Assembly (NCBI GenBank): GCA_963971285.1
Contig: OZ020262.1
Location: 7,411,036 to 7,475,035 of the forward strand
DNA: 64,000 nt
DNA from: Astropecten irregularis
Taxonomy: Eukaryota; Echinodermata; Asteroidea; Paxillosida; Astropectinidae
Direction of reading: 5' to 3'
The position numbers and the translations under genes are program-made. Of this stretch, positions 1-64,000 are shown piece after piece (position 1 is the stretch's first letter; each line of letters begins with the position of its first letter). Below the pieces are notes generated by a model. That model was not told the origin of the DNA and did not search any database. It worked only from the letters and a program-made list of their open reading frames with translations.

Positions 1-57
1 AAATCTGTGAACATTTATGTTTGGGTATGTTACCAATCCTGTACAGTATACCTTTAA
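1..57. repeat. End of a TTAA-type MITE (family T)
   Basis: The first bases match the right end of a dispersed MITE family seen whole at 47,005-47,369: an AAATCTGTGAA start, a TTTGGTATG-like core and a CTTTAA end. The copy is cut by the window start. It carries no coding capacity. Confidence 0.5.
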
Positions 58-483
58 AGCTCATTAAGTACGGTAACTCAGTTTGGTGAACTTTATGAGA
101 ATTACAAAGGACTCATTTTTGTTTTCAGACGTCAGTTGACATACTTTTACCACGCGTCACGGAGGAATGCTTATTATACAAGGCACAATAACCCAAAACC
201 AAACATTTCTTCATGTATAGAGCACTTTGTACACGGAGTGATCTTTGGCCAAGTTGGCTAGCCATTGGGATGAACGGATTGGGGAAATGTTTTGAGTATA
301 GTGTATAGCCTACCGTAAGTCCTATTTTTTCACAGCCCAATACTTTAGTATAAGACCAGAGACACAGAAGTGGTTCTAGTGAGTATTTCACCAAAACAAG
401 TTGGGTTATCTCCTCTGATACGGATAGTGAATTCTGGGGCTGTTTACCAGTTGGAAAAGTGACCAATGGGGGTAGGACCATGG

Positions 484-669
484 GACGACCTTGCTCTTTG
501 ATCTGACACATGTCCACTTTGATGTCCTTCGATAGATAGAGATCAAGGTCGGGTAGAGCCCTATCATAACACCGAATTCGAAGCCATCTCTGCATGTGAC
601 CACTTTGCCTACATCTGAAGAAGAAGAAGACTGAAAAACCTTTAAAAACCAGAAGTTTAACAAGAAAAC
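484..669 (+). promoter_or_regulatory. Duplicated 5' flank of uricase copy A
   Basis: This stretch resembles the sequences just upstream of the uricase exon copies at 2,819 and 3,547. All three have a CTCTTTGATCTGACA-like block, then an AATTCAAAGCC-like block, and end close to the start codon. The duplicated units therefore include 5' flank and presumably 5' UTR or promoter. No TATA box stands out. Bases 58-483 upstream hold nothing I can identify. Confidence 0.4.
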
Positions 670-890
670 ATGGCAAGTGGAGGCCCCAACCTGGAGTTTG
701 TCTCAAGTGGGACGTACTATGGGAAGCACCGCATACGACTTCTGCAGATTCAACGCAGCGGCAACAGACATGACATCAAGCAGGTTACCGTCGACACCAA
801 CTTGGCTTTGGCATGCATGGCGACAATTCCGAAGTGATCGCCACTGATAGTCAAACAAATTCTGTGCTTGCAGTAGCAAAAACCAATGGG
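670..890 (+). pseudogene. Uricase first exon, copy A (broken)
   Basis: This is one of three tandem copies of a uricase N-terminal exon. It starts with the same MASGGPNLEFVSSGTYYG segment as the intact copy at 2,819-3,055 and ends at a good donor (GGG then GTAAGT). Compared with the intact copy it lacks 16 bases around 811, which shifts the frame in the middle of the exon, so it cannot encode the conserved GDNSEV and ATDSQ segments in phase with the start. No later uricase exon follows it. It is either a dead duplicate or a misassembled copy. Confidence 0.65.
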
Positions 891-1105
891 GTAAGTGAGT
901 TTCCGAATCCATATCCTGTTATTACATATACATCAGCTTTATAGGGAAAACGGCGCCCGGGGCAAGCGCTAAAATTACGCCCATAATTCCAACTTTTGAT
1001 GCCAATAATGAAAAAGAAGCAATTTAAACATTGAAATTGGAATCGTTCTTTGTTCGTTGGAATAGATTAACTTCAACGGTAGGTGCATTCACACACACAC
1101 ATCAA

Positions 1106-1224
1106 AAAGCGCGATATTTGCGTCGCGATTCAAATCGATCGCGATTATTTTGTGCCGTGTCCACCAAACAGGCAGAAAAAGCGCGACCCAAATCGCACCG
1201 CTACGATTTCTTAATCGCGCCTTA
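1106..1224. repeat. Short inverted-repeat element (GCGCGAT ends)
   Basis: The segment begins with AAGCGCGAT and ends with ATCGCGCCTTA, which are inverted relative to each other, and the inside is rich in CGATCGCGAT motifs. The left end recurs at 3,276-3,310 behind the second uricase exon, so part of it travelled with the tandem duplication. It is probably a MITE. The superfamily is unknown. Confidence 0.4.
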
Positions 1225-1690
1225 AATGATGGGATTCCGTCAAATTTCGTGTTGACACGCAAAGGCTGCCACCCTCCCATCCCTCATAGGTCTTTTCACT
1301 CTGTTGCACAGTTCCAGACGTTGGTGATTGCAGAAGGGCAGATGTGCTCTGGAGTTTGGTCCTTGGAATTGGAGTGGACCTCACTCGAGATGATGAATCA
1401 CCTATGATATGCGACGCATATTCACCAAAACAGGATTAACTATATAAAACTCAATTAAAGGTACAATTTGGGATTGATCTGGATAACCGTAACTCTTAGA
1501 TGGTTGACGAGGTGGAACTTAATTAAAGACGCTCTTGTCTGACTCGAAACTTTGACTGATCTCGACTCTCCCGCCGCCGCACGCTGGTTATTATATACCC
1601 GCGTGGTCCAGACTCGGGACGAGCATCACTCCTACCCTTCAACAGCTGAAGACGTCCGGTGACCACACGGTCAAACCATACGTAACAAAA

Positions 1691-2026
1691 TAGGGCCAAA
1701 AAGAAAAATTGTTGTGTTGCCCTCAAGTGGACAAATTGAAATTTTGGGTCGGTCGGTCGATTTTTTATTTATTTAATTTTTTTTGTTTGGCAGTTTTTCA
1801 AACATTTAAGAATAAATACAGGATGTATGGTCATCAGGGCTTATAAATCAACGGTTTTGGGTCGTTTTGAGGAGACACGCTTTTTTACTGCTAAATCTTA
1901 CATTTTTCTATCAAAAATTGTGAGTTTTTATACTCGGAGAAAAAAGAAAAGAAAAAAATCCCGACCCAAAGTTTTGGAATTTTACGGTCGGTCGCTGAGG
2001 GCAAAACAACAATTTTTTTTAGGCCT
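1691..2026. repeat. MITE with TAGGGCCAAAAAG-type ends
   Basis: Inverted ends of about 30 bases bracket an A/T-rich interior: TAGGGCCAAAAAG on the left against TAGGCCTAAAAAAAATT read inward from the right, both followed by TTGTTG and TTGCCCTCA. The interior contains GGTCGGTCGGTCGA, a motif shared with the MITE at 19,098-19,468. No coding potential. Confidence 0.55.
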
Positions 2027-2117
2027 AATGGCAGTGTATTAAAATCACATGAGAGCTTCCTTCGAAAATAACTGCTCTGACTGTGTGTACCATAATGTTT
2101 CCTTACAATAATTGTTA

Positions 2118-2597
2118 GGGTTGCACCCAAGTAAATAAACTCCCAAAGACAACAGTGATAAATCCTCAAACTTCAAAAATCATTAAAAAATATACAGAAC
2201 TCTCACAGCTGTTCAAGTTGCACAGAAAAATGATGATGAACATGTAACCTTTCATTTTCTTTTCATTTTATGGTAGGGTGACCATTGAATTTTTGAGTTA
2301 TACTCATTCTCAGCTGACCACCCCTAAAACAAGGTATGGATCACTCCAGTCAAACAAGCCATTTTCAAAAAACATCCCTCTGCAAAGCGGCTGAAATAGA
2401 CCCACTTTCTCACCCAATTGCATCAAAAATGGTCACAAATGGAAGCCCAGAGTCCAGGCAGGAGGTCCGGTGCCATATTTCTTCAATCCTTCATTTTCAT
2501 AGCTCTCACAACTCTCTTATTTAAAATATATTGAGTGCTTAACTTTTATTCATGAGCTCGGCGGACGGATTTTGGCCCTATTTACTTGGGTGCACCC
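2118..2597. repeat. MITE family G (GGGTGCACCC ends), copy 1
   Basis: A 480-base element with inverted ends reading GGGTGCACCCAAGTAAATA, flanked by TTA on both sides (2,115-2,117 and 2,598-2,600). Full relatives are at 12,999-13,480 and 46,208-46,689, and a diverged one at 22,382-22,836. The three-base TTA/TAA/TCA duplications suggest a PIF/Harbinger-type source. It sits between uricase copies A and B. Confidence 0.75.
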
Positions 2598-2818
2598 TTA
2601 GGCCTATCTGGGCTCTAATGACGCGTGAATGGGTGATCGACTTAATTACTCTTTGATCTGACAGTGTGCACTTTGATTTACATGTATATAAAAGGGGTCA
2701 AATGTGCTATAAAAAGCACTGAGCGCATGTAGCACCTATAATTCAAAGCCATTTCTATGACCGGTACGTGTTCAGAGGAATAACGGAAAACCTCTGATAA
2801 CCGGAACTTTAAGGAAAC

Positions 2819-3055
2819 ATGGCAAGTGGAGGCCCCAACCTGGAGTTTGTCTCAAGTGGGACGTACTATGGGAAGCACCGCATACGACTTCTGCAGATTC
2901 AACGCAGCGGCAACTGGCATGGCATCAAACAGGTTACCGTCGACACCAATTTGGCTTTGGCAAGGAATAATAACTACTTGCATGGCGACAATTCCGAAGT
3001 GATCGCCACTGATAGTCAAAATAATTCTGTGCTTGCAGTAGCAAAAACCAAGGGG
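2819..3055 (+). CDS. Uricase, first coding exon (copy B, intact)
   Basis: This exon encodes 79 residues in phase 0 and ends at a strong donor (GGGG then GTGAGT at 3,056). Uricase oxidises urate to 5-hydroxyisourate in peroxisomes, in purine breakdown. The family-typical N-terminus is visible: YYGKHRIRLLQI near residues 16-27, where the Lys of YGK matches the catalytic lysine; LHGDNSEVIATD near residues 54-65, where the Thr of ATD matches its catalytic partner; then LAVAKTKGV at the exon end. The start is the ATG of an ATGGCAAGT context shared by copy A. I could not recognise the remaining exons, which in a complete gene carry the other three quarters of the protein. It is flanked by broken copies A and C, so it may be the start of a real gene whose later exons I missed, or a stranded exon left by tandem duplication. 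Confidence 0.75.
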
Positions 3056-3546
3056 GTGAGTGAGCTTCCGAATCCATATCCTGTTATTACATATACATCA
3101 GCTTTATAGGGAAAACGGCGCCCTGGGCAAGCGCTAAAATTACGCCCATAATTCCCTCTTTTGATGCCAATGATGAAAAAGAAGCAATTTTATAAACATT
3201 TGAAATTGGTATTTTTCTTTGTTCATTGGACTACATTTTCAATAACTGCAACGATAGGTAAGGTACATTTACACACACCAAAAAGCGCGATTGTTTGCGT
3301 CGCAAAAGTGCACTATCGATGGTAATCCCACTTCTGACACCATTTTGTGGCGGTATAGGTAGACAAAATAATTGTTATCTGTGCCCTAATTACGCGTGAA
3401 TGGGTGATCGATCTAATTGCTCTTTAATCTGACATTGTGCACTATATGCAATATGCACTGAAGCACCAATTCAAAGCCATCTCTATGACCGGTACGTGTT
3501 CAGTGGACTAACGAAAAACCTCTGATAACCGGAACTTTAAGGAAAC

Positions 3547-3785
3547 ATGTCAAGTGGAGGCCCCAACCTTGAGATTGTCTCAAGTGGGACATACAGTGGG
3601 AAGTACCGCATACGACTTCCGCAGGTTAAACGCAGCGGTAACAGACATGACATCAAACAGGTTACCGCCGACACCTAGTTGGCTTTGGCAAGGCATAATA
3701 ACTATTTGCATGACGACAATTCTGAAGTGATCGCCACTGATAGTCAAAATAATTATGTGCTTGCAGTAGCAAAAATCCAATGTGC
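3547..3785 (+). pseudogene. Uricase first exon, copy C (broken)
   Basis: This third tandem copy starts MSSGGPNLEIVSSGTYSGKY and is about 80-85 percent like copy B by eye. An in-frame TAG near 3,677 replaces the codon after the ADT segment. The 3' end, including the donor site, has been cut off by insertion of the transposon that starts at 3,786. Its upstream flank (3,417-3,546) also matches copy B, so the duplicated unit includes the promoter side. It is a pseudogene. Confidence 0.65.
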
Positions 3786-4848
3786 AGTGGCGTAGCCAGG
3801 ATTTTTTAATAGGAGGGGGGGGGGGGGGGCAACATGTACATTTTAACCAAAACCGGCTTGACCAGGCCTGCGCATTGGATGCACTAGGCCTACTGAATAC
3901 GCGCGCCAGCATTGAGGCACGTTGGTGTTGTCTTGGGGGGGGGGTGGGGTAGGAGGAGGAGCCCTCAGACCCTTTTTTTTTTTTTTTTTTTTAGTTTTTA
4001 ATTTTTTTTTTAGGGGATGAATAGGGGGGCCCTGACCCTCCCCCCTGCCGCCTCCNNNNNNNNNNNNNNNNNNNNNNNNNNNNNNNNNNNNNNNNNNNNN
4101 NNNNNNNNNNNNNNNNNNNNNNNNNNNNNNNNNNNNNNNNNNNNNNNNNNNNNNNNNNNNNNNNNNNNNNNNNNNNNNNNNNNNNNNNNNNNNNNNNNNN
4201 NNNNNNNNNNNNNNNNNNNNNNNNNNNNNNNNNNNNNNNNNNNNNNNNNNNNNNNAAAATCAAATCCCTGCCCTCTTTCCACACCATCAATCTTGCTAAT
4301 ACAGTGTATTAATAATTTTGATGAGGACACCATTTCCTTAGTAATCGTACCCTTCCAGATAAAGCTTACCAGAAAATGCTTGAAAGTAAATTTTGTGAAA
4401 AATCATGCATTATCTCACCCCCACGAAGTGGTACATGTAAGCTCCCCAAAAATCCTACATGTACTGTAGCTATACGCCCTGTATACCTATGTATTGTGAA
4501 CAAAGTTTCAAATTTTCCGAATTCTTCCACACTCCCACTTGAGTTCGAATTTCTCCCACTCAAGAGTGTTGGATTAAAAAATATATATATATAAGTAAAT
4601 GAATACATTTATTGGAACAAATGATCCCAAAATAATTATGGCTCAGATTGCACCACAGAGCCCCTGAGCTTCCAGGGCCCTTAAGCGGCCCTCGACCACG
4701 GCCGCAAATACTTTGCGTTAATTTCTCATTATTGTGTCTCAAGTTTTGAAAAAAAAATCTGGGTGCCCCCCCCCACAAAATTCCAAGGCCCCCCCCCCCC
4801 CCCCCCCAGTGCCCCCCTACTGAAAAAACCCGAGCTACGCCGCTGCCC
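3786..4848. mobile_element. DNA transposon with CAGTGGCGTAGC ends, gap inside
   Basis: The left end reads CAGTGGCGTAGCCAGG. The right end, read inward, is CAGCGGCGTAGCTCGGG, and both continue into a TTTTTT(A/C)A(A/G)TAGG-like stretch. G-runs follow the left end (near 3,826 and 3,935) and a C-run precedes the right end (near 4,789). No transposase frame is visible, but 200 bases are missing. It interrupts uricase exon copy C, so it is younger than the tandem duplication. Confidence 0.5.
4056..4255. other. Assembly gap (200 N)
   Basis: Exactly 200 undetermined bases, placed between G/C-homopolymer-rich segments. The round length suggests a placeholder, so the true gap size is unknown. Confidence 0.98.
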
Positions 4849-5466
4849 CTTACCCCTACTGATGCAGTACCCCCACTCCCCCAGACCCTCTCTAAATGTC
4901 TTCATTTAGTTTCTTAACAAATTTTGTGGATGTTGTTATGGGGGTCTCCCTCGGTAGAGTTAAACAACATCGCACATTTCTACATACATATTATTGAGCA
5001 TGTTGAAGTTAGAAATTCAGGTCTATTGTTCAAGATAACCTATCAACCTCTCCATATATGAATACAAGTAATAAACTGCTGCAAAATACACAGTGTAGAT
5101 GTACCATAAAGTCTGAATTAACTAAGTCTCTTCACTGTCCTTTGACTGTTTGACACTAGTTTTGATGGTTTTATGTCAGTAGGCTTATTCACAATCATGA
5201 TGGTAATAATTATGCTTTCTTTCGCTACAAAGACCACACCCTTATTCAGTAGTAGAGCGCAGACGCCTCAAGTGAATTTGGCATCCCCTCGGTGGGGATT
5301 GTTCCGGAATTCCTAAATCCAAGAGGCGCTTGGGGCCAATTATTAAAGTTGGGTAAAATATAAACACTTGTTTTAAAAAGTACTGATAGTCAAATATTAT
5401 GGTTATTCTTAGATCAGAGGCCATTATAAATAATTTCTAAGTGATTTTAAACGTGTAGGCCTATAC
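4849..5466. other. No recognisable feature
   Basis: A/T-rich sequence without convincing coding frames, splice-flanked exons or repeats that I can match elsewhere in the window. Confidence 0.5.
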
Positions 5467-5470
5467 TTAA

Positions 5471-5898
5471 AGGTTTACTGTAATCAAAACTCATTTGAAG
5501 TTAAATACATCTGTATTGTTATAAAACTCAACCTGTCTATCATTGTTTGTGCTAAAAAATATTGTATATATGGTAAAATGCTGTATTTTAGACCCATAAT
5601 TTAGCACCCCACTTTTCGTAACGAAAAACCTTGCTTACGTCACATGCAGAACACCAGGCAGTATACTGTGGTACAAGCCTTTACCAGTTATGTAGTTGTC
5701 GTGACACACGATTGTTGCGTAGATTGGTTCCAAGGAGGCCCTTTGGGAGGGCAGGGCAGACATGTACTAATTTTGTAACTTTTGGGTCAAAATTAAGCAC
5801 TTACGTAAACATAAAAATGTATATAGTCCTTAATGATTTATTAATCAATAATATTAAAGCATTTCCGCCTCTTTCCCAAATTTGATTACAATAAACCT
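5471..5898. repeat. MITE with TTAA target duplication
   Basis: Inverted ends AGGTTTACTGTAATCAAA (left) and AGGTTTATTGTAATCAAA (right, read inward) are flanked by TTAA at 5,467-5,470 and 5,899-5,902. TTAA duplication with AGG-type termini points to a piggyBac- or Kolobok-like source. The 428-base interior has no transposase. Confidence 0.7.
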
Positions 5899-5944
5899 TT
5901 AAATCGCATTTTAAATTGTATCTTTAATTACAAGGTTTAATATT

Positions 5945-6735
5945 GGGTGTGGTATATGACCTTTTACCTATTCTGAAGTGACCTTTCCACCACAATTTCT
6001 GTTCTTAAGTTGGTGATTCTGAATCAGGACACCATTCTTAACAATATCCATGTGGTTTTATGAGTGTACCTCCAATGTTAATTAAAATGTTAATTAGGGT
6101 TTATTAGGCGTGGCATGACCTTTGACCTATTCTTAAGTGACCTTTCCACCACAATTTTCATTCTTACGTTAGTGATTCTCAATCAGTTATCCACCCTCTA
6201 CAAATCCCAAGTGGTTTCGTACTTGTACCTTTCATGTTAATTAAAACGGTAATTAGCCCAGGGGGTCAAAAGGGTACATTTTTTGGGTGTTTTTCCCAAA
6301 TTTTACCCAGTTAGAAGTAACATTCTTGAAACTTTTGACATCCCAGTGGTGCATCTTTACTCCCTCTTCATTTTGAGACCAATTTCAACTTTGTATGTAA
6401 TGAAGGTCAAGAGATATGGCAATTTTAATGAGTTCCCGGCTTAATTAGTGACCTTTGACCTATTCTTAAGTGACCTTTCCACCACAATTTTCATTCTTAC
6501 GTTAGTGATTCTGAATCAGACAACCACCCTCTACATTCCTGATTTGGTTCCACACTTGTACCTTTCATGTTAATTAAAACCTTAATTAGCGCTAATTAAC
6601 GTCGTTCTTAAGTGATCTTTCCACCAGAAATTCCATTCTTACGTTGCGGATTTGGATTAAGTGTGGTGCCTGCAGTCATTTGGCATAGAAATGACACTTG
6701 TACCTTTCATGATAATTAAATCCAATTTTGGGGGT
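5945..6735. repeat. Imperfect tandem repeat, unit about 160 bases
   Basis: At least four diverged units recur, each with TGACCTATTCTTAAGTGACC, then CACAATTTTCATTCTTACGT, GTGATTCTGAATCAG and CATGTTAATTAAAA in that order. One unit is interrupted around 6,260-6,440 by unrelated sequence. It has no coding frame and looks like a local satellite-like array. Confidence 0.65.
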
Positions 6736-7685
6736 TTTTGGGTGTGGCCCCTTGCCACACCCACCACCTGCGCAACGTAAGAATGGCTGTTCTGTGTATG
6801 GGTTGGGTAGTACTACACCCCCAGCACCTCAAACCTTTTGTACCTTCCATGTTAAATAAACCTCACCCAGCTCCCGGACTAGGTGGAATGGTCCACTTTG
6901 TTCACGTGGGGTGGGTAATTGTTTGTGGAATGGTCCACTTTGTTCACGTGGGTCGGGTAATTGTTTGGACGGACTAGCGCATAATCAACGTCTTGGACAA
7001 GACTAATGGTACTCATGACAATAACTCGCCCAAACCCCAGTATTGGGCAAAATAATCATGTTCAAATCGATTCACCTGAACTGTTATGTAACAATTATTC
7101 ATTACTTCATCCAGAAATTTGCTTCTGAACAAACATTGTCACCTGAGGAATCCACAACAATGAGTGAAATAAACATGTTAATGGATCGAATTTTGCCATT
7201 TTCAGCGTTTTGGCGGCCATTTTGATGACGTCACAGTAAGACCCATTGCTGAAGTTGGATTTTTCTCGATTTTTGATATTTTGTTTGCCAGGCCTCATAC
7301 TACCAGAAAATGCCATAAAACCTTCTGTTGCAATTTTTTTGGGGTCAAGTGGTATTTTGACCCTACTACAATCCAAGAGCGCATTCAAAAGGTTGTCTAT
7401 CGCTATTAGCATAATGAGCTCCGCCGACTGCATCTATCTCCCGTCGACGAGTGATCCAAGGCGTTGATACTAGTAGAGCTAATTTGCATATTTCATAGAT
7501 CGCGAGAGGTCGCTGTTTGCCTTGTGTGCATTATTATTGTACGCGATCGTGCTCAACGCCTTGACCAAGGGTAACTGCGATGCGCCATGACACCAAGTGG
7601 TCAAGTACTATTTGACTAGCCCAACATTGAGGTTTTATTCAAAATGACCTATGTAATTACTTCTTCTTGTATAAAGCTCAGGTAG
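6736..7685. other. No gene seen; short GGTCCACTTTGTTCACGTG duplication
   Basis: No supported gene. A segment with GGTCCACTTTGTTCACGTGG occurs twice in a row (near 6,888 and 6,933), a local duplication. The rest is unassigned. Confidence 0.45.
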
Positions 7686-7687
7686 CA

Positions 7688-7825
7688 GGGCTGTCCATTT
7701 ACGAATAATTTAGCATTCGAATAATTTTTTATAGAAAAAGGGGGAGCCGGAATATTCGAATATTCCAACGGACTCGAATATTCGTGTGATGTTCGAATAT
7801 TCGATATTATTCGAGACAGCCCTAT
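7688..7825. repeat. GAATATTCG-rich MITE with AGGGCTGTC ends
   Basis: The element runs from AGGGCTGTCC to GACAGCCCT, which are inverted relative to each other, and the interior is made of overlapping ATTCGAATA/GAATATTCG palindromes. This type of end is common in hAT-like MITEs, but no clear 8-base duplication is visible. Confidence 0.5.
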
Positions 7826-7847
7826 TAGGTAGGCAGGTTTCATAGGG

Positions 7848-7995
7848 CCACAAACATTGTACGGAGCCCCTAAAGGGACGGGCAAAAGAAAAAGTGGAAG
7901 GGAGGTAAAAAAAAAAAAAAAAAAAGTTAGAACTAATATTATTTCGAGGGAACGAAATAATTCCTCTACTTTCCAACGTCAGTCTGTTGACGCTG
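7848..7995. repeat. Dispersed repeat R1, copy 1
   Basis: The block holding GGGACGGGCAAAA, then TTTCGAGGGAACGAA and CGTCAGTCTGTTG recurs inverted and interrupted at 11,945-12,750. It contains a poly-A run of about 19. Function and class are unknown. Confidence 0.5.
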
Positions 7996-8225
7996 CGTAA
8001 CAAGTTGAGTTATTTCAGGCTGCTGTCATTCTGTTGATGTAGGCGTGAACATACGTACATGTATACATAAATTACTGAACCGCTGGTTTTTACTGTTCTT
8101 TATTTTTCATTAATTAATCAGTTGCATATGGAGTGATCGGGCCCTTAAGTTTTTAGTTTTTCATAATTTTTTTAAACAAAAACACCACAGGCTTATGCGG
8201 ATTTTTTCAGCGCTGACCATTACAA

Positions 8226-8340
8226 TTATGCCATAATAGAGTTAAGGTTAGGGTTGGGGTCCGGGTTAGGCTTAGGGTTATAGGGTTATATCGTTAGGGC
8301 TAGAGTTAGGGTTATGGTTGGAGTAAACATACAGATAAAA
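8226..8340. repeat. Degenerate TTAGGG-like tract
   Basis: GGTTAGGGTTGGGG, GGGTTAGGC, TTAGGGTTATAGGG and similar units follow one another for about 100 bases. They resemble a decayed interstitial telomeric repeat or a simple-sequence expansion. It is too degenerate to be a telomere. Confidence 0.5.
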
Positions 8341-8379
8341 TAAAAACCTGCAGAATATCAACTGCTATTATTATTGTAT

Positions 8380-8490
8380 TGGTTCCTCTCTGTGGAGCAG
8401 AAGATACGAGGAATTGGGTGGGCCGTGTCGGGGCTATTGGGACCGCGGCCTTTGGCGGGCCGGGGCCGGGATGCGGTAATATAGTGTAAA
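8380..8490. repeat. GC-rich dispersed repeat R2, copy 1
   Basis: About 110 bases (GATACGAGGAATTGGGTG, then GTGTCGGGGCT, GGCCTTTGGCGGGCCGGGG) recur almost unchanged at 14,280-14,395. No RNA polymerase III boxes are obvious. The class is unknown. Confidence 0.55.
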
Positions 8491-8500
8491 TTCCCTAATA

Positions 8501-9576
8501 TAGGTTTTCCCGGTCATTTTCGGCAAATGAGCGGCCAATTTCATTTTCACGCATTCGTGTTGAAGTGATTTTGCCTCCTCGGTTGAAACCGTCACTCGAT
8601 TTCACTTTGATGCATCCGTATTTATATAGCATTGCATTCAATTAAATTCAACTGTCGTTCAGTTTAGCCATGCAAAATCGGCATTCAATTTAGCAGAGTA
8701 ACCGCAAACACCGATTTATACCAGATCGTTACTTACGTTTTCGTTTTGAGACAACCAATTTCGCAAAATGAGCAAACAAATGCAAACCCCCTTTATTGCA
8801 GTGTATTGCAATGGTGTCGCATCTCATCATCCATTTTTAAATGAATAGCCCCTCCTCTGACCAACCTCTCTCTTCGTCCGGATCTCAAATACGTTGCGAC
8901 AATGCAACATAAGCAAACATATGCAAGCCCTTTTACACCTGTTTATTTCTTTGTATCTTGTGTCATTTTCCCTTTCCATGAATTTCTATATTTCTTTGAT
9001 TTGTTATTTGTTCATTCTCAAGAGAGGATTGGTGCCATGGATGTGTATTGAAAATCATGGTGTTGATGTTCAAATTGACTGCAAGCTCAATGTAATCTAA
9101 ATCATTCGAATGCATCAATCAACCGTCAACATTAGATATTCTCTCGTACAGCGACCGAAAGCTGCCATTATTTTCGAGGATTTTTCAATTACAAACAATT
9201 GTCGTCAGGGGACTTCACATAAGTGGTTTCCAATACAAGAAGTGAACCATTTTATACCCTTTTTATTCTTGCGGTACATTCATAATTTCTGACAGAACGC
9301 TAAATTTGCTGAACAATTCACAGAAATGCCTGCCCCAAAACGAATTCGAATGACTAAGCGCACGCTGCCAAAAGCCGTTGCGAATTTGAATGCTGTTCGA
9401 ATGGAATTTTTAATTGAAAGGCGATTCTATTTAATCGCCTGACCCTTGTGAACATTTGCTTGCACATAAAATGAAATCGAATGACTATTTTGAGGTGCCT
9501 TACAGTTTCACGCGAAATGGAATGACGCAGCGTTTAAATTGTCTGCTCATTTGCCGAAAATGACCGGGAAAACCTA
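8501..9576. mobile_element. Tc1/mariner-like non-autonomous element
   Basis: A perfect inverted repeat of about 32 bases brackets it: TAGGTTTTCCCGGTCATTTT on the left continues through CGGCAAATGAGC, and its exact reverse complement ends at 9,576. TA flanks both sides (8,499-8,500 and 9,577-9,578), the target duplication of Tc1/mariner elements. The 1.08-kb interior has only short frames with no transposase motif, so it is a non-autonomous copy. The perfect ends suggest a recent insertion. A TTTCG microsatellite follows at about 9,584. Confidence 0.75.
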
Positions 9577-9839
9577 TACTATTTCGTTTCGTTTCGTTTC
9601 ACTTTGAGCTATTTGGATGAATTCAGGCCCTGAAGTCGCTGCACTTTAATTGCCATGTTTATGTTGTGGAATCACCTAATCAAAGTCCGGGAGATTTAAT
9701 ACCGAATGTCGTTTGTCGTATTACGGGTTATGTGTGAGCATTGAGACTGTCTTTATTCACGCTTGAGTGATTGTAGGTGAATAGGGCATTGGCAATCACT
9801 TCACTGCCAGATTCCATGACGCCGTCAGTACATTTCATA

Positions 9840-10276
9840 TGGCCGAGTGGTTCGGGAATGGGACTTCGAATTAGGTGACCCGGGTTCGAGCCTCAATGTG
9901 CAGTAAGTAATTTTGTTTAATGTTTTTCTCCTGTCAATTGTCTGGTATAAATAGTTTTAGAAAGGGCTGCGATTTCACCAACGCTTCGTGGCTCGGTGGG
10001 ATAAGCGATGGTACCACCGCTCAGACTTCCGGTTGTCTGGGTTCGATTCTCCGATCTTGACTCTCTGATAATGAATGGAACATGGCATGTGCGGACCCTG
10101 GCACCGCGATGGTCCAGGGGCCGCCTTGTTTCTCCCTCTTAGTCCTTCAGAGCTTTGCATGTCAGGCTAAGGTCTCAATGGTGGGGAGGATATGCAGTAG
10201 TCGGCTTGCCAGTAAGCCTATGGGACCCGGTAAGCCGGGTGAAGGAATCCCGGTCAGTCGCGTGCCCCTGAACACC
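9840..10276 (+). repeat. tRNA-derived SINE, 5' part (two tRNA-like heads)
   Basis: Two tRNA-like modules lie in tandem. Near 9,841-9,900 there is an A box (TGGCCGAGTGG) and a B box (GGTTCGAGCC). Near 9,990-10,045 there is an A box (TGGCTCGGTGG) and a B box (GGTTCGATTC). Neither has an acceptor stem, so they are SINE-type pseudo-tRNAs, not genes. The body continues to 10,276, where a Mutator-like element interrupts it, and resumes at 11,263. Confidence 0.6.
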
Positions 10277-11262
10277 TAGTCTTGGTCCAAGACTGCAATG
10301 CTTGATAACGGACTCAGTCCTGCCAATGCGCCCTCTCGTGACTTCATGTAGCCCAGCTGCTCGCATTACAGTCTTGGGCATTTCCTATGAATTGTTTAAC
10401 TTTTTCTTTATTTTTCCTTCGGATTTCCGGAGGAACCAATCAGCGCCCGCAAAAATCCAGTTGAATTGGTATCTAATGAATATGGATGACCTGTAACGAA
10501 TGACCTCTGTGTATCATGCTAATGCAGTATCGTACGTGACTAGTACTGTACTATGCTTCGGTGTCGATCGTGGGATCGGGAATAGTCACGGTGTGCTGTG
10601 GTATTGTCATGGGGAATTGAAATAATGTCTGCGTTGCCTACTGCTTGCTATAGTTGTCATGATAGTATACTTACCGGGTACTATTCATCGCACAGTCGGA
10701 CATCATGCCTGATGCATGAGGGAGGGCATTGAACACTGTTACTATACACACGATCTATTTCTATATTATGGTAAATATTACAACAGAAAGCTGGTGGTCG
10801 AACATTGTGGGTGCGTAATTAACTCTAGCTTTCAACAAACGAGACACTACCGCATTGATTTGAATGTAGCCGCCATGAAGTGTCTGCGATTCAACAAGCA
10901 CGGAATCGATCATGCAGCTCAGACTGTTTTATAAACCACGCGCTGAGACAATAGATACATAAGGATTTTTTTATGATGTCTGGCCGAGACTGTCTGGACG
11001 CGGACAGTCTCGCGTTTGTTTACCGAATTTCAGCAGCTCCAACCGTGACGCTCACACGGCTCGCTTGGCATCCTATTTTGCATTTCAACGTAAATCATGA
11101 ATATTCATAATAAGGTACCTAATTGGCATACAAAGGCCACGCCTCGGTTTATAGGAAATGCCCAAGACTGTAATGCGAGCAGCTGGGCTACATGAAGTCA
11201 CGAGAGGGCGCATTGGCAGGACTGAGTCCGTTATCAAGCATTGCAGTCTTGGACCAAGACTA
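10277..11262. mobile_element. Mutator-like element with 116-base inverted ends
   Basis: The termini (10,277-10,392 and 11,147-11,262) are near-perfect inverted repeats starting TAGTCTTGGTCCAAGACT, whose outermost bases are themselves palindromic. The flanks carry the 9-base direct repeat CTGAACACC (10,268-10,276 and 11,263-11,271). Long inverted ends with 9-base duplications are typical of Mutator-like elements. The 750-base interior codes for nothing recognisable, so it is non-autonomous. Confidence 0.8.
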
Positions 11263-11565
11263 CTGAACACCTGGCGGTCTGCTTAACTCTTGCTCTTTTT
11301 TGGTTTGAAATGTCAGGAGGAATTGTTGAATAGCCTTCTCCATGATTTTATTTTTTTTTAACTCTGTCAAATTTCCTATAGTTTTCAAGTTACGGCGTAC
11401 ACAGTATACACCTTGATTAGCTTTCCTTTTTTTTTTGAATTAATTTATTTTATCTTATCTGTTTGTCTCCCCGTCGGGTTGTCTATTTGATTTTCTGTTC
11501 GTGTTTCATTCTAATGTATGTGGGGATCACAGCAATACAGTATTGAATAAAGATCAAAATAAAAG
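11263..11565 (+). repeat. SINE body and tail, resumed after insertion
   Basis: The sequence after the Mutator-like insertion begins with the duplicated CTGAACACC and continues to an A-rich tail with TGAATAAAGATCAAAATAAA at about 11,545. The tail suits a retroposed SINE, or the shared tail of its partner LINE. Joining the two parts by sense is supported only by the target duplication. Confidence 0.45.
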
Positions 11566-11944
11566 TGATATCATACGTTTTAATGGAAAACGAACACAGG
11601 GCTTGACTGAATCAAAACATATGAGTAAGTAGCAAAGGGTAGTAAAGATTACTTTACATAATTTATTTTGTCAAGTATATTCCATGGACTGCTTGAACAA
11701 TGGATAGCTTTATTAAAGTAGACATAAGTCCTCCCAGGAATGATCAATTTGTTGCATTCTCTTTTATTTCTAATAAGCAAAAGAGAGAGTGCTTGTTAGA
11801 TTATGCTTTACTGAACTTTTGAGTGTCATTTGTGTGTTTTTAAAAACATCACCAATCTCCGTCTTCTTGTGGACTCACCCTGTATGGCAGACTTTTGACT
11901 TTCTGGTATTCTCCGAAAGAGGGCGCTCGCGGTCAGATGCTCGA

Positions 11945-12750
11945 GTCGGCTAGGTACGAATAGAGTCCCTTTATACCTTTTGTATTTAAATCATTTCGGT
12001 CGAGGGAACCAAATACTTTTTATTTCGTGAACGTCAGTCTTAGTCTGGTTCCCGGACCCAAAAAGCTCCCGACTATTGTCTGTCAAATATAGTGTCAGGT
12101 ATCGGCTAAATTCACTGCATGGTCACGTGACCAAAAAAGTCAATTTCTGACTTTTTACGGATTTATCCGAAACATTACGAACTCGTTTTCGTCAGACTTC
12201 GGATAGTTACGTGGACTGTCGGCTTTTTTCGACAGGTCACGCGAGGTCATGCACAGTACAAGACAAGTCGTCTAAATATTATATGTTTCACCCGTGCTAC
12301 AGTTAGCCAAAATAGAGCATAGTTATTGTCCACATACAACAGAGCACTCTTCCTATTATGCACTTTGGGTAAATTGTTGTATGCTTTTTTCCTACTCTTT
12401 GAACTCTTATTTTGCTCAGGTAAAATTACATATACTTACAAAAGTGCAAAAAATAATGAATGCTAAAATGGAAACTCGCCAAACTCTAAAACTAGCTTCC
12501 GCGCGTGCGCAGACATGACAGCTGTGTCATGTTCTATTTTTAACCGTAGCCGATACCTGACCTAAGATTTTTAACAAGAGTCGTCAGGGATTCCTTGGTC
12601 CGGGAACCAGACTACGTCAGTCTGTTGGCCCTCGACTTGAGGGAATGATACTTTTTTTTTTTCGAGAGAACGAATAAATTGTAACCTTTTTTTTACCTCA
12701 TTACAACTTTTTTGCCCGTCCCCTTAGGAGCTTCGTACATTTTCATAGCT
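11945..12750. repeat. Dispersed repeat R1, copy 2 (inverted, interrupted)
   Basis: Pieces matching 7,848-7,995 in reverse order flank the insertion at 12,041-12,614: TCGAGGGAACC near 12,000 on the left, and CGTCAGTCTGTTGG, CGAGAGAACGAA and TTTGCCCGTCCCCTTAGGAG on the right. The R1 copy is older than the element inside it. Confidence 0.5.
12041..12614. mobile_element. Mutator-like MITE with 9-base duplication
   Basis: A 574-base element begins TAGTCTGGTTCCCGGACC and ends with the matching inverted sequence. A second inverted block, GTCAGGTATCGGCTA, lies further in on both sides. It is flanked by CGTCAGTCT (12,032-12,040 and 12,615-12,623). The TAGTCT start resembles the larger element at 10,277, so both may use the same transposase. 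The interior is non-coding. Confidence 0.75.
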
Positions 12751-12998
12751 GTCATAGCCGGCCAAATACATGTAAATTACATGGTTTTATAAGGGACCAT
12801 TGATGTTGTTGTTGCTGTTGAAAGTTCCTTTTTATTTGCCTGTTAATATAAAGGGTGTACACAGTCAAAACGAAACTTCCGTTGATTTTGACGCCTTACC
12901 CCTTTAAATATAATCGGTTTGGGGTGATATGAGTAGTCTGAGTATTTAGAACACATCTGAAGCTGCAGTTTGATACCATACTTGATGCCAAGGACTCA

Positions 12999-13480
12999 GG
13001 GTGCACCCAAGTAAATAGGGTCAAAATCCGTCCGCCGAGCTCATTAATAAAAGTTAAGCACTCAATATATTTTAAATAAGAGAGTTGTGAGAGCTATGAA
13101 AATGAAGGATTGAAGAAATATGGCACTGGACCTCCTGCCTGGACTGTGGGCTTCCATTTGTGACCATTTTTGATGCAATTGGGTGAGAAAGTGGGTCTAT
13201 TTCAGCCGCTTTGCAGAGGGATTTTTTTTTTTTAAATTGCTTCTTTGATTGGAGTGATCCATACCTTGTTTTAGGGGTGGTCAGCTGAGAATGAGTATAT
13301 CTCAAAAATTCAATGGTCACCCTACCATAAAATGAAAAGAAAATGAAAGGTGACATGTTCCTCATCATTTTTCTGTGTAACTTGAACAGCTGTGAGAGTT
13401 CTGTATATTTTTAAATGATTTTTGAAGTTCGAGGATTTATCACTGTTGTCTATGGGAGTTTATTTACTTGGGTGCACCCC
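12999..13480. repeat. MITE family G, copy 2
   Basis: Close to the copy at 2,118-2,597 but in the opposite orientation, with GGGTGCACCCAAGTAAATA ends and TCA on both sides (12,996-12,998 and 13,481-13,483). Frames inside it are shared by the other copies and are not genes. Confidence 0.75.
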
Positions 13481-13502
13481 TCAACAGTGTTTTATACACA
13501 CG

Positions 13503-13998
13503 CCATTGTTTGTCAAAAGGTACAAAACTATAAGTTGCACTTTTAGGTATACACTGTGTAGCCGTGCGTAAACCCATTGTCGACCCAAACAATAATCGCC
13601 CCCGTGCAATGTATAGACCTTTCTTTTGTAACGTCACAGACCGAGTTTTTGCCAACCACCATGGCGGAAACTATGGCGAACCATCAAAGCTAGGCATAAA
13701 AAAATTCCACATATTTTACCCATTTTGTACACAACGTTTCATAAACATTAAAATATATTGCTGAATGTAATGAAAACAACACAAGCAATTATGGTAGGCC
13801 TATGTATTGTGTGCAGCTGCTATGGACAGTTTTCAAAAATGTTGAATGTGGTCACGCCGTCTTTCGAGAAGACGAAATGATTTGCAACATTTGGCCGCCC
13901 ATGCCAACCAGCAGCCAATGTTTATAAACAAAAGAAAGGTCTATACCACAAAGTGCAACTTTTGGTTTTGTACCTTTTTTAATTTGACAAACAATGGT
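13503..13998. repeat. Long-inverted-end MITE (CCATTGTTTGTCAAA)
   Basis: About 45 bases at each end are inverted: CCATTGTTTGTCAAA, GGTACAAAAC and AAGTTGCACTTT on the left, mirrored at 13,952-13,998. An inner pair (TATAGACCTTTCTTTTG against CAAAAGAAAGGTCTATA) deepens the fold. Still further out, AATCGGTTTGGGGT (12,911) mirrors ACCCCAAACCGATT (14,024), hinting at a larger disrupted element. Confidence 0.6.
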
Positions 13999-14041
13999 GT
14001 GTGTACTGAACAGTTTTGAGTCTACCCCAAACCGATTAGAG

Positions 14042-14076
14042 CATGGAGGAAGGAAGAGTCTCTTCCTTCCTCCATG
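14042..14076. repeat. Perfect 16-base-arm hairpin
   Basis: CATGGAGGAAGGAAGA, a three-base loop GTC, then the exact reverse complement. It is bracketed by the direct repeat GATTAGAG on each side. No poly-T tail follows, and this is eukaryotic DNA, so it is not a terminator. Confidence 0.8.
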
Positions 14077-14279
14077 ATTAGAGTAAATGGGGTGGGGCGT
14101 CACAATCAACAGTTGTTTCTTTTTTGTGCACCCCTTATTTTACCCAACCCTTCAACATTTTATAAAATATTGCAAAATTCATGCCAATTCATTTCAATGT
14201 CAGTGGTGATAATAATTTTTCATGTTAATAAAGGAAACGTTCTTGGACACATGTATAAATACTTATTATTGTAAATTTG

Positions 14280-14395
14280 TTCTTCTCTGTAGGAGAGGTT
14301 CGATGGATACGAGGAATTGGGTGACCGTGTCGGGGCTGTTGGGACCCACGGCCTTTGGCGGGCCGGGGCCGGGATGGGGGTAATACAGTGTTAAC
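14280..14395. repeat. GC-rich dispersed repeat R2, copy 2
   Basis: Near-identical to 8,380-8,490, with the same GGCCTTTGGCGGGCCGGGG core. Both copies end at a TAATA(T/C)AGTGT segment. Confidence 0.55.
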
Positions 14396-14703
14396 AACAA
14401 TACAGTCGTAAATCAACAGACTGACAGGGAGACGTATAAGCAATTTTCGTATCAACTGAGTTGTGGTTATTGTAACTTGTGCTTTATGGGTTTCTGCCTC
14501 CTCTTCCTATTCTAATCGTTTACTTTTCATTTGGTTAATTTACTGAATTTATGAAGAGGAAAATAAATGTTATGAATTGAAATGTATGTACTGCGGCGCT
14601 ATCAGTACCATGATCTCCGCAGAAATAGCACCGTTAACGACTCGGTTTCTTCATTTATCAGCTCAATTACGAACAAAATGCAATTCCTATCACATCTTTT
14701 GCT

Positions 14704-15643
14704 TGGTCAGCACAGAAAGGACCTCCATTTCCCTAGAAAGCAACGGATTTCTTTCAGTAATAGGAAGGTGATAACTATGGTTCATGAGTTGGACTTTGTG
14801 TCTATGGACACCGACTGAGTGTTTGGTATACATGTTCATGTACATTGTGTTTGTAAATGATTATGTTTGAAATCTTTCATTGGTAATTTTGCAAAGTCGG
14901 AGATCGTGGGAAATCCAGCCAAGGGGATGGTGGCTGGGCGGAGCCGACCGGGTGCATGGAATGCATTGTGGGTATAACACTCTGCACAGCCGTGGCGAGC
15001 CGGTGCGGGTCGGTGCGCGGGTAGGTCGGTTCAGGTGAACGAACAAAATACTATTCCTATCACATCTAAATCATGCGTAAAGTTCCCTGTCAGTAAATTC
15101 TGCCAAGGGATCGCACCTTTCATGATCTATTCTCTTCCTACGAAGAATTATTTCGTTAAAATTTATGCGGTGTGCGGCACGTAAAAAAGCGGCCATGACA
15201 CCCTAGTGCCCCACTTAAGTCAGGTCGGACCAGTCTTAAATTTAAGACTCGAAAGTAATCGGGGCACTTATCGAAAGTGAGAGTCCTCTAAGTTGGGTAT
15301 TAAGTGGGGTGCTTATAATTTTGAAAATTAAGCTTTATGAATACGGGCCCTGCACCCCCTGTTCGGGTGAACGGTCCGGCACAATTGCGATATTTTGATT
15401 GTGACAACATCACGCCCGACCAGGCCTCCGAGGTCAAGCGCATTCCAGCCACTGATCTTGTATAGATCAGTGATTCCACCACATGCATGGAGTTGCCATT
15501 ACTATAAGCTATTAAGCTTCAACCCTCCAGTTCGCTGTGGATCAGGATGCATAACTATAATGGGAGGTCAGGTCCGATTCATTGATCTCGGGCGTTCCAA
15601 TGAAAAATTACAGCTATTGATAAAGTCATGGTCCTATAAGTAA
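14704..15643. repeat. Dispersed repeat R3, copy 1 (interrupted)
   Basis: Bases 14,704-15,015 match 18,264-18,575 closely. The match resumes at 15,405-15,643 against about 18,637-18,850, both ending near TTGATCTCGGGCGTTCCA. The intervening 15,020-15,395 is extra in this copy and holds an inverted pair, GTGCCCC...GGGGCAC, so it may be an inserted element. ORFs here are shared by both copies and show no protein family. Confidence 0.55.
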
Positions 15644-16760
15644 ACTGTACATGTGTGGTTAGTGGTTTTTGCCTAATTCTATAAGCACAGAGTTAAGTGT
15701 TTACTGTGTTGGGGACGGTAGTTTTGTTTCGTTGAACTTTACACTCTGACCAGTGAATCCTTCAGTAAAGACGTCGTTGCAGTTGCATGCAAAGTTGCTA
15801 GGAGCACCAGTGGTTCGTCACCGGAAGTTTGCCCGCCGACGAGCGAAGCAGAGACTTCTTGGGAGCGACGGACTTTACGGCACTGTCTTGCTCGTGACTT
15901 GGGCGACTGTGTTACGGGATACCGGTCGTGAGAACACGACGACGGTACGACCACGGAACTTGTGCTGACGCGCCGATGAGTTCCAGCCACCGCCCCTAAT
16001 TCATCCGGCACCTTCACTTTCGCTTGTGCCTCCCTCCCGGACGCTGAAGCGACCATCCGGCTGAACCGTCTTCCGGGGACAAGCGTCGACGGCTGAAACT
16101 TTCACAAGAGACTAAGGTAGTTCGAATTTATTGGCTGCTCGCCCACTAAATACTGTAACTTTTCGTACCCCTTTGGTTTTTGAGTGACTGTACTTTTGAG
16201 ATATTCCTTTAAAGGTAATATCATACTTTGGTAAGAAACCAAAACAGAAATGTTCACAGATTTACGTATACATTTCAGGGTATAAAGATGGTGGTGATAG
16301 AAACATACCGTTAAAATGTTTCCACCTGAAATGGTGTATTTATCCAGAAATTAGTAAAACAACGACCGAAAATCTTTTTGATCTTTTAAAAGATCAAAAA
16401 TAAAAGAGAAAAGACTTAAGAAATACTGTGGCTGTTTTTCACTGTTTTCTCAAAAAGTGGGCATCGTATGGGACTGAAATTTTCACAGATGACTGTTATT
16501 GTATTTGTCTTGATATTTATGCCCAATAATCTGTATTATTAATCTGTAGTATGATATTACCTTTAATAATATGAAACACTATTTATTTGAACGTGTTCTT
16601 GCTTGTGAATTGTGCTTACGTTTGACTCTTGTTGCCCCCCTTATTTCCGAGGGCGTGGGTTTACTTTAACCATTAGCGATTTGGGGAATTGAGGCACAAC
16701 AAATTGGGGCTTGTCCGGGAGACCGAAACTGAAACAAAACCTTAAAAACAGAGGTTAAAA
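15643..16760 (+). mobile_element. Possible LTR retroelement fossil (LTR and primer site)
   Basis: A candidate LTR ends near 16,700 in ACAACA and is followed by TTGGGGCTTGTCCGGGA. That sequence resembles the tRNA-Pro-type primer binding sites used by retroviruses and some Gypsy-like elements. Part of the region (15,643-15,720) recurs at 17,583-17,650. No gag or pol frame is recognisable beside it, and several repeats have inserted, so it is at most a broken, old remnant. The call is tentative. Confidence 0.3.
16213..16562. repeat. TTAA MITE family T, full copy
   Basis: A 350-base element with AGGTAATATCATACTTTGGT on the left and the matching inverted AGGTAATATCATAC on the right, flanked by TTAA (16,209-16,212 and 16,563-16,566). 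The interior motifs CGACCGAAAATC, TTTTTCACTGTTTTCTC and ATTTTCACAGATGACTG recur in at least eight other places in the window. The class is piggyBac/Kolobok-like by target site. Confidence 0.75.
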
Positions 16761-17046
16761 AATTGAACGTTCTGTTTTGGAATAAGGTCTGAACAACAAG
16801 TCAAACGATGTTTTTGTTGACGTTGTTGTGTTCCTGTGAATCCCAACTGTACTTGATTTTGTAGCAATCTGGATACTCCTTTTGATGTTAAGGAATTCGT
16901 AAGTAGGCCAGACTTATCACCACCACCTCCTTTCACCACTTAGAACAGTTAAGGAAAGTGGACTTAAAGACATAGTAAAACGAATAGAGAAATATCAATT
17001 TTTCCTCATGAATGACTAGTTTTCCTATACATGTACTTACATTTTG

Positions 17047-17985
17047 TACTGAAATTTTCACAGATTACTTTTATTGTATCTTCCTTGATATTTTTACCCA
17101 TGAATCTGTATTTCTTTTTCTTTTACTGTGACTGTTTTTCACTGTTTTCTGAAAACGTGAGCACCGTACGGGACTGAAATTTTCACAGATGACTGTTACT
17201 GTATCTGTCTTGATAAATATGCCCATGGATCTGTATTCTGTTGATAAAAACCTAATGTATGATATTACCTTTAATGCTCATGTTCTTGTGCTGGAGGCCC
17301 ATCGGCATTAAGTTGGAAAAATTAAAAGGCAGACTGGTCACACTTTTGTTGAGTTTACCTGAGAAAAAGAACTAGAACTAGATAGGTGGTATAGGTCCCT
17401 GGAAATTGAGAAGAGCTACGAAAATCTTAGGCAGGTGATACTCCTAGAAGAATTTAAGAATAGACTCCCCCTGAAGATTTTGTTTTTTATGAAAGATAGA
17501 CTGAAAAGAAAGTAAAAAGCAGATTTCCAAAAGATAATAATCAATCAGCTTTTCTTCCTTGGGGTGGTGTTATGGTGCTAAAATTGTACATGTGTGGATA
17601 GTGGTTTTTGACTATACTAAGCACAGAGTAAAGTGTCTACTGTTGTACCCAATCGATCGTTGTACACAATTTCCCCCAAAGGCTTAAAGGTTGTATCATA
17701 TACTTTGGTAAGAGACCAAAACAGAAATGTTCACAGATTTACGTATAACTTACAGGATATGGTGGTGGTGTTAGAAACATACAGTTAAAATGTTTCCACC
17801 TGAAATGGTGTATTTATCCAGATATTAGTAAAACAACGACCGAAAATCTTTTTGATCTTTTAAAGATCAAAAATAAACGAGAAAAGACTGTGGCCGTTTT
17901 TCGCTGTTTTCTCAAAAAGTTTGCAACGTATGGGACTGCCCACGAATCTGTACTTCTTTGACAAAAACCAAAGTACTCCCTTTAA
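17047..17985. repeat. TTAA MITE family T, two partial copies
   Basis: Bases 17,047-17,275 hold the right half, with its end-proximal segment partly doubled and a TATGATATTACCT end before TTAA. Bases 17,684-17,985 are a shortened copy starting TTAAAGGTTGTATCATA. Between them (17,276-17,683) nothing is recognised except a block shared with 15,643-15,720. Confidence 0.6.
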
Positions 17986-18850
17986 GGTTAAAGTTAACCC
18001 ACGCCCTCGAAAATAAGTAGACAACACGAGTCAAACGTAAGCACATTTCACAAGCAAGAATACGTCTCGGAAAAAGTGTTTCGATTTTGTTGTCATTGCT
18101 TTAATATTGTTGTGCACTATTATTTGTCGTAAACACAACCGGCGTAATAAGCGCATGGAAATGCCTCGTATAATTATACTGTGCAGTGTCCGGTTGTGGT
18201 GGCAAGGGAGAGCATGACTTCATCAGTCGCGATTCTGGAGCTCCCGTAGCTGGGTGTACTGTTTGTTTGGTCAGCACAGAAAGGACCTTTATTTCCCTAG
18301 AAAGCAATGAATTTCCTTCAGAAAATAATAAGGAAGGTGATCATAATTGTTCATGAGTTGGACTTTGTGTCCATGGACACCGACTGAGTGTTTGGTAAAC
18401 ATGTACATGTACATTGTGTTTGTAAAAGATTTTGTTGGAAATCTTTCATTGGCAATTTTGCAAAGTCGGAGATCGTGGGAAATCCAGTCAAGGGGATGGC
18501 GGATGGGCGGAGCCGACCGGGTACATGGAATGCATTGTGGGTATGACACCCTGCACAACCGTGGCGCGCCGGTACGGTAGAACGGCCTTCGGCATTTGTA
18601 CATGTATTGTGACAACGTACGTGCGTCATAATGGTTCACTTCACGCCCGACCAGGCTTCCTAGTCCTAGGGTCGGATGCATTCCACCACTTAATGGAGTG
18701 GCCATTGTGTCAGCTTAATACACAATCAATCCACCATAGTTCGCATAGTATGTATATTATTATAGGATGATATTATGGAGGTCAGTTCCGATTTTCATTG
18801 ATCTCGGGCGTTCCAGAGGAAAATGGCAGTTACTGATAATAACAATTTGT
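17986..18850. repeat. Mixed repeat block incl. R3 copy 2
   Basis: Bases 17,988-18,080 are an inverted copy of 16,575-16,690 (CCCACGCCCTCG against CGAGGGCGTGGG). Bases 18,118-18,235 recur at 20,770-20,870 (ACACAACCGGCGTAATAAGC). Bases 18,264-18,850 are copy 2 of R3. Frames such as 18,289-18,705 lie in repeat DNA. Confidence 0.55.
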
Positions 18851-19097
18851 TAATAAGTTATAGAGAAACCCGGCTCAGAAGATAATTTTATATATGAAGT
18901 GGTGATGTACGAATAAAGTAAATTATCTTAGGCTCATTAATAAGGCATACGTGGTAGCCTTCTGGCCATTTCTATTTACATCTAGTATCTTTAGGTCGGA
19001 TATGTACCAGAGCAGAGAAAGCCTTTCTTCCTCTTGCGTCAGTCTAACCATTTTTATTTTTAGTGATTTCGTAGGCATATTTCAAACGTTCACATTA

Positions 19098-19468
19098 GGG
19101 CGCCCTTTTTTATAACTTTGGTTCTCATTTCTTGTTCACCTTGAGGGAGGGTCGGTCGGTCGAAAAAAAAGAAGAAAAGTTTGGTGGAAAAAAACCTGTC
19201 TGAATACACAAAATTGTGTTATTTCAGTGATAAAAAGTATAAAAATTTGAGGTCTATTGGGAAAAAAAGAAGAAAAGAATTCGCAGAATTTTTGGAGAAA
19301 AATTTTGTCTCCAGAAATTCTGGGAATTCTTTTTTTTTTTCACATTTGTTTTATATAATGTCATTTTGACACGGTCGGCGGCATAAAAAAAGTTGTTTTT
19401 TTCCTCGGTCGGAGCCCAAAATATGGGTCGGTAGGAAATGAGAACCACAGAATTAAAAAGGGGCGCCC
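19098..19468. repeat. MITE with GGGCGCCC ends
   Basis: Inverted ends start GGGCGCCC and share TTCTCATTTC further in. TTA flanks both sides (19,095-19,097 and 19,469-19,471). The interior has GGTCGGTCGGTCGA as in the element at 1,691-2,026, so the two may be related. Bases 18,851-19,094 hold nothing recognised. Confidence 0.7.
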
Positions 19469-19594
19469 TTATGGGTGGTTGGTGTGTATCCATTATTATC
19501 GGTGGATGCATGCACATGTTCACATTATTTCGGGTTTTATGCAGTTCGCGCTTACTGCCTGGTATTTGCCGATTGCCTTATGATCCCTTTTTAG

Positions 19595-19819
19595 GAGGAC
19601 ACTGTGGCCTATGATGATGTTGGCGAGCCGGTCTATGCTCCATGGAAAGGCATCTCACCGATAAAAAAGTTGATGTTTTCGTCTTTGTATCATTTTTATG
19701 AGGTGGTGGACAAGTTAATGTGCAGTTTACCTGAAGTAGCCTCTTTGATGCTCCTTAGAATAAGCTCTGCAAACTCTGAATCTAAAAGCAAATCAGAAAA
19801 ATATTTTGTCTCTCTCTGA
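19595..19819 (+). other. Candidate exon of unknown gene
   Basis: A frame opens right after a TTTTTAG acceptor-like site and reads EDTVAYDDVGEPVYAPW and on to a stop at 19,819 (74 residues). The first 20 residues look protein-like, with a D/E/P/Y mix and no repeat match elsewhere in the window. The rest is less convincing. If real, it would be a terminal exon. I recognise no family, and no upstream exon is visible. Bases 19,820-20,283 hold nothing else. Confidence 0.2.
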
Positions 19820-20283
19820 CATATAGTTATGTTACTTCAGATTAAAACAAGTACATTTGTACATTGTTAGTAACATATACTACTAGGCCCTATTATTTTA
19901 CTGAAATGTTTTCATGGGAATACCACCTACCACCTTTCACTTTGCACGTGTCTTTTCCACAATCTGGAAGTTTGCGGTTTGCATTTCTCATATCCTTTAA
20001 ACTTCTCCTACAGATTTTTTCTTTTTATCTTTTCAATAGAGAATACATTTCTCATATGTTTCTTCAACATAATTCTGCATACATAATTATGTTAATTCAT
20101 ATTACCATGTTCTTACCTTCTTCAGTCAACCTTCTTGTATTCGGGGCTTCCAACGAGACAATGTAACTTTTCCTTTGAATCATGTTTATCTTGAATTATA
20201 ACTGGCTGCCATTAGCTGTTAAATATTCTTAATGAATTAAGCACGTGACAGCTCATTTGAATATTTAATTAGTAAATTTTGTT

Positions 20284-20750
20284 CGCAGCATATCTCGAGA
20301 ACGACACATGCTATGGCAATAATTTTTTTGCAAAAGCTTTGTTACATCATGTAGTTGTTCATGCTGCTACGAAAATGACCATGACGTCATCATGACGTCA
20401 TTAAAAAGGCAGATTTTTTGTTTGTAGCAGATATCTCAAGAACGACACATGCTATGGCAATGATTCTTTTTGCAAAAGCTTTGTTACATCATGTAGTTGT
20501 TCATGCTGCTACGAAAATGAACAAGACGTCATCATGACGTCATCAAAAGGCTGATTTCTTGTTTGCAGCATATCTCGTGAACGACAAATGCTATGGTAAT
20601 GAGTCTTTTTGCAAAAGCTGTGCATGTTAGCTAGATCCAAAGTTGCTTTTAAAATGAGCGTGGTGTCATCATGACGTCATCAGGGCTTATAAAGCAGATT
20701 AAATAAGTCGGAACAGCTCCGTGTTCGTTCACGAACACTGAAATGTCTAG
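20284..20750 (+). mobile_element. Helitron-like non-autonomous element (family C), 3' part
   Basis: Three tandem units of about 145 bases, each with GCATATCTCGAGAACGAC, a GCAAAAGCTTTGTTACATC-like block and ATGACGTCATCATGACGTCA, lead to a 3' terminus. The terminus is a hairpin, GTGTTCGT-TC-ACGAACAC (20,721-20,738), eight bases, then CTAG (20,747-20,750) before a T. Hairpin plus CTRR before T is the Helitron 3' signature. The 5' end is not defined. Related elements lie inverted at 48,603-50,505. Confidence 0.6.
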
Positions 20751-21039
20751 TGTTGCCATTGCTTTTGTTCAATTATTCGTTGTAAACACAACCGGCGTAA
20801 TAAGCGCACGAAAATGCCTGCACGGTACATACTGGTTGTGGTGGCAAGGGAGGGCATGACTTCATCACTCGATACAGCTCATGAGCGAAATATCTTATTT
20901 TTTGCTCGCGAAAATGAATATTTTCCAGAGCAAATTTGCGTGAATTTAAAAGTAAGATTGTAATACTGTCTATGTTGGCGGAGCATAAAACGTTGCATCT
21001 GTATCGGTCAAAGCAATGATCGATGCGTCGATATACAAA

Positions 21040-22285
21040 TCAATGAAGGAATTACTCCAAAGTTGTAGGACTTTTACCCTGGTCGTTTGCAGTTGCCTAC
21101 AAATTATGCCCACTGAGTATGCGAGTATCGCGTGGTAATGGTTCAAACAGAATATTAAACTTGAATGACACAGTACATGTTCTTGTTTACGACGTTTATG
21201 TGCATCTAATGTTCATAGAACTTCGAAACAGGCGTGTTTCTTTCACCTTCTATCAAGGTTGCCTTATCCAAATAAAATAAATGATTTCTAAAGAGCTGCA
21301 TGCAAGCAAATCTAATTCGTGGGAACAAAATATTATTTACAATGCCCCCTTGGCACAGGGGCATTCTAGACCCCACATCGGTCACCTTTAAGCCGATTTT
21401 AATCAAACTTTGTCTGAAGGAAGTCCATATAAAATTATATAGTTTTGTCCCGAAACCTTTCGTCTCCATGACGTCATCGTGTGTCACGTGAAAATGCTTT
21501 AAAGGGGGCAAACTTCACAGATCAATTATAAACAAACCCTAGGTCAAATTGAGTTGAATCTTGGTATGTATCGAAGTCGGGAAATGTTATATTGAAAAAT
21601 GGCAATGATGTCATCATGGCGTCATCGTGCGTCACGTGACAGCACCTTAAGGGGGCAAACTTCACTTGCCAATTGAGAACAAACCGCAGATAAAGGTCCC
21701 CATTTAACAGTAAAAACTAGGATCAGAAAACCTGAAGTAATATCATACAAATATTAAGGCGAAGAAGCGGAAAAGCCTTTAGTTTTATGTGCTGTTTCCA
21801 ACACTGTTGTTAATGTCTAGTTGACTTGAAACAAGGTATTGTTTTTGTTCAGATTTGTTTTCTTCTTATCCACAAAATCCCATAGACTTTGCACAGAGGC
21901 CTTCTCCGTTCCACTTTTGTCACATTAAAACAGCCTATTTTAACGGAACTTGGTCTGAAGGAAGTCCATATAGCGTAGTTGTCTCCCGGATCTTTTCGTC
22001 ATCATGACGTCATCACGTGTCAAATTACAAGCGCTTTAAATTTAATAATCCAAATCTTTAGAAATTAACGCAAAATCAACCGTTTGAGATATTAAGATGA
22101 TTCTTTCACCAAAAGTGAATGTTAGGCAAGGTCTTCCTTAGTGACACATTGCTTAGTCTGTGTGACCTCTACTTCCAGTCAAACAGGAAGTAGCTCCTTA
22201 TCTAAAAGTAGTAAGTGTAAGGATCATGATTCTTTCACCAAAAGTTAATGTTAGGCACACTGATCCAGTAGGATCTGTGACCCTA
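21040..22285. repeat. Helitron-associated dispersed segments
   Basis: Bases 21,045-21,200 recur at 48,283-48,445 (ACTCCAAAGTTGTAGGAC). Bases 21,260-21,380 recur at 53,815-53,930 (AAATCTAATTCGTGGGAACA). Bases 22,050-22,270 recur at 54,045-54,370, with repeated GACCTCTACTTCCGGTCAAA-like units. They look like shuffled interiors of non-autonomous elements. No gene is visible. Confidence 0.5.
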
Positions 22286-22288
22286 TAA

Positions 22289-22378
22289 GGGGCCGTCCAT
22301 AAAGTACGCACGCACGAAATACCGAGTTGTTTTACCCCTCCCCTCCCCTTCGTGCGTACGTACTTTATGGACGGCCCC
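22289..22378. repeat. 90-base hairpin MITE (GGGGCCGTCCATAAAG)
   Basis: An almost perfect inverted repeat from GGGGCCGTCCATAAAGTACG to its mirror, with a short C-rich loop, flanked by TAA (22,286-22,288 and 22,379-22,381). A fragment of the same family ends at about 44,634. Confidence 0.75.
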
Positions 22379-22381
22379 TAA

Positions 22382-22836
22382 GGGTGCAGACCAGTAAATA
22401 AATTCCCATAGGCTCTTATTCTAAATAGCCAATTAAAACAAGTTATTACAAATACTCAAAAGTTTCTCAGACACTCAAGCTATACACCAACATGAAGCTT
22501 AAAGCTTCAATTTTCATTTTCATTTCAATTTTCTATAGGGTAACCAATGACTTTTTGAGAAAAATCCATCAAGAGGAAAATACCCTGAAAACGGCCATGT
22601 TGACTGGTGCCAGACTAAAAAAATGTACCCCACCCCTACATGCCCAAGTAGAGCGAGTTTAGGGACAGCTCAAATTTGAAAGTCCAAACTCTGGCGACCG
22701 GGTTCCATCCATTTTCTTCAGTACAAGACTTCCCATGTAGGCCCAGCAAATGATTTTATAAAAAAGATTTTGAGGGTATACAAAAAATTAATGAGCTTCG
22801 CAGACTGATCTGGACCTATTTACTGGTCTGCACCCC
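22382..22836. repeat. MITE related to family G (GGGTGCAGACC ends)
   Basis: The ends GGGTGCAGACCAGTAAATA resemble family G but with AG in place of CC. It is flanked by TAA (22,379-22,381 and 22,837-22,839). The left TAA is also the right duplication of the 90-base MITE before it, so the two stand directly side by side. Confidence 0.7.
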
Positions 22837-23211
22837 TAAGGGTGCACCATACACATAAATAACCTATAGACCGACAGCAGAAGGCGTGAGCGCGTATTTT
22901 TGGAAACGGACGCCATCTTAAAAAACTATCGGCAAAGCGCGCGTCACTCAGTGCGCGAGGCGCGCGCGCCCGTACGTAAACAATGATTTAATTTCAAAAT
23001 CTCGCAAAGATTCTAAAAGAGGCCAGTTGCGGAACGTAAACTCGCTCTGGTTTCTTCTCATAAAATCAAGATGAAATTTCAAACACAAAAGTTTTCATTC
23101 AATCTTTCCATTATTTGAGAAACATATATTACTGTGCAATGGTACATGAGGTAAACCTAATGCTCCAATGGGTTTGTGGGAGAATGAAGAAGGGATGAGA
23201 TGGATAATCAA

Positions 23212-23353
23212 TGGGAGACTTTTGGAGAGTCGGTCTTGAGTCAACAGCGCACGCGCACGCACGCGCAATACAACGCGCGCATGTTCACAATTGCGCAAGC
23301 GTGGTTTGCGCGTGCGCTGTTGACTCAAGACTGACTCTCCAAAAGTATCCCTT
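23212..23353. repeat. Hairpin MITE with ACTTTTGGAGAGTC ends
   Basis: GGGAGACTTTTGGAGAGTC and then GTCTTGAGTCAACAGCGC on the left are mirrored on the right, around an ACGCG-rich loop. The flanking 22,840-23,211 is CpG- and GCGC-rich with no supported gene, and 23,354-23,943 has no recognised feature. Confidence 0.65.
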
Positions 23354-23951
23354 TGTTTGTTAATGTCAACACTCACACACTTAAATATCCTGGTATGGAA
23401 CGGCAATACGAACGGGCGATCCGCTAGTAGCGAGTGGTAGTCGATCCATAGAGTGCGTACACATAGGCACAGCGTTCAATGGGGCGAACTCAGTTACGAC
23501 GGTCTGGGGGCAAATTGCCCGACGACACACGTGCGTGGGGTTCGAGACGAGAATTCCCCTTTACTTAAACGTCGGTTAATAATTAACCGTCACTGCACGG
23601 TTCACGATAAACGCGAAGATAAAACAATTCTCCTCGAATGGGGAGAGTATAAACAAAATGATGCGCGAAAACTCGCGAAAAGGGTTGAAAGTTGATGAAC
23701 AAAACTTCGGAGCAACCGTGTTCAAAGAAACAATATGGCGGAAGGGCAGTCATTTACATATTGAGTTTCCTGTTGCTTTGCGCGACCTTTGTAGGTCAAG
23801 GGTCACTACAGGTTTAATGTAGATATCAATTCGTTTTCATCTAGAATTTCCCGTTTGAATCAGTCCTCTCTATTCAATCGTGCGTTAAAGTAACTTTTTT
23901 GCCCATAGTTTGGCAATAGTCGGGTGCCGTCACAATTACGGTACCCCGCCA

Positions 23952-24655
23952 CATAGATATATAAAAAAAAAACTAGAGATTGTGTCTGTTGAAAACAGAA
24001 CACATGGCTTTTCCGTTTTATGATATTAAAAAAAATGTCAAAACATTATACACACAAAAACATTTGATTAAGATATAAAGCTTGATACTTTTGAAGAGTG
24101 CAAAAATCAGAACAAAAACAATACCTTTTCCGTTGAACACGGAAAAGCCAAAAAGTAGATGATGCACCCGTGCACAAACCAATGGGAGCTATATCCGTCA
24201 TACAGGACGCGGTCATTTTAGGTAGGACAAAAATGAACCTTAACATTCAAGCGCTTGTTATAACGATCGCGCAAGCCGCGCGGTACGCGGTTCCGGCCGT
24301 TACGCGTTACGCGGTACGCCTATGCACCAGAAACAATGATGGAACGCCGTAACTATATTCGGTGGCTTAGATTGTTTGTCGGTTATTCATTTTATTTGCC
24401 GTTTTGTCATTCCGGTCGCCAATTCCAACATTCAGTTTGTCATTCTGTCATTCTGATCGCAAATTCCATCATTCAATTTGGCAAAATGAGTGATGGAATT
24501 ACCGAAGCAAACAGTCTAAAGAAGATAGCTACGGCATTTCATAAAAACGGATTTGAAACTCCTAAATGGCTTCATCTAAAATGGCGCCGCCGTTAAAGAC
24601 GCGGCCACAAGCAGCCAATGCGTCATCTAGTTTTTTTTTTTTATATATATCTATG
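23952..24655. mobile_element. hAT-like non-autonomous element
   Basis: Inverted ends CATAGATATATA, followed by an A-run and CTAGA, bracket 704 bases. The 8-base direct repeat CCCCGCCA flanks it (23,944-23,951 and 24,656-24,663). Eight-base duplications are typical of hAT elements. Frames inside, such as the one from 24,336, show no transposase motif. Confidence 0.7.
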
Positions 24656-24674
24656 CCCCGCCATGCATTTGAAC

Positions 24675-24704
24675 CATTGATCTCCATATATATGGAGATC
24701 AATG
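24675..24704. repeat. Perfect 30-base palindrome
   Basis: CATTGATCTCCATAT joined directly to its reverse complement, with no loop. It lies in the 60 bases between the hAT-like and the ISL2EU-like elements. TTTGAACCAT occurs on both sides of it. Confidence 0.8.
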
Positions 24705-24851
24705 ATTTGAACCATGGACCTTATCGGAGATAGCCTGTTTTCGGCACTACGCATGCGCGCGCAAAGGACATTGGGTAAAACAAAATACGTACACTCAGCT
24801 GGCCAGCGTAGTTAAAACTTCTAACTTTTCTTTTCTTTTGGGTTTGCTATC

Positions 24852-25190
24852 ATGAGTCTCCTCTCGCTTGAAATAAGTGACAGTGAATTGTGGCAACATA
24901 TTGAAGGTTTTAGTGTCAAAACACTGAAGGAAATTATGTCTACGGCGGCCGTTCCCTTCGAAGGGAAATCTTCAAAAAGTTTTTTTTTACGCTGTAAAGT
25001 TTAGAATTCCAGTATGCAAACCAGCCAGCAAAGAGGAAGAGAATAGGGCCTAGAGTAGACGCAGAAAATACATTGCAGTTTGGTGACAACTTTAAATTAC
25101 CCCATCCCCTTAACATTGACTGCTGGCAAAGCACTGCAGTCAACATCCCACCAATAAATGATGAAAGCATTCGCCACTATTTCAAGAGAC
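24852..25190 (+). pseudogene. First exon of a possible SAP/YqaJ-type protein
   Basis: From ATG at 24,852 it reads MSLLSLEISDSELWQHIEGF, then SVKTLKEIMSTAAVPFEGKS, a pattern like a SAP DNA-binding motif. A one-base shift near 25,012 moves the rest to another frame: LEFQYANQPAKRKRIGP, LPHPLNIDCWQS and VNIPPINDESIRHYFKRR, up to a donor (GTAAGT at 25,191). The tail resembles the stretch that precedes the nuclease part in transposon-linked YqaJ proteins, as I remember them. No YqaJ domain itself was found downstream. The position just inside the left end of the ISL2EU-like element supports the reading. The frame break, or a sequencing error, makes it a likely pseudogene. Confidence 0.35.
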
Positions 25191-26083
25191 GTAAGTTTTC
25201 ATTTTATAGCGTAGGCTAGGCCTAGGAGTAGTCCTATGACTCAGCCTGCCCTATTCACAAAACTAAGTTACATGTACTTAAGCAAGTCAAAATTATGAGT
25301 TTGGGTTAAAATACTGTAGTAGGCCTACTGTTTACTGTAGTTTTCACTTTTTTTCAGGCCTCGGTACACGAAACGCACACACATAATGTAGTGACAGTCA
25401 TTGAATACGTCCCGGTGCAGTTCAATGTCCTAGATTAAACTAGACTGACGCGTTATACGTTACGTTTCAAACAAAGCAGGTCAAGTTCATGAACAATTTG
25501 CATACAATTGAAGGTACTCAGTCCGCGCATGTAGTGTCGGAGCCATTTAAATAATATTGTCAATAAATAAAACTTCAAAGAAGCCTGTGGGGATCTGACG
25601 TTTCCCTACAAATTGCTTGAAAAGTATTGGGTCATATTGAAAGGTTAATTTACCTGTATTCACAAACATGACTAAAACATGAAGACGATGAGTAATGTCA
25701 ACAATTTCTTTTAATTCCAGGAATAAGCTACTTCTTCCATCCTTCAAATAGTGTACATACAGACTAACAGTGTATTAAGATTGATACAAAATGGAAAGAT
25801 CTATGACAATGTGAACATAATCAAAGAAAAATGCTAGGAAAGCATCCCATTTACGGTAGAAAGACCCTATTTTAAAAACATATTTTTCAGTGCAGAAATT
25901 AAGAAATAACATTTAAGTTCTTTTGTCAAGACAGGAAGGGAAGGAACCTTCCCACACATTTTCATTAGATATGCAAACGGCAAATTAATAAAATAAGATT
26001 TAGTACATCATCTAACACGTCATTATGACCAAACAGTAATGTTTTTTATCCAGATTGAAACACAAATTTGTTTTTTTCCTTAA

Positions 26084-26701
26084 AGGTAGTATCATACTTT
26101 GGTAAGTGATGAGACTAAAACATACAATTTCACAGATTTACGTAGTAACTTTCAGGGTACGAAGATGATACTGGTAGAAACCTACCGTTATAATTTTTCC
26201 ACCTGAAATGGTGTATTTATCCATAAATTAGTAAACCAACGACCGAAAATCTTTTTGATCTTTAAAAAGATCGAAAATAAAAGAGAAAAGACCGTTAAGA
26301 AATACTGTGGTTGTTTTTCACCGTTTTCTTAAAAAGTGGGCACCGTATCAATGCCCCCAAGTATGAGACACATAATAAATATTATGTCATGAAAGTCCAG
26401 ATGATTATTAATGCTTCAAAGGATATATCGTAAAAACCTCGACCGATAGGATACCACTGCAATTTTGTAACAATACATGTATGTATAGGCCTTCATTGGA
26501 TCTTCGTGCATGTACCATGGAGGTAGGAAAAATTGACATTCAGAGGTTTCACTTCAGAGTGTGCCCCCCGTCTTGAAAAATCCTGGATCCGCGCCTGGTA
26601 TGGGACTAAAATTTTCACAGATGACTGTTACTGTAACTGTCTTCATATTTATGCCCATTAATCTGTATTTCTTTGATAAAAACCAAAGAATGATATTACC
26701 T
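26084..26701. repeat. TTAA MITE family T with an inserted element
   Basis: The family T copy is flanked by TTAA (26,080-26,083 and 26,702-26,705). It is split by a 249-base insert at 26,349-26,597 flanked by GTAT (26,345-26,348 and 26,598-26,601). The insert ends with AATCCTGGATCCGCGCCTG, a terminus type often seen on DNA transposons, but its left end does not mirror this. Three layers are thus visible: ISL2EU-like, then family T, then the insert. Bases 25,191-26,079 have no recognised gene. Confidence 0.65.
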
Positions 26702-26849
26702 TTAATCCAGTTAAACATTGCTGACCAAAAAGTATTATTTACATAAGCAATAAATGTGGATTAGAGATTCCTCTTCAAATTCACCAAAGCATATGTTTGA
26801 TGTTAACCTTTTGACTTTGAACAAAAAACTATTAGTTCCCAAAATTCTA

Positions 26850-28040
26850 TGTAATGTGAAAACCTTTATCAACCATACACTTATCACAAGAGAACATTTG
26901 TGAGGAATGTTACAAGAAATGACAAGCTCCTTGTCAGACATGTTTCCTCCTACTGGAGGTGAGATGTATGAGATTGAACCTCCTGGTGTGCAAGCTAGCA
27001 AGAACTTAGTAGTTGTTCTTTTCTTATATAATGAGAATATCTGTGTGTGTTAGCTCTTCCACGTGTGATGGTTTCTGGGTAGGGATTTCAAAACAATCTA
27101 AAATGGCCCTAATATCTGACCATCTCTTGAAACAATGTGGGTAGCATGATTTAATTTCCTTAACCTCCTGCCAGTGAATCAATTCAGACAGCTCATGGCT
27201 CAACAATGGGATCCATGTTGATATTATTGAGGAAACTGTTGACTGAGTATACCGAACAAGTATGCCAAATACTCATCCATCATGTTCAGCCTTAACTTTG
27301 TCAAGGTTAACAGGAGCTCGTTTTCTTTGGACAACACTCGGGCAGGTCCAGAGGCTTGTTCTGATTGGCTTTGTGATACTGTTTTGCATTTTCTGATGTA
27401 CCCCCGTACCAGTATCATCATATTTTCTGATGCTTTGTCTACTACTTCACTGTATACCCACTTAAAGTATTGGTATGAAGGCAGCTCATAAGTTCATCAG
27501 AGTCTTTAATTGTTTCAATAGATACTACAGGTCCATTCAGTATTTCTTTCATATACATGTATGCTTCAATTCCCCTTCTATTGTTCAATCATTTGATTGT
27601 TCAAATCCACTTCAGCATGTTGCATTTCCATCAGGGTTGAATCTTCTTTGCTACATTCACAGCACTTATGTTTTTTGCATGGTGTCTCATCCAAATCTAT
27701 AGTTTGCCCACATGCTGCAGTTTTTGCATAAGGATGAAAATCTTGGATGGAGTATGGATAACAACTTCCCAACTTCACTATCAGGAGAGTGCTTAGAGGA
27801 CCTCTTCACAGAAGCTCCAAACAGTGCTCCATTTATACCTGTATATGTGCAGTGCTTCCAAGCATTTTCCTCCTGGAACGATGGGTGCAATTTTGTAATC
27901 TAACTGCCGTGCCTTGCAACGGGGAAGTTTTTCGCAATGTCTCTGCTAGATCACTATGGTTCTCTAGTGATACTCCATACTGCCTTGCAAATCTGGCAGA
28001 TGCTATTGAATCAAGGTACTTGCAGATATGTGCCAAGGCA
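26850..28040 (-). pseudogene. ISL2EU/IS4-like DDE transposase relic
   Basis: Read on the minus strand from about 28,036 downward, several frames in order resemble the HTH plus DDE_Tnp_4 transposases of ISL2EU-type elements. A Cys-rich segment (CKKHKCCECSKED, near 27,675) comes first, then KENELLLTLTKLRLNMMDEY and LAYLFGI (about 27,330-27,250), then TVSSIISTWIPLL and ILDCFEIPTQKP (about 27,230-27,070), then GGSISYISPPVGG and MSDKEL (about 26,985-26,935). ILDC holds the expected first catalytic Asp, and SPPVGGNMSDKEL matches the region before the last acidic residue. The frame changes at least once, near 27,245, and the C-terminal part is not found, so this copy is dead. It converges with the exon at 24,852. 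Confidence 0.65.
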
Positions 28041-28486
28041 TGACAGATTAAGCTATCTTCTTATGCGGCAACTTCCTTGATTGCATGATTAAACTGTCCA
28101 GTCACTCGGATAGAACGAAATCTTACTTAGTAAAATGATGGTACATGTACTTCGACTACGTCTCGACTCGATCGTTCATAACTTTCACAGCGCACGTATA
28201 CGTACGTACGTATGCGCGCTAATGTTATCTCCGATAAGGTCCAAAGGACAGTGGGTAACATTGGGTTTAAAAGTTTTACCACACGCGTCGACACGCGTAT
28301 AATCGTAACGCTGCCGGCTCGCGAAGTTTAGTTGTCTTTTTTCCTAGAAGAAAGCCTTGCTTTGAGTTGTTATACATGACGATGCTGCACAACGGACCAT
28401 GGAATGTTACTGTCGAGTCACTTGTTCCAGTGGAGCCTAAAGTTGAGTACTTATTCAAGTTATGCGCTATCTTCGATAAGGTCCAT

Positions 28487-28504
28487 GGGCGTTTACGAAA
28501 TGGA

Positions 28505-28539
<35 letters not shown>

Positions 28540-28718
28540 AGGCTCCAGCTCTGACATCCATATGCTGAAAAGCTGAAGCTTTGTTTTCCTTTTCAAATCA
28601 GAAAATCTACTTCAGAACCGCTACCAAAAAACTCTATTTTGATACCCGTCAATGGATTCCCTAAATGGAGCCGGAGTGAGGGGGATAGGGAACCTGAGCT
28701 TCCGTTTCGTAAACGCCC
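28487..28718. repeat. MITE with GGGCGTTTACGAAA ends
   Basis: The ends GGGCGTTTACGAAATGGAGG and GGGCGTTTACGAAACGGAAG (right, read inward) are inverted. Inside the left end is a (GGCTCG)n run at 28,502-28,538. The same element is at 63,133-63,358 within a longer duplicated block. Frames reading Gly-Ser or Glu-Pro repeats here are the hexamer, not genes. Confidence 0.65.
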
Positions 28719-29019
28719 TATGTATGCAAAAAGAGACTTCAGTCTGCTGCTGTCAAAGTCTCGAAAGTCTCCCAATAATGGTCAATTACGAAACGTACTA
28801 CTGAATTTCAAAGTCAAAACAAACAAATTGTATTTGACACATTATTATTAAACTCCAGTACATGCACACAATCATTGTTATATTCAAGGGGTTGTATTTA
28901 AAGTGTATCATTAAACTTCCCATTTGCATTTTTTTTTCATGAGGAAAATGGTTGCGTTGAGTAAGTGTCATCATTAATTTCACAACAGTAAGCCGAGCAC
29001 ACGGTTTTGAATGGCGCCC

Positions 29020-29277
29020 TATTTTGATTAAAACAAGAAACTGCGGTGGTGTTTATTGATCTAAATGCACTAAAACTCCGGCTTGGTGTGTGGTGCGCGA
29101 TTTAATCCTGAAAGAAACACGGAGTTGCAAACATACTCGGCATGGACAGCATATCCCGGATTTCCCCGCCGGTCTTTTGCTCATGATTAGCTTTCCAGCT
29201 TCCCAGATTTCAATAAAAGATGAGTGGTGGTGTACAAAATAATATACTGACACCACCGCAGTTTCTTGTTTTAATCA
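29020..29277. repeat. MITE with GATTAAAACAAGAAAC ends
   Basis: GATTAAAACAAGAAACTGCG (29,027) is mirrored by CGCAGTTTCTTGTTTTAATC just before 29,278. A second copy is at 63,660-63,918 and runs a few bases further on the right (ATAGAGGGCAC), matching the GCGCCCTAT at the left. The copy here stops at the start of the 13-kb element. Confidence 0.65.
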
Positions 29278-29681
29278 GGGGCCGATCTCATAAAGCTCTG
29301 CTACGCGTCGCAACTCGATTAGTCCACTGCCTAGACTGTTTTCGTATCGTGTGGACTTTGACAGAACGCGCAGTACTACGCCCTCATGCGCCCAGGCACG
29401 CACAACTTATCAGTACCCGAATACAGTCCAGTCCATTTGTTCAATTTTTCCGGAAAATTCCGGAGAAACTTTATTCCGCCCACACGCACAGTGCACGTTG
29501 CTGATTGGAAGACTACGCGTATATGCTAATTACTAACACTTCGTATCGTACGCGTAGTATCCGGTCGGTACATTGGATATGTAACTGTACATTATATCCA
29601 TATATCCATGTACTTGTACTTGTACTGTGTTTACATCATGTGCATACTGTACGTGTGTTTACGTTTCGCTAGCTAGTCAAT

Positions 29682-32600
29682 ATGGCGGCTGCAAAGCATA
29701 CAGGAGATGAAATTCGGAGAGCAATCGTCCATGCTTCTCATATGTTTGGCCTGTTAGAAGGATTCAGAAATGAGCAACATACTGCCATTGAGTCATTTCT
29801 TAAAGGACGCGATATTTTTGTGAGTCTTCCGACCGGATTTGGGAAGAGCTGTATATTCCAGGCTGCACCAATTTGCGTTGACTTTCTGAATGATTTGGAG
29901 AAGCCTGTGGCATCTCGCGGACAAACACATTCTGTGGTGGTCATTGTGCTACCACTAAAATCGTTGTTAGCAGATCAGCTGACCAGAGCAAAAGAATTGG
30001 GCATAAGTGCTGTCGACTTAACAGGAGGCATCACAGATGAGATACGTGAAGGAACTGCTTCAGACAAGTTCTCAATTTTGTTCACTAGCCCAGAGTGTTT
30101 GCTGTCAGAAGAGGGAAGAGATCTTTTGAGTCTCTCGGCCCTGAGAGAACGGCTGTGTGGCTTTTTCATTGATGAAAGTCACTGTGTTTCTAAATGGTAA
30201 GCGAAGTTTGAATGATTTTTATAGAGCCTAGGCCCCTATATGATATTAAAAATTAATGGCAACGGTTACATACTGTGGGTAGGCCTAAAGGGAATAAAAA
30301 CAACTGTTTGTAAAGAGACTTTAGGCTTTGCTTAGGCTAAGCCTAAGGTTAAATTTGTGGAAAGAGGCTAGGGCTTTAATTTTTGAGGGATATTATGGAG
30401 TAAAAACGAGAACGAAGACTTTTCACAGATGCACTGATGGCCGCAGACAAAAATATCACCTAGTTTCTGCTCTCAATGTATTGGCTTTTGCTACGTTGAG
30501 TCAGTGTACTGTATGTGTATGGTACCAGACTAAACTAGACATGTTAGACTAGCGAGACCAGACAAAATTTCAAGTTTGCAACAATCGCGCAAGAAAATTG
30601 TATTTTCACTCTGAAATGTTGCACAAATTTCTTCTTTCTGGGGTAGGACTCGGGAGACAGAAACATTTGCTGAAGTCCAAAATATCATTTTGGAATGTCA
30701 GTAGAAGCTATTAATTTGTTTTTTATTCCCTTTTAGAAGTATTTCCTTAGGTATCGTACCCAATAAGTAACCGTTACTGAATTAATCAATTAAATCACTT
30801 CCCCCCTTCCCCGAGGTGGCTGAAAAAGTAGCCTATAGGCTCATAAATTGTTTGGCAAGTTTGGGTGTGTCTCATTCCTTGACCCATGAGTCAACTAATT
30901 ATTTACGCATGTAGGCTTATGCCTGATGATAGGCTAGGCCTATACCCAAGTATTAAAACTTGACAATTTTAGTAAGTGAAAATATAGGGGCCAGTATATA
31001 GGCCTAAAGACAGCACTGTACTAGGCCTAGGCTAGGCCTATAGTCTTTGTTGTAGGGGCCTACTTCAGCCCGCTCATACTAGTACTAGTCATACCATGGA
31101 GCTAGGAAAGAGAGGCCCGGTCTATTTACCATATGAGTACCGGTATTCTCAATGGTGGGCAATATGTCACTTCCTGTGTGTTACATGTGTTTGTTTTGAT
31201 AATTACTCCAGGTACATTGTCAACATACGTTCAGTGACTTCATTTCCAAATGGGAAAAAAATTGATGAAAGTAAGCCAACACAATATTAATATTGGGCCT
31301 ATTTTCATTTCTAATGACAGAAAAGAAATAATTCTCTCGAGCAAGTGGCAAATAAGGAGTGACAATAATGGGTTAATGCCCCTAGTGTCTTGCAACAACC
31401 AGGCGGCCATTGTGCAGAATTACAGTGCTTTAGGGCAAATTCAAGCTCTCACATACATTTCCATGATGACTTCATGTTGGGTAGGCTTATGTTTGTTTAT
31501 GTTAGTTTCCAGATGCAGACATAGCAAGCAAAACTGTCATGAAATTCACTATTTTTGTTGCACTCAAGAACATTACAAACCTACCCAACATGAAGCTTAC
31601 CACATCAGTGTAAGTATGAGAGCTTGATTTTTCCCTAAAACAACATAATGAACAGACAGTAGTCACAGTACAGTATGAGTATATAGGCACATTGTGTGTG
31701 TCTGTCTACAGATGTATACTGTTTTGAAAAACCTTTTGTTTTGGAATACATGTAAATCCAAGTATTGTTCAATAAACTGTTTCAGGTATCCATGCTACTT
31801 TAACTAGTTTAATTCAAATTTGTCAAATATCTTATCTTTATTCATTGTTTTCATATTTTTCTAATGTGTGTACAGGGGAAATTCATCTCAAGACACAAAG
31901 GCATTTCGCAGCGCATATGGAAAACTAGCTGAGGCTCGAGCTAAAATGAAGGCAAACGTTCCCACAATAGCACTTACAGCAACAGCTACCAAAGATGTCA
32001 GAAGCTGCATCACAGACAATCTGGGTCTTCGCAATTATGTTCTCATCAAGAAATCACCAGACAAGATTAACATTAAACACGTGGTTTTGAAATCTCGGTC
32101 AAAAGACTTAGATACAATCTTTAAATGGATGATTGATGAAGTCAAAACAACAGGGCCTGCTTGCGAGAGGACAATCATATACTGTCAATCAAGGAAAGTC
32201 GTGAGTGACATTTTTGCCACATTTCTTGCCCTACTGCCACCCAGTCACCACCAGTATGTGAACATGTATCATACTAACACACAAAATGAAATCCAAAAGT
32301 ACATCGTAGACAGCATGGCAGATGAGAATGGTACTGTGAGAATCCTGATTTCCACAATAGCATATGGCATGGGGGTTGACTCAAAGGGGGTACACCGTAC
32401 CATCCTGTTTGGCCACACCATTGATTTGGATGATTATATGCAAATGACTGGCAGAATAGGCAGGGATGGAAAACAGAGTGTTGCAATAACATTGTGTTAC
32501 CCTGGTGATAGTGCTGGCAGAGCGACATCAAATAGTATGAAGAACTTCCTTGCAGGAGGTCATTGCAGAAGGGACTTCATAAGAGAAGAATTTGGTGAAA

Positions 32601-33136
32601 AGTCTGGCATTGATCTACCCATAACACCACATCACTGTTGTGATGTCTGTGCCAACACTTGCCAGTGCGGTTCCTGTGATGTAACACAGTTTGAGAAAAA
32701 CATGCTGAATGCTCCGAAAGTGAAGAACTGTGCTGTGGAATTACCTATCAGCATTCCTGCCCTAAATGCTGTTGACAAGCTGAAAAGAGGACTGGAAGAG
32801 TACAGACTCAGTCTCATGCATGGAGAATCAGAACCTATGTATTGCGGCCCCGACCTTGTGAGTGGTTTCTCAAGAGCAGTGATGGAACAGGTTGTTAAAG
32901 ACTGTAATGTTGAATTTGACTTCCAATCCTTCCAGCAACGTTACGCTTTTCCAAGCCGTCAAATAGCAGCAGACATTTGGGGAATTGTTTGTGACAGTTT
33001 ACAACGGTCTCATGTGGAAGATCGGACTCTGTTCACAGATGAAGAACTTGATTCAGACGACTTCAGTGAAGAGTCAGACAATGGAGAAGATGAATACCAG
33101 AAAGCCATTATTGTCAGCAGTGATGACAGTGATTAA
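29682..33136 (+). CDS. RecQ-type ATP-dependent DNA helicase, 2 exons
   Basis: Exons 29,682-30,196 and 31,876-33,136 are joined by a GT-AG intron in phase 2 and encode 591 residues, with no break seen. Motifs in order are the Q-like FRNEQ (near 28), Walker A LPTGFGKS (near 49), TSPE (near 141), DExH box DESHCVSKWG (near 164), ALTATAT (near 202), IIYCQSRK, STIAYGMGVD and QMTGRIGRDG. After the core comes a RecQ zinc subdomain (CRRDFIREEFG, then HHCCDVC and further Cys). The tail is acidic (DEELDSDDFSEES), and no HRDC domain is seen. RecQ enzymes unwind DNA 3' to 5'. The loop after DESH, usually GHDFRP-like, reads GNSSQDTKAF here. The start has A at -3 and G at +4. Lying inside the 13-kb element and facing the DUF6589 gene, it probably serves transposition rather than the host. 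A host paralogue is the alternative. Confidence 0.85.
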
Positions 33137-33994
33137 ATTTTAATTACGGTGAGAATATGTGCTTTTAAGTCTATCACTAACAAAACAGTATACAAATATA
33201 AACCTTGTTTGAGAGTGGCTATATGCATTTTTGTGGCCACCATGACATATCACATTATGGGCAAATCACAACAGGGGTAACTGCAACCCGTTTTTGTGCT
33301 TATTGTGGCAAATGACCGCTGTTTTAATAACTTTTTTGTTTACATTTCACTTGAGTTCTTCGTACCGTAACTAAGCAAACAAAGATTATTCAGAAAAATC
33401 ATGCCACATATAAAAAAAAAACACTTAAAGAAAATGTGCTCAGATTTGTAATGTACAATATATCGCATGCCATTATGTGCACAGATATTTGTAAAGCGCA
33501 AACATCTCACATCACAAAATATGCGCAGATATTTGTGAATTTGTGATGTACGATCAAACATCACAAATATGTGCTAAGGTATTTGTGCTCAGTCCTGCAC
33601 ACAATTCTTTGCTGACTTGCGCATGATATGCATAGTTAATTTCACATAGTTAATGGAACGCGCGTCCCAAGTGTCATGTGTCATGGCGCCCACCACATCT
33701 TGCCCTGGGTACGAAACTACACTATATACACACACATACGTAGTGGCAATGAGAGCAGTTATATATGCATGTCCATACCCCTCCCCCCCCCCCCCCCCCA
33801 GGAATTGTAAATGACCAGAAGAGGGGTCCTATTTCATGTACTAGCCTATGTATAGGCATAATGCGTGCCCTTTTTAAGTAAATCATGATAAAGAACGAGA
33901 AAGTTGTGTTAGGGGCCTATAAGGTGTTGGAAATTGACAAACAAGTTCCCATAATAAACCGTGTTATATTTCATTTTGGTATTCAAACCAACAG

Positions 33995-34229
33995 GGATTG
34001 GTGTCTGGAGCAGCCATTATCTTGTAGGGAGGTGACATAATCACCATGGAGGAGCTGGCTACCCAGGGGAGTCCATTCAGTGCTGTGTCTTCGGTCAACA
34101 CCCAGGTCATTTAAACAGACAACAGACCCTGATTCCAGGCTTCATCAAGCCCCACTATGCTATCCAGTGAGCCCCGTCCCCCAAGCGTTGCCAGCACATC
34201 AATATCAATGCCTGCACAAGTTCGGCCCA
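33995..34229 (+). other. Candidate exon between the two transposon genes
   Basis: A segment between an acceptor-like CCAACAG and a donor-like A|GTAAGT holds a short frame starting ATGGAGGAGCTGGCTACCC (34,046) and stopping at 34,114 (22 residues). The helicase stop at 33,136 is followed by ACG|GTGAGA, another donor-like site, so this could be a 3' UTR exon of the helicase transcript. No family is recognised. The C-run at 33,780 and the rest of 33,137-33,994 hold nothing else. Confidence 0.2.
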
Positions 34230-34411
34230 GTAAGTATTTTGCCTTTAACTGGTCATCATACTTATTTAAATCTAAATTTGGTCAAAATGTAAAAATTCAT
34301 ATTTTGTTTCAGTATACAATTTGAGAGTACCTGGAAAAAAATGACACAGTGGGGAAATTAGCCCCCCCCCCCCCCCCTCAAAAAAAAAACCCAACAACTA
34401 CATGTAGACCA

Positions 34412-34644
34412 GGGGCCAATTTCATAAAACAGTTAAGAATTTGCTAAGACATTTCTGTCTTCATAAAAACGGTTAACAATCAAATTTTCACGTGTTGTGT
34501 ATCACTTGTGATTGTTTTTTGCCTGTTGTTTGCTGACCATAATTATCAAATGGAATTTTCAATTGTGGTTTAATTGTTTTATTGGGCGAGACATTTTTAT
34601 GCTAAGCAAATTTTTGTGCTTAACAGTTTTATGAAATTGGCCCC
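34412..34644. repeat. MITE with GGGGCCAATTTCATAAAAC ends, copy 1
   Basis: A 233-base element with inverted ends GGGGCCAATTTCATAAAAC and an inner TTGCTAAG block. Relatives are at 44,369-44,634 and 60,318-60,553. The ends resemble those of the 13-kb element (GGGGCCGATTTCATAAA), which hints at a shared or related transposase. It is inserted in the non-coding middle of the 13-kb element. Confidence 0.7.
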
Positions 34645-35376
34645 AGCTAGGGATCAGTAAGAAAAGTCGCAGGATATTCTCAAAAAAATGGCAACATACG
34701 GAAACAGAAATCTTCACAGATTTGCCCATAAAAAAAAAAGATCTTTGGAAGATAAACACTCCTGTAGATATGTACATGTATAAATAAATAAATTGTCTAT
34801 AATAATTGACCTGTTGCTTGTATCATCTCAAATGTTTCATCACCTTCAAAGTCCAATTTAAACAGTTTAAAACAGACCTGACTCATCAGAATTTCAGTTT
34901 AACCTCTGCCAGTATCAGTCTACATGTATACATAGACATACATGTATTGTATATATATCAGTCTAATATCAGTTTTAACTAGGTGACGTCTTGCTTTATA
35001 ATGATTTGCAGTACCTTAACATGCAAAGAAAATAACTAATATTGTGAAACCATTTCGAACCAAAAACTGTAAAGGTAAAACTGAAGAGTAAACTATGTGA
35101 TGAGGGGTTATTGTGAATTTAATACATATCACATACATAAGACAGGCTGGTTATTTATTGCAGGAAAAAAAGTTTCCTACTATGGCAGGAACATTTCAGT
35201 CACAATCAGTGAACACAACCAGATACAACTTTTAAGAGGACTGCACCCTTGGGTCTCCAAATGACAGAAAAAAATTGCTGTTGTTGCCTTATAGTAAAGC
35301 AGGAGATCAACAATGATGACATAATAATGTGTCATTGTGTGCTTTATTAGTCTTCTGGAATGGAATTTAATTCCCT

Positions 35377-35728
35377 TTATAAAGCGTATTATCATACTTT
35401 GGTAGGACACCAAAATAGAAATCTTCACAGATTTATCTATAACATACATAATGGTATAATGATGGTGATGGTAGAAACATACCGTTAACATTTTTCTGCC
35501 GCATATGTGTTTTTCCAGAAAAAGAGTCAAACTAATGACCAAAAACAATTTCGATCTTTACAAAATAAAAAAAAATTGTGAAAATATTTCAAAAATATTG
35601 TGGGCGTTTTTCATTGTTTTCTCAAAAAGTAGGCACCGGAAATTTCACAGATGACTAATGCTGTATCTTCCTTGATATTTTTGCTCATAAATTTGCATTT
35701 CTTTTAAACCAAAAACCAAAGTAGGACA
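35377..35728. repeat. TTAA MITE family T at the DUF6589 stop codon
   Basis: The copy runs from a decayed left end (GCGTATTATCATACTTTGGT) to AACCAAAGTAGGACA, followed by TTAA at 35,729-35,732. The TAA stop of the minus-strand DUF6589 gene lies inside this TTAA. The MITE thus forms the new 3' flank of the gene without touching its reading frame. Bases 34,645-35,376 hold only a partial family T fragment (about 34,655-34,760) and unassigned DNA. Confidence 0.6.
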
Positions 35729-38700
35729 TTAATGGACTGTGAATTGATTTTGCCTCGACAGTGTTTTAAGAGTGGCAGAAATCCATCTATGAAGGTCTGG
35801 TACTTCAAGCTTAGCGAGAACTGTAACCGGAAAATCTGGGAACTTTGAATGTTTTCGACCAGGACACTCTTCGAAAAGTTGTTCTTGGTGTAGTTCTTCT
35901 GCCAAAGAAGTGACATCATTTCTTCCAGTCTGCTGGCGCTTGGCAGAAGGCCTCTTTACTTCCAGTTGCCGATCGACCATAGTGAGAACTTCATGCACCT
36001 TCTGAGCTGACCTACTAACACGATCCACACTCTTCTGGGTGACTTTTCCCCTCAACCCTCGACATTGTTCTTTGAATACCCTGTTGTGGTGCTCCATAAC
36101 CCTATCAATCTCTACATTACACATGGGTTTTCCTTTAGTATTTATACATCGATTCCAGACTAGCTCATATGCTAATCGAGGACTGAGAAAGCATTTAACT
36201 TGAGCTAGCATACGCATTATTTGATAGCTATATTTCGGTTTGTTGGCTGCTTTACAGTGCAACAGTATAAATTTGTACAATCTCATTATGCGGCCGCCAT
36301 CGCCCATCCGTCTTGCGTCAGTGAAGTCAAGAGCCAACATGCCCATGCCCAGTGCACATCTGGTGTAGTTGACTACTCGGTCCTGGGTAGGTGTAGCTTG
36401 CACATCTTGAGATGGAGCCTTCGACTCAGTTCTACCTGATTCTGAGTGGACTGACTTCTCATGTTTGACAAGACCTCTTCTTGATTTGTATGTTTTGTTA
36501 CACATACTACAGCGCCACACCAGTTCATCGAGGCTGATGTCTGCATCACTTGGTAGCATGTATTTGTCAACAAATGAGCCCATAATCTGCTCAGCGTACT
36601 GTTTGTAATTACCGTGTTCTTCCAGCTTGAAGACATTCTTTGTTGGCTCTTCAGAGAGATCGTCAATGCCAAAGTATCGCATTGCTGCAGCTAAAACGAG
36701 TGCTGTGGTGAATTTCTCCAGTAGATCTGATGCAGCATTTAGGTTCTTCATTGGGTTGATGGTTACATTTCTGGCTTCCAAGTAATTGCGTGCTGAGTAC
36801 AGTGTCCCTTTATCCCCTGCCGAGGAGACATCATACAGGTGTCCCCACAATACCTACATACAGATAAAAGAAAATTAACTCAACGTATTACTTAAAGGGT
36901 CTGTGCAATAGGAATATTACTGTTTCAGGGTTTACAGCAAATTTTTGGTTTGTATGCTAATTAAAATTTCCATATTCATGAGCAAACTGTGATGTCATCT
37001 AGGTAACTGAGAGCGGTAAGCTGTGCACAATAACTTGGGGTTGTTTTATAAGTTTTTTGAGGACCTTTTCCTCCTCAATATGTTTTGTTTTGCTGAATAT
37101 GTTCCTTTCACTCAACTGGTGGTGTCATTTGTTTTGCCAAACCATTTCTGTGGCTCAAGTTTGCTTTTTTAAGTTTGATGTTTTTTCATTATATTTTGGC
37201 TGTTGGTTCCCTACATGAGTATGAAAATCCCCCATTTTTTAAAGGCATTCAAAGGAAAACCAAATGCTGGTTTGAAACCAAAATAAGACTTGCCATTCAT
37301 TATCTGTCAGTAAATTTTCTGTATGAAGGCAATAAAATAACATAACTGAAAAAAAAAACTGCAGGAAGCCAGGAACCCTTAAAGATTTTATAACTACATG
37401 GAACTTGACCTAAGTTGAATGTCACACTTACTCTGCACTCCAGGAAACTTCCTCAAATGACAGTTTTTAGACAAATTTTTACCTCGGCACAATATTCATG
37501 CAACTTAATTCTACGTTGATTGATAACTGTATTTCTTTGACGTCCCTTGAAGTGGGTTCTACTGAAAAGAGCACTTCATATACTTTCGTCGCTGATTGTA
37601 AACCCAAACATTGTGAAAAAAATAGTGTTGCTTATTATGTTAATACTGCAATGTATAAACTGACCCTTTGTAATGCCTTACCTGGTAGAAATTGGCAAGG
37701 GCGTGGAAGTCGGATATGACTGGCATCAGGCCTTCCAGTCTCTTGCTTGCTGTTGAAGAATTACGTTGTTCCTCAATGCAATTGCTCTCCCGTTCACAGG
37801 TGAGAAGGTCTCCCGCACTCAGGATTGTTGTAGGATGTTCTGTGTTGTGGCCTGGGACGTAGGAGTGCATATGGTGCATGATCTTGATGATGCCTTCGGT
37901 TGTGTTTTCATTTTCCATAAGCACTCCCAGATTAACCTAACACACAAAGGAAAACACATAAATTAGATGTGAATGAACTCCGAGAAAGAAACAAAAACTG
38001 TTTTCGGGGGGTGATTCTTTGGCAAAAAACCTCCTGTTTTTCTCCTCATGATACTCTTGCATAAAAAAAGACTGATATCTTCCAGAATGCAAAGAGCACC
38101 AAGTGACATTAATTGACTGCAAAGGCAGGATGAGGATTGTCCCATGAGTGTGGGCACAAAGACTTGGCAAGCACATTTTCTATGTTCTTATTGGTAATTT
38201 CATTTTTGTGCAAGAATGCAGGAAAACTTCCAAGGCATACAGGTGTTTTTCTGTGCAAACTGAACACTTACAGTCAAAAACCATGTGAATGAAAGCTGCA
38301 ATACATATACATGAGCCTTACGTTCACGTTGCCTTTTCCACCATTCCCCTATAAAAAGCTCATACTGTACAACAAAATAACAAGAAAGCAATACATGCAT
38401 GTACCCACCACTTGAGATTTAGAGTTCATCTCTTTCATATGTTGATGGGGAATCTCAGAGGGAAGGGTGTCCAACATTATCTTCAATGACGGAATGTGCT
38501 CTGCAATCATCTTTGCTGCAATAATCATCCAGTCTCTTCGTAGGGACTTGTTATCACTGACACTGGGTAAGAAATCAATACTGTCAACTGAATGAATAGA
38601 GGCACCAGGCTGGCAATTAGATAGGTGATATGCAGTTACTCTGTGTTGCACAGCAAACATCTGTACCATGTGCAAGTCCTTCCCGTAATTGTTTCTTGTT

Positions 38701-41700
38701 GGATGACGAGCTTGAATGACCATATCAACATTGTCCATGACTAGCTGATATCCTTTGTCCGTTCTGCTGGAATTGAAAATATCCAGTGCCTGTGAGTCTC
38801 CTGTTTGTTTCAGGTTGTGTTCACTCTCCCCAGCTTCTTGAACCACCTTGGCCCACTCTCTAACCTCTTCATCATAGTTCTGCCCAAAATCAACTTGCTT
38901 GGACAATGCCGTGCTGTACGATGTTGTCACTCCTCTGGTGGCAAGTCTCTTAAAAACAGATTTCTTGGCAGCTCCCTCCTTAAGACTAAGTGAATTCACA
39001 ACTTGATGGGAATTCATATTTTGACTTCTGCAGTTCAAAAGAATACTTGCTGATGTCAAAATCATTGGCATGAGTGATTCCTTTGTTTTATGTGTGTTCT
39101 TTTTGAGATGGGGATTCTCTGCTGCGGCCTGTAGTACAGCCAGCAATGTTGGTGCTGTGGCTCTCAATTCTGATTCTTGTTGCCGTACATCAAATGAACT
39201 TATTGCCGACAGAGATGACACTCTAAATGATGATCTGTTTCCTGGTCTGCATAGCTCATCAGCTTCTCTCTGTATGATCTGTAGGTATTTCTTTTCTGTC
39301 CTCTTGTTGATAACCGCCTAGAAGGGAAAAAGCATCATATTAATTGTTATCTATAATGAAAATAGAGGAAAACTGCTAACTATCAGGCCTTGATTTTTAA
39401 GGAGAGTGAGAGTGATCACTCTCCTCCGCTCTCCTTAACGTTCTCCAAGGAGAGTGAAAAAAAGAGCTCCTTAACAATTTAAGTAGAGCTGCCCTTTTTC
39501 AAAACATCACATACATTTTTTCAGCCAACATTTACCCTTTGTGGGAAATACAAAAACATTTCAACAGGACAAGCAAAATTTAGCATGTTCTCTTTTTCAG
39601 ACATCACCGGACACATGCGGAAACTTGGTTTAGCAAGAGCAAACTGCTCTCTTTATTCATTAGTATGAGTAGGCCCTATGTTAATTTAAGGAGTTGAATT
39701 TGTACCTCAAACTTGATTTTTGTTAATAGCGAGAGCAAATCACTCTCCTAAATTTTCTACGTTGATTTTAGGAGTGTGATTTGCATCTCTACTCATTTTT
39801 ATTAAAGTAAAGGCCTGAACTATTCACTTACTGGACAAGTACCGGTACAGTAAAACCTCAATAAGTCCAACTCTAATTCCTTTCAAGACCCCCCCCCCCA
39901 AGAAAAAACAAATTAAACCCTTCTACAGCCATTGAAGAGTGCTAGGACCAATTTCATTTTTATAGTGCATTTTATTTGCAAAAGCCAGAGCCCACAAAAT
40001 ATCAAATGTCAAGTCAGATCAAATGTCAAATGTCAAACATGCTCGTCTGCTGTACATAGCAATAGTCACTGCATATAGGCCTACTAAAAAAGGTCTGTTT
40101 CTAGCTACCTCCAAACTCGGTGATGGATTTGATCCCACTGTGCGCTCACTGTTGTCATCCCGTGAATTGAAACAACCAATTCCTGAAGAGATGATCATCA
40201 GTTTCTTTTCCTGATGCTGTGAAAAACAAATCAGAACAAGCACTCACTGATTACTAGCCATGAACTTTGTAACTAATAAACTGACACGTTTCGATGCTAA
40301 CAGGATCTTTCTCAAAGGCTTTGAAATATAGATCGAAACGCTTCAAGCCCCCTTACTCCAAGCATTTTATATACATTGATAAATACAATATTCAGTAAAG
40401 AAATGAGTAGAGTTATGAATTTATTGAATAAACAGAAATGTTGAAACAATTTGTCATAAACGCTCAGATAAGGCGCGGTTCTACAGCCAATATTTTGTTT
40501 TTATTGTGGGGGGGGGGTTAGATGAACCAGTTTTGTCTATATTATTATTAACCTTCTCTTCTGTTAATAGTTATCTTATCATTAAGACTAAATAAGAGTA
40601 GAAATTAGAGTAGAAAATGTTTTTCAAGTAATTGGCACGTAATAACTGGACAAAAGATCCGGAATTTTTCAGCATATTTTATTAATTTTTTTCATTGCAT
40701 CTTTCTTTTCTTTTTTCTTCTTTTTTTTTGGGGGGAGGGGTATAGACACAATATTTTGTTGGGGGGAGGGAGGGGACGGGGTAGCTACCCCTATCCCCCA
40801 GTACAATTACCTTGCCTGCAAATGCTGGATATCACATTTGTTTTAAGAATTTGAAGGCATCTTTACTAATACTATTACTATTGTTGTTGGTGTTGCTGCT
40901 GTAGCATTTAATTAGGCCTAGCCCAGGCCTAGCCCAGCGCAGGCCCTGAGTGAGAGGAATATTTCTAGGGAGTAGGCTAGGGGTGGGCCTGGGGCCTATA
41001 AGGGCTGGCCTACACCAAAAATACATTGCCAATTGTAGGCCATAGGCCTAGGCCTAGGCCTATAGCTGCTTTGTTTTATCAATGCTTGGTCGGAGTTATG
41101 TCAGGAGGGCCTGACACGTTTCGATCCATAGTAGGCTAGTACTAGTAGTACTAGCTAGTAGGCCTAGGCTATACTATAGTAATAGTATTACTGCATGATC
41201 TATCTCAAGAAAGATACAACAACATAACGGTTAATTAGTCCACCATAATCATATGTCATGTAATTTGTAGGCCTACGCGGTGGCACGTTAATTAGTTTTA
41301 AGTTAACTTACAGTGGGCCTACTCACCCTTGATGATGGTGTTCCGGGAGAAAAACGAGCTGGTCGTTTGGCACTCAAACCTTGAAGGGGAGAGCCTGAAG
41401 TAACGTTGGTCATGATGTTAGTGACAGCACTCAGAGGAGTCCTTGACACTGGGCTTGCATGACTGGCAGTGGAGCTGGAGGGAGATCTTGGTCGTACGCG
41501 GTCACAATCATGCCTGTTCGTGGTCTTCTCGAAGTGAGCTTTCAAAACTCTAATTTGCTCTGAAGATTTGTGATAAGAGATCACCTTAGCGGCACACTTT
41601 TCACAAACAAACTCTGATTTGTTCTCACTTATGTCTCCGAAACTCGCTACAAGTTTTTCACGTAGCCCAATTCTTTCACTTCTCACTGAATTAATTCTAT

Positions 41701-41773
41701 GATAATGCCTGCAAGTAATCAGAGTGACATTACAGACAATGCACCATCTGAGATTAATCTTTGGGTTCGCCAT
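35729..41773 (-). CDS. DUF6589 putative transposase, 4 exons, 911 residues
   Basis: Minus-strand exons at 41,773-41,327, 39,317-38,409, 37,936-37,682 and 36,853-35,729 are all joined in phase 0 at GT-AG sites, with no break seen. The start MANPKINLRW has A at -3 and G at +4. Residues about 10-75 hold CIVC...CEKC, a four-Cys zinc finger. The next 75 or so are Ser/Pro-rich. Exon 2 carries LVMDNVDMVIQARHPTRN (near 310). Exon 3 carries NLGVLMENENTTEG and SAGDLLTCERES, then RLEGLMPVISDFHALANF. Exon 4 carries VLWGHLYDVSS and GTLYSARNYLEARN, then a C2H2 finger (CSMCNKTYKSRRGLVKHEKS). These are the hallmarks of DUF6589 proteins, which are numerous in invertebrates and fungi. The Asp of DNVD and of GDLLTCER would be the first two acidic residues of a DDE site (inference). 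It faces the helicase gene and starts near the right end of the element. Confidence 0.8.
39318..41326 (-). other. Long first intron of the DUF6589 gene
   Basis: This 2-kb intron contains GGCCTA-rich DNA (40,905-41,180), several G/C homopolymers and a fragment with GACACGTTTCGATGC. No separate gene is seen. The other introns of this gene are 472 bases (37,937-38,408) and 828 bases (36,854-37,681), also without features. The 1.7-kb helicase intron (30,197-31,875) is likewise empty apart from GGCCTA-rich stretches. Confidence 0.55.
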
Positions 41774-42380
41774 TTTGACAACGATGCACACGTACGTACG
41801 TGCGAACGAGTACAACTTATCTGTGTATGATCGATACGTAACATAACATACACCAAAATTAACTTGAGCTGACTGCATGCAGTATAGTACTGTGCTGATA
41901 ATAATTGTGTACGTATTATACGATTGAATCCGTTGCAGCTATGCTTCACTGTTAATTTTGAGCGATCCCATTGGTTTAACCTTTTGGGCAGCGTAGACTA
42001 TTTACATGCATTATTCATATATTTGACCTTTGCGCCCGGGGTCACACCTCATTATAGTCTAGAGGGCGCTCTCGAATTGCAACAAATGATCTGGACGTTT
42101 TTTTCGCACCAGCATCGCGGCATGCATGCAGCGCGCATAGTACAATGGCCAATGCACATCACAAAAAAAAGGTACAGAGTCTGGACTACAACTCGATTTG
42201 CGACGCATACTAGCAGTGACGCGTCGCATCTATGCAGTGAGTCCATAGATAAAGGATGCGTCTTGACTCAGCGACGCGTCGTAAGTTTTATGAAATCGGC
42301 CGTTGGTATCATCGTCCCTATTGGGATGAAAATACATGTATATATATTTTTTAAATTGATTTATTGATTTTCTTTTTCAG

Positions 42381-44138
42381 ATCGTGCCATCACGATGAGG
42401 AAGAAGAAGAATCGATTGTCACTTTTCAAGGCGTTAATGGCTGTAACGATGCTGGGTAGTGTCTGGTGGTTGTTAATCAATCGTCATGGAAATGACTTCC
42501 TCTTAATCGAGCGAAACGGTGCCTGTGCCAAGTGCGATGACAACATGAAACCAATGAATCGTACGAATCGTACGACAACCATCATTGGTAATAGGAGTCA
42601 TTCCGTTCACACGACGAGGGCGAGTGCTGATACCAGTCTAACCGGAGGTCATGGCATGACACTGGCTATACATGTCTCTACATCCAAATCGTCAATAGTC
42701 TGGTACTTATTCTGTACCTTCTTGCGATCTGCTGCTATCTTCTGGCCCCGTGAATACGGTTCAATCAATCTGATATTCGACGCAGAATCTAAACAGGACC
42801 ACGACCTGGCTTCTACTCTAAAGGCTCAAGAAGACGCATTTGGTGTTGCATTTGACATGAAGTTCCAGCCTTTACCAGACGATCCCACGGTGCTCACCAA
42901 AATACCATTTAGGAAAAGTAGAGGGGTTGGCTACTGGAGACAAATATGGAACGGTTACTTCCTAGATCTCTACGTAGACACACCAGTTATAGTTTGGATG
43001 GATGCTGACGTCATGTTCACATCGCCCGTTACCCCTGAGAATATCTTCAACGGGGACAAATTGAGAGTCTTCGGTAGAATCACAGGGGAGTACACAAACT
43101 TAAACAAAGCCACATTCGCAGCATTTGGAAAGGGGCTAGTCTCCAACTGGGGCTTCTTTCCCACGTATATCTGGAGAGACACGGTGACCAATTGCCGAAA
43201 TCATATCCTCAAATATCACAACGTGAGTAAACACATAAATTCCGTCAGTTATCAAGAAAAACTTGAAGCATTTGATGTAATTTTGTTTTGCTTTCTACAG
43301 GTATTAATTAACATTGTTAACAATAATTCGTATGTAACTATAGGCCCTAATCTACTTCATTTTATCCCAATGACACACCCTGTTGAAACATGTGTACACG
43401 CGGATAACGCATTACCCACTATACCAAACTATTTCTTAAAAATGACATGTTTTGTTTGCAACAGCATTTGAAGCATATCATTTGAAGCCAATAGATAGCT
43501 ATTTTAACGTGCTAATGTGTGGATATTTCTTTGGTGTTAATTGGCAGGTTAGCCGTTTTGAAGATGCTTTCTTGAAAATTCACCAGCCCCAGTTCGGTTA
43601 CCCAGCGCCTATCATAATGAGTTATGCCTTCCACTTTGAACATGATCGGTACGACTGGCACATCCACGTCCCCGAAGGCCAGCTTGAGAGTTACAACAAG
43701 AAGTACTGCAAACCAGGTTGCGTCAAACCCGAAGAAACCATACCGGATGTTTCCATCATCATCCATAAGCCTTTCTTTCACTCAAAGGGTCGTAGTCTGA
43801 GTCCTTTTGAACAGGGATACTGCATCGCCTTACAAAATATTAACCAGTCAATACCAACATGTAAAGCCTTCGAAAATGACACTGATACACAACTGCTTAA
43901 GTACCAAACCGCGAGAGATAAAGTTAACGGCCGTGGCCACTGGTGCAATGGTAATCCAATGAGGAAAATATGTGCCCAAAAAATCGAGTCGCATTTTCAT
44001 AATTTTGCTAAATATTACAAAAGAGGTCTTTATGATTTAAATCTTAAAAGGGTGTCAGCTGTTGAAAGGGTAGCTGCAGGAATGAATAACAGTGTTACTT
44101 GTCCACCGTTAATACACACGAATAGTTCAAATCCATAG
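42381..44138 (+). CDS. Type II membrane glycosyltransferase (DxD), 2 exons
   Basis: The first coding exon follows a TTTTTCAG acceptor, so a 5' UTR exon lies upstream, possibly beyond the 13-kb insertion. ATG is at 42,395. A basic N-terminus (MRKKKNR) precedes one membrane segment (ALMAVTMLGSVWWLLI), typical of Golgi enzymes. N-glycosylation sites follow. The lumenal part has VIVWMDADVMFTSPVTP near residue 200, a DxD metal-binding motif of GT-A glycosyltransferases. It continues with FGRITGEY and then, in exon 2, DSYFNVLMCGYFFGVNW and CKPGC. The frame is kept if exon 1 ends at 43,226 (A before GTAAAC) and exon 2 starts at 43,465, giving 501 residues. The stronger-looking donor at 43,223 (GTGAGT) would not fit that acceptor. 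Donor sugar and acceptor are unknown. It stands alone beside the transposon. Bases 44,139-44,368 hold nothing recognised. Confidence 0.7.
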
Positions 44139-44368
44139 TGCAGTAAGGATTCAAATTCATATTGTAACGTACACATTATATGAGGAGATATGGAGTAGTT
44201 TTCCCGCCCATATCAAAGACGCACGGAGAGTCGGCGGGCCATTTCAGTCATTAACATCGTAGTTTATTCTACCCTTGTCGCCTCAATATAGGCAAGTTCT
44301 CACACAGCAAAAAGCGATTTCTATCAAACTGCCCGTGCGCAGTGAAGCTTAACGTTGGCATGCATCCA

Positions 44369-44634
44369 GGGGCCAATTTCATGGAGCTGCTAAGCACACA
44401 AATTTGCTTAGCACAAAAATGTCACGCTCAATAAAACAAACCACCGTAAACAAATTCATTTGATATTTATGGTCAGCAAACAACAGCCAAAGAACAATTA
44501 TCAGCGATACAAAACACATGGACATTTGGTTGTTAACCCTGTTTTTATTAAGACAGAAATGTCATGCTTAGCAAATTTTTGTGCTAAGCAGTGAATCGGC
44601 ATTCCGTGCGTACGTGCTTTATGGACGGCCCATA
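44369..44634. repeat. GGGGCCAATTTCAT MITE, copy 2, with fused fragment
   Basis: The left end is intact and the interior matches copies at 34,412 and 60,318. The right end is lost near 44,600 and replaced by a fragment of the GGGGCCGTCCATAAAG family (CTTTATGGACGGCCC, to 44,634). Bases 44,640-44,820 resemble the Helitron-associated segments near 22,050. Confidence 0.55.
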
Positions 44635-45155
44635 ATTATTACAAGAGATTTGAATGTAATAATCAAAATCCTTTAAAATCAACAAAAGATGATCCGTTTG
44701 AGACTTCCAGTTGATTCTTTCGCCTAGATAATGTCAATAATTATTAGGAATGTCTTTTTTATGACGCGTTGCTTGACATCCGCTTCCCGTCAAACCGGAA
44801 GTACACTACTATTTTCAAGTTCTATTTTTTAATTGTACTCTATATTATTGGTTAATCCAGATCCCCCTAAGGTCCCATCCTCGGTTCTTTTTATATTATG
44901 TTCTTGACATGGTCTGATTGACGTAGACGTGTTAAACTTTGTTCCACAGGAATGTGTCTTACAGTTGATTTGGTGTAGGGATATAACTTATTATATAACT
45001 TATAAGGTGAAATTTCTTTTACGATCTGTCGTCGTCATTATAAGTATCAGTGTTCTTTGGGTTAAAGATAAAAATGATAAAAATGTAGATAAAAATGCTT
45101 ATTTGCTGTATTGCTTCATTTAATTTGCCAAATTAATATATTATATAGTTTTATA

Positions 45156-45296
45156 GGGTGCATTCGTTTAGCTAACACAGGTCAGCCCTTACTGGGAATG
45201 GTCGTGTTTTACTGCACAAAACAAGCGAGAGAATGGGGGTTGAATGGTCAACAAGGTTGACTGGTGTCGACCCGAGGGAGCAAATCGAATGCACCC
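45156..45296. repeat. MITE family P (GGGTGCATTCG ends), copy 1
   Basis: Inverted ends GGGTGCATTCG(T)TTAGCT and inner GTCAGCCCTTAC blocks. Better preserved relatives are at 52,044-52,169 and 59,895-60,025. Bases 44,821-45,155 hold nothing recognised. Confidence 0.65.
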
Positions 45297-45578
45297 TCAG
45301 TCAGTTTCAGTTTGATTATAGCACCGGATCAACACACACTCCAGTGAGCTCCAATCAGAAAAGCCCCCATGATTCCACATATTGGATCCCCTAAAACCCC
45401 ACACCCACACCCCTCATTTCAATCGTCTCTTGATGATGACTAGAACAAGCTAGTCGAAACGTCGATCCATGCACAAACCAAAAGTATTAAAGTAGTAGAT
45501 CAATACATTGTTTTTGACGCCAATTTTTGTACTGCTCTTCCAATCCTCTCAGAATGATTCGTGTAGTCTGAGTTAATC

Positions 45579-45744
45579 TTAAAGGTAGTATCATACTTTC
45601 GTTTTTATCAAAGAAATACAGATTCAAGGGGAAAATATTTAAACAAATACAGTAACAGTCATCTGTGAAAATTTCAGTCCCATACGGTGCCCACTTTTTG
45701 AGAAAACAGCCACAGTATTTCTTTAGTCTGTTCTCTTTTATTTC
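45579..45744. repeat. TTAA MITE family T, truncated copy
   Basis: It starts CTTAAAGGTAGTATCATAC and follows the family to about 45,744, where the next MITE begins. Bases 45,297-45,578 are unassigned. Confidence 0.55.
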
Positions 45745-45875
45745 GACCCGATTTCGTAAAACTTACGACGCGTCGCAGAGTTAAGACGCATCCTTTCTGT
45801 ATGGACTCACCGCATAGATTCGACGCGTCGCAGCTAGGACGCGTCGCAAATCGAGTTGACTTTTTGAAATCGGCC
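45745..45875. repeat. MITE sharing ends with the 13-kb element
   Basis: A 131-base element with ends (C)CCGATTTCGTAAAACTTA and GGCCGATTTCAAAAAG. The interior has AAGACGCATCCTTTCTG, GGACTCACCGCATAGAT and several GACGCGTCGC. Nearly the whole of it matches 42,180-42,301, the right end of the helicase/DUF6589 element, in inverted orientation. It is a probable non-autonomous derivative. Confidence 0.65.
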
Positions 45876-45998
45876 ACAGATCTTAAGCGTGAATTCATCT
45901 TAATTGTTAAGTAACACGTGATGTCACAATACAAATCACCATGGTGATACTGAACAACTCATCTTAAGATTAATCTTAGTGCTTCGTGAAATCGGCCC
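45876..45998. repeat. Small MITE ending in GAAATCGGCCC
   Basis: It abuts the previous element and ends TTAGTGCTTCGTGAAATCGG followed by CCCC. The interior repeats CATCTTAAGATTAATCTTA-like palindromes. The left end seems lost at the junction. Its end type is again close to the 13-kb element. Confidence 0.45.
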
Positions 45999-46207
45999 CT
46001 GCAGGGGTAAGCAACCATACGCCGTTGCACTACGCACATCTGCGTGGGCACACATTGAGTATACGCAGCTTTATTTTGGCGTACACGATACGCAACACTA
46101 CGCAACTCTACGTAGGCCCTGTGTGAAAGGGGTTTCACACAAGGCTCGGTATGGAAGGGGCTTCAGTCATAAACCTGAACGTAAGCGCTGGCATAGTCTA
46201 GATTGCT

Positions 46208-46689
46208 GGGATGCACCCAAGTAAATAGTCCCAAAATCCGTCCACCGAGCTCAGTAATAAAAGTTAAGCACTCAATAATAAACGAGAGAGTTCTGAGAGC
46301 TATGAAACTGAGGGATTGAAGAAATATGGCACTGGACCTCCTGCCTGGACGCTGGGCTTCCATTTGTGACCATTTGTGATGCAATTGGGTCAGAAACTGG
46401 GTTTATTTCAGCCGCTTTGCAAACGGATGTTTTTTTGAAAATGGCTTCTGTGACTGGAGTGATCCATACCTTGTTTTAGGGATGGTCAGCTGAGAATGAG
46501 TATATCTAAAAAAAAAAATCAATGGTCAACCCACCATCAAATAAAAGGAAAATGAAACGTGACATGTTCATCATCATTTTTTCTGTGTAACCTGAACACC
46601 TGTGAGAGTTCTGTCTATTTTTAAATGATTTTTGAAGTATAAGGATCTATCACAGTTGTCTATGGGAGTTTATTTACTTGGGTGCAACC
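46208..46689. repeat. MITE family G, copy 3
   Basis: Same family as 2,118-2,597 and 12,999-13,480, slightly more diverged. The target duplication is unclear. Bases 45,999-46,207 hold ACGCA-rich DNA without a gene, and 46,690-47,000 is unassigned. Confidence 0.7.
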
Positions 46690-47004
46690 TTTGGCTCATT
46701 GAAAAGGTATAATGGCTGCCATTTTCCGATTCTCTGCAGTATACTCTGCTGTACGCACAGTTTATTTTCATAAAAAGGGCCAGTATTTATTCCACGATCG
46801 TCCATTTTCTTTTTTGTACATTTGTCCACTTGCATGCGCTGGTATCTGAACAACAGAGCTATTTCTTGTGTTGAACCACACAGTGGAAATCATTATATTA
46901 CGTTTGCTTAATCTCACCATTGACAGTAATTTCTGTCAATGGTAAGATTTGGAATGGTTCGGTAGATGACAATGACAAACTATTTTCTGATCGGGTGGTA
47001 TTAA

Positions 47005-47369
47005 AGGTAATATCATACTTTGGTTTTTGTCAAAGAAATACAGACTCATGGACAAAAATATCAAGGAAGATACAATAACATGTCATTTGTGAACATTTCA
47101 GTCCCATATACGGTGCCCACGTTTTGAGAAAAACAGTGAAAAATGGGCACATTATTTCTGAAGTCTTTTGTCTTTAATTTTTGATCTTTAAAAGATTAAA
47201 AATAATTTTGGTCACTGGTTTAACTCTTTTCTGGATAAATGCTTTTCGGGCAGAGAAATCTTAACGGTATAATGTTTCTACCATCACCATCTTCATACCC
47301 TGTATTAGTTATATGTAAATCTGTGAAGATGTTAGTTTTGGTATGCTACCAAAGTATGATACTATATCT
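47005..47369. repeat. TTAA MITE family T, full copy
   Basis: AGGTAATATCATACTTTGGT start, inverted end before TTAA. Flanks are TTAA at 47,001-47,004 and 47,370-47,373. The interior includes a TGATCTTTAAAAGATTAAAAA palindrome also seen in other copies. Confidence 0.7.
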
Positions 47370-47373
47370 TTAA

Positions 47374-48282
47374 GGGAAGGAGGTACCGTACTTGATTTTA
47401 GACATAAACATGAGTGGTAACGCGTAGGGCGTGCCACGGCGGCAGGCCATTCGTACATGCATGGTATAACCGGGTTTACGGGAGTCAGTGGGCAATGTTT
47501 AGTTCCCAGTTCGTTGAGAGTTGGGGAGAGGTTGTTACAACTATTTGGAATACGGAGACAACAAGTACGCCTATATGGGAATTGTTGAGTTGCTGTGAGA
47601 TTATCAGCAGGTAATGACCAGTTATTCATTGTTTTAAAAGTTCATTAAGTTACATATTTTTTAGTTTTAGATACTGTGGGATTATTTTACAGTTGAGAAG
47701 GAGAGAGGAACTCCGTTCACGCGGAATTAGTTAGACCTTGTCGTAAGTGTATGCATATTTATTGGCACACGGGTACTAGGATAGCTAGGAAGGAGTCAGC
47801 ACCTTTATGGGGCGCCATAGGTTTATTGTAGCAGAAGAAAGCAGGCGCGGTTCTACGGGGGGCTTGAGCCCCCCCCCCCCCCCCCCCCCCCGCCATACTG
47901 GGCCCATTCATGTAGTATGTATACAGGACTATGCCATGAACACGTACACTGGTTTCTTTTCCTCGTTGTGCCCATAGTTGCAACACTCCCACTGTCCAGT
48001 AGTGGAATATTCCCAGTATGGACTATTCCATCGCAGTCACCTGATTCCCAAGCACTTCATTGTTTCCTTACACCCCTGGGAGAATGACCCCGAGCTAGCT
48101 AGCTGTGGACAAAAATATATTGTTATTGTTATGACCTTGTATATTATATTCAATTCATAGGAGAGCTATTCCACATCTGTACACGCATTTCACTATATTG
48201 TACGTATGACTATATCATTTTCAATGAACAAAAAGAAAACGAATTTACGCAACAGTTGCAAAAAAGTTTTTGCAAATATACA
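47374..48282. other. No gene seen; long C-run
   Basis: A C-run of about 22 sits at 47,870-47,891 after GCAGGCGCGGTTCTACGGGG, a segment whose start also occurs near 40,470 before a G-run. It is probably a transposon end. No coding region is supported. Confidence 0.45.
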
Positions 48283-48602
48283 AATCCATGAAGGAATAAC
48301 TCCAAAGTTGTAGGACTTTTACCCTGGTCGTTTGCAGTTGCCTACAAAATTATGCCCAATGAGTATGCGAGTATCGCGTGGTAATGGTTCAAACAGAATA
48401 TAAAACTTGAATGACACTAGTACGTTTTCTAGTTTACGATGCTTGCAGCAAACGTATTGATCCTGATTTGATCACGGTATGAAGACGATGGTAGAAACAT
48501 AAACTTACAAATTGTATTCCCGAAATCCTGTATTTATTCTGCGAAGAGTAAAACCAATTGACCAATAAACAAGTTTGATCTTTGGAAGAAAAACAAATCC
48601 AA
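48283..48602. repeat. Helitron-associated segment and family T fragment
   Basis: Bases 48,283-48,445 match 21,045-21,200. Bases 48,475-48,597 are a diverged family T piece (AGACGATGGTAGAAACATA, AATCCTGTATTTATTC). Confidence 0.5.
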
Positions 48603-50505
48603 CTAGACATTTAAGTGTTCGTGGACGAACACGGAGCTGTTCCGACTTATTTAATCAGCTTTAAAAGCTCTGATGATGTCATGATGACATCACGGTCATT
48701 TCCAAAGCAGCATGCATATCAAAACATTCATAACAAAGCTTTTGCGAGAAGAATCATTACCATAGCTTTTGTCATTATCAAGATATGCTGCAAACATAAC
48801 ATGCCTTTTGATGACGTCATAATGACTTGACAGTTAATTTCACAACAGCATGCACATCTACAGGGTCTAACAAAGCTTTTACAACAAGAACCATTACCGT
48901 ATCACTTACCGTTTTCGAGATATACTGCTAACCAAAATTTACCTTTTTGATGACGTCATCATGACGTCACTGTAAATTTTGGGGCAGCCTGCACAATTAC
49001 ATGATGTAACAAAGCTTTCATGAAAAGAATCATTACCGTAGCACTTACCCTTCTCGAGATATGCTGCTAATAATAAAATCAGCAGTTTTGATGACGTCAT
49101 GATGACGTCACGGTAAATTACTTGGCAGCATGCACAACTACATGATGTAACTAAGCTTTTTCAAAAAGAATCATATTCATAGCCTTTGTCGTTCTCGAGA
49201 TACGCTGCTAACAAAATTGACTAATTAAATATGCAAATGAGCAGTCACGTGCCTAATTAATGAAGATTTTTTACAACTCAGTGCCAGTATGATCCTTAGC
49301 TTATAAGCTTTCATATGATACCTCATCTTAGCTGATCAGAAGAAGCTACGAAGAGATAAGCTGTTAACAAACTTAGAGGGTGATCAAGAATAATAATAAC
49401 TAGACATTTAAGTGTTCGTGGACGAACACAGAGCTGTTCCGACTTATTAGGTCAGCTTTATAAGCTCCGATGACGTCATGGTGACGTCACTGTATCCTCT
49501 AACAAAGCTTTTGCAAAAAGAATCATTACCATAGCATTTTTCGTTCTCGAGATATGCTGCAAACATTAAAATCAGCTTTTTTGATGACGTCATCATGACG
49601 TAACGCTAAATTTCGTGGCAGCATGCACAATTACGGGATATTACGAAGCTTTTGCAAAAGGAATCATTACCATATCATTTGTCCTTCTCGAGATATGCTG
49701 CAAACAAAATTCAGCCTTTTCATGACGTCATGATGACGTCACGGTCAATTTCATGGAACGGAGACCTCCTCTAACAGTTTCGGCCGGATGCAGCCTTTTT
49801 CACTTGTCACAATTTAAGTAAAAATGCTTGGTGGCGCTATAACTGTGCTTCTATCGACCCCGATCTACCTGTACCTTCGTATCTTAAGCCAAGGTCACGA
49901 GACGTCACACAAAGCGGGAGTTTATTCAATCTTTTTTAAGTATAAGGCCTAAAATGTTTTTTTTTTACAATCAGTTTTTAATGTTTCACGTAGCAATTCC
50001 ATCAGTTACTCCAATCTCAATGTCACATTCTCCGACAAATGATTTTTAGTAAATTTTTATATTAACCGTAGAAAAAAAATCAACAAATTACTTATCTTTA
50101 AATAAGAAGCACAAATTTCGATTTCGATGACGTCATGATGACTTCATGATGACGTCACGGTCATTTTCGTGGCAGCATGCACAACTACATGATATAACCA
50201 AGCTTTTGCAAACAAAATCATGTCCGTAGCATTTGTCGTTCTCGAGATATGCTGCGAACAAAGTTTACTAATTAAATATTCAAATGACTGTAACTTGGCT
50301 AATTAATTAAGAATTTGTACAACTCTGTTCCAGAATGATCCTTAGCTTATAAGCTTTCAGAAGATACCTCATCTAAGCTGATCGGAAGAAGCTTATAAGA
50401 GATAAACTGTAAACAAAATCTGGACGATAAAGAATAATAATAGTGAAAAATTCGAACGAAAACAATACCTGTTCCGACATCGGCAATGTCGGAACAGCTA
50501 ACTAG
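48603..50505 (-). mobile_element. Two Helitron-like units with TGACGTCA tandem repeats
   Basis: Read on the minus strand, both units end with a hairpin (GTGTTCGTCCACGAACAC), TTAAATGT and CTAG before a T. The 3' ends are at 48,603 and 49,400. Unit 1 (48,603-49,399) has about five internal 150-base repeats, and unit 2 (from 49,400) about four, each with GATGACGTCATGATGACGTC and TTCTCGAGATATGCTGC. Unit 2 is interrupted at about 49,760-50,120 by unrelated DNA. At 50,471-50,505 a plus-strand end of a different type follows: a GTTCCGACAT/ATGTCGGAAC hairpin and CTAG. No Rep/helicase gene is present, so they are non-autonomous. Confidence 0.6.
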
Positions 50506-51006
50506 ATGTTATGATCATCTTCGATCACGAAGGACGAAAAACAAGAACATTTTCTCCATGGTTAGCCATTTCAAGACTGATGCCCATGATTATAGAAGTG
50601 TGAGAAATTACAAACCACCTCCGGTGGTGGGCACATGGAAAATAACCAAGCAGAAGAGTGACACATTTGGGGTCTTAGACATTTTATGTATCATCTCAAC
50701 TGTTTTGAAGATTACTTTGTTTATAGAGTAAGGGGGTCTCATCGTGCAAAACAGTCCATACATTTTTAAGTTTTGTTTCATCGGTCATCTTTTCTAGCAT
50801 TATCTGTATTGTTCTTGAAACAAGTAATGCATTGCCGTGTAAGATTCTTTTAAGTCGTTTTTTTTTATGAAGATCGAAACAAAACTGAGATCAATTCTTG
50901 TGATTCCTTTAAGTCATTTTTGTCTTGTGTTTTTATGACGGAAATGACAACCCCTTTTGTTTAAAGTCATATATTTTCCGTTCTGTGGACTCTTTATGAC
51001 AATAAA
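50506..51006 (+). other. Candidate terminal exon and poly(A) signal
   Basis: A frame running through the CTAG end reads SVRNYKPPPVVGTW, KITKQKSDTFGVLD and a hydrophobic ILCIISTVLKITLFI before a stop at 50,731. An AATAAA follows at 51,001. It could be the last exon of an unseen gene or chance. No family is recognised. Confidence 0.2.
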
Positions 51007-51224
51007 CACATCTGCTGAACTGAGTAACTGACACCAAATATTGACAAACCCTTGAAACGACCCCTATCACCATAGTAAGAGGTGTGTGGACAAATTGCGA
51101 TGATGTCCTTTCCCCAGACTTACACCATGAAATCCATTAAAATGACCATCAATTAACAATGAATCGATTAAAACCATAGTTCCACTAACCCTAACATCGG
51201 CAATGTCGGAACAGCTAATAAGAG

Positions 51225-51485
51225 ATTTTAAAAATACTTTGGGCGTTTTCCGCTGTTCTCTCAAAAAGCGGGCACCTTATGGGACTGGATCATTTCAAAG
51301 ATGACTGTTGTTGTATCGCTCTTTGGTTTTACTTTTTTTCTGGATTAATATATACTAATCTTCATTTGAGGCAGAAAAATTGCACAGTATATTTCTACCA
51401 TACCGTGTAACTTATATGTAAATCTTTTAACATTTTTGTTTAGTTGGTTTGTAACCATGTTGTACACTGTACATGCGCTTTAAGT
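51225..51485. repeat. TTAA MITE family T, diverged partial copy
   Basis: Contains GGGCGTTTTCCGCTGTTCTC, AAAAAGCGGGCACC and a decayed right end. The GGCAATGTCGGAACAGCTAA block before it (51,195) is another Helitron-type end lacking CTAG. Bases 51,486-52,043 are unassigned. Confidence 0.5.
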
Positions 51486-52043
51486 ATTCTAGAAATATTG
51501 TGCTATTATCTGCATTAATAATCGTCATAGAACTTCGAAGCAGGCGTGTTTCTTAACCTTCCATCAAGGTCTTTCAGGTGCGTTCATGCAGTACTAAAAT
51601 GTATTTGGCGCGCCTTTATATGGGATAATGAATAAAGGCTTTTACAAAAACGTAGCCATGTATTTGAGAGTAGGGAGTATTTCAATAGCGGTAGACAATA
51701 TGAACACGCCCCTTTTTTCAGTTGCATTGTGAGGAAGTGAATCTTGTTTTTTGTTGCTCCTCAAATGATACCACATTTTCTCAAACGTGATACCACAATT
51801 TGAAGTCAAATACTAGCCAGCAAAATTGTTAATGGAATAAACATTATATACTTTATAAACATTTTATGAAGTCAAACCATAGATGTAGTGGGTGTTGAGT
51901 TAACACCTTAATAAGAGGGTTTTCAGAACTTTGCTCCTTGACTATGACATAATAAGATATATTGAAACTTAGTGGGAACTTAGGTCGTAATGCCAAGTTA
52001 CACCGAGAAGATTGACGTCATGGTTACGCCATATGTACTTAAT

Positions 52044-52169
52044 GGGTGCATTCCTTTAGCTCCCCCGGGTCGACACCAGTCAACCTCGTCCCCATTCTCT
52101 CGTTTTGTGCAGTATAGCGCGACCAGATCCCAGTAAGGGCTGACCCGGGGGAGCTAAACGAATGCACCC
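52044..52169. repeat. MITE family P, copy 2
   Basis: Ends GGGTGCATTC and GAATGCACCC, inner TTAGCTCCCCCGGGTC mirrored by GACCCGGGGGAGCTAA. Opposite orientation to the other two copies. Confidence 0.7.
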
Positions 52170-53759
52170 TATATTCACTTTCGTAACTCATGCCCGAACT
52201 TTGATCCATCCGAAATATAATTAATTGGTAATTCTTTGTTCTGAAAGACAATTTTGATACCTTGACATGAGCTATACGGACAAAATTAGATCTATCAACA
52301 GGCAAATAAACTGGCACTTAGATTGACAAACATTTCAGCAGCCTGGTCCCTCAAGAAACTATATAATTTACATGTATTTGGCTATCACAACTATGAAAAG
52401 GCGTAATACCGAACTTTTTTTTTTCTTGTAAAAGTAATAGTTTCTCGATTTAGTTTGGAGCCTTTCCATCGAAACTAATATCCAGTTAACTTCAAGTTTA
52501 CCTCAGCTTTTTGGAGGTGAAATTGAAGTTAGCCAGTAATAAATATGATACTGTGGCGGATTTCACTCGGTTCGATGTACCCTAGGCTCGCCGGGACAAA
52601 GTTAACCCGGGACGCATGCGCAGCTCGCGCGAAGATATGGCCAGGGACTGGATCCGTTTGGGTGGAAATATACCGCCCAGTTACACTGAGGAAACGAGAA
52701 GCCCAATAACGGTACGCCAAGAGAGTGCTGATTATTCTAATGACATCTGGCTAATTTATTTAGCTCCACTAACTTCTTCCGCAAATTAATTTCAACATGC
52801 ACCTTAATTAACACAACAGGTCAATCTAGCCTAATAACACCGTGAGGTATATATGGTTCAAGATAATGCTCAACTCGTTGTACTTATACATAACTCTTGA
52901 TCTACTCAACTCCCTCAGACAGTCAAGGTCCACAACGACTCCTTATGAGCACAATAATAAATCCCAAGAGTAGGCTAGACGGACTGCACAACTACAAAAC
53001 TGACAACTCCGAGTCGAACTAACACTGAAACTGAAGCTGAAACTCGAACTAGAACTATAACACGAACTATAACTATAACGCGAACTACAACTACAACACG
53101 AACACTGGAAAACTGCAACACGAACTCTGGAAAAACTGTAACTGTAACTGACCAATTTACAACTGAGCTGGACCCTTTATACCCAGGCAAACTCAGCCTC
53201 CTCTGTTTTCCCCAAAACTGGTCTGTCCACATTCATGGCTCCAAAAAAACCCCTATTTTAGAAGTAACTAAAACACTTTGGTCACAACCCATAATGATCC
53301 ACAATAACATTATTTCATCCCCTTTTCCACACATATAATTAATTTCTAGTCTACCCCTTTTCTCCATGTGTTGAAAAATAAGACATCAGCTTTCCCCATT
53401 TTAGTCTTGAAGTGATCCCATCACTTCAATTTCCGGCTGTCCATAACATAACTTACACATTTCCCAAACAACCTGTCAACCCTCTGACAGTCACACATGT
53501 ATTTCTTTATTCCCCCTCTACTAGTCTTGGCACTCCGGGCGCCCCATGTTTTTTACTTCTATCCCTTCCCACAGAATGTTTTAGTAGTGGAGACCAACCC
53601 TTACAATCCATTTATACACTAACCCATTACAAACAATATTACCATTGATTCTTTTCCACCGTCCTACGACTTAAAGTGCCAAAGGTCATCAGGCATTCGC
53701 GTTACAATACGAAAGGTTCTAAAATATACGGGGAAACCTTTATTTCCAGATTTGTTTGT
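52170..53759. other. Unassigned stretch with AAC-rich low-complexity block
   Basis: Bases 52,996-53,160 are a degenerate run of CGAACTACAACT-like units, which creates Ser- and Val-rich chance frames on the minus strand. The rest contains no supported gene. Confidence 0.5.
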
Positions 53760-54480
53760 CATTTGTCCCTTGAAAGCTGGCGCTCGGTATTGCAGCGATT
53801 TCTACAGTTGCAATATCCAAATAAAAGAAGTGGTTTCTAAAGAGCCCCATACAAGCAAATCTAATTCGTGGGAACAAATTATTATTTACAATGCCCCTTT
53901 AGCACAAGGGAATTCTAGACCCCACATCAGAACCAAACAGAAATTCTGAAGTAATATCATACAAATATTAAGGCGACGAAGCACGTACTGTCTGTCATAG
54001 GCGGAAAAGCCTTATGTGCTGTTTCCAATTGTCTACTCTGTCCATCTTTAGAAATCAACGCAAAATCAATGGTGAATTCTTTCATTCACCAAAAGTGAAT
54101 GTTAGCCTGGCAAGGTCTTTCTTAGTGACACATTGGTTGACCTCCTTGACCTCTACTTCCGGTCAAACAGGAAGTAGGTCCTCATATAAAAGTGGTTCAG
54201 AGCTATGATCATGATTCGTTCACCATGACGTAAATGTTAAGCATGATCTTTCTTTTTGACACATTGGTTGACCTCTGTGATCTCTAGTTCCTGTCAAACA
54301 GGAAGTAGCTCCTTATTTACAAGTAGTAATAGTTAGGATCATGATTCCTTTACCAAAAGTTAATGTTAGGTATTAAAGGTCTCTCTTTCTGACACCATAC
54401 ATTACATCTTAATCAAATGTCTTAGTGTGTATAAGGTTATGACGAATTTGTTTTAAATCATCAAACGGGAAAGCCTTTTG
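53760..54480. repeat. Helitron-associated segments, second locus
   Basis: Matches to 21,260-21,380 and 22,050-22,270 appear in the same order, with three successive units of a GACCTCTACTTCCGGTCAAA-like block (about 54,145, 54,270 and, weaker, 54,380). Probably the remains of one non-autonomous element. Confidence 0.5.
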
Positions 54481-54510
54481 TTTTGTTTTCAACATACACA
54501 ACCTCTTGTT

Positions 54511-54680
54511 AGGTGTTCGGGTTCAAGCCGAACACCTATTGTTATTGTTCGAGTTTTTTTTAGGTGTTCGGGTTCAAGCCGAACACCTATTGTTATTGTT
54601 CGAGTTTTTTAGGTGTTCGGGTTCAAGCCGAACACCTATTGTTATTGTTCGAGTTTTTTTTTTTTTTTTTTTTTTTTTTT
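54511..54680. repeat. Triplicated 50-base hairpin module and poly-T
   Basis: Three copies start at 54,511, 54,562 and 54,611. Each has AGGTGTTCGGGTTCAAGCCG closing a 10-base-arm hairpin with CCGAACACCT, then ATTGTTATTGTTCGAG and a T-run. The last T-run is about 27 long. A fourth copy is at 55,656. The module sits at the 5' side of the array units. Confidence 0.75.
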
Positions 54681-57600
54681 CTCCTTCCGCTCAAACTTGT
54701 CAGCAGGACTTCTTTGTGACAGGTATAAGATATTGACCTGAAACTTGGTGGGAACTTCGGTAGTGATGCCAAGTTGTGCCTAGAAGATTGACGTCATGAT
54801 GACGTCATCAGGTATCAAATTACGCGCGTTTTTAGGAAAAACTTTGGTGCTTTATAACTTGAGAACCACATGACCTACGATTTTGATATTGACATATGTT
54901 ACTCACCACATGAATCTCAACAATTAATATATTCAATGTTGTGTACAAATGACCTTCACATCCGGTGTTACCGGAAGTTGAACTTTGACTCAAAATAACT
55001 CAAAATCGGAAAGGTTTTGGGCACATACAATTGCTTCGCAAAAAGATAGAGTAGGTTTTAAGCTTTGAGAAAATATAAACGATGACGTCATACGGGCTGT
55101 ATAGCGCCCTCTATGGTGGATTAAAGATATACAGTGATTACGTAATCCAAAAGTAAACAACGGATTTCCGCCAAATTTGGTGAGTGTCAAGCATTGATGC
55201 ACTTCGACATATGTGTGAAGTTTGAAATCTGTGACATTATTCAACCGGAAGTTATGCGTTTTTAAAGGAAACATTATGTAATTATCCAAATACTGTTTAT
55301 TCAGTTATTACATGACGTACATCAGTTTAAATTGCAAAATTGTTTACATTGTACGCATTCGATGATTTCTGCAAATTTTCAGTTGTTTGTGATTAACTAA
55401 ACGGAAGTTATCGTCCGGGCAATTTCACATTATTTAAAGGTGACACCATTTTCTATACGCTATCAGTCAGTGTACATGTACGAATACACTGTGCAATCAG
55501 CATGATCAGTACTTGCTCAGTCACACAGTTTAAGTGTATTTCAATAATTATGCCATACACGCGTTCCATCAAACATTCTCTTAACAGTTCCAGTGCGAAA
55601 TGAGACCCCGAACACCTAGTGGTTGTTCCCACAACCACAATGTCTAGTTTTTTTTTAGGTGTTCGGGTTCAAGCCGAACACCTATTGTTATTGTTAGAGT
55701 TTTTTTTTTTATTTTTATTTTTTTTTCCCCAAACTTGTCAGCAGGACTTCTTGGTCACAGGTACAAGATATTGACATGAAACTTGGTGGGAACTTTGGTC
55801 ATGATGTCAAGTTGTATTTAGAAGATTGACGTCATGATGACGTCATCGGGTATCAAATTACAAGCGTTTTTAGGAAAAACTTTGGTGCTTTATAACTTGA
55901 GAACCACATGACCTACGATTTTGATATTGACATATGTTACTCACCACATGAATCTGAACAATTAATATATTCAATGTTGTGTACAAATGACCTCCACTTC
56001 CGGTGTTACCGGAAGTTGACGTTTGACTCAAAATAACTCGAAAACGGAAGGATTTGGGCACATAAAACCTCGCGGGGTAAAAGATAGAGTAGGTCTTAAG
56101 CTTTCAGAAAATATAAACGATGACGTCATGCGGGCTGTATAGCGCCCTCTATGGTGGATTAAAGATATACAGTGATTACGTAATCCAAAAGTAAACAACG
56201 GATTTCCGCCAAATTTGATGAGTGTGAAGCATTGATGCACCTCGACATACGTGTGAAGTTTGAAATCTGTGACGTCATTCAACCGGAAGTTATGCATTTT
56301 TTAAGGAAACATGATGTAATTATTCAAATACTGTTTATTCGGTAACTACATGACGTACATCGGTGCAAATTGCAAATTGTTTACATCTTACGCATTCGAT
56401 AATTTCTGCAAATTTTCAGTTGTTTGTGATTAACTAAACGGAAGTTATCGCCCTGACAATTTTACATTTTTTAAAGGTGACACGATTTTCTTTACGCTAT
56501 CAGTCAGTGTACTTGTACGAATACACTGTGCAATCAGCATGATCAGTATTTGCTCAGTCACACAATTTAAGTGTATTTCAATATGCCATACATGCGTTCC
56601 ATCAAACATTCTCATAACAACAGTTCCAGTACGAAATGAGACCCCGAACACCTAGTGGTTGTTCCCACAACCACAATGTCTAGTTTTTTTTTTTTTCTCC
56701 TTCCGCTCAAACTTGTCAGCAGGACTTCTTGGTGACAGGTATAAGATATTGACCTGAAACTTGGTGGGAACTTCGGTAGTGATGCCAAGTTGTGCCTAGA
56801 AGATTGACGTCATGATGACGTCATCAGGTATCAAATTACGCGCGTTTTTAGGAAAAACTTTGGTGCTTTATAACTTGAGAACCACATGACCTACGATTTT
56901 GATATTGACATATGTTACTTACCACATGAATCTCAACAATTAATATATTCAATGTTGTGTACAAATGACCTTCACTTCCGGTGTTACCGGAAGTTGAACT
57001 TTGACTCAAAATAACTCAAAATCGGAAAGGTTTTGGGCACATACAATTGCTTCGCAAAAAGATAGAATAGGTCTTAAGCTTTAAGAAAATATAAACGATG
57101 ACGTCATACGGGCTGTAAAGCGCCCTCTACGGTGGATTAAAGATATACAGTGATTACATAATCCAAAAGTAAACAACGGATTTCCGCCAAATTTTGTGAG
57201 TTTGAAGCACTATTGCACCTTGACATAAGTGTGAAGTTTAAAATCTGTGACGTCATTCAACCGGAAGTTATGCGTTTTTAAAGGAAACATGATGTAATTA
57301 TTCAAATACTGTTTATTCAGTAATTACATGACGTACATCAGTGCAAATTGCAAATTGTGTACATTGTACGCATTCGATGATTTGTGCAAATTTTCAGTTG
57401 TTTGTGATTAACTAAACGGAAGTTATCGTCCGGGCAATTTTACATTATTTAAAGGTGACACCATTTTCTATACGCTATCAGTCAGTTTACATGTACGAAT
57501 ACACTGTGCAATCAGCATGATCAGTACTTGCTCAGTCACACAGTTTAAGTGTATTTCAATAATTATGCGATACACGCGTTCCATCAAACATTCTCATAAC

Positions 57601-59094
57601 AGTTCCAGTACGAAATGAGACCCCGAACACCTAGTGGTTGTTCCCACAACCACAATGTCTAGTTTTTTTCCATTTTTTTCTGCCCAAACTTGTCCGCAGG
57701 ACTTCTATATGACAGTTAAAAGATATTGACTTGAAACTTGGTGGGAACTTCGGTCATGATGCCAAGTTGTATTTAGAAGATTGACGTCATGATTACGTCA
57801 TCGGGTATCAAATTACACGCGTTTTTAGGAAAAACTTTGGTGCACTATAACTTGAGAACCACATGACCTACGATTTTGATATTCACATATGTTACTCATT
57901 ACGTTAATCTCAACAATTGTTATATTAGTCATGTGTACAAATGACCTCCACTTCCGGTGTTACCGGAAGTTGAACTTTAACTCAAAATAACTTGAAAACA
58001 TAGAGAAGGTCTTGGGCTTTCAGAAAATATAAATAATGACGTCATGTGGGCTATATAGCGCCCTCTACGGTCGATTAAAGACATACAGTGATTACGTTAT
58101 CCGAAAGTAAACAATGAATTTCCGCCAAATTTAGTAGGTGTAAAGCTCTTATGCACCCTGACATGTTCGTGAAATTTGAAAGTGGTGACCTCATTCAACC
58201 GGAAGTTATGCTCTTTTAAAGGGAAAATTACTGAATTATTCCAATACTGTTTACTCAGTAATTACATGAGTACATCAGTGAAAACTGCTTGTAATGTGAA
58301 TTCAAGAGACTCTGATTACTACCAGATGGCAGTCATTGCAAGGTGATAGGAATGTGCTTCATTACATTGTCTCAGTGGAAACACATGATAGCCTCAACAC
58401 AGGAGTTTGATACACCTCATACACTTTAAAACAGTCAATTTTAACCATACAAAGGCCCAGACAAAGTTCTTACAGCGTAGATTTGAAGTGAACATTTACG
58501 GCATCTCTTGATTTCATATGAATTTTTAAATATTTCTCACATTGTGTTACGTGAAAATATATGGTCATGTACAAAAACTATATGATGATCGATTGACTCT
58601 TTTTCCCATACACTATATATAAAAATGTACAAAAATTGTACATAATAACTGTGTACATGTACATGTAATGTCCAATTGCGCGACTAAAAACTTTGTTTAC
58701 ATCTTGCCAAAGAGATTTGCACGTAAATCTTATTATATATCATAAAATACCAGCACCAAATCCTAATCGAAATGCTATCGATGTAGGTTGCGGAGTATTG
58801 TACATCATTTTGTCAAATGACAATGTGTTCCATAAACACTGCAACTAAATCCATGGGCTAAAATTAATTTTTTTTACGTTGATATATGGTCACTTTTAAA
58901 CCATATGTCTTAATCAAAATAAAAACTGCAACATTTACATCATATTCAAAATTTAGTGTGTATTTCAATATGCCATTGTATGAGCGACAATTGACCACAT
59001 ACGTTCCAACATAACTTTTATGTTCACATAACAGTTCCACTACGTAATGAGACCCCGAACACCTAGTGGTTGTTCACACAACCACAATGTCTAG
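54681..59094 (+). mobile_element. Head-to-tail array of four Helitron-like units
   Basis: Units at 54,681-55,647, 55,648-56,683, 56,684-57,662 and 57,663-59,094 share one order of motifs: CAAACTTGTCAGCAGGACTT, TTGACGTCATGATGACGTCA, GGTGTTACCGGAAGTTGA, TATAGCGCCCTCTA and GACCCCGAACACCTAGTGG. Each closes with a hairpin (GTGGTTGT-TCCC-ACAACCAC), AATGT and CTAG before a T-run. Hairpin plus CTAG before T is the Helitron 3' terminus. Units 1-3 look closest to each other. Unit 4 has extra or diverged DNA at about 58,280-58,960. There is no coding capacity, so all are non-autonomous. Confidence 0.7.
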
Positions 59095-59894
59095 TTTTTG
59101 TTGTTTTTAGGTCATTCTTTGAATCTGTATTTTTCATCATGTGTTTCACATGTAATTGTATTATATAGTACAGGGCGGTCTGTTAATAGCGGTCGAAAGT
59201 GGCAAATGGATGGTATAGGCGGACGTTTGATGGCGGCAACCATCGACCACGGCCGCTGAGTGACGTGGTGATGTCGCTTAAGGGCGCTGCTGCTCATCCG
59301 CTGGCGGCCCGGTGGGTTTCGCACACCCGGTGATGTGTTTCACGGCGTTGTTTATTCAAAACAAAATGGTCCGATCAGTGGACTTAATTTGCCTATAGCG
59401 CGTTCGATTTGGTCACTCGCGCTTACTCGTGCTTTCAGCTCGGGTATAGGTGCACATGCGCAATTGGTAGTAATAAACGAACGATTTTGCCCCAGTTTCA
59501 ACTAGACGGGTCAAGACTCAAGAGGTCGTGCGCTGCAAATACTGCATCCAATCGTCGATTATAAGGCGACAGATTAAGCTACATTCGGTCACAGTCATTC
59601 CCCATTACTGTAACTTCCAGTTTCAAACTTAATTTCTTCCGAAATATACTTCTCCTGGCTGTTTTAAGCATCCACAAGTTAAAACATTATCAATTTGGTT
59701 ACAACGAAATGTTTCGTCTGCTTACATTTCGGCCATCTTGAAACAATGCATCTTACCGAAATGACCCGCTCGGCGGGTCGTACACTTGGGCCCAGTCCAA
59801 GTAAGCGGGAGATGTGACGTCGCGTCAAAGTCAAATTGAGCGCTGTCTGGCTTCCAAAGCCCGGGGAACAAACCGAACTCGCTACTAGTGTATA
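59095..59894. other. No gene seen
   Basis: GC-richer sequence containing ACCGGGTGTGCG-like blocks and a CACTTGGGCCCAGTCCAAG-like inverted pair (59,785). No gene or known repeat is supported. Confidence 0.45.
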
Positions 59895-60025
59895 GGGTGC
59901 ATTCGTTTAGCTCCCCCGGGTCAGCCCTTACGGGGAATGGTCGTACTATACTGCATATAAAACAATCGAGAGAATGGGGTCGAGGTTGACTGGTGTCGAC
60001 CCCGGGAAGCTAAACGAATGTCCCC
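59895..60025. repeat. MITE family P, copy 3
   Basis: Same orientation as the copy at 45,156. Ends GGGTGCATTCGTTTAGCTCC and the mirrored right end. TATA lies on both outer sides. Confidence 0.7.
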
Positions 60026-60094
60026 TATATCCATGTGGAAACCGCCATTGGTCACGTGAAAAGAGCCAAATCATTCAAACGCACATTCGGCATG

Positions 60095-60580
60095 AAGATC
60101 ACTGATCTATACAAACTGGATAGGTCGCGGGTGCAGTGATTAGACGGCGAGCCGTGAAGTCACCAGCGGCCATGTTAGGATATTCAGCACAATGCCCATT
60201 GCACAGCAAGCAGTGCAGCAATTCACTGTATACGCCTGCTGCCGCGCCTGCCAATGCATTGAATATCCCAAAATGGCTGCGCGGATGCTTTACCTGCAGA
60301 GCAGCGCGACCTATCCATGGGCCAATTTAATTAAACTGTTTTTAAAAATTTGCTAAGCATGACATTTCTGTCTTAATAAAAACAGGGTTAACAACCACAT
60401 TTTCACGTGTTGTGTATTACTTGCGATTGTTCTTTGGCTGTTGTTCGCTGACCATGAATATCAAATGGAATTTTCAATGGCGGTTTGTTTTATTGTGCGA
60501 CACAATTTTGTGCTAAGCAACTCTTTGTGCTTAACAGTTTTATGAAATTGGCTCCAGTTTGTATAGATCAGTGATGAAGA
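60095..60580. repeat. Palindromic element split by a nested MITE
   Basis: GATCACTGATCTATACAAAC at the left is mirrored by GTTTGTATAGATCAGTGATG at the right, and ATAGGTCGCG (60,120) is mirrored by CGCGACCTAT (60,305). The arms are separated on the right by the GGGGCCAATTTCAT MITE copy at 60,318-60,553, whose CCA duplications (60,315-60,317 and 60,554-60,556) restore the host symmetry exactly once removed. The inner part has GGCCATGTTAGGATATTCA mirrored at 60,265. Confidence 0.7.
60318..60553. repeat. GGGGCCAATTTCAT MITE, copy 3 (nested)
   Basis: Same family as 34,412-34,644. Its CCA target duplication is confirmed by the symmetry of the element it entered, so this family makes 3-base duplications. 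Bases 60,581-60,979 hold no supported gene. Confidence 0.7.
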
Positions 60581-60979
60581 TCAATACCAAAGATTATATA
60601 GATAGACGGATAACTGACCATAGGGCGCGTGGTAATCTGTATATACTAGAGGTCATGATCCGCCATTCTGGTGTGCAAATAGCGAGTAGTTTGTACACAG
60701 GACATATGGGGCTGGACGATTTATCAAAGAAAAGGGGAGTGTTATGCAAAATGATGCCCCGAATTTGATTGAAACCTATTGTCTATTGTAAATAGAAATA
60801 TTTTGACATTGGTGTGAAGCAGCTGAATATCAAAATGGCGATTTTGTGTGGTTTTCTGGACCTATTTTTGCAAGTACCGCACACATTCGCTCATATCATG
60901 CTATGGCAACTCCGTACGTGGAGCGCCCGCCCTCACACCAAAATGGCGCCCATGGCGATTACACGATGAGTCGGGCAGT

Positions 60980-61885
60980 TTCTATAAGAACCACTACTCT
61001 TGGGACTGGACGCTCCAGTACGGTCAGCTTTCCTTTTCTCTGGCCTCGCTGACTCGGTCTCCTTGTTCCAACTTGAACTTTGACCTTCATCACCAGATAA
61101 TCTTTATCTGCAGTGGCTTCTTCAACAACGCCCCTGGCCACTCGTTCCGAGGTACCTCAGGTTCCATCAGAAGGACAATTATTGTCTCCGACCATGACAT
61201 TTTTCTGTGGTTTGGTCCAGCACTGCCTGCGATTAAGGTTCGGTAGATATTCCTTTCGCCATCTACTCCAGAACTGTACAGTAAGATACTGCACTCTTCG
61301 CCATCTTTTTTGAAGATGCATGTCCTCGGGTACAAAATTATGGAGGTGGCAATGGCACACTAGACTTCATGGTGAGAATGTGATTGGGTGTCAGAGGTTC
61401 CAGGCACGTTGGATCATTGATCCTGTCAACTGACAGAGGACGGCTGTTCACTATGGCCATTGTTTCATAGAATAGTGTGCGAAGTGACCATTCATCTAAT
61501 CTTCCGGGGCAAAGAGCCACTATGCTGCTAAGGATGCTTCTTATTGTTCTTATCTGCTGTCCCATACTCCTCCGACATAGTTAGAGCATGGAGCATTCAT
61601 ATGGAAGTCACAGTCCTGTCCTGACAAGTACGATGCTACTCGATCCGTGTCTACTTCCTTCAGGGCAGCATCAAACTCATTTCTTGCTCCAACAAAATTG
61701 CTGCCTCGGTCAGATCTGATTTGTCGAACCTTTCCTCTTATGGCGATAAAGCATCTGAGCCCGTTGATGAAAGCATCGATGGAGAGATCATCTAGTAGCT
61801 CTATGTAAACTGCTCTGGAACATAAGTAGTGAAGCCCGTCTAACCAGTCGATTTCGCCAATTTTGCAAGGCTTCTCGACCAATCA
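60980..61885 (-). mobile_element. BEL/Pao LTR retrotransposon fossil (integrase part)
   Basis: Minus-strand frames resemble the integrase core and the C-terminal region typical of BEL/Pao elements: IRSDRGSNFVGARNEF near 61,720, NSRPLSVDRINDPTCLEPLT near 61,425, and KRWRRVQYLTVQFWSRWRKE near 61,290. LTRs, gag and the rest of pol are not seen, so it is a 5'- and 3'-truncated, broken relic with a few breaks. Age is hard to judge, but the protein similarity is still clear. Confidence 0.7.
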
Positions 61886-63132
61886 GATGGCCGGATTTAG
61901 CCCCACGTGACCCTCATTAGCATAGAATGAGGAGCCGGTCCATACCATTGAGCGTGGGGGTGGTCATTTATGTGAGGGGCAAAATGGGTATGAGATCAGG
62001 TTTGGACGTTACCATTTTCTTTTCAAAATATGATTTACATAATGTAGAGGTATATTTTCATCGTAAGTATATACCTTTATTTATTATTTTTTGGGGGTTT
62101 AATTATGTATAAATAGGTCCTTATTTATAGTAGACCTATATTGAGTATACAGTGGAGGTCATAGCCTACCGAAATTCATACATAAATACATCAAATAAAT
62201 ACGATAAGATACTATAGACCTACGATACAATACAGTAAAATAAATATTGGTGGCAAATAATAAGCGAGTTAATTACACTTTGTTTTATTGCGTGAGCAGC
62301 GGTGGTAAACGCTCTGTATGAATGGTACAGTCTCACCATTGAACCGGTGTAGGGGGAATACCTGTACATTGCACAACGTTGTGCAATGTCCGTTCGGACA
62401 ATAGGAAGTTACCAATCATTGTGTTTACTCCAAAGCGGATAACTGACGTCACTAGGATGAGTCATCACTATTGCCCATTCGTTCGTGGGTATTGTTTAGC
62501 CCCGTTACGTTCCTCTTTACAACCGTGGAGCTGGTTTTAAAAACGCATCAAAATCTGTATCATTTATTAAAGTGGGGCTGTCGAATCCACATCCTTAAAT
62601 CATCGACTTGGATTTTTTTTTCCTCATTATAAACACGAACTATACGAATCAGCCAACTTCAGTGAATGGTACTGTGCTGTCTCATCTTTGCACCGGCGCT
62701 GTGTGCGGATTCACGGCTGCAACACCGGTTTAATGACTCTTCGGACAATAAGGATGACCGTATACGTATAACTCTATTGAAGGACCCAATACGGATGACC
62801 TTTGTTTAGGTACGTGAATGGATAGCAGAGTCGGATTGACAATTTGGCACGGATTGACCCTTTGTGATACGGCTTGATCCTTTTAGAATCTTTGGGAGAT
62901 TTCGAAATAAAATCATTGTTTAATTTACGTCATAGATAACGGAAGAATAAAACACTAAGGTAACATCCCATTTGGACTTGAATACCCACTGGAACTTTTC
63001 ACACATTTTAATTTGTTTAGCCTCATTCACGTGACTAATGGCAGCCCCCACACTGAATGTGCGTCTGATACGCGTTACCCATCTAGTGTTTTTTATTCTT
63101 CTGATATCTATGGTTTATAGGTTATATATGTC
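61886..63132. other. No gene seen; a 24-base perfect palindrome
   Basis: ACATTGCACAAC joined directly to its reverse complement lies at 62,366-62,389. Parts of 62,320-62,410 and 62,660-62,760 resemble each other (GAATGGTAC, ACCGGTGT and TTCGGACAATA(A)GGA in order), suggesting a local duplication. Otherwise unassigned. Confidence 0.5.
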
Positions 63133-64000
63133 TATGGGCGTTTACGAAACGGAGGATCAGGCTCCAGGTCTGACATCCACATGCTGAAAATATTAGTTGT
63201 GGTTTTTCATTGAAGCTGAAGCTCTGTTTTCATTTGAAAATCAGAGAATCTACTTCAAAGCCGCAACCAAAAGCCTCAATTTGATACCCGTTATTTCAGA
63301 ATAGATTCCCGAAATGGAGCTGGAGCGGGAGGGGAGCCTGAGCCTCTGTTTCGTAAACGCCCTATGTTAGAGATAGCAAAAAGAGACTTCAGTCTGCTGC
63401 CCTCAACGTCTCGAAAGTCTCCCAATAATGGTCAATTACGAAACGTACTACTGAATTTCAAAGTCAAAACAAACAAATTGTATTTGACATATTATTATTA
63501 GACTCCAGTACATGCACACAATCATTGTTATATTCAAGGGGTTATAGTTTATTTGTATCATTAAACTTCCCATTTGCATTTTTTCATGAGGAAAATGGTT
63601 GATTTGAGTAAGTGTCATCATTAATTTCACAACAGTAATCCGAGCACACGGTTTTGAATGGCGCCCTATTTTGATTTAAAACTAAAGTGGTGTTTATTGA
63701 TCTAAATGATCTAATTGATCTGGTGCGGGATTTATTTCTGAAAGAAACACGGAGTTATAAGAATATTCGGCATGGACAGCATCTCCCGGATTTCCCCGCC
63801 GTTCTTTTGCTCATGATTAGCTTTCAAGCTTCCCAGATTTCAATAAAAGATTATTGGCGGTGTACAAAATAATATACTGACACCACTGCAGTTTCTTGTT
63901 TTAATCAATAGAGGGCACCATGCAACACAGCGTGCTCGAATAACTGTAAACGTCGATGAAAACTTGCGTAGTGTGATCTGGTAATCATCGTCCCTATTTG
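63133..64000. repeat. Second copy of the left flank of the 13-kb element
   Basis: Bases 63,133-63,906 match 28,487-29,277 nearly throughout, including both MITEs and the block from AAAAAGAGACTTCAGTCTGC to AAGTGTCATCATTAATTTCA. About 70 bases after the match ends, GGTAATCATCGTCCCTATT (63,975 on) matches GGTATCATCGTCCCTATT at 42,306, just right of the 13-kb element. The two halves of that element's flank are thus nearly adjacent here. Confidence 0.7.

Follow-up and report, generated by a model that had tools for sequence, protein, structure and literature searches.

Terminal inverted repeats are general for the Academ superfamily of DNA transposons, in which AcademH elements were reportedly described by Kojima in 2020, and Kolobok transposons have TTAA as their target. 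According to excerpts of the published descriptions, the helicase-bearing AcademH elements come from animals and fungi (PMC10045372, PMC10799480). They encode a helicase with DEAD and Helicase_C domains beside the transposase and make target duplications of 9 or 10 bp, whereas AcademX elements make duplications of 3 or 4 bp and carry a nuclease instead of the helicase (PMC10045372). Another report mentions that Academ has a RecQ helicase (PMC3627910). KolobokH, which an excerpt of PMC9587614 reports only from fungi, encodes a RecQ helicase beside the Kolobok transposase; the same excerpt describes a C/DxxH motif that KolobokH has and that is common to Kolobok, hAT, P, MuDR and Dada. Between the second D and the E, transposases of the CMCT group (EnSpm, Mirage, Chapaev and Transib) have C(2)C and H(3-4)H as a family signature (PMC12730594).

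The 64-kb stretch of Astropecten irregularis DNA analyzed here (the window) contains at 29278-42303 what is probably an AcademH-type DNA transposon that encodes a helicase (Table 1). It would most likely be a new element of a type that has already been described. A second copy of its flanks, located at the end of the window, does not contain the element. The left-flank match to this copy (84% over 743 bp) extends right up to the edge of the element. The right-flank alignment has 20 columns, of which 19 match, and a single 1-base gap; it covers only about 20 bp before the window ends. This short alignment scores 33, whereas the best score was 28 among 5000 Markov sequences and 26 among 3186 other segments of the window. 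The edges of the element were placed where the homology of the second flank copy stops, and both genes therefore lie in one inserted unit. The empty second flank copy, the shared ends and a related MITE support the conclusion that the RecQ gene and the DUF6589 gene are parts of one mobile unit. The initial annotation had proposed such a 13-kb unit, with a helicase gene and a DUF6589 gene converging between inverted ends, and both genes and both ends were recovered.

Table 1. Coordinates of the element, its genes, its flanks and related repeats within the window.
Feature	Position	Strand	Remarks
Whole element	29278..42303		13,026 bp; flank homology with second copy (63154-64000) ends at 29277 and resumes at 42304
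Left flank	28535..29277	+	second copy at 63154-63907, 84%
Left end	29278..29319	+	GGGGCCGATCTCATAAA, then GCTACGCGTCGC and AACTCGAT
RecQ helicase exon 1	29682..30196	+	FRNEQ, LPTGFGKS, DESH
RecQ helicase exon 2	31876..33136	+	ALTATAT, ISTIAYGMGVD, QMTGRIGRDG, CRR...FGE...CCxxC, acidic tail
Nested MITE-like repeat	34409..34646		ends GGGGCCAATTTCATAAA; relatives at 44369-44580 and 60315-60557
Nested copy of dispersed repeat	35380..35731		match includes DUF6589 stop codon (35729-35731)
DUF6589 exon 5	35729..36853	-	inserted C2H2 finger, D823 and E827 (DRVMEHHNR), stop codon
DUF6589 exon 4	37682..37936	-	D531 (SAGDLLT), H566
DUF6589 exon 3	38409..39317	-	D380 (VMDNVD)
DUF6589 exon 2	40109..40216	-	36 aa
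DUF6589 exon 1	41327..41773	-	CxxC...CxxC N-terminal region, zinc-finger-like by eye
Right end	42189..42303	-	ACGGCCGATTTCATAAA and subterminal ACGCGTCGC repeats
Related short MITE	45743..45877		similar terminal and subterminal motifs
Segment in empty second copy, absent beside element	63908..63978	+	71 bp

The helicase gene, on the + strand, encodes 591 aa in two exons without an internal stop, and its helicase motifs occur in order. Pfam detects DEAD (4.6e-18) and Helicase_C (4.4e-13), the NCBIfam model recQ_fam covers residues 21-451 (2.1e-60; 204.8 bits, below the curated cut-off of 219.8) and the best PDB match is the RecQ entry 4tmu (5e-32). The 591-aa protein contains the RecQ helicase core that had been read from it initially, though recQ_fam stays under its cut-off. 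Pfam RecQ_Zn_bind reaches an E-value of 0.046 (14.9 bits, cut-off 25), and the CRR...FGE...CCxxC series is present, which we take to be the pattern of the RecQ zinc-binding subdomain. The longest stop-free runs in the element measure 423, 374 and 322 codons; in 300 second-order Markov sequences generated from the element, the longest run was 233.

The DUF6589 gene, on the - strand, has five exons separated by GT/AG introns of phase 0 and encodes 947 aa; the 911-residue protein annotated at first derives from the same gene model with the short second exon omitted. The Pfam family DUF6589 (PF20231) matches residues 432-877 (1.7e-42) and reaches profile position 408 of 410, with D380 outside the match. 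Single substitutions lower the profile score by 6.7 (D531A), 8.2 (H566A), 6.9 (D823A) and 8.3 bits (E827A), while the score rises when two other acidic residues are substituted (D564A, +2.2; E803A, +3.8). D531, H566, D823 and E827 are conserved in the DUF6589 profile. When the ligands of the embedded C2H2 finger are replaced, the score stays at 105.6 bits, and removal of 41 residues gives 106.6; the finger, a private insertion, makes no contribution to the profile score. The CxxC...CxxC region of exon 1 matches no Pfam family above cut-off. The DUF6589 protein is most likely the DDE transposase of the element, with D380, D531 and E827 as the candidate triad for a presumed catalytic function.

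DDE transposases in general combine an RNase H fold with the residues D, D and E. AlphaFold2 models computed without an alignment were unusable (pLDDT 35 for the whole 947 aa and 38 for residues 505-871), and residues 364-638 have no PDB sequence match up to E 10. Exon 5 matched 22 distinct PDB sequences up to the same limit; the best of these (E 0.0094) comes from a zinc-finger protein and aligns with the C2H2 finger. In PHROGs, a weak match to a family of unknown function (E 0.00068) fell on the finger as well, and another reached 0.045. Two protein scans of viral contigs for relatives gave four pattern stretches, none of them a relative, and no stretch, respectively. DNA-pattern scans, based partly on DUF6589-like motifs, yielded a single viral match, L001, which was rejected as a relative and taken for chance, as stops surround it in translation; its record has no DUF6589 family match, and the same family search was positive in 0 of 14 control genomes. 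Among prokaryotic genome contigs, the exon 5 scan found 28 pattern stretches, none a relative, and the DNA-pattern scan found 0. The scanned collections are viral and prokaryotic and therefore say little about animals. A text search of one literature collection of 5.39 million papers did not find the name DUF6589, and its accession appeared only in an unrelated physics paper.

At the ends of the element, terminal inverted repeats are present, 14 of the 15 bp of GGCCGATYTCATAAA being common to both. With up to three mismatches, this motif occurs 13 times (mean expected by chance, 3.02), and the only exact matches lie at 29280 (+) and 42287-42301 (-). The motif GCGACGCGTCGC occurs six times in the 64 kb with up to two mismatches, against 0.33 expected; one occurrence lies in the left end, two in the right end and three in one MITE. 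The segment 42189-42299 is 90% identical, in inverted orientation, to 45748-45858.

When the left flank is compared with the second copy, TAATCA is found on both sides of the 71-bp loss, a pattern consistent with a 9-bp target duplication that was subsequently truncated by a microhomology deletion. We infer a target duplication of 9 bp, most of whose left copy would have been lost by deletion. Next to the left edge, the sequence agrees with the expected duplication over 6 bp if its length is set to 9, and over no more than 1 bp if it is set to any other value from 0 to 15; at 3 and 4 no base agrees, the left copy being damaged. Six matching bp at some length from 2 to 12 are reached by 0.29% of window positions. 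The right copy of the duplication lacks one base that is present in the second flank copy. No intact target duplication is visible beside the element; the 9-bp reading rests on 6 bp. Of the MITE-like repeats, three have similar ends and can be followed to both borders (34409-34646, 45743-45877 and 60315-60557), and by eye none of them has a 9-bp duplication.

The RecQ-family helicase and the probable 9-bp duplication agree with the helicase-bearing, Academ-like nature proposed in the initial annotation. Compared by description, the element shares with AcademH a helicase encoded beside the putative transposase and would match it in duplication length if the 9-bp reading is right; it also has two convergent intron-bearing genes, the embedded C2H2 finger and subterminal ACGCGTCGC repeats. 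AcademX would belong to the same superfamily if DUF6589 is an Academ transposase. It was rejected because a Pfam scan of the two gene products showed no nuclease domain; the element has other ORFs of at least 120 aa at 31238-31627 and 35180-35557. The element also resembles the CMCT group in that a CxxC and an HxxxxH are located between D531 and E827, but both belong to the one C2H2 finger without effect on the profile score; the CMCT group was rejected because this finger is a private insertion.

It is unlikely that the element belongs to a different superfamily of helicase-bearing transposons, either KolobokH, the nearest candidate, or an unnamed superfamily with a DUF6589 transposase. KolobokH pairs a RecQ helicase with a DDE transposase as the element does with its putative one, and a rhodophyte Kolobok has its RecQ gene on the complementary strand, as here (excerpt of PMC9587614). 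However, [CD]xxH occurs nowhere in the 947-aa protein, an absence that bears only on Kolobok and not on an unnamed superfamily; KolobokH was set aside for the missing C/DxxH between the second D and the E. The DUF6589 profile prefers G over S, C or D three residues before H566, and the right flank starts with TGGT, not TTAA. Less probable still is a chance enclosure of two unrelated domesticated or host genes between two MITE-like repeats. The resemblance of the right end to the MITE at 45743-45877 and the similar terminal motifs at several window sites speak for such an arrangement, but the second flank copy lacks the whole 13 kb, its homology stops at the two inverted ends, and terminal, ACGCGTCGC and AACTCGA-like motifs are present in the left end and the right end alike.

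A separate matter is whether the element is still active. That it is a dead or immobilized remnant with frames still open falls not far short of an even chance, a judgement independent of its identity. Both nested repeats are located between the RecQ and DUF6589 genes, and the ungapped match of the 35380-35731 repeat passes through the DUF6589 stop codon as if the repeat had supplied it; the last residues may therefore not be original. Other copies of this repeat end in TTTAA or TTAA and the stop sits in a TTAA, so that it could also be original. No second protein-coding (autonomous) copy was found within the 64-kb window at E 1e-3. The frames initially called intact are indeed free of internal stops, although the DUF6589 stop is possibly repeat-supplied. 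The recent activity deduced from them is not supported, given the nested repeats, the loss of the 71 bp flank and of most of the left target duplication, the stop codon reached by a repeat and the lack of another copy in the window. Against a remnant speak the seven coding exons of the two genes, which are free of stops and frameshifts and have GT/AG borders, and a DUF6589 domain that runs almost to the end of its profile.

In the mechanism proposed for the AcademH-type element, the DUF6589 protein would bind the terminal inverted repeats and subterminal ACGCGTCGC repeats, perhaps via its zinc-finger-like regions, excise the element and reinsert it with a 9-bp staggered cut. The RecQ-type helicase may act on the ends, opening or clearing them, or on a strand-transfer or repair intermediate that it would process. 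After insertion, deletion between the two TAATCA repeats would have removed 71 bp of the flank together with the remainder of the left target duplication. A more far-reaching proposal, tentative and on balance doubtful, is that DUF6589 provides the transposase for a superfamily of helicase-bearing transposons (AcademH or one that is sister to it) and that its RecQ partner acts in transposition itself, for example by unwinding the ends to set a stagger of 9-10 bp, not 3-4 bp.

These observations link DUF6589, whose function is not assigned in Pfam, to a mobile element that has defined ends, a flank copy without the insertion and a helicase partner. DUF6589 genes gain a testable function and, if the AcademH-type reading is true, DUF6589 would receive one; the element itself offers a system in which the part played by a RecQ-type helicase in transposition can be studied.

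Judged from its sequence, the 13,026 bp of 29278-42303 are a single insertion. The best support comes from the window end, where the flanking DNA has a second copy with no counterpart of the insert. The left flank (28535-29277) is 84% identical to 63154-63907, and the match ends where the left end of the element, GGGGCCGATCTCATAAA, starts. Directly after the right end, 19 of 20 columns match 63979-63998, a match that is short because the window stops at 64000; its score of 33 was reached by none of 5000 Markov sequences from that stretch (best 28) and compares with a best of 26 among 3186 other window segments. Since the flank matches stop and restart at the element ends, the second copy is empty and the insert arrived as a unit. 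The second copy may have arisen by duplication of the locus or may belong to a dispersed repeat. That two genes lie between inverted ends in one mobile unit, as the initial annotation had proposed with borders accurate to within two bases, is borne out by this second copy.

The window is animal-like draft sequence with intron-containing genes, abundant repeats and a single N run (4056-4255). The two genes of the element are convergent.

Features of the element and related repeats in the window
Feature	Position	Strand	Description
RecQ-family helicase gene	within 29278-42303	+	2 exons, 591 aa
DUF6589 gene	within 29278-42303	-	5 exons, GT/AG borders, phase 0, 947 aa
MITE, 135 bp	45743-45877		90% identical to the element's right end over 111 bp
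Dispersed repeat family	16210-17928, 26081-26698, 35380-35731, 45591-45708, 47008-47364		

The helicase motifs occur in the order FRNEQ, LPTGFGKS, DESH, ALTATAT, ISTIAYGMGVD, QMTGRIGRDG and CRR...FGE...CCxxC. Its C-terminal residues AIIVSSDDSD (33104-33133) presumably resemble a SUMO-interacting motif. The top PDB match is RecQ 4tmu (5e-32), followed by DNA helicase 1oyw and the Bloom and Werner proteins; NCBIfam recQ_fam matches at 2.1e-60, yet under its curated cut-off. The Pfam DUF6589 profile covers residues 432-877 of the second protein (1.7e-42), where the domain stops almost complete. In the repeat nested at 35380-35731, the match to its relatives takes in the DUF6589 stop codon (35729-35731), and the protein may therefore once have extended further at its C-terminus.

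With this profile as yardstick, single residues were substituted and rescored. A 101-aa piece (28.8 bits unmodified) gave 24.1 for G530A, 22.1 for D531A, 31.0 for D564A, 20.6 for H566A, 28.4 for both S563D and S563C, 31.4 for S563G, 33.4 for D564L, 24.3 for F565A, 25.8 for R554A, 26.5 for L533A, 24.4 for T534A and 26.9 for W576A; a 116-aa piece (60.4 bits) gave 52.1 for E827A, 55.8 for N830A, 53.5 for D823A, 64.2 for E803A and 55.5 for H828A. The drops were steepest at E827, followed by H566, D823 and D531. The pattern at D531 and E827 fits the second D and the E of a DDE enzyme. Such conservation in a profile is not proof of catalysis. D380, which sits in VMDNVD beyond the stretch covered by the profile, would be the candidate for the first D. 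Between D531 and E827 lies a C2H2 finger that resembles the pattern of CMCT, a described transposon group. The DUF6589 score stayed at 105.6 bits with the finger ligands replaced and was 106.6 with 41 residues removed, which marks the finger as a private insertion; adding nothing to the profile score, it is ruled out as a CMCT signature.

The insertion site is not clean. A stretch of 71 bp (63908-63978) in the second copy is absent from the filled site, and it includes the outer arm of an inverted repeat (28985-29052 versus 63880-63947, inverted, 84%). This inverted repeat is longer in the second copy, which suggests that DNA was probably lost at the filled site. TAATCA flanks the lost stretch on both sides in the second copy (63902 and 63982). 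Insertion would have duplicated 9 bp, TGGTAATCA, and a later deletion between the two TAATCA repeats would have produced the observed junction. Among duplication lengths of 0-15, length 9 gave 6 matching bases and no other length more than 1; by chance, at least 6 bases match for some length of 2-12 at 0.29% of window positions. The right duplication copy, TGGTATCA, is one base shorter than in the second copy. We infer the 9-bp target duplication from these 6 bp rather than from direct observation.

The two ends share 14 of 15 bases in their terminal 15-mers. With up to two mismatches allowed, the window has six occurrences of GCGACGCGTCGC against 0.33 expected: one in the left end, two in the right end and three in the 135-bp MITE, which we infer is probably a non-autonomous relative. 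Ends like GGGGCCAATTTCATAAA also bound other short repeats, including 34409-34646, which is nested in the element. Among repeats with such ends, the three whose two borders can both be seen showed no 9-bp duplication by eye. TTAA at the visible ends of inspected copies of the dispersed family, other than that in the element, suggests TTAA-targeting MITEs. Elsewhere, at 54668-58294, four copies follow one another head to tail at a spacing of 977-1038 bp (80-99% identity to a reference over a 300-bp sample, 77-93% over another). The 115-nt arms 10277-10391 and 11148-11262 (99% complementary, 756 nt between) form a small inverted-repeat element that is probably young. Long inverted copies lie at 2104-2605 and 12991-13494 (93-97% complementary), with more pieces at 46279-46689 (91-94%). 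Adjoining the element, a gene at 42395-44138 carries VWMDADV, which we take to be glycosyltransferase-like; two pieces of it had no Pfam match at E 0.01.

AcademH comprises helicase-encoding DNA transposons of animals and fungi, according to a title cited in PMC10799480 and PMC10045372, and a passage of the latter gives target duplications of 9 or 10 bp for AcademH and 3 or 4 bp for AcademX. The element resembles AcademH in its RecQ-family helicase, and the putative 9-bp duplication would agree with AcademH as well. KolobokH likewise carries RecQ (a passage of PMC9587614), but the C/DxxH motif shared by Kolobok, hAT, P, MuDR and Dada was not found in the DUF6589 protein, and KolobokH was rejected. 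Of the known kinds, AcademH is the one that fits, and the element is AcademH-type rather than a proven member. The initial Academ-like interpretation probably names the right kind of element. It is less surprising than initially rated, because helicase-bearing Academ elements are already described (RecQ in a passage of PMC3627910). Recent activity had also been proposed from intact frames; both genes are open, but this does not establish recent movement, as the element has two nested repeats between its genes and a damaged flank, and tblastn (E 1e-3) found neither protein elsewhere in the window. What is new here is that DUF6589 is placed in an element of this kind, together with an empty second copy that points to a deletion scar.
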